In this document: in pieces, positions 1 to 64,000 of the stretch
Numbering within the stretch: position 1 is the first letter of the stretch
Layout of the letters: every line of letters begins with the position of its first letter
Assembly (NCBI GenBank): GCA_036925085.1
Contig: JAUPFP010000037.1
Coordinates: 640,001-704,000, forward strand
Length of the DNA stretch: 64,000 nt
Direction of reading: 5' to 3'
From: Brachycybe producta
Taxonomy: Eukaryota > Arthropoda > Diplopoda > Playtdesmida > Andrognathidae
Notes under the pieces: model-generated
Seen by the model: only the letters and a program-made list of their open reading frames with translations
The model's database searches: none
What the model was told of the DNA's origin: nothing
Made by a program: the position numbers and the translations under genes

Positions 1-3000
1 TCATCACCATCTATTGGAAATGGATACAACCATCAAAATGGAATCAAAAAATCCATTGAAAGTAACGGAATTGGAAATCATAAAGATATTATTAGTGAAA
101 ATGGTAAAGTCCATCTACAACGTCGTGTGGGACTGGTTAGTGGAACTGCCCTCATCGTGGGGACCATGATAGGTAAAATAAAAAAACACCTTTCTTTAAT
201 AATGTTAAATCAATTAACTATAATTTTAAAAAAAACATGGTCCATTATTGACACAGGTTCAGGCATCTTTGTATCACCAAAAGGACTACTTCAACGAACC
301 GGTTCAGTAGGTTTAAGTCTTGTTGTATGGGCAGCATGTGGTGTTTTATCCATGTTGGGTAAGTTTTCGTAAAAAACATGTACAGTGAAAACACCATTTA
401 ACACGAAATAGATTTTCGATATCGTACCTCTATTTAGAGTTTTTCCATATATTTTTAATTCGTTTAACACGAAAATATCGGTTAACATAAAGAATTTTTT
501 TCGATCCCATGAATAGAAATTATGTAAAATCTATTTTTAACACGAATTTTTTTAATAAACATAAATAAACGACATATTATAAAATGTAAAATATGCAATA
601 TTCAAAATTCCTGATTTTTAAGTTTTAATATTAAAAAAAATGTTCACATTATTTGTTTTATAATAAATACATATTATAAAATGCGTTTTTAAAATTAATT
701 CTTTTAACACGAAATTCACTTAGCACTAAAAAAATATTCTGAACTTTACAATTTCGTGTTAAGCGTTTTCCACTGTATATAATAATCAGCATTTTTTTTG
801 GCTCAAATTCTGAAAGATCCGTGCAAAAAATACTCGTTGCTTTTTTCTTCTTCTCTGTATTCTTCTCATCATTATTAACCTTAAGTCCAATCTTTGCTTT
901 CAATCCTTTTCCCTCCCTACCGTATGTTTTTTTTTCTTCGTAACTTTTAAGGAGCTTTATCTTATGCCGAACTCGGCACTATGATTCCGCAATCCGGAGC
1001 CGAGTATTCTTATTTTCTGGAAGCTTTTGGTTCGCTTTCTGCGTTTCTTTTCTCTTGGGTTTCCATCTTTATACTAAAACCTTCCATGCTGGCCATCATC
1101 TGTTTAAGCTTTGGCGAATATGTTGTCGAACCATTTGTAACCGGTTGCGAAGCTCCGATGTTTGCAATTAAACTCGTCGGTGCTTTCACTGTTGGTAAGT
1201 ATATAGCTTTATAGCTGCTCCTCTCCTTGAAAATCCCGATCATCTTCAGATTTCATCCTCAACATTCGAAACCTCTTTGATTTATTGTTGATTTTGTTGC
1301 GTCTATTGCATTTTTGTATTGTTTTGCAACAATTTGCATCTTTTTCCGTACCCTAAATGCTGCAGTTTGCTTTCAATCCACAACTAATATCAGTATAAGA
1401 GCATTAGAAACTAGAAAAAGAATAATACCAATTGGTAACATAATAATTCTTCCAGGAGCACTATGTTATGCCGAATTAGGTACAGTTGTACCAAAATCAG
1501 GTGCCGAATATCAGTACTTCAAGAATGCGTTTGGTCCTAGATTGAAACCTCTACAAGACATTCCAGCTTTCATTTATGTGTGGACGGCTATTCTAGTTTT
1601 GAAACCGGCTTCGATGGCGATCATTGCGTTGGCCACAGCCGAATACATAGTGAAACCCTTTTTTCCCCATTGTCCCACACCTGATATGCCTGTCAAATTG
1701 CTTGCTGCATTCACTTTATGTAAGTTTTTGCATGACAATTATCATTTATTTATTTCAATTTTTTTTAGTTCTACATTATAGTTTATTTTAATCAATTTTA
1801 GTTAACGTTGTTTTCTACGAACACCCGATTTTTGAACTCTGCTTATTCTGCTCTTTCGGAAGAGCAACACTTACGTAGAAATTGAAAGTGTGTTAGAAAC
1901 TAGAACGATAGCTTGAATCACTTAATCATGTTTCCATGTTGATATGTTTCAAAATAAACTTTTATATGAAGTTGGGTTATTTTCAAACTGACATAAAATG
2001 CTTATTTTGAAAGATATCATCTTAAAAATACCAGTGATTGTGATTCAAGTGATTGAGTTTCTAGTTTCTAAAACATCCGCAAGTTTATTTTAATTTTGAT
2101 TCTGAAAAATAGATTAAACAGAGTTCAAAGGGCCGTTTATATTTTAAAACCATCTTTTATTTTAGTTTTATTTCAGTTTTTATTTTCTCTGCATTTTTAT
2201 GTGTTTAATAAGCATGGATTTGGGTTTATTATTGAAAAAAAAAATCCGTAACTCATAGAAAATGTGTGTCAATTATTCAGCTTCATACTTGAAATAAGTG
2301 GTTCTTATCTCTAAATGTAATCTAACCACATCTGAACTACTAAAAGTCAGTTATGATCCGTCATAAAAACCTCATAATCATTAATCCAACTTTGGTCAAG
2401 TGAAATTACTCTCATTTTTTTTGTTTTGCAAAGATCAATTTACAAATTTTTAATACGATTCGAACTTCCGAAGGGTTAATTAATTATAACTATATTTATT
2501 AGATATTGTGGGCATAAATATAATATATATATATACTTGTATATAAACACACCAGAGTCTAAACTCTTATGGGTCAAACTGACCATAAATTTTTGCTTGA
2601 CATACTTCCCACATTATAAGAAAATTTCATTTTTTTACTTAATTTTTCTATAATTTAATTTTTTTTGGTATCTTTTTTCCCCTTCCATTTTTTTAGGTAT
2701 CATAACGTTAATCAATTGCTACAGTGTCAAAATGGCAACTTCAATACAGAACATATTTACAGCAGCTAAATTATTGGCTATTTTAATCATTATCGTTGGT
2801 GGTGTTATGAAGTTATCTCAAGGTATACAAATTTTTTTATATAAAAACAATAAAACAGAACAGACTTATCAGACTTACCATTTTGTAGTACCGTAAATAA
2901 AAACCGAAACACAATAACGTCATTTTCATTTAAATTGTCATCATCATTATCAAACTCTCAACAGTCATTAACTTATAATTAAAAATTTCATTTCAAAATC

Positions 3001-6000
3001 AATTAAAATTACTGCTTTAATCAAATTACTTTACAAATCATTTTAAATCAAATACAAAAAAAAAACAATTAAAAAATCAACGATTACAAACCTGAACGTA
3101 GAAATTTGACAATTCTATTTGATAAAACACGTAATCAGAAATACTTAAAACGCAAGTTTCGAGTAGTTTGAAAACCAAAATAGTTTAAAATACAAAAAAA
3201 AGAGCAGTAATTTGTAATTGAGAAGCAAATAAAAAGTATTTTGATTTCATTTTTTTATTAGAAAAGGTAATTAACAGGGCTTGGATTTTTATTTCTCAAT
3301 CTGTAGCCCATGAGCCAAATTTGAAGTAACAATTCCCCGTTTAGATCAACCGACAATTGTTTTTCTTTTTTTTTTAATAAAAACGCTGGTTAGAGGCTAG
3401 AACTCTAGTTTACAACTGATAGTAACTAAATATCTAGCCTCTTACCAGCCTTTTTTTATTAGAAAAAGCATAAGTAAAGTTACTCTAATGATGATGATTA
3501 CTTCACAATTGGCACTTGAGCCACAAATTGAGAAACATTTGCTTGATATTTTGCATAAAAATCCGAACCTTAATAATTAATTACATTTACCAAATTACAA
3601 AGTTTTAAAAGTATAATGTGATGAATTACTAATTATTTAAAAAAAGTAATTTCATTGGAGTAATTCATTACTTTTGACAAATTACAACCTAATGATACCC
3701 CTATGATGCTTGCAAATATTAAAGGAAACACTCAGTATTTGGCCACTGGATTCGAAGGTTCGACAACATCTTTCGGTAACATTGCCACTGCATTCTACAA
3801 TGGTCTTTGGGCCTATGACGGCTGGTAAGTTACAACACAAATGATAACATACTGTTTAACATGTTTTCTGAACAATTTTCGAATTCTAGTTATTCTGCAT
3901 TTCAAGAGCGCGACACTAAGGAGAGATTGAAAAAGCTTGTTAAAAACTAGTTATCTTTCAAAATAAACTTTTTTAATGAAAAAAAAAAAAATTAAAAAAT
4001 ATAGTCATTTTCAAACTTGACAAAATGTTTATTTTCTTGTTTCTAAAACACTTTCAAGTTTCTATTAATCCTGAATGACAGAATAACCAGAGTTCGAGTT
4101 GCGTTTGGAAATTTAAAACCCATCTTAAAATACTTCTTATTATTTTTTTTCCTAGGAATAATTTAAACTACGTCACAGAAGAAATCGTGAATCCATTCGT
4201 GTAAGAAATCAGAACAAGAACATTTGGTGTTTTTTTTATAAATTATTTACAACAATTATATATCGATGAATTTTTTGATTAAAAATCGTTTAATATGAAC
4301 CAAAAAATGTTGTATATTTTTTTTCAGGAATTTGCCACGTTCCATAATTTTGGGTCTCCCTTTAGTCACCTTCTGTTACATTCTCGTGAATGTGGCATAT
4401 TTGACTGTTATGTCGCCCGAAGAACTTTTAGCATCAGAAGCAGTTGCCGTGGTGAGAAAAAATATAAAACAGAATATAAATTTATTATAATTTATATGTA
4501 TACCGATACGTGTATATATATACATATACGAAGTGGCAACAATGATCGATTCGTCGGTCGATCGTTACGTAAATGACGAACGTTAACGTAATAAACGGAA
4601 GAAAAACGAGGTATATGTATATCTCGAGATTCTTTTAACTGAGGGGGGTTCGGGGGTATCGACTTTTCATTTAAGACATTTGGTGATAGAGTACTTGGAG
4701 GACTTTCTTGGTGCATTCCATTATTTGTGGCATGTTCGACGTTCGGAGCAGCTAATGGCAGCTGTTTCACTGGAGGAAGGTATTTAATTACCCCCATCAT
4801 TTTCGATATTTCATCGAGTTATCGTCAATATTTGAACTCAACTTAATAAATATATGTAATTTTTTGTTGTTGTCAGGCTTTGTTTTGTTGCAGCTCGTGA
4901 AGGACATCTCGTAGACATTCTGTCCTTCGTCAATGCAAAGCGATTTACACCAAGCCCAGCTCTCATTTTCAATGTAAATAAAACTTATCTTTCAGTTTTA
5001 AGCTTCAAGGAAACTGGCACTGGCAAACTGGACTGTCTGGCCTTCTTTATCAGAAGTCATCTTAGAAATCCGCAAAGCTTAATAGAAACTACAAGAGCAA
5101 TGGGAATGATATAAATTAAATTTCATGGCAATATCTTTCAAAATAAACGTTTTATAGCAGTTTTTTTTCGAACTCTGATTATTCCATACGTTTCAGAAGC
5201 AACCAACATTAATGAGAGACTCAAAAAATGTACTAGAAACTAGAAACGGGTAGCTGAATCAATTAAATTATATTTTCATGTTGATATCTTTAAATATAAA
5301 TTTTATAGACAAAAATTTACGTAAAAATATCTCTCTGCTTGAGTAATTTTCAAGCTAACTTTAAAAGCTTATTTTAAAATATAGCAACATATTAAGTGAT
5401 TAAGCTACTGTACATTTCTAGTTTCTAAAACACTTTCAAAGTTTCTCTTAATTTTGCTCTCCTGAAAGACATAATTAACCAGAGTTCAAAGGACGTTTTA
5501 GATTTAAAACCAAGTTAAATATTTCAATATAATGGTGATTACCATGAAATTATTTATGTGATAATTTTTCATTTGTGTCGTTTCTAATAAAGTTGGAATT
5601 TTATTAAAAATTCTAAATCCAATGAATTTTCCAGTATGACAGTGGCATAACCTCTTCAAGCGCATTAAGGCTCAAAATCAAGAAGGAAACTTTTCACTTG
5701 AACCATCATCTGAACATGGTTTCAATCAAAAATAATTTTCCTAGATGGTGAAACGCCTGTTCAGAGAGTTTAAGTTCGAGTGCTAAAGTTTTCCTTCTTC
5801 AGTTTAGATCTTAGAATTTTGACTTTTGTTCTTGTTTTTTTTTAGGCTTGCATTGCTTTGCTAATGATCATTCCTGGTAACATTGGAAGCCTCATCGATT
5901 TCTTTAGCTTTACGGCATGGATCTTTTATGGTGGAGCCATGTTGGCCCTCATCGTGATGCGATGGACTCAGAGAGACGTTCCGAGACCGTATAAAGTAAC

Positions 6001-6515
6001 GACAATTGTCATAAGTTATAACGAACCGATAACTTCTAACTGTAAACGTATCTTCTAGGTCAACATATGTGTTCCCATCATTGTTTTAGTAATATCCGTA
6101 TATTTGGTGGTTGCACCGATCATAGACAACCCTCAGATGGAATATTTGTATGCTGGCATGTTCATCTTTGCTGGACTCATCTTTTATGTTCCTTTCGTAC
6201 ACTACAAACTCCAACTCAAGATCATGAGTGAGTAATATTCAGTAGGAATATATATAGTGGAAACCGTTTAACACGAAAAATCGGATAAATAAAAATATAT
6301 ATTCGGTCGTGTCTCTCAGGAAAGGTTTTTTTTTCCATGCAAAAGCAAACTAAATATCTTTGAAGCCATCTTAAATGATTTCCACTGTATTTTTTTTAAA
6401 AAAAAAAACTAAGTTTGATTCTATAAAAATGAAAATTTCATTTCAAACAGGAAAAATCACGGTGTTTTTCCAACTTCTACTCGAAGTGGCTCCGAGTGAC
6501 CAACCACCAGATTAA
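1..6515 (+). CDS. b(0,+)-type amino acid transporter light chain, SLC7A9-like (5' partial)
   Basis: Twelve-TM APC-superfamily exchanger of the heteromeric amino-acid transporter light-chain family. It would act at the plasma membrane, disulfide-linked to an SLC3 heavy chain, and exchange neutral or cationic amino acids. Exons read from splice sites: <1-172, 257-358, then either 952-1194 (3A) or 1456-1719 (3B), 2697-2822, 3725-3824, 4156-4200, 4328-4451, 4676-4779, 4877-4973, 5846-5995, 6059-6227, 6451-6515 (TAA 6513-6515). The sum is 1497 nt with 3A, or 498 residues from the window edge. Diagnostic signatures are the TM1 unwound segment [43 protein letters not shown] and the C-terminal [12 protein letters not shown]. 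The reading is in frame from base 1, so the initiator lies outside the window. AATAAA follows at 6605-6610. The C-terminal half resembles SLC7A9 more than LAT1 or y+LAT; this is a judgement from family memory and could be wrong at subfamily level. Confidence 0.92.
381..777. mobile_element. F10 pogo/Tc1-like non-autonomous element
   Basis: It lies in intron 2 of the SLC7A9-like gene. It is bounded by TACAGTGAAAAC at the left and GTTTTCCACTGTA at the right, with the motif TTAACACGAAA in both termini and repeated inside. TA at each edge fits a TA target duplication. No transposase is present. Confidence 0.6.
952..1194 (+). other. Alternative exon 3A of the SLC7A9-like gene
   Basis: 243 nt (81 codons), with acceptor AG at 950-951 and donor GTAAGT at 1195. 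It starts by completing the Gly codon left by exon 2 and ends one base into a codon, exactly as exon 3B does. It encodes the end of TM2 through the extracellular loop after TM4: [18 protein letters not shown], then a b(0,+)AT-like TM3, then [11 protein letters not shown]. The Cys near its end aligns with the light-chain Cys that bonds to the heavy chain. Confidence 0.88.
1456..1719 (+). other. Alternative exon 3B of the SLC7A9-like gene
   Basis: 264 nt (88 codons), with acceptor TTCCAG ending at 1455 and donor GTAAGT at 1720. It is homologous to exon 3A along its whole length ([20 protein letters not shown]... [11 protein letters not shown]) but diverged. It is seven residues longer, with the extra residues after NAFG, and its TM3 is more LAT/y+LAT-like. 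Phase is identical to 3A, so either can join exon 2 (ends 358) to exon 4 (starts 2697). Including both would duplicate TM3, so they are most simply mutually exclusive. The heavy-chain Cys is kept. Confidence 0.87.
1826..2158. mobile_element. F2 palindromic element
   Basis: Copy in intron 3 of the SLC7A9-like gene, with both arms present. The reference description of F2 is under 59605-59922. Confidence 0.6.
3276..3570. mobile_element. F3 hAT-like palindromic MITE, copy 1
   Basis: Ends AGGGCTTGG and CCGAACCTTA. The centre is a hairpin of GGCTAGAACTCTAG facing a related copy. Flanks gtaattaa and ataattaa match at 7 of 8 bases, as an 8-bp target duplication would. It lies in intron 4 of the transporter gene. 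Confidence 0.6.
3866..4133. mobile_element. F2 palindromic element
   Basis: Copy in intron 5 of the SLC7A9-like gene. The left arm starts near CGAATTCTAGTTATTCTG and the right arm ends near AAAACCCATCTTAAA. Confidence 0.6.
5160..5516. mobile_element. F2 palindromic element
   Basis: Copy in intron 9 of the SLC7A9-like gene. Both arms are recognisable (CGAACTCTGATTATTC left; AGAGTTCAAAGGACG right). Confidence 0.6.
6255..6389. mobile_element. F10 pogo/Tc1-like element, short copy
   Basis: Bounded by TAGTGGAAACCG...TTTAACACGAAA and TTTCCACTGTA. It lies in the last intron of the SLC7A9-like gene and is much shorter than the copy at 381-777. Confidence 0.5.
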
Positions 6516-7098
6516 AAGAAGCAGAAGAAGAAATCATCAATGTGACGTCATTTTATAATTTAATTTTTTTTAAGAAAAAAAATTGTGAAATTTGCAACAA
6601 AAAAAATAAATTGCAAATATTTTAAGATAGAATTCAAACGTCTGAATAGTTTTTTTTTCTCCCAAAATATATAAGTTCACTTTGGCAGTGACGAGAAAGG
6701 AAGAGAAAAAGAGAGACGATTTGCAGCTAAGTTACACTTTAGAGAAGTCGGTCGCGTTATAACTACTAAGTTACAAGTTACTTTTTTATTCTTCTCTTTT
6801 GTTATTTCAAAAACAGCGAAATCCCATCCTGTATTTTACTTGTGTACATTTTTTTTTAGATATTATACAAATAGAATATCAAAAGTGAATTCTATTTTTG
6901 TTGATGTCAAACGGGTGAGAAAAAAATGATTTCAATCCATTTCAATGTACAAAAAAAGAAATACTTGTAAAAAAATGTTGTAGGCCTATTTAAAGTTTTA
7001 AAAAAACCTATTTCAATTGTCCCTCCAATGACTTTAAAACCTCTAAAAAAACCTAATATTTTAAAATATTAAAATAAATTTAAAACATCTTAAAGAGT

Positions 7099-7430
7099 GT
7101 GGGTCCAGATTTAGAACAGAACACCGAACAGACCATGTTTGCGACCATTTTTAAAGAACATGTTCGTTGTTCTGATCGCGCTGTGGTCAGAGTGTCCAAA
7201 CGTGAACAGAACAAATTCGCAACATGTTTTCAGTTAATGTAACCTCATAATGGATGTTTGGACGCCCAAACTACTCCTGGTTCAGGCTCGAACACGAACA
7301 TCCTTTGATATGACGAGCAAAAACGGAGGGCCGAACAGAATAACGAACAAAATTTGTTACAGAGAAATTTTACGGAAAACTGTTCACGAACGGTGTTCGG
7401 TACGTTGTTCTGTTCTAGTCTGGACACACC
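7099..7430. mobile_element. F8 inverted-repeat element, copy 1
   Basis: Termini GGTCCAGA...AGAACAGAAC at the left and GTTCTGTTCTAGTCTGGAC at the right are inverted. The interior repeats GAACA/TGTTC motifs. A second copy, interrupted by an F1 element, is at 22432-22945. No coding capacity. Confidence 0.6.
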
Positions 7431-8560
7431 ATTACAATTTATATTTTATTGTTCAGAAAGAAAGATAAAACTTAAAACTGATTGACAAGAATTTTATTTT
7501 TAAATATATTGAGATATGTTTTTATGATACTTAATTTAAAAATCTGAATCTTTGTAAGAAATTCTTTTAATCTATTTTTAAATAATAATTTAATAATTAG
7601 AAGAAGAAAAACAAGAATTTTCTTTAAGAAGATTTTATGCAAAAATAATTAACGACTTTTTCTTTCTAGAAATTAAAACAAAAGGTTTATTCGTTAACTT
7701 TCCAGAATTAAAACTTCGAGACTGAAAAGTTTCATCAACAATCCTTCTAAATATTTATAATTAGTAATTAGTACTAATTAATAAATAAACTAGTCAGTGT
7801 AATAATAATAATAATCATGATACGATTTCATAAGAAGAATTAAACTTGTCTCTTCCTAATTAATGTTATTAATTAATTTGTCTCTGGGTGCCTTTTTTTT
7901 CTGAAGAAAAAGAGAGAAAAAAAAATACTTTTTAAAGTGCTAAAACAACAAAAAAAAAACGCAAAAATTAACCATTTTAATAATTAATAATTGCGTTAAC
8001 ATATAGTATAAAAATAATTACTGAACGTTTCAGATTATTGTTCAATTTCTGTAATTTTATATATACAACTTATATATAAAATAAACCTTGTCAAGTTTTG
8101 GTGCTAAATTAGAGGTAAAAAGCAATTGTAAAATTCGTTAAATTTTCGCTCTTAGTTAAGAAAAATAAAAGAGCACCATTTGTATTTCTAGTTACTATTT
8201 GTTTGTTTATGTAAAAAAAAATATCTTGTATAAGAAGATTATAATTGTGTGTTTTAAATATGTAAAGAAAAAAATGTTTAATCATGTAAAATTTGTAAAC
8301 AAAATGTGTGATTTAATTTAGTTAATTATATATATATATAAAAAAGATCTTTTTGACTAAATTATAGTTAATTTGTTTTGTTTTTTTCATATATTTTATT
8401 TGAATTTTATTAATATAGTGTAACGTTTTGTTTGTATTGATTATTTTTTTTTTTTTGAAAATACAATGTAAGTGTTGGTATTAAAATTCAAATTGACCTC
8501 AGCTTAAAAGGAAATCTTAATCAGTGTAGCCAACTATACCAGTACTAATTACTAATTAAT

Positions 8561-8860
8561 AGGGCTCGGATTTTTATGCAATATCAAACAAACGTTTCTC
8601 AACAAGTGCTAATTGTGGAAGTAAGATTTATCATTCGAGCAATTATATATTTTTTTAATCAAAATGACTGATCAGAGGCTAGATATCTGGTTACTAATAT
8701 AGATGTTAACTAGAGTTCTAGCCTCTAACCAGTGTTTTTCATTTAAAAAAAATTATAAATTGTTGGGTTGATCTAAACGGAAGAATGTCACTTTACAATT
8801 GGCACTTGGGCCACAGATTGAGAAACATTTGCTTGATATTGCACAAAAATCCGAACCCTA
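8561..8860. mobile_element. F3 hAT-like MITE, copy 2
   Basis: Ends TAGGGCTCGG and CCGAACCCTA. Flanks ctaattaa and ctaattag match at 7 of 8 bases. Confidence 0.65.
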
Positions 8861-9180
8861 CTAATTAGAAAGCGAAAAAGAGAATTCTAGTTTATAAACA
8901 TAACTTTGTTAGAATACTAATTTGCATAAAATGTACAAAAAAGTATAATAGTTCCAGCACTTTTCGCAGTGTTTGGAAGTAATTTGCCAAAACTACTTTA
9001 ATTAAATTACTTTTTAAATTAAATTTAAACAAAAGTAATTTGTAATTGTAATTTATTATTTTTATGTTAGAAATCTAATTAGAATTACTTTCTAATTACT
9101 GGACTCCTCTGAAGTTAAAGAATTTTCTCTGCTATTTCTTCTACTTTTTAAAAATTTAACTTCATAAATTAATTATAACT

Positions 9181-9440
9181 AGGGCTCGGGTTTCTCAATA
9201 TCTCGTTTAGATAAAAAAGATTTTTTTTTTCTAATTGAAAAAAAATTGTTAGAGGCTAGAACTCTAGTTGATAACTGCTAGTAACCAGACATTTAGCCTC
9301 TCTAACCAGCCTTTTCTAATTAGAAAAAGCATAATTTCAGTTGCTCTAATGATATTGATGATAAGTTTACTTCACAAATTGGCACTTGGGCCACAAATTG
9401 AGAAACATTCCGGTTGATATTGCATCAAAATTCGAGCCCT
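9181..9440. mobile_element. F3 hAT-like MITE, copy 3
   Basis: Ends TAGGGCTCGG and CGAGCCCTA, with a perfect 8-bp flanking duplication attataac. This is the clearest member of the family and sets the target-site length. Confidence 0.7.
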
Positions 9441-9526
9441 AATTATAACAAATGTTAACTTTGAAAATTCTTTGCACGTAAACCGAAAGAGCAGGAACGG
9501 AAATGATGGTTGCAATACATTCCCAA

Positions 9527-9655
9527 TGAAGCCTGCAAGACAACCATTATCTTCATTTCCTGTGTGCAATATGGTTGTCAACTTGACTGAAATGCCAAGT
9601 TGGCAACCATATTGCACACGAGAAATGAAGACAATGTTGTCTTGCAGACTTCATG
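9527..9655. repeat. Long hairpin-forming inverted repeat
   Basis: Arms of about 57 bp at 9527-9583 and 9598-9655, separated by about 14 bp. Matching segments include CTGCAAGACAAC facing GTTGTCTTGCAG, and GTGTGCAATATGGTTG facing CAACCATATTGCACAC. No terminal target duplication was found. Confidence 0.65.
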
Positions 9656-10129
9656 GAAAAGTTAGTCGAATTAAAAGTGAGCGTGGTAAAGGTATTTTTC
9701 TATGTAAGTTCGAAAATTCAATGCATATGAAATGAGAAAGATCTACTTTGAAAAGTAATTAAATTACTTTGATAAAAATGAGTAATTGTAATTAATTTCC
9801 TTTTTAAACCTATATTAATTGTAATTGTAATTAATTATTTTTTTACTGATATAAGTAATTGTAATTTTTTACTTTTTAAAAGTAACTTGTTTTAACATAA
9901 AACAAACTATTTTTAAAAACAATTTGCATATTACTGAATTTTCATTCTCATTAAAGTTGTAATCTTAATTAAAAATTTACTATAAAAAATAAAATATTAA
10001 ATTATTTCCATTAATTCTCCATAGATGGCAGAACATCCTCAACAAACTCTTTATTATCCCGTTTTTTTTAAAAAAAATTAACGCATAATTTCTGATTTAA
10101 ATATCATTTTTCATAATAAGCTTTTTATG

Positions 10130-10540
10130 TGAATTTACAAATAACCAAACTTTAAGCAGACAACATTTTGTTTTAAATTTTTGTGGCTAAAAAGTTTATT
10201 TTAAAAGATATCAACATGAAAAAACCTTCTAGTTTTAGTAAAACACTTTGTAGTTTCCATTAATTCGGCTCCTAAAAAGGCAGAAAATCAGACATGCAAT
10301 TAGAAATAGGGGAGAACTTCAGTTGGCTCCTCTCTTGTTATGACGACCGGCAACTTCTAATTGGCTGGTTATGTAGTCTGACGTTGAAAAGGGCGGAGCA
10401 TGTGACGTCAGACTACATAACCAGCCAATTAGAAGTTGCCGGTCGTCATAACAAGGGCTGAGCCAACTAAAGTTCTGACTGATTTCTAACTGCCTGTGAA
10501 AATCAGTTGTTCATAAACCATTTTAAGAACGTCTTATGAA
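10130..10540. mobile_element. F2 right arm interrupted by an F1 element
   Basis: The F2 right-arm sequence (AAAAGTTTATTTTAAAAG onward) resumes after the F1 insertion at 10292-10497 with TTGTTCATAAACCATTTT. The uninterrupted form of this junction is visible at about 16851. Confidence 0.6.
10292..10497. mobile_element. F1 MULE-like MITE, copy A
   Basis: 206 bp, terminal inverted repeat of type ACAGGCAATTAG (here ACATGCAATTAG and CTAACTGCCTGT). It is flanked on both sides by a perfect 9-bp duplication gaaaatcag (10283-10291 and 10498-10506). The interior is an imperfect palindrome containing ATGACGACCGGCAACTTC and its complement. No transposase. Confidence 0.85.
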
Positions 10541-10684
10541 GTTATGACAACTTCAACTATGACGAAATACTTTTTTTTTGGCAATTTCAAATTGATATGA
10601 AAATCGCATGATTCAATTACTGTTTAGTTTCTCGAAAATTTATTTTGCGGCTCATAAAGCTCATTTATAGAAAAAAAATCCTAT

Positions 10685-10875
10685 AATTGTGACAGTCATA
10701 CCTTATGATGTCCCTGCTAGTGCATTATTATTTTATGATAATCACATTATGTTGTAGGACTATAATCAGTGGCAATCCTAATATGACAATATTTGTCGAA
10801 ATGATAATTTTTTTTAAACTTTGTGACTGTTACAGAGTTATGAGTTAGATATGACAGTCTTATTCCATCTCCGTA
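10685..10875. repeat. F9 interspersed repeat, copy 1
   Basis: Begins with TTGTGACAGTCATACCTTA and carries TTATGAG(T/A)TAGATATGA near its end. The same landmarks recur at 12900-13105 and, interrupted, near 31440-31790. Confidence 0.45.
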
Positions 10876-11383
10876 ATGAGGTTCCGAGTTCTTTTAGTGA
10901 CATTTAACACAATGTCAGCTTTTTTATTAATAAAATTTTAAAATGTCATAGAATTTCTTCTACTGTTTCTTATTTTGAATAAAGCCCACCCTCAAAGCTA
11001 TCATAACCAATTAGTTAGGTTAGTTACATGTAGGTAGTTATTAAAAAAAATTGTAACCTGAAGTCATAAAAAGGTGTTTTTAGGACGTCATAAATTAATA
11101 ATCTCATAATTACTATATATTATTGTAATTCTTTCGTTGTTTCGTATGAACGTGGATGACGAGAAATTTTCAATCGAAATTATTAATCCGGATTCAAATT
11201 AAAGCCAAATTGCAAAGTTCTAAAATTCAACCCACCACAAGTAGCACAATGTTATCAAAGTTAGCCTCAATCCGATAAAAAAATTAAATTAATTTCCCAA
11301 ATAAATTATTATGTTAATAACTTATAATTAAAAGAGTAATTAAACTTAATTTGAAAATTAGTTCAGAAGACGAAGAATTTGTA

Positions 11384-11765
11384 GCCAAAATTTTGGCAAA
11401 CATTCACCGAAAATTAGGCAAACATTCGCCAAAAATTAGGCAAACATTCGCCAAAAATTAGGCAAACATTCGCCAAAAATTAGGCAAACATTCGCCAAAA
11501 GTTTGGCAAACATTCGCCAAAAGTTTGGCAAACATTCACAAAAAAATTGGCGAACATTCGTCAAAAATTCGGCGAACATTCGCCAAAAATCTGGCGAACA
11601 TTCGTCAAAAATCAAGCGAACATTCGTCAAAAATTAGACGAATATTCGCCAAAATCAGGCGAACATTCGTCAAAAATTCGACGAACATTCGCCAGAAATT
11701 CGGCGAACATTCACCAAAAATTTAGCGAACATTCGCAAAAAATTTGGCCAACATTCGCCAATGCT
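11384..11765. repeat. 22-bp minisatellite
   Basis: About 17 tandem units of 22 bp. The left part reads CAAACATTCGCCAAAAATTAGG and the right part is a diverged version with GCGAACATTCGTC. Many units contain a small inverted repeat (GGCGAA and TTCGCC around CA). Open frames on both strands across it are repeat artefacts. Confidence 0.85.
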
Positions 11766-12334
11766 AGAAATACTGGAAATGCAGAATAAGTTTGAAAATG
11801 AGTTTTATTTTAAAATAACTCATTTCCTGAAATCTACGAAAACTTGTAAATTTGAATTGAGTTTCTTTCAAATTGGATAACAAATATCCTAGAACAATAG
11901 CCCAAAAAAATTGTGGTTTTGTTGGGTCCAAAGGGGGCCCCATACTTTCTATTTGGGGCAAATGTTTAAATTTTCATTTCCTGTTTTTATTTCTTCTTCT
12001 TCTTCTTCTTTGATATCCATCTAGAAATCTTAATTCTACTAAATTTAAGATTCATTTTATTTCATAGAAATAAAACATAAAACTGATTTAATCTAAAACT
12101 CATACTTAAATATGATAAATTAATATATAAACCAAAAAACAAACAAATTACAAACAACATCCTTGAATATAAGGGGGGGCCATTTCAAGTGATTACTTGT
12201 TTTAATAAAAGATATTAAAAGTTTTATTAGAAAAGTTCTGCACAAATAAAACGGAAATGAAATAAAATGTATTTTTCATGAAAGATGATATCGTTCAAAA
12301 TAAACGTTATGCAAACGAGTCATAAAAGTTTTAC

Positions 12335-12900
12335 TAAGCTGGTTTTAAAAACTAGTTAAAAAGCTCCTGATTATTCTGTTTTTCTGGTACAAAAATTAAG
12401 GAGAAACTAGAAATTGTTTTAGAAACTAGAAGGGTAGCTCAGTTCCTTACGTACTATTTTATGTTGATATCTTTTAAAATAAACTTTTAATATTATTTTG
12501 ACAATATTTTTATTTTTATTATAAAATGTTTATTTTGAAAAATATTAACATTAACAAAGTCCACCAGGCCCATGGGCCTTTAACATAAAAATGCTGGCCC
12601 AAGCCCAATAGCCCATGGGCTTTATGCAGGTCGCTACTCTGGTTATTGTGTTTTTCAGAAACAAAATGAAGAGAAAATTGAAAGTGTTTTAGAAACTAGA
12701 AGGGTTGCTTCGTCACTTAAGAATAATTTCATGTTGACATCTTTTAAAATAAACTTTTTATGTTATTTTTAAAATGACCTAGCTTTAATTAAGCAGATTC
12801 AGCTAACCGTTCTAGTTTTTAAAACACTTGCAGTTTCTTCTTATAGTGTTCCTCTTCTGAAACACAAAATAACCAGGGGCCACATATATTACAGAAAAAG
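12335..12900. mobile_element. F2-derived tandem or composite copy
   Basis: Two F2-like left-arm segments (AAACTAGAAGGGTAGCTC at about 12426 and AAACTAGAAGGGTTGCTT at about 12692) with intervening right-arm fragments. It appears to be a composite of at least two copies. Confidence 0.45.
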
Positions 12901-13105
12901 TCAGAAATTTGTGACAGTCATACCTTATGATGTTACTTCTTGTGCGCTATTATTTTATGACTCATTTTTATGCTGTAGTCAATGGCAGTATAATAACAAT
13001 TGTCATAATAATATTTTGTAATTTACTTTTGTGACTGTTAGAAGGTTATGAGATAGATATGATAATTTACTATCATATGACAGTCTTATTTTCTTTTTTT
13101 TATAA
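12900..13105. repeat. F9 interspersed repeat, copy 2
   Basis: Shares TTGTGACAGTCATACCTTA and TTATGAGATAGATATGA with the copy at 10685-10875. Confidence 0.45.
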
Positions 13106-13532
13106 TTGAGGCCCCAGAGTTCAAAACTCAGCTGTTCATAATAAAAAAAAAACATCTTGACTTAATTTGTTCAACTTTAAAAGAGAAAAATAGAAAAGAC
13201 AAAAAAAAGTAGGCCATTTCAAAATTGCCATAAAAGGGTTTATTTTGAAAGATATCATCATGAAAACACATTAAAAGATGTCTCTTTTTTCTCAAATTAC
13301 TCAAGATTATATTAGTTTCGAAAAGACTTTGTAATTCAGTCAAACTTTTTATGGTGAAACATTTTTAAATTTCATAAAAATGAAATCTGATTTAGGCTTA
13401 ACTATTAAGAAGTAGTTTTATAAGTAGCCAAATGCATAATATGCAAATTAAAAAGAACAATGGAATATAGAACTTAGGTTATTATTTTACAACTAGTGGG
13501 GTAACCCGTCATAAATGACGGGAGCCAAATTC

Positions 13533-13675
13533 ACAGGCAATTGTGCCCAGCATTAGAATTTCTTTTCCTCTGCCCCTTTTATGACGTCAGACCAAGTAAC
13601 AACCAAATTAGAAACTGATGACGTTCATAAAAGGGCGGAGCAAAAGAAATTCTAATGCTGGGCATAATTGCCCGT
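13533..13675. mobile_element. F1 MULE-like MITE, divergent short copy B
   Basis: 143 bp, ends ACAGGCAATTGT and ATAATTGCCCGT. Flanks gccaaattc and gataaattc match at 7 of 9. The inner palindrome (AGCATTAGAATTTCTTTT facing its complement) differs from other F1 copies, so this is a separate subfamily. Confidence 0.6.
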
Positions 13676-13824
13676 GATAAATTCTAGTTTAATTTTGCTA
13701 CTATTATCCCCTCCCCTTTTTATATTTGAAAGAGAAAATGAGCTTTTCATTTTCTCTGGGGTCATGGGTCATTTTAAAATAATTTTAAAGATATCAAAAA
13801 CGGAAAATTCTTTTAAGATATTTT

Positions 13825-14332
13825 TTAACCCTGGTTATTCTGTGTTAATGAAGTGTAACGACCCGACTGGTCCGTTACTATACCTCGGGTAACTTTCGTA
13901 CCGGCCAAAGAACGTTTGAAAAACTTACCCGGCCTCAGACTCCAAACGGGGACGGTACGAAACGGTTACAATTGGTGAAGGCGCCGGGTACTCGTACCCA
14001 GCCTCTTGCACGGTTACAGGTTGCCACAGAAGAGGAGAAATTGAAATTGTGTGTTAGAAACTAGAATTGGTAGCTCAATCATTTAAGGATATTTTCACGT
14101 TAATATCTTTCAAAATAAACAAAACTTTAAAAAAATATTGTCGGCTTAATGTTGGGTCATTTTAAAATTCACATACAAAGCTTATTTTGAAAGATATCAG
14201 CATAAAAATACATCAAAGTGATTTAAGCTACCCTTCTAGTTTCTAAAACAGATTCAAGTTTTTCTTCATTTTACATCTGAAAGACAGATTAAGAAGAGTA
14301 CGAGAAGCGTTTACACTTTAAAATAAGTTTAA
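13825..14332. mobile_element. F2 element with a GC-rich insertion
   Basis: The F2 left arm (CCTGGTTATTCTGTG) is broken at 13854 and resumes after 14018 with AGAAATTGAAA. The right arm ends near TTTACACTTTAAAAT. Confidence 0.5.
13854..14018. repeat. GC-rich 165-bp insertion of unknown origin
   Basis: Ends TGTAACGACCC and CGGTTACA. It is far richer in G+C and CpG than its surroundings. TG...CA ends resemble a very short LTR or a structured insertion, but no flanking duplication was found and no coding potential is seen. Confidence 0.4.
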
Positions 14333-14479
14333 GTGATTCAGCTACTCTTCTAGTTTCTAGTACGTCTCACTTTCGAAGTTTTTCTAAAAAGTTTAGAAAA
14401 AAAACGCAGAGTATATTAGAGAATAATTCCACAAAAAATAAAATCCCACAGAATTTCTCTTTGTAAGGAATTTAACAGA

Positions 14480-14690
14480 AGCGCCAATCAGTGCAAAAGC
14501 ACCATAGTTAGTCTATTTTTTTATTTCTATTTCTAATTTCTGTTGGTTTTTCAGCATGTGTAATTCTTCCCTTAGCTGAAATTTGGATTTTCAAAGCGAC
14601 ACCTGTTATGAAAGAATCACACGCACAGAAAACCAACAGAAAACAGAAATATAAATAATCTCAATGGCGCTTTGAACTGAAACATATATG
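14480..14690. repeat. Palindromic element with AGCGCCA(A/T)T ends
   Basis: Outer motif AGCGCCAAT at the left and its counterpart ATGGCGCT at the right. Inner arms contain TTTCTGTTGGTTTT facing AAAACCAACAGAAA. No target duplication was identified. Confidence 0.45.
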
Positions 14691-14719
14691 GTACTTCTGC
14701 TAAATGCCTTACAAAGTGT

Positions 14720-15065
14720 GTGATTATTTTGTCCCTGTATCGTTAGATGGCGCTACTAGCCCTCCCATAGAAATGTACCGACACTCTTCAACTCTTGACT
14801 TATCTTCCTTTTTATTTCACGTGGCAAACTTTTAATTGCGTCATCGCATATTTCTACACGTGCTCTCTTCTTTACTTATATTATGTTCTGGAGGTAAGTT
14901 TGTCACGTGCTCCGATAATTAAGGTTGTGTTTTGGACGCTTTTATAGCTAAAAGGCTGCATTCTATTTCAACTAATTGGCGACGAGTGCAGATTGCTACC
15001 TATGGAGGTTGCATGGCGCCATCTACCTTGCATTTACACAAGTAATTTTCTATGGAGCCCTCTTT
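14720..15065. mobile_element. F7 element with CACGTG E-boxes, plus copy
   Basis: About 345 bp, present in reverse orientation at 38945-39285. Both copies have GGCGCCATCTA-type ends and several CACGTG or ACACGTG motifs in the middle (for example TTTCACGTGGC and GTCACGTGCTC here). No coding capacity. Confidence 0.55.
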
Positions 15066-16194
15066 TAAGTTTTATTGAGACAAAAGCTGAAACCTAAGAT
15101 TTGAATTTTCAATGACTTTTGTTTAAAGTGTCAGTCCAACTAAAAACAATAATGCTACCAACTTGGAGTATGTCAGTGAAGTTAGGTGGAATTAAGACTG
15201 ACAACAACAACCACCCAGAACTTGTTAAAACTCCCTTTTTCTGTTTTTTCCACACAAAAAAATAACAGCAGCACCACCATGTAAAATATGGCCACGAATT
15301 CGTTTCGCAGAAGAAGAAAAAAAAAAAAAACTCAGCAAAAAAAAAAAAAAGAATTTGAAGAAAACAATTTATAGAAAAAGCAAAAGGAAATGTTTGGCAG
15401 CAAATTGAAATGCACTATTTCCAGTACACTTAGTAGTAAGACAATTATAAAGATTCAACTTTAGAAACACATACATAATACAGTATTACACACTTTGGAA
15501 CATTTGTACAAAAAAGTGCCAGAAATTTAAAACTTTACAAACATACCAGGGGGGGGGGGGGGGGGGGTACCAAAAAAAAATTAGTACAAATTCTTAGAAA
15601 ATAAAAATCTTTTGACTAATTGATGAACAGAAATACTTTGAACTTCAAAAGATAGTTAAATGAAATTTAGGGCACACACCATAGAGAGTAACTTAATAAT
15701 AATCCCTTTAGTTTAGAAGGAAAAATAGGAAATTCAATGATGTGTGTGTGTCCCCAACTGTTTTTAATTGTCACACATTGCACCACCACCTCCAGTTCAA
15801 ATATCCGCTTGTTTTGCAATCAAAAACTGGACACAGGTCAGAATTGATTGTTATCAATTGTTTTTTTTTATATTTACAGGTCATAGGACCCTTTAGTCTC
15901 GTCCCTTCCTTTATTATTAAGATTAGTATTAGGTCTCCCTTGTGTCCCTTGAGTTAAGTCCAGTGAATTGTTTTGTTTTTTTAAGATAACCAGAAGGACC
16001 CCTTTGTTTCCATAGTTCAAACTGTCTATTAGAGAAAAGAGTACAAATTTCATCTGGAAATTTTCCGTATTTTTTTCATTTTAAAATTTTAATTTTAATC
16101 AAGATTTTTTTAAAAAAAAAAGTATTTATGGGTAATTTCTAATATAATTTAATTTAATTTAATTTATACGAGGATTTCTATGGATAAATTCTAA

Positions 16195-16905
16195 TGAAAA
16201 CGCCTTTAGAATTTCTGTTTATTTTACATTTCAAAAGCAACATTAAGAATTTAAGGTGGTTTTTAAAGTGTAAACTGTTGTGTTATCTGTTTAGAGAAAC
16301 TTGAAAGTTTTTTTAAAAAGTAGAAGGATATCTCATCTGTTTATTATTCTGTCTTTCAGAAACAAAATAAACAGAAATTATATCCCCTGCAAGTTTTTTT
16401 TAGAAACTAGAAGGGTAGTTCAATTATTTAAAAGTAATTTCATGTTCTTATCTCTGAAAAATGGCCCAATATAACATGATAAAATGATATTTTTTTAAAA
16501 AATTACGAGCGTATTGTCTATAAAAAAAAAGTTTATTTTAAGCATCCCTTTCTAGTTTCTAACACTCTTTCAATAATTGCTCCCTGAAACGCATAAAACA
16601 ACTTGCAAACTCTGATTATTCTGTCTTTCAGGTAAAAAATAAAGAAAAACTTGAAAGTATTTTTAATTTTAGAAACTAGAAAGGTAGCTTGGGCATTTTC
16701 ACGTTTATTTTCACGTTGAAAATGATCTAACTTAAATAGGATTATATTTTATTACAAAATTTGGTCTATAAAAAGTTTATTTTGAAAGATATCAACATAA
16801 AAATATCTTTAAAGTGAATCAGCTACCCATTCTAGTTTTTTTAAAAAGAAAATCAGTTGTTTATAAACCATCTTAAACACAGAATAACCATGGTTTCAAT
16901 AACGT
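16195..16905. mobile_element. Cluster of F2 fragments
   Basis: At least two rearranged F2 copies. GAAAATCAGTTGTTTATAAACC at its right end (from about 16851) is the uninterrupted version of the site that copy A of F1 has entered at 10292. Confidence 0.5.
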
Positions 16906-17718
16906 CTTACGGAAGAAAAAACTGCTTTCTGTATAGTTTTTTTTATATTTTTTCAATCATTTTACCAAATAAAATATTTGATGAAAAAAAATGCCTGAAT
17001 ATTAAAAATTAAAGAATATTTGATATCTTTTTTTTTTTTGAATTAGATATCAAAAGGTGATAGGTATCACACACACACACACACACATCAGACCAAAAAA
17101 TTTCATTATTGATTTTTTTCTCCAATCTTTAACAAGAGAAGAAGAAGAAGAAAAAAATCATTGTAACACACACATCTTATGACAAAAATCCTCAAACGAT
17201 GAAAAACTTTGTAACTGTAATCTCATTGGTAAAAGAGATATTAAGATTGTGACGTCAAACAACAACGTCATCTAACTTTGAACACACAAAAAACTGACTC
17301 AAAAAGACTAGGTCGAATTGAGGCGGTGGCAAATTGAAAACCACAAATACAAAATCCAACAACCAACAATTTCCTTCATTTATCAGTGTGGTTATTATTT
17401 GCTGTTTTTGCCTTTAACCACACATTTAATTCAAAAGCAAGAACAGAGAAAGTCCGACTTAGCAGAGAGAAGAGAAAAAAAAAATTAGGACAACTTTTGC
17501 CTGAAAGTGTCTGAGGCCTTGTTATTATTTTACCTGACTATTTGACGCACCTGTTGAAACAACCAAAAAGCAACTTTTTCAACGTTGCTTGTTGTAAACA
17601 ACTTCACAAACACCTGAGTCATTTATAATCAACAACATCAAAAAAAAAGTTCTCCTATTATTTGTTCACACTTTTTTGATATCAAGTAGCGTGATACTTT
17701 TTAATTGTACATTTTTTT

Positions 17719-17743
17719 TCTCTCTCTCTCTCTCTCTCTCTCT
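17719..17743 (+). repeat. (CT)n microsatellite upstream of the aquaporin start
   Basis: Uninterrupted TC dinucleotides ending about 30 bp before the aquaporin ATG. It would lie in the promoter or 5' UTR. Confidence 0.8.
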
Positions 17744-17773
17744 TGAGTTTTAATATTTTATATATTAATAATT

Positions 17774-20700
17774 ATGGGTTCTAATATTCGTACACTCATC
17801 GGTGTCCAAGAATTTTCATCAACAACTGACATCTGGAAGGCTCTTGTGGCCGAATTTTTAGGTGTTCTCTTCTTGGTCTTAGTGGCCTGTGGTTCCTGTC
17901 TTCAATGGGACAATCATCCAGTTCCGAGTGGAGTCCACATTTCTCTTGCTTTTGGAATCACTGTGGCCACTCTAGTCGTTTGTATTTGTCATGTCAGCGG
18001 TGGACATATCAATCCAGCGGTTACTTTGGCCATGTTGGTCACTGGTAAAGTAAGCGTCTTGAGAGCCGTCACTTATATTTTGTCTCAATGTGTTGGAGGA
18101 ATCGTTGGAGCCGCAATTCTCAAGTCAGTTACACCAAGTGAAGGACAGGGAACTCTTGGACTTACTCTAATCGATCCGCAGTTGGGTCCTGTTCAAGGGT
18201 TTGGAGTTGAATTTCTGATCACCTTTGTGTTGCTCTTTACCGTTTTTGGAGTTTGCGATGGAAACCGAATTGATTCTAAAGGATCTGGCCCACTGGCCAT
18301 TGGACTAGCTGTGGCCACCTGTCACTTGTTTGCGGTAAGTGAACCAAAAAAAAACACATGGTCCTCCAAAAAATTACACTTCAGTTTTGAATCATGTTAA
18401 AAATGTCCGATCATTTTTGGAGAGAAAAATATTTTTTAAAGCTATTTTTAAAAGAATTTTTAAATTTCTTTGAAAATTAGAAACTAGAAAAGTAAAAAGA
18501 GAAGTTGCCCTATTGATAAATGAAATTTAACCTGTAATTTTTGTACGTATTTTGTTGCGTAATTACTAATTAAGTATGTATCACGGTACCACAAATAAGG
18601 AAAGGTAAACCGCAAAAAAGGCGGGAAAATTAACCTCACGTAAGGTGTTTGAAAACCACTGACATTGTGACCCACTTTCGTGAAGAAGAAAAATCACCAA
18701 CACTCTTGAAATCCTCAATTAATTAATTAATGATGTTTTATAAATTGTTGATTTTCAAATTCTGTGTTTCAGATACAAAATTAAGAAAAACTAGAAAGTG
18801 TTTTGGAAACTAGAAGGGCAGCTCAATCACTTCAGGCGTTTTGATATCTTTCAAAATAAACTTAAAAATAAAATTAAAAAAATATCATCACCTTAAATTT
18901 GTGTAATTTTTAAATTACCATAAAAAAAATCTTATTAAAAAAAATACCTTAAAATAATTGAGCTGTCCTTCTAGTTTCTAAACCACATTCAAGTTTCTTA
19001 TTAATTTTTGCACTTGAAAGACAATAATCAGAATGTTTGCAGATTTAAGAAAATTAGTTATTTTAAAATGAAACATTTTTACGTTTTTTACGTTTCAGAA
19101 GTACAACACTCAATTAGAAATTGAATGTGTTAGAAACTAGAACGGTAGTTAAAATTTCATGTTTGATATCTTATAAAATAAACTTTTTACAAAGAAAATT
19201 TTTAAAGAATATCTTTTTCTTACTTTTAAAAAGTTAAGATTATTTTCAAAAATTGAGATTAAAGGTTTATTTTAAAAGATAACAATATGAAAATAAAGTT
19301 AAAGTGATTCAGCTACCCTTCTAGTTTCTAAAACACGTTCAAGTTTGCACCTAAAAGACAGAATTAATAATCGAAAGGGCCCCGTTTACACTTTAAAACA
19401 ACGTTAATTTTTAGCTTTCCTTTTTTTTCCAAAATGGTTCAAGACTTTTAAAGAAAAACATTTTTAATAATTATAAAACTTATAGTAAAGTCTATTTTTT
19501 TTTTCAATTACATAAATCATAAATGTAACTTTATGGGTCAGTGAAAAGGAAGTGGGTCGCGGCTATTCACTGACCCTGAAACCCTTCAAAATAAAAAAAT
19601 TATGTCCCATAAATTCCATAATCAAAAGAGAAAAGAAAGAAACCTTGTAAAATGTAATTTGAAACACTTTCTCTTTTCAACCAAATAACCTCAATAATAA
19701 ATTACATATTTTTCTACTTTTCAATAATATTTAATTTTATTTCTTCTTCTGTGAAGTCATATTTTAAACAAGTTTTTTATTTTCATTTCTAGAAAGTTCA
19801 ATTGTTGAGTTCCATATTCTAGAAATTACTATCTGAACTTTTTTAATAAATAAGAACAGATAAGTAAAAAAGTTAGAAAGAAAGAAAAACCGGTTCCTTA
19901 ATAAATATGCACCATGTTCATTTTTCCTAAATTTAATTTAAAAATTTTACAAGTTTTAATTACAATAAAGATTAAATCTAACAACATTACATGTTTAAAT
20001 GATACGATTATATCATGTTTTCAAAATGTCTTCTCCGTTCTCATCAAGGCATTGCTGACATATCGATATGAGAAACTGAATCCGCAAACATCAATTAACG
20101 CATCTGTTTTTTTTTTTGTAATTGTGCGACAATTCTCTTCGATTTCTTCCCATTTATAATAATTATAACAAGAAATCAAAAAAAAAAAAAAGAATTGTCG
20201 CACAATTACAAAAGACATGTTAATTAATGTTTGCAATATCAGTTTCTCATATCGACATGTCAGCAATGCCTTGATGAGAGGAATGGAGAAGACATTTTGA
20301 AAACATGTTATAATTCCTCATTTAAACATAAAATATATGCAATGCTGTTATATATCTACAGTAATCTCTTTATTATAACATTTACTCTTAACTATAAAAT
20401 CACAAAATTAAATTTAAGAAAATAAACATGGCAGCTATTAACAAGCAAAGTGTGTACACAAGGCATTTAGAAATCGGGAAGAACTTCAGTTGGCTCCGCC
20501 CTTGTTATGACGAACGCAACTTCTGAATTGGTTGGTTATGTAGTCTGACGTCACATGCTCCGCCCTTGTTATGACGAACGCAACTTCTGAATTGGTTGGT
20601 TATGTAGTCTGACGTCACATGCTCCGCCCTTGTTATGACGAACGCAACTTCTGAATTGGTTGGTTATGTAGTCTGACGTCGAACCACACAACAAACCAAT

Positions 20701-23269
20701 TAAGTTGCCGGTCGTCATAAAAAGGGCGGAACCAACTGAAGTTCTTCCCGATTTCTAAATGCCTGTTAAGAGCCTGTACAGAGTATACATTTTATTGGAA
20801 CACTTTGTATTCTATTTTTCCTTATTCATCTTTCTAAATAAAATAAAAAAACATGCGCGCGCGCACACACACACACAACTTATAATTTAGCATTAACAAC
20901 ATATTAAATGTAATGTGATCATAGATCGTATCTGTTTCCAAACATCGTCATCATCATCATCATCATCATCCTAAATACACCGAATCAGCTAAAAAGAAAA
21001 AAAAAAAAGAGTTGCAAACTTGGTTGCAATCCTCCAATGTCTACAGAGTGTCCAACCCCATAAATGGCACAACTTTCTTATGGTATCAACATTTAAAATA
21101 TGGCAATTATGTGGCACACAGTTGGCCACCATTACCACAAATCACCACCTTCCATACATTTCCGCCTCCTCCTCTCCCCATAATGTATAAATACGAAATC
21201 ATCACTTTTCTAAATAGGTGTTTTTATGATAGTCGCGATTACACCATATGCCTTTTAATGACACACAAGCTTGGAACGTGGAATCTGAGGCATTAAACCC
21301 ATGAAAACTGATCGTTTCTCCCTTCCATTTTTTTTCTCTCTCCTCCATATCAATTTTTACCCTAAGTTCATATAGACTAAAAGATAAAAGGTGTTTTTGT
21401 TAATATTTTTCCTTATGTTTATAAGCAATTTGACACAAGTCAACAAATTGTGAGGAAAGGCCTTTGAGAAAAATCATAAAAAAACGACATCACAATAGTT
21501 CTCCGCGACCTGCACACAGGCAATTAGAAATCGGGACGAACAGAGATTGGCTCCGCCCTTTTTATGACGACCGGCAACTTCTAATTGGTTTCTTGTGTGG
21601 TTCGACGTTGAAAACTGCGGAGCATGTGACGTCAGACTAGATAACCAACCAATTATAAGTTGTGTTCGTCATAAAAAGGGCGGAGCCAACTTGTGTTCGT
21701 CCCGATTTCTAATTGCCAGTCACCTGCACAGACATGTCGGTGCGTATGGACGTTCCCTCCAGAATACAACCATGAATTTGGTTATCAATCCTTTCCCTTA
21801 TCTTTTTTTGTTTCTGACATATGAAGGTTATAGTTAACCAGAGCATTAGACCAGGTACCGTATGTAATAAAGTACAGGTCAAACACACTTTTTTTTATCA
21901 GAAAAGGTACACATTTATTTACAAATAGAAAGATGAAAAACAAAGACTTTTGTTTCAAACTTCCTTCAAAATAAATCCATGGCTAAAATATTTTTATTAT
22001 CTTTTATTTGTGGGAAAAATTTCATTCCTTAATAGAAATAAAAGCTTAATAATATTTAACTTAGAAAAGGTGTGAAGAGAAACAAACAAAAGAATAAAAA
22101 ACAATATTATCTCTTTTGATGAAGTCTTTTTCTTGACTTGAAAAATGTTATCGAACTTTAAAAACCCCACTTAACTTCGATACACAAATTACTTATCAAA
22201 ATGATAAATATCCAAAATAATATTTAATCTCCTGGGTCAAATTTTCTTATTTTGTTTTATCTTTTTACATATGGAAGAATTTTTACTTTTAAAACATTAA
22301 ACTTGAAATTGAAAAATTAAATACTCAGTAAATATTTTTTTTTTTTGAAAATAACATGTTTTCTAATAAAACTTCTCCGTAAAACATTTCTTTTGAAATA
22401 TCATCCATTTGTTACTACGCCTCTAATTTGTAGTAGAACAGAACAACAAACCGAACACTGTTCGTGATCATTTCCAAAAAAACATGTTCGCTGTTCTGTT
22501 TGCTGTGACCGGACTTCAACAGAAACATCTTCGCAACGTGTTCCCAAGTTAGTAACTTTGGTTGCTGTCAGAAACACCAATGGACACAGGAAATTAGAAA
22601 ACGGGATAAACAGACATTGGCTCAGTCCTTTTTATGACGAACGCAACTTCTAATTGGTTGGTTATGTAGTCTGACGTCACATGCTTCCACCTTTTTCAAC
22701 GTCGAGCCACACAACAAACCAATTAGAAGTTGCGAGTCGTCATAAAAAGGGCGGAGTCAACGTCTGTTTATCCCGTTTTCAAACTGCCTGGCCCGAAAAC
22801 GAACATCCCTTGATGTGACGAACAAAAACCGACAAATTAGTGGAACGGGGCTGAACAGAACAACGCACACATCTTATTACAGAGAAATGTTTGAAAAACT
22901 GTCCACATTGTTCACGAACAGTGTTCGGTTCTAGTCTGGACCCGGCTTTGTATGATACTTTGAATATTCTTCTTAAAATCACTTCTTATGCCAACGTTTT
23001 CGCTACAAAAATTAACTGCAGTTACATAACTAAGGTTATATAGCGTAGTTAACTGATATTGTCAAGTATAGTTCTTTTGTCACCCACCATATTCAATGTG
23101 TAGGCATTTAAAGTTTCTGAAATATTCAATTTTAAAACGATTTAAATGTGAAACTCTTTATACTTTTGGTAAACAGCTTATGACAATTAATTCTGAGACA
23201 TACTGTAATAGATGTAAAATTGTTCATTCTGAACCATTATTTTATATAGAAGAAGCTAAATATATGAAT

Positions 23270-23320
<51 letters not shown>

Positions 23321-26300
23321 ATAACAACAGAACTTACTGAAGGTTGTTTTTTTAACATGTACACATGTATGTCTGATATAAAAATATAATACAAAAATAT
23401 GAATTTATGACACAGGATAAAGCCTGAATCTACATCATCATTCAAGTCAACTGTATTTTTATTCAGGAAGTCAAAGTGGACCATAACCCTAAAGACCATT
23501 AAGATAGTAATGTCTATAGAAAATATATATGTTATTGTCAATCTGCGGAATCAGTCAATCTGCAGATTGCCTATATGCAATTTGCAAAACAACCAAACCT
23601 TCTAGTGAATCTGAAAAATTCAACATCTAAAATGTAGTGAATTTTGCAGATTCACTAGCAGGTTGGTTGTTTTGCAGGTTTCCTAGGCAATCTGCAGATT
23701 GACTGATTCCGCAGATTGACATATATAGATTAACCAAAGTCGGCTTTCCATTAATAATCCTAATAATAATCATCACAAAAGGATAAAAAGGAACATGATT
23801 TTTGATTAAAAAAATGACACAAAATATGTCTACTTACTAACACGACTTGGTCCATAAACCTAATCTTAAACCTATTTAAATACTCAATGTCCCCCCGCCG
23901 CTTTGTATTTAAATTAACAACAAAGCGGCGGCTAATTAACTTTCTCTAGATGGACCTACTTAAATTTCATTTTTTTGCATTTTATTATAATTATTATCAT
24001 GAACTTTTTAATAAAGCAGAACCGAAAGAAAAAACCCTTCCAAATCGTAATTGCTTCCTTGTATAAAACGTCATTGATACTAACTACATTATATTACTAA
24101 GTTTGTTATTAAAGAACCTGATATTAGATTTAAAATAAAAACACCCAATAGACAATTTAGAAACAAATTTAAAGTTTTTTTTCTTTAATTCTTGAAACTC
24201 ATTTAGTTTGCTAAAATAAAATTGATTTAACTGAATGAAAATTAGAGAAATGGAGAAAATTATGATTTTTTTTTTCTCAGCCAATGAGACTGTTTTGAGG
24301 CTAGAGTTCTAGATGTTATACACTGTATTTAAGTTGTTTTATGACAGGCTGATTTTCGAACTTCTATTGATTCGGAAGCAACACTAAGGAGAAATTAAAA
24401 CTGTTGCTAGAAACTAGAATGGTAGCTGAATTTTTTTAATAATAATCATGTTGCTATATTTCAAAATAAACTATTTTATAGGAAAAAAATTAATAAATAT
24501 CATCTGCTTAAATGTGTGTCATTTTCAAACTAACAGTTTAAAAAATATTCACATGAAATGTAATTGAGTTATTATACCTATAGTACACACCTAATAATTT
24601 AAATGCATTTAAATAATAAACGTGTTCTACAGAGCCTTGTGAAGGACAAACAAACAATATGTCGAATTCAATTTATTCAGTTAATATTCTGAAAATATTG
24701 AGTTAATTAACTTAAATATAATATATAAACTATTGACAAAATATTGATTTAGTAAATTTCAATTTAAAATATTAATAATAAAAGTCAATTTTTATTTGTG
24801 ACTCATGTCCTTAACTGGATTCCATATAATTCACCTAAACAAATTTAATTTGAATTCATTTAGCTCATGTGTGTACAAGGTATAAGGCATTACCCCCTCA
24901 AGTTTCTAAAACACTTTCAACTTTTTCTTAGTTTTAGCTCCCAAAGGACAGAATAACCAGAGTTCGAGGGACACCATTTACACTTTAATCCACTAACTAG
25001 TCTCTTCGATTAAAAAAACCTAAGTTGTCTTAAATGATATAAGTTGAAAACTCAAAAGATGAAATCAAAATGGCCGCCAAACAATCCAAAAATATGGAGG
25101 AAGTAAAAAGTCGGAATTTCCTCCGGAAATAAAACTATACAATCCCCCCCCCCCCCCAAACCTTTGCAATGAAGGTTTTCAGATAAGGGTACAAGGGTAG
25201 TTATTTAGAGGGTGAAGGGAGGCAACTTTTGTAGATCTCCTTTAGTAGAAATTATAATTGTTTTTTTTTTCTCTCTTTAATGTCCTCCTACCTTTTTTTA
25301 TTTTAATATTAAGTGGCTTTAGTTTCTCCAGGAACAAAAAATGATTTCATAACTTGTATTCAATATCATTTTTGTTCATCCCTCTTTATATACGAATATA
25401 ATAAAAAAATATAGCTCTGAGCCGTAAATATATAAAATTCTATGAAAAATTATGTGAAAATAAAAAAAGTTACTAAGAAAAAAAAAATGACATAAGAAAA
25501 TATCTCACAGAAACCCTTCTTTTTAAAGTAGAATTCTCAGTGATGGTTAACTTGAAATGCCTCCATGTGCCAACCACTTTTCTTGGATGACTTTGGTGCT
25601 CAAAATACAAGAAAACTTGGCACCTGATATCCTCTGAATAAGGGTTCTAAAATAGAAGGAAAAAAAAACCCTAAAACCCTTATTTCACTAAAATGACGCC
25701 TTCCTATTGGCTGATAAAATGTAATTCCGTTCAACAAGAACAATACATTCAACCAGATAAAATACAATACAGTAATTGAAATTAGATTAAATTCCTCTTT
25801 TGTAATGGAATCTTTTTCCTCACATGTGTGATCCATCCTTAACACTTTATATCATCTTAGAATGCGTATACACTAGTCCCACTATTGCAATTACAATTAG
25901 TCACTCTGCTAGCAGCTAAATAGGCCTATGGCAGAGGGACATAAAAGTCCACATGCAGCATTAAGCATTGTCAAGCACATATAACGAATGACAGCTAACA
26001 CATTCGGTTGAATGATGGTCGCCATTGCCAATGCTTGGTGTTTGGATTGCGCGTCCACATTCACCAAACCGCTTGGTGCTAATGGATTTCGCTTCATTAT
26101 TACGGAAGGCATTCCAAAGGACACCGTTTGATGTAATGACTGGTGACAGAACCATAGCCAACGAATGCGTTGGGTGTCGTTCGTTAGTAATCGTTACTAC
26201 TTACACACTAGACCAACGAATTCGTTGGCCTAGTGTGTACGTACCCTTAATTCATATAAAAATGCTACAAATTTGAAACAAGACTAGAGAAATGAGAAGC

Positions 26301-29300
26301 AACGTGATTCTAATCCATTTTTATAATTCTTCACGTCAACATTCTATCATTAACCTCCCCCCCCCCCCGTCCTCCGTTTTATCACCCCTTCCTAACTAAT
26401 GTTAAAATGTGTCATATGTGTACAATAGTATTATTGGCTTTTATGGACTTAGCTAATTCAATATTTATTTAGGTTTAATTGAAACTCATTTTTCTTTTCT
26501 GTTCTTGTGGCAGGTCACCACCACCACCAGAAGTTTTGTATTTCTACTATTTTTATGTATCAAAAATGGCGCCACCTATATATCATGTCATTCCATTTCT
26601 TTTATTAATTAATTTAAACTTATTTTATTAATAGATTGTAACTTAACAAATTATATTAACGAGAGATAAGAGTAAAACGTATTTAATAATTTTAATAATT
26701 GAGATTGTCACATTTAATGAAAAAAAAAACCAATCTGCTAATTTAAGAAGTTCCAATTAACCCCATGGATTGAAATAATAAATAAAGTTTGTCGTTCGTA
26801 AATAAATCTTAAAAAATAGTCACATAAAATTATATGTAGCGTGATTGCTTGGTGACCCTTTTTAATTGACCTCGAAGCCAGCCCATCAAAACAGTTTAAA
26901 TATTGCAAATGTAAACTATTTTCAATGTCATTTTATGTCAAATTATGCAACAAGAAAGAAGATACAAAATTTAGAAATTCATAAACAAAAACAACTTCCT
27001 AATTAATAATCAAAAACCAGATGAACCCACTCAGAAATCAAAGTACTGATATTAGTAACAGTTAAAACTGCACAGGATTACATTTGAAAATGTCTATCTT
27101 GCATTGAATTGCATTGCAACAGTGGGCGCATTCAGAAATGCAAGAAAACAGAAAAGTAGCATCGAGAAAACAACATTTGGATGCGTCTTTTATGTCCGGG
27201 AACTACTTCATGTTTCTCAAGAAGAAAAGCATCTAATCCACATGCTTGCTTTCTTGCTTCGGTGTGAAGATCAGAATTGTAAAGAATGGTCTCCTCATAC
27301 GAGGCTTTCCATGTTTTCGTATCTGAGATCTGGAAATTCTTTCCTTTTAAAGAACTGTCCATTTGGAATCGAGCTTCTAGCCTTTATAGCACAAAGAAAT
27401 AGTCTTTAGTTTCCGAACGCATCCAATCCGAATGTATCTAGCAACAGTAGAATTTGCTGTAGTCCTGATAACGTCATTCCTCACGAAGCAACCTAACCTA
27501 GGATGCATTTGAGAATGCCTACCTCTTTGTTGCACGGGTAGAAGCAGGAGGCTAGTTTCTGCCAAGAAGCATTAGACTACACAAACTGGCCGCACCATAA
27601 AGAATACACTAGCATCGATCTCTTGAATAGAAACATGCGTATCACCTCGCCCTACACCATCTTGCTTCTTTCCTTTTTTTTTTTTTGCACTTGTCTGCTT
27701 CTCCAATAAAAAGTCAACAATCACCAACGCAAATTTAGACATTCTCAAAGGTACCCCCCGCCATAAGTATTCCATTCCAATCACTCTTACCTAATCGTAT
27801 GCGATTTTCTTACACATGACTATGAATTGGTCATTACCTTGCAGGAATGTGTACTGAAGTCATTTCTAAACACATTTCTAGCATATTATAATAATGAAAA
27901 CGTACCTAGGTCGTACAGCAGTCGTATTCATGAGTCATGACAGGATTTTCTAAATGCAATCTTACAGATGCAAACCAAGGTCCAAGAAGTTTAGTTTTAA
28001 CCAATTTTATTCCTCATACAGTATTGTCCATCTTTTTTGTGGGGGAAAGGTGGTCATCATATCATTAATCACCTGCGCATGTCTGGTCACACCTACGTGT
28101 GACAAAGACATTCTCAGTTGATGATACACAAATCTTTATTGGAATTTAAAAACCACCTATAAAGACCCCCACATGACCTTCAGTATTATGTAGAGGGTCA
28201 AGTTGTGTTACAACTACCATTACATAATTTTTATTCAAGGAAATAATAGTTAGGTGTTTGTGATTAATGATTATTGTTATAAGTAGGTTTATTTACGATT
28301 CAAACTACATAAAAGTTAAGCCAAAAAACACCCTCCCCCCTAAGGAAAAATTACTAAGAAAATTCAACAACGAGTTACAGAAATAACTATTTAAGTCTTT
28401 TTTTTTTTCCTTTTCACAAATTGTGTTTTAGGCTCGAGGAAACTCTCAGCGCCAGTTATTTTGTAAACAACATTTATCTTTGTTGTTCCTGTTCCTGTAG
28501 GCTAGTTCTAACTTCTGTGGGAGGACCAGAAATATTTGAATTGATGTTTTCATCTTAGGCCGGCCCTAGACGTAACGTTTAACTGTGCAAATTTAACTGC
28601 ACATGTGTCTAACTGTTCTATGCCGCTCTGCACATGTCATAAACACTCCAAATGAGTGACATCATACATTTAACCTATTGATATCACTAATTCTGAGTGT
28701 TTATGACATGAACGGCGCGACATAGAACGGTAGACAAATGTGCAGTTAAATTTCAGCAGTTAAACATTACGTCTAGGACCGACATTATGGCATAATATAG
28801 CACCGTTCAGTTTGTAAGCGTTGTTCAAACGCCCTCGAAAAGCTTCTTGCTATGTATGAAGCGTCATATATTTTTGACTTTGGTTATTCTGTATAAAGAA
28901 AAATTCAAAGTGTATTAGAAACTAGAACGGTGAATCACTTAATAGTATTTTCATATTAAAATCTTTCAAAATAAACTTTATATATGTTACTGTCAATCTG
29001 TGGAAATCAGACAATCTGCAAAACCACCAAACTTCTGGTGAATCTGCAAAATTCAATATATTTTAGGTGTTGAATTTGGCAGATTCACTAGCAGGTCGTT
29101 TGTTTTGCAGATTGACTGATTCCGCAGATTGACAGTAACATAAAGACACAATTTTAAAAAATATCATCTGCTTAAAGTTGAGAGTCCATTTGTAAACTTA
29201 CAATGTACATGAAAAGCTTATTTTAAGCTACCTTTGAGCTACCTTTCTAGTTTTTGCACACTGTTAAGTTTCTCTTAACTTCTTAAGGTGCGTTTAAATA

Positions 29301-32300
29301 CAAAATGACGAGTAACTTGAATATTCTCTAGAAACTAGAAGAGTAGCTCAATCACTTTAAGGGTATTTTTTTTTTCAAGAAAATGACAACTTTAAGCAGA
29401 AGATATTTTTCGAATTTTTGTCAATAAAAACGTTTATTTTGAAAGATATCATCAACATGAAAAAATACCTTCCAAAACACATTGAAGTTTTTCTTAATTT
29501 TGCTCTTGAAAGATGGAGGAGCGCGTTCACACTTAAAAACCAGCACCTCGAGCATCTTTTAAAAGCGTTTCTTTAAATATTATTAATTAGGTCCTTTCTT
29601 CATTTAAAGCAGATATTTGGTTTGTGTTCTAAGAAAAATGTTATCTACACGAAGACATATTTATAGTAATTTCTGTCAAGCATGAAATGAAAGCATAAAA
29701 CAAAGAGACTCCTAAAATGTCATTTTAACGATGACAATTCAAAACGGTTTTTTTTTTATTAGAAAAACCAAAAGTCAAAATGGCTGCGATCCAAAATCAA
29801 GAAGGAACTTTTATGCAACAGCAGCAGCAGTTGCCATTTGTCCCAGTTTTAAAAGAAGACTTTTTTCACTCTCTGTTTTTAGTTTTGAATTTAATTTGTG
29901 ATTTTGACAAGTTGTATTTCACAAATTAATTATGCATCAGCTGATATTTGAAATTGATTTCTTGATTATTCTGCGTCTTTCAGAAGAGCAAAAATATGAA
30001 GAGTAACTTGAAAGTGTTTTTAGATACTAGAAGGGTAAAGATCAATCACTTAAGGGTAGTTTTATGTTGATATCTTTCAAAATAAGCTTTTTATTGACAA
30101 AAAAATTAAAAAATATCGTCTGCTTAAAGTTGAGTTATTTTTTAAAACTCACACAAAAGCTTATTTTTAAAAAAATATCACAACATGAAAACATTCTTAA
30201 GTGATTAAGTTACAATTCTAGTTTTCTAAAACACATTCACAAGTTTCTCTTCATGTTGCACCACAGGCAATTAGAAATCGGGACGAACATAAGTTGGTTC
30301 CGCCCTTTTTTATGACGACCGGGAACTTCTAATTTGTTGGTTATGTAGTCTGACGTCACATGCTCCGCCCTTTTTCAACGTCGAACCACACAACAAACCA
30401 ATTAGAAGTTGCCGTTCGTCATAAAAAGGGCGGAGCCAACTTCTGTTAATCCCGTTTTCTAACTGCCTGAATGTTGTTGCACCTGAGTTCGAGAGGTGAT
30501 TTAAATCACTCAACCCTTGACAGTAGCCATTTTTGTACATTTTAGCGGCCATTTTTCTAAGCCAGAGTTTTAAGCATTTTGCGCTTCACATAAAAACATA
30601 TTTTTGCTTACAGATTTTAATAATTGCTTTAAAAATAATATTAAAAAAATTCCCCCATGTAAATATTAAATGTAGCCCTACTTTTATTAATAAAATTCGC
30701 TAAGTCATGGCTTAAGTCAATTGTTTGCGCTTTAACTTATTAAAGAAAAGCGGCTTCAAGTAACTTTTACAAAGTGATAAAAATGAGGGTTGATTTTGAC
30801 AAGCATTTTATCAAAATCATTATCAAATAGGATTATTTTTAATTTGAAATTTCTTTAAGACGTTTAGATTGGATATTTCAAACTAGAGCAACTTAAAATT
30901 GAAGTTAACTTTCACATGCTTTAAAATTTAATTAATCCAGACAAAATTCACTTTCACACAAATATTTTGACTGAATGGAAACAAAAGGCATTACTGAATG
31001 AAAAAAAATCATAAAAAGTGTGACATTCTTGTATTATTATGTCACTACTTATGATATAGAGGGTCTATCATATTTCATCAAATCATCAGGGTCAAACCCA
31101 TTATATGTAAATAAAAATAAAACCGCCCCCAAAAATGAAAAATATGAAAGAAAATTGCTCATTTTATGGATTCTTTGCATAAAATGAAACAATTTTCTTT
31201 TATATTTTTCATCTTTTATTAAATTAGAAAAAGCACAATTAATTAATTAGCTGCAATCATCAGAAGAAATTACAGAAAACGCAAAATCAAAATGATTTCG
31301 TTTTTAAAACCTTTTGTAGATTTTTTTTTGATCGAAAAAAGGCATTTTTTAAAGAAAAAAACGTATAAAATTATGCAAATCCCCCCCCCCCCCTTTTCTT
31401 GGAGCTGATTAATTATTATTTTAAATATACCACTAAAATTGCATCATAATGTAGCCAAAAGGGATATGACAGTATTTTTCACAGGCAATTAGAAATCGGG
31501 ACAACCAGAAGTTGACTCCGCCCTTTTTATGACGAACGCAACTTCTAATTGGTTGGTTATGTAGTCTGACGTCACATACTCCGCCCTTTTCAACGTCGAA
31601 CCACACAACAAACCAATTAGAAGTTGGCGGTCGTCATAAAAAGGGCGGAGCCAACATCTGTTTGTCCCGATTTCTAATTGTCTGTGTATTTTTCATACGT
31701 TTTCTAATGTAGTTTTTAAAACTGTTAACAATGATAATATCGAGATATGACAACTTACTATCACATGACAAGTTTTATTAAGTACTTTATTACCTTTTTT
31801 TGTTTGTTGTAAAGACACCGCTGATATTCGAAATGTTGTTCAACAACTTCAGCTTGAATTTAACAAGCACCAGTAATACAAGAAAATGCCATTTGCCCCC
31901 ATTGATGAATTTGTAAGGAAAACCCCACCAACCACCACCACCGCCAAGCAAAAACCATTAGAAAGTCATTAGAAAGTGCAATGTGAATTGCATGATTTCC
32001 TTGAATGATTGATATATTTACTTCTAAATGCAACACTGAATTTAACGATTAAAAATGGCAATAAGAAGAAGAAATAAAGTGCACTTAACTCAATCAAGAC
32101 ACCTTCAATTGAAAAACAACATCAAAACCCAATTATGTAATTTATAATTATAGGTATTAATTTGTCTACCGTTTCAAACTCAGTAAATAATAATTTAAAA
32201 AAAAACACACATTAAGCTGGTTATTTATCAAAAGGGCGAGCACGAGCAAATGTTTGCTCATGCTCGAATTCCAATTAAATGTGTTTAGATTTATTATACG

Positions 32301-33227
32301 GAATCCACTTAAGGACATGAACATCAAATAAAAATTGACTTTATTATTAATATTTTAAATTGAAATTTACTAAATCAAGTAAAATTAAGTAAATTAACTC
32401 AATATTTTCAGAATATTAACTGAATAAATTGAATTTGACATATTGTTTGTTTGCCCTTCAAAGGGCTACGTAGAACACATTTATTATTTAAACGCATTTA
32501 AATTTTAAGGTGTGTACTAGGTATTACACGATTAAGGCCTAAATAAGATAATTAACTTTCATATGACATTGTTATTACCTTTTCACTCTTCATTCCATTT
32601 TTTTTCTTCTAATTTTTCTTTATAATTCAGATTTCAAATAATTTCTTCTCACCTCGTATTTTATTTTTTAGACAAGGACCAAAACGAGTTAATTTGTGTG
32701 TCCTAATAAAAAATCTTAACCACGGCCCACATAAATAAAACAAGAATTTCTAAAACCACATTAGTAAAGCTCATCTTGAAGAAAAAAAGAGACCGACTGA
32801 CCTACACACACACACATTCATTTTTGTAAGGTATCCTTGAGGGTAAAATTATATTACTGTACGTGCTCAACATGTTAGATAGGCTTATTAGTGTTGGTTG
32901 TTACTGTCGGGTACCACTTTCACCCTAAAAAAAATCTCCCCCCACAAACACCACCAAAAATAATTTATTAAAGCCTACATTTGTTTGACACACTACAGAC
33001 TTATAAATCGATCATTGATCTCTCTAACGCGGAAAAAAAAACCCTTTTTACTAGAAATATCAAAACAAGTGCGGCAAATCTGAGCAAAAACTGCATCGAC
33101 CGGGAATCGAACCCGGGCCGCCCGCGTGGCAGGCGAGCATTCTACCACTGAACCACCGATGCTTACATGTTATTTTCCATCTGCCTGTTTTCATTTGACC
33201 GAATTTTACGGACAGGTCAACATTAGT

Positions 33228-33260
<33 letters not shown>

Positions 33261-36128
33261 TGCGTGCCTTTTATGGGAAGTGAAGAATTAAACAGCTAAG
33301 CATCGGTGGTTCAGTGGTAGAATGCTCGCCTGCCACGCGGGCGGCCCGGGTTCGATTCCCGGTCGATGCAATGCTTTTGCGTTTTGCATTTTTGATAAAT
33401 TTAGTCTGGATTTTAGTTTAGCAGAAAGTCAAAACTGAATCGAACCCGGCTGCCCACAAGGCAGGCGAGCTTTCTGCCTAAAAAATAAAAAGGTTTGCAC
33501 GTTTCAAACACTTGTTCCCATAAATAGCACGCCATTTAAAACGTAGATTTACCTCTCAATAAATTTCGGCCAAATGAAAACTGGTAAAATATGGTCAGGT
33601 TAGGTATTAATCATCATAAGAAGCTTGTGACGTCAGAAGGGTTGACTTACAATTTAGGACTGTGATGATAGCCAACATTCTCAACAACGTCCGGGGTCCT
33701 TCTTATTTTGTGTTGTTACCCCTCTATCAATAGTCAAAATAACAAGCCTAAATTTGTCCTAAACCCCTCTGGCGTAACAAGCTTCTTACGATGAGGGAAG
33801 TATAGAAAGCTCGTCAGCCACGCAAACGGCCTGAATTTGATTGTCATTTGGTTTTTTTGCAAAATCAAAACCCCAATCCAAATTTACCAAATATGCAAAA
33901 CGAAAAAAAAGCGTTGCATCGACCGGGAATCGAACCCGGGCCGCCCGCGTGGCAGGCGAGCATTCTACCACTGAACCACCGATGCATACATATTGGCCGA
34001 ATTCTACCTGTTTTCGTTTGACCGAATTTTACGGACAGGTACAACACTAATTGCCTGCCTAAGGCTGCCTTTTATGGGAAGTAAAGCAATACACAAGTAA
34101 GCATCGGTGGTTCAGTGGTAGAATGCTCGCCTGCCACGCGGGCGGCCCGGGTTCGATTCCCGGTCGATGCAACCTTTTTTCGCTTTGCATTTTTGATAAA
34201 TTTGGCCTGGATTTTAGTTTTGCAGAAAGTCAAAGTCCCACCCCTTGTCAACAGTGTTTTCAAACCAAGGCTAACTAAGCTATAATGCGCAGCTATGAAT
34301 GAAATATCTATTTGTGTAAACTTCAAACCCAGTTTTTCTAATAAGGTTTGGTCGCAGCTGTTCTTTAAAATAAAACGCAAATTGTCTACAACACTATAGG
34401 GATTTAATTATTTCTAACAACGTCATTTTAAAAAACTCTCTTCTGCTATAAAATTAGTTATCTGAATCACCACATGACATTTTAACATATTTAATGTTAC
34501 AAAGAGATAACAAAAAAAAACAATTTTGTTAAATTGAATTTTTTTTTTCTATAGAATTTGCGATAATGGAATATCTCAATCTTTATAAATTGAGAGGGGG
34601 GAAAATAGAAGAAAAGAAGTGTGCCCCGGGTGAGGATCGAACTCACGACCTTGAGATTATGAGACTCACGCTCTACCAACTGAGCCACCGAGGCGACACA
34701 TATGTGCAGGAATAACGGTCCTTCAGCCATAAAATTTAAACCCTTTTTCATTTTAAACAATAAATGAAAAACAAAAGAAAAATAAGTGTGCCCCGGGTGA
34801 GGATCGAACTCACGACCTTGAGATTATGAGACTCACGCTCTACCAACTGAGCCACCGAGGCGACACATATGTGCAGGAATAACGGTCCTTCAGCCATAAA
34901 ATTTAAACCCTTTTTCATTTTAAACAATAAATGAAAAACAAAAGAAAAATAAGTGTGCCCCGGGTGAGGATCGAACTCACGACCTTGAGATTATGAGACT
35001 CACGCTCTACCAACTGAGCCACCGAGGCGACACATATGTGCAGGAATAACGGTCCTTCAGCCATAAAATTTAAACCCTTTTTCATTTTAAACAATAAACG
35101 AAAAACAAAAGAAAAATAAGTGTGCCCCGGGTGAGGATCGAACTCACGACCTTGAGATTATGAGACTCACGCTCTACCAACTGAGCCACCGAGGCGACAC
35201 ATATGTTCAGCAATAACGGTCCTTCAGCCATAAAATTTAAACCCTTTTTCATTTTAAACAATAAACGAAAAACAAAAGAAAAATAAGTGTGCCCCGGGTG
35301 AGGATCGAACTCACGACCTTGAGATTATGAGACTCACGCTCTACCAACTGAGCCACCGAGGCGACAAATATGTACAGGAATAACGGTCCTTCAGCCATAA
35401 AATTTAAACCGTTTTCATTTTAAAAAATAAATGAAAAACAAAAGAAAAATAAGTGTGCCCCAGGTGAGGATCGAACTCACGACCTTGAGATTATGAGACT
35501 CACGCTCTACCAACTGAGCCACCGAGGCGACACATATGTGCAGGAATAACGGTCCTTCAGCCATAAAATTTAAACCCTTTTTCATTTTAAACAATAAACG
35601 AAAAACAAAAGAAAAATAAGTCTGCCCCAGGTGAGGATCGAACTCACGACCTTGAGATTATGAGACTCACGCTCTACCAACTGAGCCACCGAGGCGACAC
35701 ATGTTCTTTACCCTGATGATGATTCAGCCACGATAAAACATTTTTTACTCATTCCCGGTCATTTTTTTTTTCCTTATATTTATTTACATAGGGCAAGTAC
35801 ACAGGACCCAGTATGAACCCTGCTCGTACTTTTGGCCCAGCTGTCATTAGCGGTATCTGGGAAAACCACTGGGTAAGTCAAATTATGTCAAAATATGTAC
35901 CAGTGTCACAACAGGCATTAACCACATTTATGAATTAATTCTAAATTCCATTTATTATTCTAGGTTTACTGGCTTGGCCCATGCCTAGGTGGAATTGCAG
36001 CAGGTGTACTCTACCAACATGTCTTTGAAGCACCCAGAGTGGTCATCGAACACGATGTCCCTCTTCTGACCATCCGTAACAACAAGGACTCCAAGGAAGT
36101 GGTTGCTGACAGAACCACATCCATTTAA
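17774..36128 (+). CDS. Aquaporin, water-selective Drip/AQP1-type
   Basis: Six-TM MIP-family water channel of the plasma membrane. Exons 17774-18334, 35792-35872 and 35964-36128 (TAA 36126-36128) sum to 807 nt, or 268 residues, the usual length. The ATG follows a short T-rich leader. Both pore boxes are present: HINPAVT (Asn80-Pro-Ala) in loop B and SMNPART (Asn196-Pro-Ala) in loop E. The selectivity-filter equivalents are Phe60, His184, Pro193 and Arg199. The Phe-His-Arg trio is that of water-selective aquaporins, whereas the entomoglyceroporins have lost the His. Intron 1 falls exactly between the HLFA segment of TM5 and loop E, so a protein stopping at exon 1 would lack half the pore. Intron 1 is 17.5 kb and contains eleven intact tRNA genes. 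Assignment as Drip-like is from motif resemblance. Confidence 0.93.
18748..19045. mobile_element. F2 palindromic element
   Basis: First of two F2 copies lying almost end to end within the aquaporin intron. The left arm has AAACTAGAAGGGCAGCTC. Confidence 0.55.
19090..19408. mobile_element. F2 palindromic element
   Basis: Second of the adjacent pair. The right arm ends at TTTACACTTTAAAACAACG. Confidence 0.55.
19989..20332. repeat. Large inverted repeat, arms about 160 bp
   Basis: The left arm starts ATGTTTAAATGA and the right arm ends TCATTTAAACAT. Inner segments such as GTAATTGTGCGACAATTCT face their complement across an AT-rich centre at about 20150-20180. Indels separate the arms, so it is not a recent event. 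It is not similar to F1-F10. Confidence 0.65.
20458..20766. mobile_element. F1 MULE-like MITE, copy C, with internal 64-bp triplication
   Basis: Ends of the ACAGGCAATTAG type, weakly conserved. The left half carries three head-to-tail copies of a 64-bp block starting at CTCCGCCCTTGTTATGACG (about 20494, 20558, 20622). The right half has the normal single complement. This explains its length of about 309 bp against about 206 bp in sister copies. Confidence 0.75.
20854..20878. repeat. (GC)n/(AC)n dinucleotide tract
   Basis: GCGCGCGCACACACACAC, a compound alternating purine-pyrimidine run of the kind that can form Z-DNA. A CAT trinucleotide run follows at about 20948. Confidence 0.7.
21516..21720. 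mobile_element. F1 MULE-like MITE, copy D
   Basis: 205 bp, ends ACAGGCAATTAG and CTAATTGCCAGT. Flanks gacctgcac and cacctgcac match at 8 of 9. Confidence 0.8.
22432..22945. mobile_element. F8 inverted-repeat element, copy 2, interrupted
   Basis: Left part AGAACAGAACAACAAACCG and right part GTGTTCGGTTCTAGTCTGG match the copy at 7099-7430. An F1 element is inserted at 22586-22790. Confidence 0.6.
22586..22790. mobile_element. F1 MULE-like MITE, copy E, inside F8
   Basis: Ends ACAGGAAATTAG and CAAACTGCCTGG. The palindromic core is typical. No 9-bp duplication is visible, so the junction has been altered. Confidence 0.7.
23274..23315. repeat. (GA)n microsatellite
   Basis: About 20 GA units. 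Open frames across it on both strands are artefacts. Confidence 0.85.
23529..23724. mobile_element. F4 palindromic MITE, copy 1
   Basis: Terminal repeats TGTCAATCTGCGGAATCAG and its complement. The inner half contains a second inverted pair CAGATTCACTAG / CTAGTGAATCTG. Confidence 0.65.
23895..23931. repeat. GC-rich perfect hairpin
   Basis: CCGCCGCTTTGT at 23895-23906 faces ACAAAGCGGCGG at 23920-23931, a perfect 12-bp stem with a 13-nt AT-rich loop. It is isolated in AT-rich DNA. Confidence 0.7.
24340..24992. mobile_element. F2 element interrupted by F6
   Basis: The left arm (AACTAGAATGGTAGCTGAA) and right arm (AAGTTTCTAAAACACTTTC) are separated by the F6 insertion at 24568-24893. Confidence 0.5.
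24568..24893. mobile_element. F6 element, copy 1, inside F2
   Basis: Shares long blocks with the reverse-oriented copy at 32290-32535, for example AATTCAATTTATTCAG and TTTAAATGCATTTAAATAAT. Ends approximate ACCTATAGTACACACC and GTGTGTACAAGGT. Confidence 0.55.
25860..26248. mobile_element. Possible DNA transposon remnant, single copy
   Basis: Inverted ends ATGCGTATACACTAG and CTAGTGTGTACGTACC. The interior is less AT-rich and holds a perfect palindrome CCAACGAATTCGTTGG. No recognisable transposase. Confidence 0.4.
28556..28793. mobile_element. F5 palindromic MITE
   Basis: Ends GGCCGGCCCTAGACGTAA and TTACGTCTAGGACCGAC. Inner arms include AACTGCACATGTG facing a complement and GAGTGTTTATGACATG facing its partner. 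Only one copy was seen. Confidence 0.6.
28874..29545. mobile_element. F2 composite interrupted by F4
   Basis: F2 left-arm sequence AATAAACTTTATA runs directly into the F4 element and resumes after it as AAGACACAATTTT. Confidence 0.5.
28983..29142. mobile_element. F4 palindromic MITE, copy 2, inside F2
   Basis: Long terminal repeats TATGTTACTGTCAATCTG and CAGATTGACAGTAACATA. Confidence 0.7.
29950..30505. mobile_element. F2 element interrupted by F1
   Basis: The F2 right arm TTTCTCTTCATGTTGCACC is split by F1 copy F and resumes at TTGCACCTGAGTTCGAGAGG. Confidence 0.5.
30263..30470. mobile_element. F1 MULE-like MITE, copy F, inside F2
   Basis: Ends ACAGGCAATTAG and CTAACTGCCTGA. Left flank tgttgcacc is repeated on the right within atgttgttgcacc, where an extra TTG is present. 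Confidence 0.7.
31440..31790. repeat. F9 repeat, copy 3, interrupted by F1
   Basis: F9 landmarks (ATATGACAGTATTTTT on the left, ATATCGAGATATGACAAC on the right) surround F1 copy G. Confidence 0.4.
31481..31685. mobile_element. F1 MULE-like MITE, copy G
   Basis: 205 bp, ends ACAGGCAATTAG and CTAATTGTCTGT. Perfect 9-bp duplication gtatttttc (31472-31480 and 31686-31694). Confidence 0.85.
32290..32535. mobile_element. F6 element, copy 2 (reverse orientation)
   Basis: Reverse complement of much of 24568-24893, ending GGTGTGTACTAGGTATTA. Confidence 0.55.
33092..33162 (-). tRNA. tRNA-Gly(GCC), copy 1
   Basis: 71 nt including discriminator A. The acceptor pairs GCATCGG/TCGATGC, D-arm GTTCAGTGGTAGAA, anticodon loop with GCC, and T-loop GGTTCGATTCC. 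It diverges from copy 2. Confidence 0.95.
33300..33370 (+). tRNA. tRNA-Gly(GCC), copy 2
   Basis: Same 71-nt sequence as copy 1, opposite strand, 137 bp away. A short T-run follows within 10 bp as a Pol III terminator. Confidence 0.95.
33436..33475 (-). pseudogene. tRNA-Gly relic (3' part)
   Basis: GAATCGAACCCGGCTGCCC and AGGCAGGCGAGC on the plus strand match the T-arm and anticodon arm of the intact genes with substitutions. The acceptor and D-arm are gone. Confidence 0.6.
33806..33846 (+). pseudogene. tRNA-Gly relic, heavily mutated
   Basis: GAAAGCTCGTCAGCCACGC then GGCCTGAATTTGATTG aligns with the intact gene from the D-arm to the T-arm with many mismatches, including in the anticodon stem. 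Confidence 0.55.
33915..33985 (-). tRNA. tRNA-Gly(GCC), copy 3
   Basis: Identical tRNA body to copies 1 and 2. Its flanks resemble those of copy 1, so the divergent pair 3/4 looks like a duplicate of the pair 1/2. Confidence 0.95.
34101..34171 (+). tRNA. tRNA-Gly(GCC), copy 4
   Basis: Identical tRNA body, followed by a T6 run. The upstream TTTTATGGGAAGT is shared with copy 2. Confidence 0.95.
34622..34694 (-). tRNA. tRNA-Met(CAT) elongator, array unit 1
   Basis: 73 nt. Acceptor GCCTCGG/CCGGGGC with discriminator A, loop CTCATAA (anticodon CAT) flanked by the U31/U39 non-pair seen in animal elongator tRNA-Met, T-loop GTTCGATCC. Transcription would run antisense to the aquaporin, with a T-rich terminator just below 34622. 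Confidence 0.94.
34789..34861 (-). tRNA. tRNA-Met(CAT), array unit 2
   Basis: Same sequence as unit 1, 167 bp away. Confidence 0.94.
34956..35028 (-). tRNA. tRNA-Met(CAT), array unit 3
   Basis: Same sequence as unit 1, with a near-identical spacer. Confidence 0.94.
35123..35195 (-). tRNA. tRNA-Met(CAT), array unit 4
   Basis: Same sequence as unit 1. Its 5' flank has small changes (TGTTCAGCAAT on the plus strand). Confidence 0.94.
35290..35362 (-). tRNA. tRNA-Met(CAT), array unit 5
   Basis: Same sequence as unit 1. The spacer to unit 6 is one base shorter than elsewhere. Confidence 0.94.
35456..35528 (-). tRNA. tRNA-Met(CAT), array unit 6
   Basis: One change from unit 1, turning the sixth acceptor pair from G-C to G-U. 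Folding should be kept. Confidence 0.92.
35623..35695 (-). tRNA. tRNA-Met(CAT), array unit 7
   Basis: Carries the same acceptor-stem change as unit 6. It lies only 96 bp from aquaporin exon 2. Confidence 0.92.
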
Positions 36129-36384
36129 AAACGATCCCAAAACTACACCACTTATATCACATAACATATGCACCAACCATCAAAGAGTGTTTTGGTCGCG
36201 TTTTTACGGTGTTAGGATTCCCTTGTCCCAACTTAATTTTTCCATGTTATTTTTTTTTTTGGTTTTTCTCCCATTTAAACTTCCGAAATTTTAAAAATAT
36301 TATAAAAAGTATATTTTTAAAGATAATCAACATAAAAATATTTAGGCTGTTCCATGACTCATAGTTTCTAAAGCAACCGATGCA

Positions 36385-36830
36385 TTGATCGAATCTAAAC
36401 TGATCGGATCTGCATTGATCAGATCTGAACTGACGTATCTAGACAGACAATCACACGGACGGATAGTCCGTTAATATGAGCTATCGAAATCAGGCTGATC
36501 TTGGTTGCTGGATTTCATTTATCTGTCCAGTTTCAATATTAAGATGAAGATGGGATCGGGACTTATGGATCGGGACTGACAGTCCGTGAATGGGTTTGTG
36601 AGATCAGATCTGTCAGTCAAAATCTGCCGATAAAGTCGATTCATCAGTTAAATGAATCTAGACTATGCTGTTAGTCCAGATTCATATCTGATAGTAAGAG
36701 CATGTATATTCAGTTTATTGTGCTGCTACCAGCAAGGGGCACATCTGATCTTGTTCTTGGATAGATCTGGACTGTAAAAAATCAGATCTGTGAATTTTTT
36801 TCAGTTTCTGATCTGATCGTATTATGGTGT
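36385..36830. repeat. GATC/AGATCTG-rich segment
   Basis: Degenerate repetition of TGATC, GATCAGATCTG, CAGATCTG and GGATCGGGACT over about 450 bp. No strict period. Confidence 0.5.
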
Positions 36831-37561
36831 AATTTTAAATTTACTTCTAAAAAAAAGCTGGGACAGGGACGTTCTTTGAACAGATTAGCTGACCACCTGA
36901 ACAAACAAAAAACGCTACCAAAAGCTATAACTTACTGCCACTCACCACAAGTCTCTCTAAATATTAAAACGCCTTCATAGAACTTGACAAAACAGTCGGA
37001 ATTTCACGGAAATTTCCTCTAAAAATGGCCATTTTTGAATGAATTTCTTGTAAAATCATTTTTTTTTTTTTTTGCAGTTTTATTTTTTGGGCGAAGTTTA
37101 TTATTTTTTTTTTATTATTTCTAGCTGTTTTATTTTTGTCAAGCTCTTATCTATATAAGGAAGGCCCTTTTTTTGTAATTTTCTTCGCTCTCTTTTCTTT
37201 CCGTTTCAAAATATACAACTTAACTGTCATCTGTGCACCAGATTTTAAGGGAGTTCCTTGTTTGATCTCTCTTCTATCTGACCTTACTTTTTTTTTTGGC
37301 AGTTCGGAGCCTTTCGGAACTTCCGGAAGGCTCGGCCCTTCCAAAAACCATTAGTTATTTTTTTTTTCCTTTTCAGTGTGATATAAACACAACACACACA
37401 CCTTCAACCAATTGACTCACTTTTAAAGATTGTTTTCTTTCTTAAAATATGGTATGATTTTATTTTAATGTAATCCACCCTTAAACCATATTATATATTT
37501 TTACGCATGAGTTTTAATGTGGGTGCAGAAAATAATACATTTATAATGTGTATCCTTTTTT

Positions 37562-37893
37562 TTAAGGTGGTTTTTCTAATGTAAAACGCCTCTCGAACTC
37601 TTAATTATTCTGTTTTTCAGGTGTAAAATAAAGAAAAACATAATTGTGTTTTAGAAACTAGAAGGGTAGCTCAAATCACTTAAAGAGTATTTTCACGTCG
37701 ATATCTTTCAAAATAAGCTTTTTATGTTATTTTGAAAGATATCAACATGAAAATTACCCTTCTTCAGTGATTCAGCTTATACTCTTCTAGTTTCTAAAAA
37801 CCACATTCAATTTCTCTTCAGTGTTTTCCGTCTGTAAAGGCAGAACAATGAAACAGTTCGAAAATCAGGTTTTTTATAAAACCATTCTTAAGT
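37562..37893. mobile_element. F2 palindromic element
   Basis: Near-complete copy starting TTAAGGTGGTTTTTC. Both arms carry the AAACTAGAAGGGTAGCTC motif or its complement. Confidence 0.65.
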
Positions 37894-38572
37894 AACAAAA
37901 TCAAAAACCGCCATTATAGTGCCTCCATGTTTTTTTTTTGTCTGTGTGTGTTTTTTTTAAATAATTTATACATTATTTTTGTACTCATTCGAGAACTTTA
38001 AACTTTGTCAAAATGAAAGAAAAGAAAAACGTGATTTTGCAAATTGACACTTTAGCAAAAAAAAATAATAACATAAATAATATTAAAATGAAAATTTCAT
38101 AACAATTGTCGTACTCATTAATGTTTTATCTGCTTTTGTTTTGTTCCAAATATTTTTTTTTTCTGTTGTGTTTGCAAGTTTTATTCAATTTATGTTTTAA
38201 GAAAAACCACCTTTGCATTCTCTTTTTCTTTTGGTGGTCTGACTGTTGTTTATAATGAATATTCAACAGTAAACAATATAGAATATTTTTTTTTCAATAT
38301 AAAAGTGTGGAAGACATACAGAACGAACGAACGCAAACGCATACGTTACTACTGTCTGTACTCCTGTACAATATAACATTTTTTAAGTTGTGTACTTTTT
38401 TGTACAGTTTTCAATTGTTGTTTTTCTTTACATTTTTTTTTGGTAAGTCAATTGATTTTTAATGTATAATCAGAATAAATTTATCATCTTGTATTAAAGA
38501 TAATTTTTATATTCATCAAAATTTACAAATTTCTAACCAATTCTTTATTATTTTAGTAATGAGCAGAGGGAC

Positions 38573-38922
38573 AAAGGTTGTTTTAAAGTATAAACACGCC
38601 TCTTGAACTCTTTGATTATTCTGTATTTCAGGTACAAAATGAAAAGAAACTTGAACGTTTTATAGAAACTAGAATGGTAGTTTATTCACTTAAAGGTATT
38701 TTCATGTTGGTATCTTTCAAAGTAAGCTTTTTATGTGAGTTTGAAAATAACCCAACTTTAACCAGAAGGGTATTTTAAATTTTCTTTATAAAAAGTTTAT
38801 TTTGAAAGATATCAACATGAAGATATCATTAAGTGATTGAGCTATCCTTCTAGTTTTTAACGTTCAAGTTTCTCTTAATTTTGCTCCTGAAAGACAGAAT
38901 CAGACTTTTATAGACCATCGAG
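38573..38922. mobile_element. F2 palindromic element
   Basis: Near-complete copy. Its right end abuts the reverse-oriented F7 element. Confidence 0.6.
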
Positions 38923-38944
38923 TAACTTTCGCCACTCTCAAACA

Positions 38945-39285
38945 TTGCTTAGAGGGCTCCATAGAAAAATACTTGTGTTAATGCAAGGTAGATGGCGCCT
39001 GCAACCTCCATAGGTGGCAAACTACACTCGCCGCCAATGAGTTGAAATAGAATGCCGCCTTTTAGCTCTAAAAGGAATCCAAAACAACCTTAATTATCAG
39101 CACGTGACAAACTGAACCCAGAACACATATTATAAGTGAAGAGAGCACGTGTGGAAATAATGATGACGCAATTAAAAGTTTGTCACGTGACAAAAAAAGG
39201 AAGGCGAGGAGTCAAGAGTTGAAGAGTGTCGGTATATTTATATGGGAGGGCTAGTGGCGCCATCTAACGATAATCGGACAAAATA
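38945..39285. mobile_element. F7 element with CACGTG E-boxes, minus copy
   Basis: Reverse complement of 14720-15065. CACGTG motifs lie at AGCACGTGACAA, GAGCACGTGTGG and TTGTCACGTGAC. Confidence 0.55.
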
Positions 39286-39544
39286 AATGATTACATGCAC
39301 TCCTCTATTGCATATGGGACATTTACGTATAGACGACATCTTCAAGTAATTATCGAAGCATTCTACATGTCATAGAAAGATACAGTGTTGAACAAGAGAA
39401 GTGACTCAATATGGCTTCTGCGTATCATTGTATAGCAACGTTCAAAACCGCCATATGCAAACACCTACTGCTAACCAGACATTGCTTCATAAATATGAAA
39501 CATTTTCTTTTTGGTATGCAAAGAAACAAGCCAAGAATACTGTG

Positions 39545-39558
39545 GCGCCATCTAGTGA
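39545..39558 (+). promoter_or_regulatory. CTCF-like motif (one mismatch)
   Basis: GCGCCATCTAGTGA against the CTCF core reverse complement GCCMYCTRSTGG; the last base differs. Confidence 0.35.
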
Positions 39559-40208
39559 CAGTTGTATCGTCAAATACTAAGGTCAAAGGTCACAAACATT
39601 CGATTTGTGTTTTGACGACTTGCGGTTTATGGTTTTAATAACCGTTTTATGAATGCTCCATGCTTTTATGTTGAAAAAATAAAATTTCCTAGAAATGATC
39701 AAAGTACAAAATAATAAAAGGCCCTCAAAAGCTTGTCTAACGTCACCAGTAAAGACTTTTCATTTCACCAAAACAACACTTCTTTGCGTCGCTAAAAACC
39801 CGCCAAAATGATGTATTTTACTATTTTCATCAACATTCATGAATTAATTCGAAAATTTTTATAAATAAAAAATACTAATGAATAAAATATATATAAACTC
39901 ACATTTTCGGGTTACTTTTTGACGTTATTTCAACATTATCACAAACTTATTAACGGAGAAAAATAAAATGCACAACTGAAAAATAGCGCGAACTTTACGG
40001 ATGCAGACCACGTGTCGTAGAATATCAATAACAGGGAATGATAAAATGTGAAACGGCATTCCTCCTTTTTAGCAAGATAAATTCATAAAGGTAAAGCAAC
40101 TCCATGTTAGAAATAAACGGCAAAAGTGAGTGAAGAATAGTCTGCTTTTTTGAAGCTAAAAGGTACCTGAAGCCAGGTAACTTGTACCTGAAGCACTAAG
40201 TGCAGTTT

Positions 40209-40222
40209 GCGCCATCTATTGG
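40209..40222 (+). promoter_or_regulatory. CTCF-like motif (one mismatch)
   Basis: GCGCCATCTATTGG; one base differs from GCCMYCTRSTGG. Confidence 0.35.
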
Positions 40223-40552
40223 CCATACTCATTTTTGGCACAAAATGCTCCCTAGGATAAGCTTTTAGTTGAGTTACCTCTAGATATTTGTTTTGCTTTT
40301 CAATAATTGAAATTATTGTAGAAATACTTGCAATAGGAATTCTTCAAAATTAATAAACAATAAAATCTGACTAAAACATGTACATTTCAAAAATAAGACA
40401 CATAATAATTTATCCTAAAGTTAAAATCATGTTCATTTTTTTTATAACTCCGTTACGCCGTATCATGTTTTAAATTACCTGTAGTAATAAATATATTACG
40501 TCACCGAATTTTCGTACGCAGTCTGCATCCATAATAGCTAAACAACCAACAA

Positions 40553-40623
40553 GCATCGGTGGTTCAGTGGTAGAATGCTCGCCTGCCACGCGGGCGGCCC
40601 GGGTTCGATTCCCGGTCGATGCA
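40553..40623 (+). tRNA. tRNA-Gly(GCC), copy 5
   Basis: Identical tRNA body to the four intronic copies but with unrelated flanks. A T-run follows directly after the gene. Confidence 0.95.
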
Positions 40624-41451
40624 CATTTTTCTTCTTTTTTTAAAAGAAATTATATAAACAAATAAAATTGTTATATATGTTTTAGAAATAAATAAATTAC
40701 TTTTAGTATTTTTACAACATAAAATAGCAACCGTTAATTGCAAATTAAAATTCTAGATTATGGAATTTTACTTGAACCTGGTCCCTGGTCTACTTTAGAT
40801 CCAACCATAGTACCGGCTATAGTTAAGTTTATCTTTAAAAAAAATTTAATATTAAAAATTTAAAATAACGTGACTAAGTTGTTAATTTCTAGTTTCTAAA
40901 ACACTTTCAAGTCTTTTCTTAAAAGTTGTTTTTGAAACTAGTTCTACTGGCCGAATTCTTAATGATTGCTAAATACCTGAACGAATGCGACCCTGGGCCT
41001 TGGCTCATGAGGTGCCATTTCATTCAACCCTGGCTCATGAGGTGCAAAAATGACAACTCTTAACATAGAATAACGTCTCTCTTTTACTTTTCTTCATTTT
41101 AACATGTGTTAATTTAAAGGCACAATTTAAAATATTTCAAAATTTGAAGAAAAAAATACAAATAAAGAAAAAATGGCTAATACGCAAAATAAAATTTAAA
41201 ACAAACAAAATGAAAATGAAATAAATTTGAATCTAATGGAAAAATCGGATGATGATTTTTACACAATGTTATTATTATCCAAACAACAATACCTTCTCTT
41301 GTGTATTCAATATTAAATTAAAATACTGCAAGTGTGTTTTCAACACTTTTTTTTTTTGCATATTTCTTACCAGAAATCAATAAATCATCGGAATAAAATT
41401 CATTGTTATGTGCAGATTGCAGAAATATTAAACAACGTTTGGATATTTTTA

Positions 41452-44400
41452 TTAGTGGCGAAGAGCGGCCAATCTAGAATTTAAAAAAAAAATCAGTATT
41501 TAAAGGTGGTTTTAAATGTATAAACACTCTTAAGAGAAGCTTGAAAAATGTTCTAGAAACTAGAAGAGTAGCTCAAGTAGCAGGGTGCTCAGGTAGCTAA
41601 AATACTTTCATGTTGTTGATATCTTTTAAAATATACTTTTTATGTCAGAGTCAAAAAGTTTATTTTGAAAAATATTAACATGAAAAATACTATTCCATCA
41701 TTAAATAATCATTCTAGTTTCTAACACACTTTCAATTTATTCTTAGTTGTTGCTCCTAAAACACTCCTTGCGAACACTGATTATTTTGTCTTTCGGTTGC
41801 AAAATAAAGAGAAACAGAAATGTGTTTTTGAAACTAGAAGTGTAACGAGTTAACGAGTATTTTCACATTGATATCTTTCAAAATAAGTTTTTTTAATTAG
41901 TTTGAAAACGACCCAACTTTAAGCAGATAATATTTTTTTTTAATTTTAATTTATTTCAACTACCATTCTATTTTCTAACACATTTTTAATTTGGTCTTAG
42001 TTGATGCCTTTAAAATAATTAAGAGCTCCTAACAACCAACAGAAATACAAATCTAATTTAGATCTACGAGCATATATATTTTCTAGGCGCTGATCTAGCG
42101 CTATATTGACAATTGAAGAAACATCAAACCGAATAAACGCCAAATATTTGGAGTTTAATCAAAACTTTCCCCTTAAAAGCAATAATAAATTGCAAAGAAT
42201 GCGTCATAAAATGGCTGAAAAAATCAATTAAGTTGGGAAATTACCTTGAAGGTGTAAATAATTGAAACAATCGTATAGACTGCAATAATGCATCGAAAAA
42301 CATACAATTAATTTATAAAATGATGAAACCTTTATGATAATTAGTGTGTTTTCGTTGCAGCAACCCTTTTATTTGTTTCGATTCAAAGCTCAAACTAACT
42401 AGCTACTCTCTCCCTTCCTCTGAACACCACATCTTAAGCGCGTCTCGTATTATGATGGATTTAATCACTTTTTGAAGCTAATTTAGCAATTTATCTTAAA
42501 TATAATTAGACAATTACAAACCACCTACACTCACCTCGCTAAATATCATAAAATGCCCTTTGCTGAACATTATAAAAAAATAAAAGTTCGTTAACTGCAT
42601 TAACTCACAATGTGTCAATATGATTTCGCAAAAAATTATCACTGTATTAACAAGTGGATGTAAAACAAATAAAAGAAAAAAAATGACTCATATAATTTAA
42701 ACAATTTAAGCTGGTTTTATGAACAGCTTATTTTGCTGCAGTTTCATAAAAGCAACATTTTAAGGATAAGTAGAATGTGTGCTCGGGAATGGGTAACGGA
42801 ATCACTAAATTGTATTTTCACGTTAATATCTTTCAAAATAAACTTTTTATTGCCAAAACTTTAAAAAAATAACCTCTTCTTAAAAATTGGGACATTTTCA
42901 AACTGACTTAAAAAGTTTATTTTGAAAGATATCAACACGAAAATACCCTTAAGTTATTTTAAGAGATTTTCAAGTTTCTTCTTCGTTCGTCTTTTTCAAG
43001 AATTCCGAGGGGGACATTTACGCTTTTAAACTACCTTAAGACGTTTTTTTAAGCAGCCAATTGCAAAAGAAGTAAATAAAAGATAATAAATAATGGAAAA
43101 CTGATAATTACACACTTTAGAAGTAACATGAATATTTTCATTTCAAGTTTGAACGATACCAATATGAAAATATATTTTTACAGAAATATCAGCAATTATT
43201 CTAAAACACTTTGAAATTTTTCATATTACTGAAGAAAAAAAAAGTTTGCAGAATGAAGGCATTTTCATTTTGTTATCTTTAAAAATAAACTTTTTATAGC
43301 AATTTTGAAAATGAGAAAGTTTCTAAATTGTTATCCGACACTTTATTTCAACCATAAATAGTTTATTTTAAAATATATCTACATAAAAATACCCTTAAAC
43401 AATTGAGCTACCCCTCTAGTTTCTAAAACACTTTCTAGTTTCTCTTAATTTTGTTCTTCTGAAAGACAAGAATAAACAGATTTCATTAAAATTTACACTT
43501 TAAAAAAACTTACCTAAAGCAAAAACAAAAAATTAAAAAGCGTTTTCTCTCACCTCTTAGTTAATTGTTCCTCCTGATCTATATTCCTTTCAGAAGTTGT
43601 AGACGAAAGGGTTGCAGATGCCGGATTCGCATTCACCAACTGATCCATTATTTCGAGACCGTTTTCTTCGGCCACTTGCTGAATGAGTTGGTCCACTTGA
43701 TTCTGAGGAGTGGTTAAAGTAGTTGCACTGCCCATTGCGTCCTCGATAACCTGAAAAAGAACAAAAAATAAACAACAAATACAATTCTGAAACCAGAACA
43801 GTTCATTACCGATGTTCTGACATCCAAATCTTCAAATTGTGACTCAAACTTTTCCATAACGGCTGAAATCTAAGAGAAAAACATTAAAATAACATAAAAA
43901 TCATTAACAACAAACTTTTAAAAGAAAAAAAAAAACTAACTTTCTGCAAGTCCATCGAGCTGAGAGCTTTATCGAGAGCTTTAACGACACTTCCCATACT
44001 CTTTGTAACCTTTAAATAAATAGAGACGTTACAAGTTAGATTTGTAAAGATAGACGTATGAAAAAATGTTTTCTAGTTACTCCTTTCATCGTGACAGCTG
44101 TTTGGACCTTCGACGAAACGGCATCCACCTTAGAAGCCATTCGTAAGTAATTGAGGCTCTCATTCTTCTTGCGAATCGAATTCTCGGCATAGATTTTAGC
44201 TCCTTCGATATTTCCTTGTTGTATAGCCTTTCGAATTAATAGAAATCCTTTTAAATACAAAAAAACTATGCAAATGACACCAGATTTTTTTTTATACCTT
44301 TTTGACTTTGCTAGTTTGAATTGCTTGATCCTTTTCGGCCTTTTTTGATAATCTCTCCAACTGTTTTGCACAAAACTAAACAAAAAAAATCAAAAATATT

Positions 44401-44701
44401 CGAAAGAAACGACAAATAAATCGTAAATTGTATCGAAATATACTTACTCTTAGCTGAAATAGTGTATCTAGAAAAAGAAATCAAAAGAAAACGGTAAATA
44501 ATTTACATATTTCATAATAATTGTCATTTAAAAAAAATGACGTCATAATCACATGACAGAACCAAAACCACTCCCAAAAAACAACGAAAACGAATTGATT
44601 TACGACAATAACAGCGTTTAAAACGTGAATTAACGGTTCTTATTCACAAGATAATCTATATTTAACAATAATAAAATATAAATACGATAATTACCTTCCA
44701 T
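41452..44701 (-). CDS. CHMP1: Charged multivesicular body protein 1 (ESCRT-III, Did2 family)
   Basis: ESCRT-III accessory subunit that recruits and regulates Vps4 at endosomes and in cytokinesis. Exons in transcript order: 44701-44695, 44467-44448, 44375-44298, 44227-44081, 44009-43941, 43869-43810, 43750-43554, 41473-41452, totalling 600 nt, or 199 residues, matching the 196-199 of human CHMP1A/B. Landmarks are MEDTLFQLR, the basic first helices, [55 protein letters not shown] and the C-terminal MIM1-type motif LTKRLAALRH, which binds Vps4 MIT domains. The last exon is only 22 nt and sits 2.08 kb from the previous one. It was found because the strong donor GTGAGA at 43553 would otherwise end the protein at TKR. 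AATAAA overlaps the stop codon (41453-41448). Confidence 0.93.
41502..41768. mobile_element. F2 palindromic element
   Basis: Copy in the last intron of CHMP1, starting AAAGGTGGTTTTAAATG about 28 bp from the 22-nt exon. Confidence 0.55.
41765..42022. mobile_element. F2 fragment
   Basis: Second F2 copy in the CHMP1 last intron, directly adjoining the previous one. The right arm is short. Confidence 0.5.
42706..43040. mobile_element. F2 palindromic element
   Basis: Third copy in the CHMP1 last intron. The centre is typical (AAAAAGTTTATTTTGAAAG facing its complement). Confidence 0.55.
43110..43512. mobile_element. F2 composite copy
   Basis: Fourth F2 region in the CHMP1 last intron, made of a partial right arm followed by a fuller copy. 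Confidence 0.45.
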
Positions 44702-44862
44702 TTTTGAGGTTGAAAATGTGAAATTTCACCAAAATGGACGATAAATACTGAAAAATGGACCAAAATAAAGAAAGTTAACACAATTACGCACTAGATAGCA
44801 GCGCGTAACATACCTGTTAGCGCCATCTACTGGAATTAATTGTAAACTTCACATTTTTCATA
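44702..44862. promoter_or_regulatory. Shared promoter between CHMP1 and NDUFAF6
   Basis: 161 bp separate the two divergent start codons, so both 5' UTRs and core promoters must lie here or overlap. No TATA box is obvious. A perfect CTCF-like core lies at 44820-44833. Confidence 0.75.
44820..44833 (+). promoter_or_regulatory. CTCF-like motif in the divergent promoter
   Basis: GCGCCATCTACTGG contains a full match to GCCMYCTRSTGG, the reverse complement of the CTCF core CCASYAGRKGGC, and GCGCCATCT matches the fly CTCF core. It lies 29 bp upstream of the NDUFAF6 ATG. Binding is inferred only. Confidence 0.5.
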
Positions 44863-47100
44863 ATGATTTTACGTTATTTGTCTGTTTTTAAGTTGAAATT
44901 TAACAAAAAATCATGTTTTGGTTCATCAAATCGTTTATTTATAACTGCAATTAATAAAAGCGATGTTTTGAACTTTGATTTTGTGCGTTTTTTCTCGTCG
45001 AAACGTCAAAATCCATCGGAATATTGCTTAAATCTGGTCAGGTACACTCAAGTGTCGTCTGCTATGAAATTTGACATTTTAATTCTAAAAACTGATATTT
45101 TTTCTGATATAATTAACATAATTATTATTTCAGACGATGTGATTACGAGAATTACCTTTGTACACTTTTGTTACCGGATAAAATTCGTTCAACTGCTGTT
45201 TCAATTCGAGCTTTCAACGTTGAAATCGCTCAGGTACAAGCGAAAGGGTAGAACTAATGTGGCCCTTCCTACCGTTCCAACACTAGTCTACTGCCGTTGA
45301 ATTCTATGTATGGGCCACATTAGCCCTACTGCCAGGAACCTTTTTTTATTTCTAATGGAATTTTATTAAAGGTACAAGACATGGTCAGTAACAAGACGAT
45401 CGGACAAATGAGACTTAAATTCTGGAAGGAAACACTCGATAAAGTGTTCGCCGTTCGTAAATTTTAATTATTTGCTCGTTGGTTAACCGTGAATATGTGA
45501 ATTTTATTTCATTTTTAATCCATTTTCTTTATAGGGAAATCCTCCACAGCATCCAGTTGCGCTAGAATTATCAAGAGTATGTTCAAAAGGAATCGTAATC
45601 ATCGTTTTCTTGACGTTTAAATTGTTTTTCAGGTGTTAAACGGCAAAAAACTGTCAAAACTTTGGTTTTCTCGTCTGATTCAATCAAGGGTTGGTTTAGT
45701 TTATGTGTATTTTTAATACAGTAATTTAATTAAATGGATAACTTATTTAAGTTTTTTTTTTCTTCAGGAAAATCGTCTTTCCGATCGTCCATTTCGAGAT
45801 ATCGTTGAATTGGAACGATATTCAGAAAGTTCTGTTTCGCCTGTTTATTATTTACTTCTGGAAGGATTAGGTCTTTCTATCTTTTTTAACTCTTAACATC
45901 TCAAATAAACTGAAACAGTCCCGTTTTTTATTATTTCTTAGGTATCGAGAATGTCGATTTGGATCATATAGCCAGTCACGTCGGTAAAGCGCAAGGAATA
46001 ACTAACTTTATGCGAGGAATAATGGTTAATGCAAAAAACGGACATTTGTGTTTACCGTTAGATCTTTTAGCAAAGGTGAAAGAATCGTTTGATATGTTTT
46101 GTTTCACTATTTAACATTTGAATCGTATGATACAGCATTCGGTGTCACAAGAAGATATTTTCAGAGGTAGAAAAAGAGAGAAATTGCGTGAAGTAATCTA
46201 CGAAATTGCTTCTAAAGCAAAACAACACGTAAAACTGGTAATTGTAACTTAAAATGTGTTATAAAATGCTATAATTACTTGAACTTTGGTTACTTTTGCG
46301 TTTACAAAGAAACTAGAAGAGTACATAAATCACACTTAACTAATTTTAAAGCATAAACTCCTCTAGAAGTTTGGTTATTTTGTTATTCAGAAGCAACATT
46401 AAGAGAAAATTTAATATATCCTTTAGAAACTAGAAGGGGAGCTCAATCACTTAATGATTGTTAATATCTTTTAAAATAAGCTTTTTATGTCAGTTTGAAA
46501 ATGATTCAATGTTAAGCAGACAATATTTTTTTTAATTTTTCATTATAAAAAGTTTAATTTGAAAGATATTAACGTGAAGATACTATTGAGTGATTCAGCT
46601 ACCGTTCTAGTTTCTAATACACTTTCGAATTATCCGGAAAAATATAACACGAGTTCGAAAATTAGCTGTTCATAAAACATATTAAGATATTTTCAGGTTA
46701 ATACTTTTTTAAAATAAACTTTTCACGGACTAAAAATTGCTACGAAATCTCGCTGGAAGTGATTCATTTACTCTTCTAGTTTCTAAAATACATCCAATGT
46801 TTAGAAAGCTTTTTTTCTTTTTTGTGTGTTTATAGGCACGGTCTTTGAAAAAGAATATTTCGAAGGAAGCGGATGTCTTATTTTTGCCTTTGGTTGAAAA
46901 AATATCTCAAATTCAAAAAGAAAAGTATGTTTTTAATTACCAGACTATTATGTTTTCTTTTTCTTAATTAGAAAGCTGCCGATATTTATCTCAAACGGCT
47001 TCACAATGTCGATTTTGATGTCTTTCACCCGAAACTCGTATCTCGTTCGCCTTTTCTTTCTTTTCGTTTATGGTGGAGTTTTAAAAGAAAAATGTATTAA
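44863..47100 (+). CDS. NDUFAF6: NADH dehydrogenase (complex I) assembly factor 6
   Basis: Mitochondrial protein of the squalene/phytoene synthase fold needed for early assembly of the complex I ND1 module. Exons 44863-45041, 45134-45233, 45372-45452, 45535-45576, 45633-45689, 45768-45870, 45942-46075, 46136-46237, 46836-46892, 46972-47100 total 984 nt, or 327 residues (human 333). The first 45 residues are basic and hydrophobic, with few acidic residues, as expected for a presequence. Family blocks seen: [68 protein letters not shown] and [10 protein letters not shown]. The donor of the ninth exon was set at 46893 (GTTGAA). The more obvious GTATGT at 46925 breaks the frame, and the shorter exon gives exactly the human spacing. 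An F2 element lies in the preceding intron. Confidence 0.92.
46341..46688. mobile_element. F2 palindromic element
   Basis: Copy in the eighth intron of NDUFAF6. It makes up most of that 598-bp intron, whereas the other introns of the gene are 56-138 bp. Confidence 0.6.
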
Positions 47101-47134
47101 AATAATAAGTTTGAATGAAAATGTTTTTGGAATT

Positions 47135-47482
47135 TGGGTTATTTTAAATTTTTTAGAAACAATAATGAGAAGAAATTGAAGGTGGTTAAGAAACTAGAAG
47201 AGTAAAAGAATTACTTACAAGGTTATTTTCATATTGATATCTTTAAATATGAAACTTTTTATATAAGTTTTGAAAATAAAGTTCTCATTTTTGAAACCAT
47301 TATTATAAGGGATTTTTTAATTTTTATTCAATAAAAAGTTTGTTTTTAAATATATCAACATGAAAATCTCCTTGAATGTGATTAATCTGCTCTTCTAGTT
47401 TTTAAAACACTTTCAAGTTGCTTCTAAAAATGCAGAAAAAAACTAAAGTTCGATTAAATAGCTTATTGTAAAACGTCTTAAA
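47135..47482. mobile_element. F2 palindromic element
   Basis: Copy starting about 35 bp after the NDUFAF6 stop codon. Its AATAAA at about 47329 could serve as a polyadenylation signal. The remaining 250 bp to the P450 start show nothing else. Confidence 0.6.
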
Positions 47483-47736
47483 TAAAATTCTTTGTAAGTA
47501 TGTGGGTCATTCTTTCTTTTTTTATTCAGTTTCTAGAAATGAAATTGAGATTTTTAGGGTAACTGAGTTTTAGTAGCTCAAGTTCATTTATTCAAAATTA
47601 GAAATATGATATCTTGTATTTTCGGAAATAACGTAATTCATCATAAGTTCTGATAACCTTTGACTTTCTAATATATTAAAGCGAACGAATAAACTGTTTT
47701 AAAAAGCAAAAAATAATAAAAATTAACAGAACCAAA

Positions 47737-50700
47737 ATGGATTTCGTGCAGAACTTGTGGACGGTTTTAAATATTTGTTTGGATAACATTATTTCGAATA
47801 CATTACAGACAACAATAATAGTAGTTTTAACTTCAATATGTTACTGGTATATGTTTATACCCAAAGGAATACCTCCAGGACCACTTGGTTTTCCAATTGT
47901 TGGTTCAATGTTATCACTCGGAGAAAAACCTTATGAAACATTTGACAAAATGGCAAAGAAATATGGGAATATTTTTAGGTAAGACCTGGTTTAGAATCCT
48001 TAGAAGTTTGACAAAATCGGAGGGAATTTTTCATGAGGAATATCCTGTTTTATTTAGTAGAAAATGCAGACAAAGGTTTCTAAAATTATTTAGCTAATTC
48101 TTAGAGGCTAGAATTTCAAAATGATTCTAGAAACTTGAATTATATAAAATGATAATAAATTTAATAATAATAAAATATTAATAATAAATGAATTGAGCCG
48201 TTTCATTTTTATAAAATATTTAGTGTTTTGATCATCTCTCATATTAAGTGTATGGGGAGGCTGAGGTGCTGAATTTCCTCTGTAAATACTAGAAGGTACA
48301 TTGAAATTTTCTATTATAGTTATGTTTGTAAATATCTTTTCTAGATTCTCTTTAAAATTTTATTTTTTTTTATACAAAGTGATTTAGTTTTCTTTAACGT
48401 ATACCATATTTCAGTGTATTAAGTGTATGAGGAGTTTGACACCTGTGGTTTTTAATTTTCGATTTAAAAACTATTGGACCCACACAGCTTTAAATCTGAT
48501 TATGGCAAAAAAAAATTTACAGAAAATTTATTTTAAATGAAATATTCCAGTTTCTACTTGGGTAGTCGTCTAGTAATTGTGTTGAACGACTATAAGAGCA
48601 TCAAAGAAGCATTTATCAAAGAAGCGGAAAATTTTTCTGGAAGACCAGTTGGACTTAACCTAAATTTCTTTCGATCAAAAAGCGAAACAAAAAGTTTGTA
48701 TATATTATATAAGTGGGAGTCAGTGTCAAAGTTGTTTAAAATACAACCATTTATTTTTTTTGTAGGTATTTCAATGACAGATGGAGACTATTGGAAAGAA
48801 CATCGTAGATTTATTACGCACTTTCTTCGAGACTGTGGCATGGGTAAATCGTCACTCGAACCTCAACTCATGGCAAGAGTTTTGTTTTCAAAAAACACTT
48901 CAATTAATTACAAAATCAACAAATTTAATTAATCATTTTTTAATAGGATGAAGTTCAACAATTTGTGGCTGAAATGAAAAGTTTCAAAGGGCGTCCGACT
49001 GATTTCACCGACTTGGTGGCTCTAAGTGTCTGCAACAATATCACCATCCTGACATTGGGAAGACGTTTCGATTACAAAGATCCTTGGTTTTTATCTATGA
49101 AAAATTTAAACGATTCAGTCGTGTCTAAGAATGTCGTCAATCCGACAATTGCATTTCCGTGGCTCAGACACTTACCAGGACTTCGATATTTGACAAATCA
49201 ACCGAGATTGGTGTAAGAATTTACCAAGAATGATCGTATTGCGATTCAGGGTTGGAAAAATTCATTAATTTTTTTTTTTAAAAAAAAAGCTAATTTTTCC
49301 AACTCTGTTTGTTGGATCTTTCATGAACAAAACTAAGAAAAAGTGTTTTTAGACAAGAAAAATTCGTCATTAAAGTTTGGTCATTTTCAAACTCGGATAA
49401 AAAGTTTATTTTGAATGGTATCAACATTGAGCTACACTTTAGTTTCTAAAACACTTAAGTTTTCCATAATTTTACACATGAAAGACAGAATAATCAGAGT
49501 TTGAAAGGAGTTTACACTTTAAAACCACCTTAAATAAAAAAATAATTTTGTTAAAACGACCCTGTTGCTAACTTTAGAACCGTGATTTTAGTAACGTGTG
49601 GTTTTATTTTTTTCCGCAGAGATGCTTTGAAAATGACAACAGAAATGTTGAAAATAATTAAAGCTAATGAAAAGATCTACATAGAAGGAAATCGGGACAA
49701 TTATGTGAATGCATACTTTGCTGAAAAAAAAAGTAGACCCAAAGACAGCGACACCTTTAGTGGTAACGTAGTTTTCATCACCTACGAAAAAGCCCTAAAA
49801 AAGTATTATTTAATAAATTTTCTGAAAAACGTTTTTTTTTACCAGATGATTCCTTAGTTCAAAACATAAGAACTTTGATGAGTGCCGGAACAGAAACAAC
49901 TGCTAACACCGTGATGTGGGCCATGATCTTCATGATGTTATATCCAGACATTCAACGCAAGGTGCAAAAAGAGATCGACGAAGTCATCGGATCGGATAAT
50001 ACGCCGACTTGGGCAAACCGTTACAGCACGCCGTACGTCGTAGCAACGATATTGGAAATTCAACGAATGGCTACCCTGGTGCCACTCAATGTACCCCATA
50101 GGCGAGTTAAACTATAATTAATATTAACAAAAGTATTTTTTAAATTATAATGTTTGTTGTCTCGTTCAACAGAAATCGAGAAGAGACGATAATTGGTGGA
50201 TACAGAATTCCAAAAAGTACATACATAATAAGTAATCTGTTTAGCGTTCAGAATGATCCCACCGTTTGGGAATCACCGAATGAATTTCGACCGGAACATT
50301 TTCTGGATAAGAATGGTTTAGTCAAAATACCCGAACAATTCACCGTCTTTTCCTTAGGTTAAACCTTTATATAAAAATTAACTTAATTTAAATGTTTTAT
50401 AAACAGCTGATTATTGAACTCTTGATTATTCTAGTTTCAAAAGATCAACATTATATGGAAAAATTTAAAGTGTTTTAGAAACTAGAACGATATATATTTC
50501 AGCTCTCATGTCAATATCATACAAAGTAAACTTTTATTGACAAAATTTTTAAATATTGACTACTTAAAAGTTGGATCATAAAAAGTTTATTTTAAAATAT
50601 ATCAAAACTAATAAATACTCTTTGTGATTTCACTACCCTTCTAGTCTCTAAAATATCTTCAAATTTCTTTTCATTTTGTTCCTGAAAAACGAATAGACAA

Positions 50701-50939
50701 GAGTTCGAGACTCGAGGAGCGGTTTACACTTTAAAACCACTTTTAATTTCGTTTCAGGTAAACGAGCATGTCCCGGCGAACCGTTGGCTCGTGTCGAATT
50801 ATATCTGTATTTCACGACACTTCTACAACAGTTCACCTTCAAAGCACCTAATGGAATTCCACCATCCACTGAAGTTAAATTGGGTTTGACTTTAAGACCA
50901 AGACATTTTCTGACATGTGCAATCCCAAGAAATAAATAA
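47737..50939 (+). CDS. Cytochrome P450, CYP2 clan
   Basis: Heme-thiolate monooxygenase, anchored in the ER by an N-terminal TM helix (about residues 24-42, TLQTTIIVVLTSICYWYMF), followed by the proline hinge PKGIPPGPLGFP. Exons 47737-47978, 48551-48693, 48766-48872, 48947-49212, 49620-49762, 49846-50101, 50173-50357, 50758-50939 total 1524 nt, or 507 residues. Motifs in order: C-helix WKEHRRF, I-helix AGTETTAN, K-helix EIQR (ExxR), FRPEHF, heme-binding FSLGKRACPGE with the ligand Cys. Intron 6 uses a GC donor (GCGAGT at 50102); frame leaves no GT alternative. Intron 3 probably also does (GCAAGA at 48873). The CYP2-clan call rests on the PFSLGKRACPGE-type heme region and overall layout. The substrate is unknown. 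Confidence 0.93.
49325..49534. mobile_element. F2 right-arm fragment
   Basis: Lies in P450 intron 4. Ends GAGTTTACACTTTAAAACCA. Confidence 0.5.
50391..50746. mobile_element. F2 palindromic element
   Basis: Fills nearly all of P450 intron 7. The intron acceptor CAG (50755-50757) lies about 10 bp beyond the F2 right end. Confidence 0.6.
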
Positions 50940-53900
50940 CATGCCTAACACTATTAGGCCTAACAAGGCCTAAAACTAACACTTTAAGAATGGAAGACAA
51001 ATTAATCATAAATTTGTAAAAAAAAAACATTTAAGTTCATTCACTAAAACAAAGAAAAATTACTTCAAAGTCAATTTTTATTAGGAAAAATCTCGATACA
51101 AATATTTGAACACACAAAGCGACACTTTGATATATAGAAATTTATTTCATACCCTGAGTTTTTTTTTTTGTTCATAAGAACGTTTATTAAAAAATAATTA
51201 TTAGGAACTTGGTACATTAGTTGTTACATGAATAGTTACAAACTGCAAACCTACAGTATTTCATACAAACTTTTAAAGTTTACTTTGCAAATAAAAGTTA
51301 ATGTAGGAACTTTGGTTTCACAAACTCATCTCGTCAGGAAAAAAAAACCTTAATTAAGTGTTGTTATTGGCAATTCATATTGTGAATTTGTATACTGAGT
51401 GAATGTAAATTATTTCTCCTGCTATCTTTCAATTTTTTTCCACTAGATAATGGATTGTTTTCAGTATTATGTTTTTTTTTTTAAATGTCATTGGATTGAG
51501 CTGCTTTTGAGGCATCAATGGGGTACAATCTGAAACTAAAGACAATGCTACAAAAAATCTACAAGGGAAAATAATTTCCGAATGTGCTTGTTTTGCCATT
51601 TCCTTCTCAAGGAGGCTTTTGGTGCAAACATGCAAGCCTACTATAATATGCATACTTCACATTCAGATCTTAGTAGAGAAGGTGCCCATATTCAAAGTAA
51701 TCTTCTTAAGAAACCAAGTACGTAGATTACATGCTTCTTGTTTTCTTGAGAAAAAGGGTGAGTGGAGCTACCGCATAGCATTGTTTCCGGACACCTTTTA
51801 CAAACAACTCGTTCTCCCATATGTTTGTGGACGCTATTTTTCTGTTTTATTTACAGATAAATTTTCTTTTAGTTTCCAAATGCACCTAATTAAGCAATAT
51901 GAAATTGACCATTATATACAAATGAAATGTAGACCTACAATGATAATCAGCATACTATTTTTTTTTCGAAAATACTTTCTTATATTTCTAGTTAACTAGA
52001 ATGGTGTTTCAATATTGTTACACAATACGAACTATTAAGAAACTATAACAGGAATTTATGGGATTTAATTAGGTTTTTGCTTTCATCTCAAAAGCTTTCA
52101 TCATCAATAAAAACAAAATTGTATCATGTTTCACATGTTTACATAAGTGCCAAGATAATTAGTAACTTCATGCTTTTTATATTGACTTCCATCAATTTAT
52201 ATCACATTAATTACTGTAATAAATGAAATTAAAAAAAAAACGTTTTGATTCTTAGTTTTGTTTCAAACTTTAAGTGTCTTATGTATTTCAATGATTTTTA
52301 ATTTACATAAAATACCTTTCCAGAACAGTTTTCAAAAATCAACTATACTGTATATCCCTCACAGTTATGATTCAAACGCATAGGATTTACAAAATAAAGA
52401 GTTAGGTTTGACCATTGGTCAGCTAAATTTGCAAAGATTTCACATAAACACACACACACACACCCCATTTTCAAACAATGATACTTTTTATTCTTGTAAA
52501 CCAAAATCAGGAATATTTTATGACCCAGAAGATATTTTCTATTGAATAAGACCCAAAAGTCACAAATGGGCACTTTCTCCTTTTTTTTTCCTTTTGTCAG
52601 AAATTTTAGAAAAACTAACAAAATGGACATTACAAAAAAGAAAATACACTAACAACCTTACAGGATCCTCTCTTAAATTCTAGAAGAAAAAAAAAACCCT
52701 GGCTAAAACACACAATGGTCAAGTGTTACTGCCCTGAGTTAAATTTTTACTTTGAATTTTAGAAATTTTTAACCATTTCATCCTTGAAGATATTTTTTCT
52801 TTACCCTTTTTTTCAGGTGGGGTGATACAGAAAACAATAAATAAGCAATGGCAATTTTCTTCTTACAAAATGGTTAAATAAATTATTTTAAGTTAAACGT
52901 TTCTAAACTTGTAATTTACTTGAAATGCCCATTTTTGGTATCAAGGTGTTCCTTTTTTTTTTCGTACAAGGTCAAATCTATCATAACACCCTTCAGTTAC
53001 CAATGCATTTCCCCCCCCCCCCCGCATTTTAAACCTAAATTAAGTTTCAGATAAATGTTCAAATTAAAATGTAATCAAAATTGTGTTAAAAATATTTAAA
53101 CTTTTAACCAAATTTTTTTTACCAATTACCAACTAGAAAACTAAATTACAAAACTTTCCAAAATGATTTTTTAAATTAACATGGAGGTTCTGAGTGGACA
53201 CAATTGGACAACTGGACACAGTTGACCTAAGGACCATCTGTATGAATAATAGCTAATCTTCATTGTAATTGTTAAGGGCCTCAAGGGGTGGAACGGGGTT
53301 TAGAAGATAAGAAAAAGGGGGGCTGGAAGTTAAATGACCTATGATGGTCAAGCTCACAGAACAAAAGATCCGCTCTGGACACTATCTCCCCTAACTTTAC
53401 ACGCTTTTTTTTTTCTATTTACAGAAGTTGTACATTTATAGGTCAAACATAGCTACTATATAAACTGGACCAACTTTTCAAATGGCAAAACCCTCATTTT
53501 ATTAGCTTTTCAACACCCCACCCACCCCCCTCTTTAGTCTTTCAAATGCCCTTAAAAAGTCTTCTATGAAGGAAAAAAAAACCGGTCATATGACCACTGA
53601 CCACTGTCCAGCTTACACAAAATGGATTCCACATTTTACTCGTAATTTCTGGTTTTTTTTTTAAAATTTACCTAAACACCTATACAGTATTACTAAAAAA
53701 TATTGTGCCTTTTAACAGGTGATTTTCAAACTGATTCTGACTTTCAAAAGGAAGAAACTAGAAAGTGTTTTAGAACCTAGAAGGGTAGCTTAATCAGAAT
53801 AAGGGCTGAGAAATGAAGGTACTTTAACCTTAGACTAGGTAATAGTCTAAGCTTTAACAAAATAGTGAAAGTATGAAAATGGCAAGAATTAAATTACATT

Positions 53901-55440
53901 AGTTTAAGAAGTTGATTTACTCTCAAAAAAATAAATCCCAGATTTTCTCATAAAACGGGTTTCTTCCCGAAAATGACAAATCCGGATTTCATATTTTCTT
54001 ACTATTTCTCAGATTAAATTTTGAAAAAAAAAATTTTTAAACTGGGCAATATTTCACTTTGTATTTTTGTATATACCGACATTTGTATTGTCAAATTAAA
54101 TGAAAAACTTAATTTAAAATAAAAAAGTGGCCTGCATGTGAGGCTAATCACGTTTGCTGTAAGAACCACCATAGCCTCCTCCTTATATAGAAATATAAGG
54201 AGGCTATGGTTTTATTTTAATTACGTTTCTATCAAAATGCCCCCTCCCCCCCCCCCCCCCAATCCACAGAAATTTAACATTTTGAATAACGAATTTCGCC
54301 CGAATTCGTTGACATTAGTTCGCAAATTTTTGAAGTTATGTTTAAAGATAAATTAAGACAAAAGTATTTCAGAAATATTTGAGTTGTCCTTATAATTTGT
54401 AAAAACACATTGAAGTTTTTAATTTTATCCCTAAAATTAAAAATTAGAATTAAAGGCGTTTTAGGTTTCAAAATCACGTTGAAACTAACGATTTCAGTTT
54501 AAATGTCATAAAAACCGTAAAAAATTTGGAATAAAGAAATTAATGAACACAATTTTAAATTTTTATTTTAAAAATTATTGTACCCTGACAAAATTTTAGG
54601 AACTTTTTGCATACGATACACATTTTAACAAAAAAAAACAGGAAATATTTGAAATGCAAATGAATTAAAAATCAAATTTTGTCTTGAATTTACAAATCAA
54701 AAACGTAATTTCTTGTTTCTGATATAAGGCGAATAAAAACGATAATTTTTAATATATGAACAGCTAAGCCGAGAAAATTTATGGTAATTACTGGCCAATA
54801 TTTTAACATCTTAAAAACCATAAGAAATAAGACTTACACATTTGTATCAAATATACTAGTTACCACGCAACATGATATTTATAATAGGAACTTTTTTTTT
54901 TAAAAAAACTGAAAATTAAAATTTGGTAGCTTTTGAGTTTATTTTTTAATAGGCGGTAAAACTAACGTTAATACGGATATTTTAAGAGAAATCCACAATA
55001 GGAACTTTTATTTTATAGGAACTTTTATGGTCTTAATTTTTGTTTAATTAAAACCCCAATTAGTTTTGATTGGATAATCACATCCTATAATTACCATATA
55101 TAAAAATAAAATATTTTCATAAACCCGTTTATCATTTTTAAATTTTCTTTTCTCTTTTGAGTACTTTTTTTAAAAAAAAAAAAAATTTACATTGTGCACA
55201 TAAACAAAAAACACATTCCACTTATCTTTGATAAGTTTCGTCTCAAAGACTTAAAAACAAAACCAGCCGACATTCTTTAAAATTAAAACATTATGCTAAT
55301 TAAATGACAAAACTTATTAACATCCCTGAGAGATGATTCTCAATTTTTTTTTAAAAATAAAACATTGCTTTGGTCCCACAAACAGGTAATTTTTCCCTCC
55401 AAATCCTGAAAAAACCTCAGAAAAAACAAAAACAAGTCAA
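50940..55440. other. Convergent intergenic region between P450 and lin-41
   Basis: 4.5 kb with no convincing exon. It contains the 3' ends of two convergent genes; the lin-41 3' UTR probably occupies much of the right part. Notable pieces are an F2 left-arm fragment near 53715-53800, C-runs near 53010 and 54245, and a hairpin at 54165-54213. I searched 51000-55440 for the let-7 seed match (CTACCTCA in the minus-strand transcript) and saw none. Confidence 0.6.
54165..54213 (-). other. Perfect-stem hairpin in the presumed lin-41 3' UTR
   Basis: CCATAGCCTCC, then TCC, then TTATAT at 54169-54188 faces ATATAAGGAGGCTATGG at 54193-54209, with an AGAA loop and a three-base bulge. It could be a short MITE, an RNA element or a small precursor RNA. 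Confidence 0.45.
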
Positions 55441-57864
55441 TTAAAACACCTGAACTCGATTATTACCAAAATCAATTACGATCACAAGTCCACTAGGTGA
55501 GACACAAACTCCGGAAGGTCGATCTAATTCTCCAAGCCTTGATCCAGGAACTCCAAACTTACACAGGAAACTACCATTGGGTTTAAAAACTTGAATCCGA
55601 TGATTACGAGAGTCGGCAACGATGATGTGTCCCTCCTGATCTACTGCAACACCCTGAGGCCTCAAAAACTGACCGTTAGCAGAACCTTCGATACCTAAAA
55701 ACCGTGCCGTTTGAAAATCCGGATGAATAACCAAGATCCGATGGTTATTAAAGTCCGTAACAACCATGTGGCTCTCGTGATTAAAAGCGACACCGCGAGG
55801 AGAATCGAACTGCTTCCAAAGAATGCCTTCGAAACCGTATTTATTAAGAAAGGTTCCGTCACGTCCAAAAAGTTGTATTCTGTGGTTACGAGTATCCGAG
55901 ACCAAAATGTGTCCTTCGTTGTTGACGGCAACATCCCATGGATAGTTAAACTGTCCGTTTTTGATTCCTTTCTCGCCAAATTTCAGGAGAAATGTTCCGT
56001 CAAAAGTAAACACCTGAATTCTATGATTATCTTTATCGGCAACAATGATGTGACCGTTATCATCAACTGCGACACCGGCCGGACGATCCAATTGACCGGG
56101 ACGACATCCGGCAGTTCCAAATTTATGTAAAAACGACCCATCAGTGTTAAAAACTTGTATTCTATGGTTACTTCGATCAGCAACAATGATGTGACCGCTT
56201 TTATCACAACAAACACCCCACGGACGACATAACTGTCCGTAATCTTCTCCTTCAGAACCGAAAGAAAAGAGCACCCGTCCCATCGCGGCATAATCACGAC
56301 CACAACGTATCATTACCGTAAAAGGAGACTGCATTACGTGCATACCACGCAAAAGTACAGACACCACATGTTTACCATCCGTCTGAGGCTTGTAACTTAC
56401 AAGATAAGTTCCGTTCTGACGATCGACAACGTCACCATGATACAAACCACCTTCGGGAGACTGAATTAAAACTGTTATCGGATCGCCACCAACGAGTCTC
56501 GGTTCTCCCACATGGTCCTTTGTCTTCACTATAAACGTAGCAACTCGACCTCTTGGAGCACGCTGCAGTCCTTCTCCAATCGCAACACTGTGCGGGCCGA
56601 ATCCGCTACTTCCGATGAATCCCAGGACACCTATCGCAGAATAAAGAGCAGAATCTGGAGGAACAAATAAAATATTATCGTCTTCGTACGGATGAAGCCG
56701 ATTACGAAGTTGTTTCAGTTCTCGCATCTGCGCCACCGCTTTGTCTTTCGTTTTCAGAACGTCAACATCCGTTCCGCAGTCCAAAACCTTCTGAATCACT
56801 TCTACAGTTCGAGAAAGTCCAACCAGAGTTTTCCGAAGATCATCCAACTGCAAATTAAGAGTTTTCCCCTTAACCATACGGATGCATTCCACTCTACGAA
56901 GCAATTCTCGTTCCCGTTCTTCAAGAGCGTTCACATGTCTTCGTGTCGTTGTCTTCACTTCGGTGGCCACCGACTGAGCTCGAATTTCGACTCTTCCGGC
57001 CATTCGTCGAGTCATGTCAATACTTTCCTCGATAGCTCTTATGCCAGCTTTTGCATCAGCCAACAATTTCAGCGTAATCGTCTTGGAATTTTCAACAGCA
57101 TCCTGTAAGTAAATAAAGCTGTGGCCACGGTGGTCAGTCAACGTACATTCTCTACAAATAGCCTGATTACAAAGGTCACAATAGAGTCTAAGGACCTCCG
57201 TTGCATGGTCATCACAATAACTCAATGGTCTGCTTGGATTAAAATTTATTAAAGGACATGAAGAGGACTTATTATTCGGTTTATTCGAATCGATTTCGGC
57301 AAAACGGACGATGTAATGATCTTTCGTAAGTCGAACTCTTTGATGTGCTCTGACGCAATTGTCGCAAAGAACTTCGTTACAATCTCTGCATCTTGAAAGG
57401 GCTTTTCCACCTTCATCGCATGAGGTACAGACGTAATTGGACCCTGGAGCACCAATAGATGGATCGGCACCACCGTTTGAGATGACCGAAGAACAGCTGC
57501 CACCACTGCCGCTTCCACCGACACCGTCACCGCCACCTTCGAATTCCAACTCTTCGTCATCGTCATGCGAAGACACCACATCCAAAATGTTGTTCAGAAG
57601 CGACGAATTCGCAGGTAAAATAACGTCACTTTGATCCAGATCATAATCGTCGTTTGTCATGTTTTCATCAAATACAAAACATTGTGGACATTTCAATTGA
57701 CCACCGTTTTCGTCACCATTCACGTCCGGTTTAAACCGATCTAAACACCGTCTGCAAAACGCATGTAAACACGGTAAAATTTTCGCATCTTCGTATCGTT
57801 CTGAACAAACCGGACAACTCGATTGGAACTGTGCGAAAAGATGGTCCGAAAACGAAGTAGCCAT
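55441..57864 (-). CDS. TRIM71: TRIM-NHL protein TRIM71 / LIN-41 (fly wech)
   Basis: Cytoplasmic RNA-binding E3 ligase-type regulator of developmental timing and stem-cell state, a classic let-7 target. 807 residues in one uninterrupted exon (human 868, fly wech about 830). Domains: C3HC4 RING (Cys17, 20, 32, His34, Cys37, 40, 59, 62); acidic and Gly/Ser linker; B-box 1 (about 146-190, starting CTSCDEGGK); B-box 2 (about 217-258, CDDH... CTLTDHRGH); coiled coil about 255-390; filamin repeat about 420-525; six NHL repeats about 530-807, with DRSNHRIQVF, DKDNHRIQVF, DTRNHRIQLF, DFNNHRILVI, DSRNHRIQVF and DFGNNRVQVF. The protein stops right after the last NHL blade. NHL spacing and sequence fit TRIM71 better than TRIM2/3 or brat. 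G+C is clearly higher than in flanking DNA. Confidence 0.95.
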   Translation of the reverse strand: MATSFSDHLFAQFQSSCPVCSERYEDAKILPCLHAFCRRCLDRFKPDVNGDENGGQLKCPQCFVFDENMTNDDYDLDQSDVILPANSSLLNNILDVVSSHDDDEELEFEGGGDGVGGSGSGGSCSSVISNGGADPSIGAPGSNYVCTSCDEGGKALSRCRDCNEVLCDNCVRAHQRVRLTKDHYIVRFAEIDSNKPNNKSSSCPLINFNPSRPLSYCDDHATEVLRLYCDLCNQAICRECTLTDHRGHSFIYLQDAVENSKTITLKLLADAKAGIRAIEESIDMTRRMAGRVEIRAQSVATEVKTTTRRHVNALEERERELLRRVECIRMVKGKTLNLQLDDLRKTLVGLSRTVEVIQKVLDCGTDVDVLKTKDKAVAQMRELKQLRNRLHPYEDDNILFVPPDSALYSAIGVLGFIGSSGFGPHSVAIGEGLQRAPRGRVATFIVKTKDHVGEPRLVGGDPITVLIQSPEGGLYHGDVVDRQNGTYLVSYKPQTDGKHVVSVLLRGMHVMQSPFTVMIRCGRDYAAMGRVLFSFGSEGEDYGQLCRPWGVCCDKSGHIIVADRSNHRIQVFNTDGSFLHKFGTAGCRPGQLDRPAGVAVDDNGHIIVADKDNHRIQVFTFDGTFLLKFGEKGIKNGQFNYPWDVAVNNEGHILVSDTRNHRIQLFGRDGTFLNKYGFEGILWKQFDSPRGVAFNHESHMVVTDFNNHRILVIHPDFQTARFLGIEGSANGQFLRPQGVAVDQEGHIIVADSRNHRIQVFKPNGSFLCKFGVPGSRLGELDRPSGVCVSPSGLVIVIDFGNNRVQVF

Positions 57865-58452
57865 TGGTCAGTTCGGTTTTTTTTTTAACAAAAAAAATAT
57901 AAAAATGTTAAGGTGAGTCACGAATTTTTTATAAAAAAATGTTTTCTTGTAATACGACCCGGTTTTTTTTAAAGCGGTTTTTAAAAAAAATGTCAAAAAT
58001 TTGACGAAAGAAGATGAAACAAAAAAAAACATGCGCCGGCAAAAGCGCCTTCTTCCTCCGCTTCTCCACTAGTCCTCCTCCGCTCTCTCTTCTGTAGTGA
58101 GCGACCGTCAGCAAAATGTCAGCCAAGAAAAAAAAATTGGCAGCGCAGCAATGCTTTATTTAACACATGTGGGCGGAGTTATGTCATGTGATCTTGAGTT
58201 ATAACCAATCATATTAAGAGATAGGGGACAAATGAGAATTACGTCACAATTTGGCGCCACCGTCGAATTAATTCCTAATCGTGAATAAATAAATAACTTG
58301 TGAAATTCCATCTGAATTTTTCTATTTGGTTTTTTTTTACAAAAATAATTTTCAATATAAAAAAATTTCAAAATAAAATTTAAATATCAAATTTGACAGT
58401 TATTTCCGTTATTTGTATTTATTTGCTTGAATTACTTGTATTTATTTACTTG

Positions 58453-58682
58453 ATTTAAGTGTTTAAGAAACTAGAAGGGTAGCTCAATCACATTTTTTAA
58501 AATAAGTTTTTTTATGTCAGTTTAAAAATGACCCAACCTTAAATTTATGTCTGTAAAAAGTTTATTTTGAAAGATATTAATATTTATCAATCTGTGATTC
58601 ATCTAATATTCTAGTTTCTAAAACACTTTCAATTTCTCCTTAGTGTTGCTTCCAATAATTATCAGCTATTCATAACGTTTTA
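58453..58682. mobile_element. F2 palindromic element, truncated
   Basis: Begins with AAACTAGAAGGGTAGCTC and ends CAGCTATTCATAACG. Confidence 0.55.
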
Positions 58683-59604
58683 AATTTTAACAAAATATAT
58701 AATTTAGTAACTTTTCTTTATTTAGAAAATAAATTAAACATAAAATTGTAACAATTTGACTTTTAGAAAATAGTTTAAATATGTAATTTTAACAATTTTT
58801 ATTTAGAAAAAAAAATAGTTAATATATAAAATTTAACATTTCAGACATTTAACTAAGAAAATGTTTAAATTCTATACTGAAATTATTTTCGGAACAAAAA
58901 ATTTTAAATGTGTTATTTGTAATATCGGAGTACATATTTAATAATAAGGCCTAAATAAATAAATTAATTAATAATAATATAAATTGGAATCCAAACCGCA
59001 AACTTGATATTCTAATTTATTTTTATTTTCAAATTTTATGACTTAATTGCAAAAATTAAAACCTAAACTCAAAGTGACCTTTAATTTATTTTTAACTAAA
59101 TAAAACAATTCAAAGAATCCAATAAAAATTAAAAAATGTACAAAGCAATCATCCCTTTTCTAAACATGACAAAAACATTCTTCAATCATCCAGAAAGTGT
59201 TAACTTCCGGTTCTGTTTTTCATATGGTTATATATTGCATAATATAAGGAGAAAAGCCTTTTTTTTTTGGTGTAGAGGAGGGGCGGGTGTTGCACTCTAT
59301 TGTTAAATTGTTTCCTGAATTCTATTTAAAAAAAGCTCTTGAAAATTACAATTTTAAGCAAAAATTCAGGACAAAAAACGGCTTGAATGATCATTTTACT
59401 TCATTCTTTTTAAAGTTTCTACAAAGTAACCACTAAATAACTGACTTCTGTTTCCTGAAGAAATAGAATTCTTATAATTATCCTTAAATAAAATAAAAGG
59501 GGTTTAATAAATGAAAGAAGGGGTAAAAATTCGAAGAATTTTAGAAAAAAAGGGTTATTCAATGACAAATTGGGACAAAATTGTTATTTAATTAATAAAA
59601 TAGT

Positions 59605-59922
59605 TGAACCGGAAACTCTTGTTATTCTGCGTTCCAAGAGAAATTGAAAGTGTGGTAGAAACTAGAATGGTATCTAAATCACGCAATAGTATTTTCATGT
59701 TGATATCTTTCAAAATAAACGTTTTATAGACACAAATTTAAAGTTGGGACATTTTCTAACTTGCATAAAAAAGCTTATTTTAAAAGATATCAACGTGAAA
59801 ATATTCTTAAGTGATTGAACTACCCTTCTAGTTTCTAAACACTTTCAAGTTTCTCTTAATTTTTTGTTCTTGAAATACAGAGTACATTTTTAAGAGTTCG
59901 AGGGGCGTTTAAAACCACCTCA
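59605..59922. mobile_element. F2 palindromic element (reference copy)
   Basis: F2 elements are imperfect palindromes of about 320-340 bp without coding capacity. The left arm contains GATTATTCTG, AAACTAGAAGGGTAGCTC and TTGATATCTTTCAAAATAAA. The right arm is the reverse complement and ends GGCGTTTACACTTTAAAACC followed by ACCTTAA. About 25 full or partial copies are found in this window, in both introns and intergenic DNA. Terminal target duplications could not be defined by eye, so the superfamily is open. Confidence 0.65.
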
Positions 59923-60887
59923 ATCAATCAGAACTAATTCTCAACCTTAAAAGGCCTTTCTAAATGTATTTTGTATTGTTTAAACTGCACCGGTAAGGTC
60001 CGGCAGTAATTGATAATATTACCAATACAGTGCCAATTATCTTCAGAACGCCAAAAAATCTGATTCTAATCAAAGAGACAATTATAATTTATTCAAACAA
60101 AATGTCTTATATTTTACGACTAATTTTTCATTATTTTACAATAAATTAATTATATCCAAATAAGACAAAAAAAAACGTTTATTTGTAAACCATTTTGTTC
60201 TTTGAAATTGTTACAAAGGTTCACTAACTTATTGGGCCAATAAAATGTTCCTTGCCTTTACCATAATTCGATTTCTATTGCCCTTTAGAAAAAAAAAAGA
60301 TATCAAGGTCATAGAAAAAGGCTTCCATAAATAGGGACCATAAGAGAAAGAGAGGGTGTCGGTCAATATTTGACATTGACCATTGGGCACTTTGATCATA
60401 GCCGAAGTTATATACCCTCCAGAGTCCCCACCCTTAAAAGATTACACATCAGTTCTGACCCAATTATACTTTCCATCTCGGGACCCTTTTTCCTTCCAAC
60501 AACTTTTGCCCACTATTTACAGGATGAACCACTAAATAATATAAGAGGCGAAAAATAACCTCAAATAAAACACATGTTTTCAATTACCACCCCTCTTGTG
60601 ATATTTTGGTGCCCTAGAGGCTCTTTTATACAGTATTTGAAATTTTTAGTTTTGATTTGCAGTTTAATTTTGTTTCACCCTGTATAATGCCACCTATGGT
60701 TTTTTGGTGCAGGACGATTTTTGCACCATTCAACCCTCTTTTTTCGGAGAATTTCAGTCCACTGAGGAGTGGTCAAGGGTGGACTTACCAATGAAGGGGG
60801 TGGACTTACCATGAAGGGGTGAAGGGTGGATGGGAATATGACAAAGTGTCCGGTGGTTTTTGCTTGTATTTTCTAAACCAGCTGATT

Positions 60888-62520
60888 TCTCTTTATTTCT
60901 GTCTCTCTCCTTCTCTCCCTTTCTGTCCTTCACACTCCCTCCCTTTCTGTCTTGCCCTATCACTATCTCTCCCTTTTTATCTTTCATTATCTCTATCTCT
61001 CCCTTTTTTATCTTTCCCTATCTCTTATCTCTCCCTATCTCTTATCTTTCCCTATCTCTTATCTCTCCCTATCTCTTATCTTTCCCTATCTCTTATCTTT
61101 CCCTATCTTATCTCTCCCTTTCTGTCTTTCCCTATCTCTTATCTCTCCCTATCTGTCTTTCCCTATCTCTTATCTCTCCCTTTCTGTCTTTCCCTATCTC
61201 TTATCTCTCCCTTTCTGTCTTTCCCTATCTCTTATCTCTCCCTTTCTGTCTTTCCCTATCTCTTATCTCTCCCTTTCTGTCTTTCCCTATCTCTTATCTC
61301 TCCCTTTCTGTCTTTCCCTATCTCTTATCTCTCCCTTTCTGTCTTTCCCTATCTCTTATCTCTCCCTTTCTGTCTTTCCCTATCTCTTATCTCTCCCTTT
61401 CTGTCTTTCCCTATCTCTTATCTCTCCCTTTCTGTCTTTCCCTATCTCTTATCTCTCCCTTTCTGTCTTTCCCTATCTCTTATCTCTCCCTTTCTGTCTT
61501 TCCCTATCTCTTATCTCTCCCTTTCTGTCTTTCCCTATCTCTTATCTCTCCCTTTCTGTCTTTCCCTATCTCTTATCTCTCCCTTTCTGTCTTTCCCTAT
61601 CTCTTATCTCTCCCTTTCTGTCTTTCCCTATCTCTTATCTCTCCCTTTCTGTCTTTCCCTATCTCTTATCTCTCCCTTTCTGTCTTTCCCTATCTCTTAT
61701 CTCTCCCTTTCTGTCTTTCCCTATCTCTTATCTCTCCCTTTCTGTCTTTCCCTATCTCTTATCTCTCCCTTTCTGTCTTTCCCTATCTCTTATCTCTCCC
61801 TTTCTGTCTTTCCCTATCTCTTATCTCTCCCTTTCTGTCTTTCCCTATCTCTTATCTCTCCCTTTCTGTCTTTCCCTATCTCTTATCTCTCCCTTTCTGT
61901 CTTTCCCTATCTCTTATCTCTCCCTTTCTGTCTTTCCCTATCTCTTATCTCTCCCTTTCTGTCTTTCCCTATCTCTTATCTCTCCCTTTCTGTCTTTCCC
62001 TATCTCTTATCTCTCCCTTTCTGTCTTTCCCTATCTCTTATCTCTCCCTTTCTGTCTTTCCCTATCTCTTATCTCTCCCTTTCTGTCTTTCCCTATCTCT
62101 TATCTCTCCCTTTCTGTCTTTCCCTATCTCTTATCTCTCCCTTTCTGTCTTTCCCTATCTCTTATCTCTCCCTTTCTGTCTTTCCCTATCTCTTATCTCT
62201 CCCTTTCTGTCTTTCCCTATCTCTTATCTCTCCCTTTCTGTCTTTCCCTATCTCTTATCTCTCCCTTTCTGTCTTTCCCTATCTCTTATCTCTCCCTTTC
62301 TGTCTTTCCCTATCTCTTATCTCTCCCTTTCTGTCTTTCCCTATCTCTTATCTCTCCCTTTCTGTCTTTCCCTATCTCTTATCTCTCCCTTTCTGTCTTT
62401 CCCTATCTCTTATCTCTCCCTTTCTGTCTTTCCCTATCTTAATCTTCTCTCGTTTTCTGTCTTTCCCAAATTCCCCATCTCTCCCCCTCTCTTTTTCTGT
62501 CTCTTTCTCAGTCACTTTTC
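60888..62520. repeat. Polypyrimidine tract containing a 31-bp minisatellite
   Basis: Irregular TCTCCCTTTTTATC-like repeats from 60888 pass into a highly uniform array of the 31-bp unit, written as CTCTCCCTTTCTGTC then TTTCCCTATCTCTTAT, from about 61108 to 62440, roughly 42 units with almost no variants. The unit is nearly pure pyrimidine on the plus strand. Since 31 is not a multiple of three and no frame contains a stop, all three plus frames stay open for about 500-600 codons. These are not genes. Confidence 0.93.
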
Positions 62521-63424
62521 TGCTTAGCAACAGGAATATAATGAGAAAGATCTTTTACACTCAGAAAAAAGGAAAGACAAAAAAGTTTGTGAACTTTTTT
62601 TTCATTTCGAGGGTGATTTTTGAACAATAAAGTAATAAAAGTTAGAGACATTTTTTCAGGTTCGAAAACTTCGAAAACAACCAATAAACACATTAAGAAA
62701 ATTGCACTGAATACACTGAAGAAAAAAAGTAACTTAGTTCAATCACTTCAATGTTTGGTCAAAAGGTCTTCTTCCATCAAATGTTTTTTTTTCTTCTAGT
62801 TTGTAGTATAAAACTTCAGCTTGTTTACATTTTGCAGAAAAACAAACAAATGTTTTTTTTTCTTCAAATATTAATTCAAATTATTCAACTGTTCACTTTA
62901 TTCATATTTTAAATGAAAACAATGATTATCCAATTTATGATTTATTTTCAGATTATTCATTTTTATTGAACAAAGTTCAGACAAAGACTTACAAAACTTT
63001 ATGAACAGCTAATTTTGGAATTCACACTACAAGCTACACATTAATAATTATTTAAGCCAAATTTCAGATTCATAACAACAAATACAAAAGAATTGAAAAC
63101 AACAAATCAAATTATCAAAAGAAAACATTTTTAAAGTTAGAAATTATTCAAATTACATTTGCATTTCATATTGGAGGTTTTTTTTTCCGGCCTGTTTGGC
63201 CACAAAAAAGTGATTATTCATAACTTCTGAATCTGTTTTGAATTCATATTTGTGAAAATAAACAACAAAACCTTTTAAGACACTTTAATCAAAAGACGAA
63301 TCCAAAAACACAGACAAAAAAAAACTTAAATTCTAACGGTATGAAATTTTTTTAAAGCATTTCTTACTGTTGAAGATTCTCTCGTCTCCACTGACGGGAC
63401 TCACTCTCTCACGTCTCCGCTCTT

Positions 63425-64000
63425 TTAACAAATACGAATTGTCGTTTTACTTGCTAAAATCAAGAAATCCTCATCTTGCAAGTATTTCACGGCATCTTCG
63501 AACATTTCTCGAGTCAATTGCTGTTATAAAAAAATAACCAACAAACCTGAAAACAAAAACCATCGACATCGGAAACACAACAAAAGACTTACGATATCCA
63601 TCTGATCGCGAAGATCAGTAAAAGTCTTCTGATAATTCAAAGTAGCGACTTTTCCTCTGCTCTGAATCATTTTCTTCAGTGACTCGGCCACTTCGACACG
63701 TCGCTTTCGTGCTGCGTTACTCAGACCCGTCGTCAAGATTGAAACGTCTATCTTTCCCGATGATGGATCGGTCGCAGATTGTTTCAAAGCTTCACGATGA
63801 ATTCTAAAAACATATACAATCAATAAAGAGTTCGATAAACGTCAGAAATGCATTCGTGACCCGAACCTTTTTGCTTCTTCGACGTCGAGAACTTCGACAA
63901 TGTTCGAAAAGCGAACTTTGGCATGAGCTTCCGCCAAACGAATGAGCGACTCCAATTGCCTTGGATAAGCGGAAACTTGTCCGTGTCCACTTCCTATCTT
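63425..64000 (-). CDS. MCM4: DNA replication licensing factor MCM4 (3' exons only)
   Basis: C-terminal part of a subunit of the nuclear MCM2-7 replicative helicase. Exons on the minus strand: beyond 64000-63867, 63803-63593, 63520-63425 (TAA 63427-63425). Read through, they give [38 protein letters not shown], the [13 protein letters not shown]-type block (here [13 protein letters not shown]), [18 protein letters not shown]-like text (here [10 protein letters not shown]) and the terminal ASKTTIRIC. This matches the MCM4 lid and winged-helix end closely. The upstream ATPase core and N-terminal domain lie outside the window. The donor at 63866 is the weaker GTTCGG. Confidence 0.95.

Follow-up and report, generated by a model that had tools for sequence, protein, structure and literature searches.

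An old tandem exon duplication in an SLC7A9 orthologue of Brachycybe producta whose copies are probably spliced mutually exclusively to yield two transporter light chains

Introduction

Can one gene for the light chain of a heteromeric amino acid transporter supply two transporters by choosing between two versions of a single exon? This question is raised by a stretch of 64,000 nucleotides from Brachycybe producta (C37:640001-704000 of a 295 Mb genome assembly in 442 contigs; henceforth the window), which opens with an SLC7A9-like gene in which two similar exons, 3A and 3B, stand side by side. An initial annotation of the window proposed that these exons are mutually exclusive and that they exchange the third transmembrane segment (TM3) while preserving the pairing with the heavy chain. 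We investigated the structure, age and origin of the exon pair, the ways in which its exclusive use might be enforced, and the effect that the exchange would have on the substrate pocket. We consider it likely that an old tandem duplication took place within SLC7A9 and that the two copies are spliced in a mutually exclusive manner, yielding two light chains.

Results

Gene model and orthology

The coding sequence stays open through the 12 exons of the window (Table 1) to the stop at 6515, giving 498 amino acids when 3A is used (form A) and 505 when 3B is used (form B), with the 5' end outside the window; since the window begins within the first listed exon, the start codon lies further upstream. 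The gene had been described as SLC7A9-like, and we found the same: b(0,+)AT tops the PDB matches of both forms in phmmer searches. Specifically, form A matched b(0,+)AT 7nf6 with 592.8 bits, ahead of the engineered xCT consensus (485.8) and LAT2 (426.9), and form B, searched minus its first 38 residues, matched b(0,+)AT 6yup with 563.3 bits, compared with 479.6 for the engineered xCT consensus. Both forms also matched the Pfam amino-acid permease profile (192.6 bits for form A and 204.8 for form B, at a cut-off of 27). The cysteine between TM3 and TM4 that pairs with the heavy chain (human Cys144) is aligned in 3A and 3B alike, as the initial annotation had held, and the Asp of the LWAYDGW motif in exon 5 aligns with human Asp233. 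Judged by its sequence, the window gene is the SLC7A9/b(0,+)AT orthologue.

Table 1. Features of the SLC7A9 gene in the window (positions in the window; all on the forward strand)
Feature	Position	Strand	Remarks
SLC7A9 first exon in window	1..172	+	donor gtaaaa at 173; continues upstream on C37
Exon 2, TM1 end and TM2 start	257..358	+	phase 1-1, donor gtaagt
Candidate regulatory CU-rich pyrimidine tract 5' of 3A	840..939	+	tract start set by the reach of the scoring (110 nt)
Exon 3A	952..1194	+	243 bp; b(0,+)AT-like; encodes TM2 end, TM3 and heavy-chain Cys; pocket KPSML
3A-3B intron	1195..1455	+	261 nt; CTAAT branch-point-like A at 1387
Exon 3B	1456..1719	+	264 bp; homologous copy with seven extra residues ahead of TM3; pocket KPASM
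Exon 4, common acceptor exon	2697..2822	+	126 bp
Exon 5	3725..3824	+	Asp equivalent to human Asp233; common to both forms
Exon 6	4156..4200	+	
Exon 7	4328..4451	+	
Exon 8	4676..4779	+	
Exon 9	4877..4973	+	
Exon 10	5846..5995	+	
Exon 11	6059..6227	+	
Exon 12 including TAA stop	6451..6515	+	

Other features of the window and the genome

Besides SLC7A9, the forward strand of the window carries an aquaporin-type exon at 17747-18397 (Pfam MIP, 165 bits) and a multi-exon cytochrome P450 gene at 47680-50936 (extent judged by eye; Pfam p450 found in both frames tested), while an 808-residue open frame on the reverse strand at 55444-57867, with matches to RING, B-box, filamin and NHL repeats, would encode a protein of the TRIM-NHL type. 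The minus strand bears seven tRNA-Met(CAT) genes at 34612-35702, arranged as tandem repeats of a 167-bp unit (6.5 copies, 97% match), and five tRNA-Gly(GCC) genes were found, four at 33092-34171 and one at 40553. A 31-bp pyrimidine-rich tandem array at 61028-62467 (46 copies, 98% match) fits the strong strand skew and the three long open frames at the end of the window. Self-comparison with blastn revealed a dispersed family of short repeats, with copies at 1826-2160 (in the 3B-4 intron; borders approximate), 5168-5512 and many other places among the matches listed, where they occur in both orientations and in introns as well as intergenic DNA. Elsewhere in the assembly, the mitochondrial contig C442 (L032 and L033; 15359 bp, 18.8% GC, TGA read as a residue) has a rearranged gene order, with nd4L, nd4 and nd5 on the cox1 strand and nd1 on the opposite one (names assigned by eye), and COX1-like copies with TGA codons also occur in the nuclear-size contigs C1 and C17.

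Exons 3A and 3B are homologous and interchangeable in frame

All splice borders around the pair lie where the initial annotation had placed them (358/359, 951/952, 1194/1195, 1455/1456, 1719/1720 and 2696/2697) and all are GT-AG. Both exons are in phase 1 at each end and have lengths divisible by three, and joining either of them to exons 2 and 4 leaves the coding sequence uninterrupted. The homology of the copies, likewise claimed before, was recovered in a two-sequence comparison (43 of 88 positions identical and 59 similar, E 9e-31), as was the greater length of 3B by seven residues; this insert sits between Gly-Pro (human residues 105-106) and TM3. A tblastn search for a third copy in the window found none, the next best matches having E values of 0.22 with the 3A query and 1.7 with the 3B query.

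Placed on the human protein by means of a TM topology that we take to apply to it, the exon spans residues 79 to about 160. This stretch runs from the last part of TM2 through the TM2-TM3 segment and TM3 to the Cys144 loop and some 15 residues more. The earlier description of the span thus named the right elements (TM2 end, TM3 and conserved Cys) but not the right end, which lies approximately 15 residues beyond Cys144. Exons 3A and 3B are neighbouring internal exons that are homologous, similar in length, equal in phase and compatible in their splice sites, and they show in this the combination of features by which mutually exclusive exons are recognised in PMC3228551.

Both copies look constrained and their divergence is old

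We then compared the two copies without the insert. They differ at 104 of 240 bases (80 codons), with 38, 15 and 51 differences at codon positions 1, 2 and 3, respectively; if the changes were spread evenly, 15 or fewer of 104 would fall on position 2 with P 1e-5. The proportions of differing sites are pN 0.31 and pS 0.81, the latter beyond correction, and where identical residues are encoded by degenerate codons, the codon is the same in only 14 of 41 cases. Synonymous sites are therefore saturated, which points to an old duplication. A set of nine reference sequences (b(0,+)AT of human and sheep, xCT, the engineered xCT consensus, LAT1, LAT2, y+LAT1, y+LAT2 and Asc-1) has 19 invariant columns, of which 3A keeps 18 and 3B keeps 17. 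Both copies thus look constrained, like working exons.

These observations bear on the idea that a single copy is in use, most likely 3A, and that the other is a relic exon, unused or rarely used. Such a relic would fit the weak acceptor of 3B (a 7-nt pyrimidine run, with 52% pyrimidine in the AG-free zone), its seven-residue insert and the smaller number of b(0,+)AT-diagnostic residues that it retains. However, 3B is open over 87 codons and has GT-AG sites despite the saturated synonymous change, its differences from 3A avoid codon position 2, and it preserves nearly all of the invariant columns, while a relic of this age would be expected to have decayed. We therefore regard disuse of one copy as unlikely.

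Exon 3B lies about equally far from several SLC7 subfamilies

Exon 3A had been called b(0,+)AT-like and exon 3B closer to LAT/y+LAT in TM3. The former is borne out: in phmmer comparisons 3A scored 90 bits against ovine b(0,+)AT, compared with 80 against xCT, 68 against y+LAT2 and 63 against LAT1, and it keeps seven b(0,+)AT-diagnostic residues. The latter is right only in part. Over 29 TM3 columns, 3B shares most residues with y+LAT1 (15) and y+LAT2 (14), followed by xCT (13), b(0,+)AT (12), and LAT1 and LAT2 (11 each). Over the whole exon, by contrast, the scores are nearly level, i.e., 79.6 bits for the engineered xCT consensus, 70 for xCT, 69 for both ovine b(0,+)AT and LAT1, 68 for LAT2, and 67 for both y+LAT1 and human b(0,+)AT. 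Exon 3B thus appears to be about equidistant from the subfamilies and LAT-like only in part. Of the residues otherwise present only in b(0,+)AT or 3A, it keeps three (exon columns 28, 42 and 55), and at columns 21, 38 and 41 it shares its residue with 3A alone.

Phylogenetic analysis of the exons against the SLC7 subfamilies, which the initial annotation had suggested as a check, gave a divided answer on the y+LAT affinity: a grouping of 3B with y+LAT was rejected with 11 sequences (p-AU 0.024) but not with 15 (p-AU 0.139). In the larger set, all nine constrained trees survived the AU test at the 0.05 level (lowest value 0.114), and a sister grouping of 3A and 3B was not rejected with either set (p-AU 0.197 with 11 sequences and 0.207 with 15). 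In three trees built on 77 exon columns, 3B falls outside the group of vertebrate b(0,+)AT and 3A (supports 88, 92 and 88); the last of these, which includes a bacterial outgroup (59 of the 77 columns), has the form ((vertebrate b(0,+)AT, 3A), 3B) with supports 88 and 63. The outgroup, used for this purpose alone, was an APC transporter and the single relative obtained when 3B was searched against a collection of genome contigs. Relatives of 3A or 3B in a viral contig collection numbered zero, and no animal relatives were found in that collection (3A and 3B queries) or in the genome contig collection (3B query).

The pair probably arose within SLC7A9

Searches of the assembly with 3A and with 3B returned the same places, at least six in number, namely 3A and 3B themselves and one each on contigs C6, C26, C28 and C50. 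Each of these four paralogous loci has a single copy of the exon (tblastn, 6-9 kb around each), so that among the heteromeric light-chain loci found (at least five) the pair is present in one of five, the SLC7A9 locus only. In all four paralogues TM1-TM3 lie in one unbroken frame, followed by a GTAAG donor in phase 1 where exon 3 ends; the intron on the upstream side of exon 3 occurs, among the five light-chain loci, in the b(0,+)AT gene only. Because the paralogues lack that upstream intron, a local tandem duplication is favoured over import from one of them. A more distant APC-type transporter at C44:1565643-1566758 (L001; a 408-residue open frame, with no stops in the matched part) matches 3B weakly (E 1e-5) and was left out of the five-locus count. 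A search for the CD98hc N-terminal domain found one heavy-chain locus in the genome, on C2.

An import of 3B from another light-chain gene, by gene conversion or shuffling, would account for its LAT-like look and would be compatible with exclusive splicing. It would also agree with the finding that 3B is as similar to the C6 paralogue (43 of 77 columns) as to 3A (40 of 77), and with AU tests in which groupings of 3B with C6, C28, C26 or C50 were not rejected (p 0.11-0.47). Nevertheless, 3B begins at exactly the position and phase of the intron that all four paralogues lack, its residues at columns 28, 42 and 55 are shared with b(0,+)AT and no other subfamily, and those at columns 21, 38 and 41 with 3A only. 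Residues private to 3B and one paralogue, on the other hand, number none for C6, C26 and C50 and one for C28. Taken together, these patterns make an import very improbable, and we retain tandem duplication within SLC7A9 as the origin of the pair.

Exclusive use and the competition between acceptors

Most likely, exon 2 would join either 3A or 3B, and either exon would then join exon 4. The divisibility of both lengths by three and the agreement of phases would also permit both exons to be joined, by cassette use or double inclusion, into a longer in-frame protein, and the intron between them is long enough for this, its plausible branch point lying 192 nt away from the donor. Against this, the product would carry two TM3 segments, and double inclusion would be harmful because the extra TM3 would shift the topology downstream. 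Moreover, adjacent exons with such features that are not mutually exclusive were reported in only 6 of 1705 genes on the fly X chromosome (PMC3228551), for which reason we hold exclusivity to be likely here and joint inclusion improbable. Against exclusivity it counts that, of 65 internal exons predicted from these features in fly, only 26 were annotated as mutually exclusive at that time (PMC3228551). On balance, we infer mutually exclusive use, and expression, of both exons.

Several mechanisms of exclusive splicing have been published (listed in PMC6071210), none of them a requirement for it. Enforcement by frame disruption does not apply to two exons with lengths of 243 and 264 bp, each divisible by three, and transcripts with double inclusion or double skipping would likewise keep the frame and escape decay. 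A mixture of U2 and U12 introns does not apply either, as 12 of 12 introns are GT-AG. Steric block operates at donor-branch point distances below 50 (PMC5740500); the one CTRAY match in the 3A-3B intron (last 110 nt scanned) lies 192 nt from the 3A donor, which makes steric block look unlikely, although weakly so, given that the pattern occurs in only 3 of 12 introns. RNA pairing between introns, assessed for the three intron pairs around the exon pair with 20 shuffles each, gave best energies of -17.6, -21.8 and -21.1 kcal/mol, close to the shuffle means of -18.4, -21.7 and -21.3 kcal/mol, and was not counted as support.

The acceptors of the two exons, by contrast, are markedly unequal. The pyrimidine tract before 3A measures 100 nt (the longest of 12 by a simple score) and that before 3B measures 7 nt; other long tracts precede exon 4 (70 nt) and exon 10 (55 nt). 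In a test made once the tract had been seen, only 1 of 300 shuffles of the intron before 3A attained its CU-window score and 0 of 300 its tetramer cluster, while the other introns tested, four in number, were unremarkable for CU enrichment. This asymmetry suggests competition between acceptors, in which the two 3' splice sites, one with a long CU tract and the other with a short one, would compete under the control of a trans-acting pyrimidine-tract regulator. This is the mechanism we prefer, at a probability still well short of even.

Predicted consequences for the substrate pocket

To describe what the exchange may mean for transport, we transferred pocket effects described for LAT2 and human b(0,+)AT to the two forms. 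The TM3 pocket reads Lys121-Pro-Thr123-Ser124-Phe125 in human b(0,+)AT, Lys-Pro-Ser-Met-Leu in 3A and Lys-Pro-Ala-Ser-Met in 3B. The forms thus differ at two pocket residues, with Ser123 and Met124 in 3A and Ala123 and Ser124 in 3B (Thr and Ser in human). Position 124 is S, A, N, G or T in all 13 comparison sequences and Met in 3A only, while Ala at position 123 also occurs in xCT and the engineered xCT consensus (2 of 13). The residue of LAT2 aligned with position 124 is Asn134, which forms a hydrogen bond with substrate (PMC7653941; PMC9618567) and whose replacement in N134Q lowers transport to about 15-20% (PMC7653941). At position 123, the b(0,+)AT variant T123M leads to isolated cystinuria (PMC8399266), and Asp233 has been proposed to serve dibasic substrates (PMC7653941).

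Both forms would keep the heavy-chain Cys, b(0,+)AT Lys121 and the shared Asp233 (for cationic substrates). In form A the hydroxyl linked to cystine recognition would be retained and the polar equivalent of LAT2 Asn134 lost, whereas form B would lose the cystine-linked hydroxyl and keep the polar residue. Given these opposite changes at 123 and 124, the forms should differ in their preference or affinity for cystine versus neutral or dibasic substrates, and they are predicted to have the same partner and charge preference with a different side-chain fit. We find substrate divergence between forms A and B plausible; that the locus provides two light chains with the same heavy-chain Cys, Lys121 and Asp233 and a pocket that differs at 123 and 124 has, in our estimate, a chance only just below even.

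The swapped exon covers the segment that contains G105R and T123M, two human cystinuria variants (PMC5511796), so that the pair, if both forms are made, could serve to separate cystine from dibasic recognition. A heteromeric amino acid transporter would then have one of its pocket-lining helices exchanged naturally, by splicing. A more far-reaching proposal, which we offer as speculation with little probability, is that the SLC7A9 locus divides the b(0,+) site between form A, with a TM3 hydroxyl and Met, and form B, with Ser but without that hydroxyl, such that cystine exchange and dibasic or neutral exchange are tuned separately, and that vertebrates have lost 3B. Under this proposal the pair may predate the vertebrate-arthropod split, as the placement of 3B outside vertebrate b(0,+)AT and 3A by maximum likelihood would allow.

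Comparison with known systems

We compared the window gene with human SLC7A9, whose exon 4, with borders that we presume to lie at 236 and 478, would fit window exon 3; with Drosophila sobremesa (CG9413), an insect light chain that we take to be orthologous to it; and with SLC7A2 and fish slc7a1, the alternative exons of which are regarded as strictly exclusive. Human SLC7A9 is orthologous by sequence, and its intron 5, at c.604 (Gly202 by our count), falls in the same place as window intron 4-5 (PMC5511796). The variants given for human exon 4 run from c.285 to c.415 and include Gly105, Thr123 and Ile127 (PMC5511796); the variant table has a single exon 4 and mentions no second copy, whereas the window gene has two. 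For sobremesa, the protein Sbm is described as pairing with CD98hc (PMC6167638), and one locus of that heavy-chain type was found in the assembly. Four sobremesa transcripts are described, PA and PB being shifted by nine residues relative to each other close to the N-terminus (antibody peptide at 42-59 in one and 51-68 in the other; PMC6167638), and neither 'exon' nor 'splic' occurs in the main text of that paper. Among the matches listed in a search of main articles of the open-access literature, we found no report of mutually exclusive exons for SLC7A9 or for other light chains of heteromeric transporters. PMC4209874 and PMC8316623 likewise offered nothing on this point, and the terms looked for do not occur in PMC8478756 or PMC10345071.

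Within SLC7, SLC7A2 (CAT-2A/CAT-2B) and fish slc7a1 (exons 6a/6b) also have two similar alternative exons, and for SLC7A2 the choice determines whether affinity is low or high (PMC7584565). These genes belong to the CAT subfamily, however, and swap TM8-TM9 with the cytoplasmic hairpin loop, while the window gene would swap TM3 and the heavy-chain Cys. If both forms are made, they would be an example of an animal enlarging its set of light chains through splicing instead of gene duplication. The unequal acceptors, with one long and one short pyrimidine tract, recall those of TPM1 6a/6b, FYN 7a/7b and U2AF1 Ab/3 (PMC5224494), which are vertebrate genes with demonstrated regulation, whereas 3A and 3B are known from their sequence pattern. 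Tandem-duplicated exons that are probably mutually exclusive are thus of a known kind, of which the SLC7A9 gene of the window is probably a further case.
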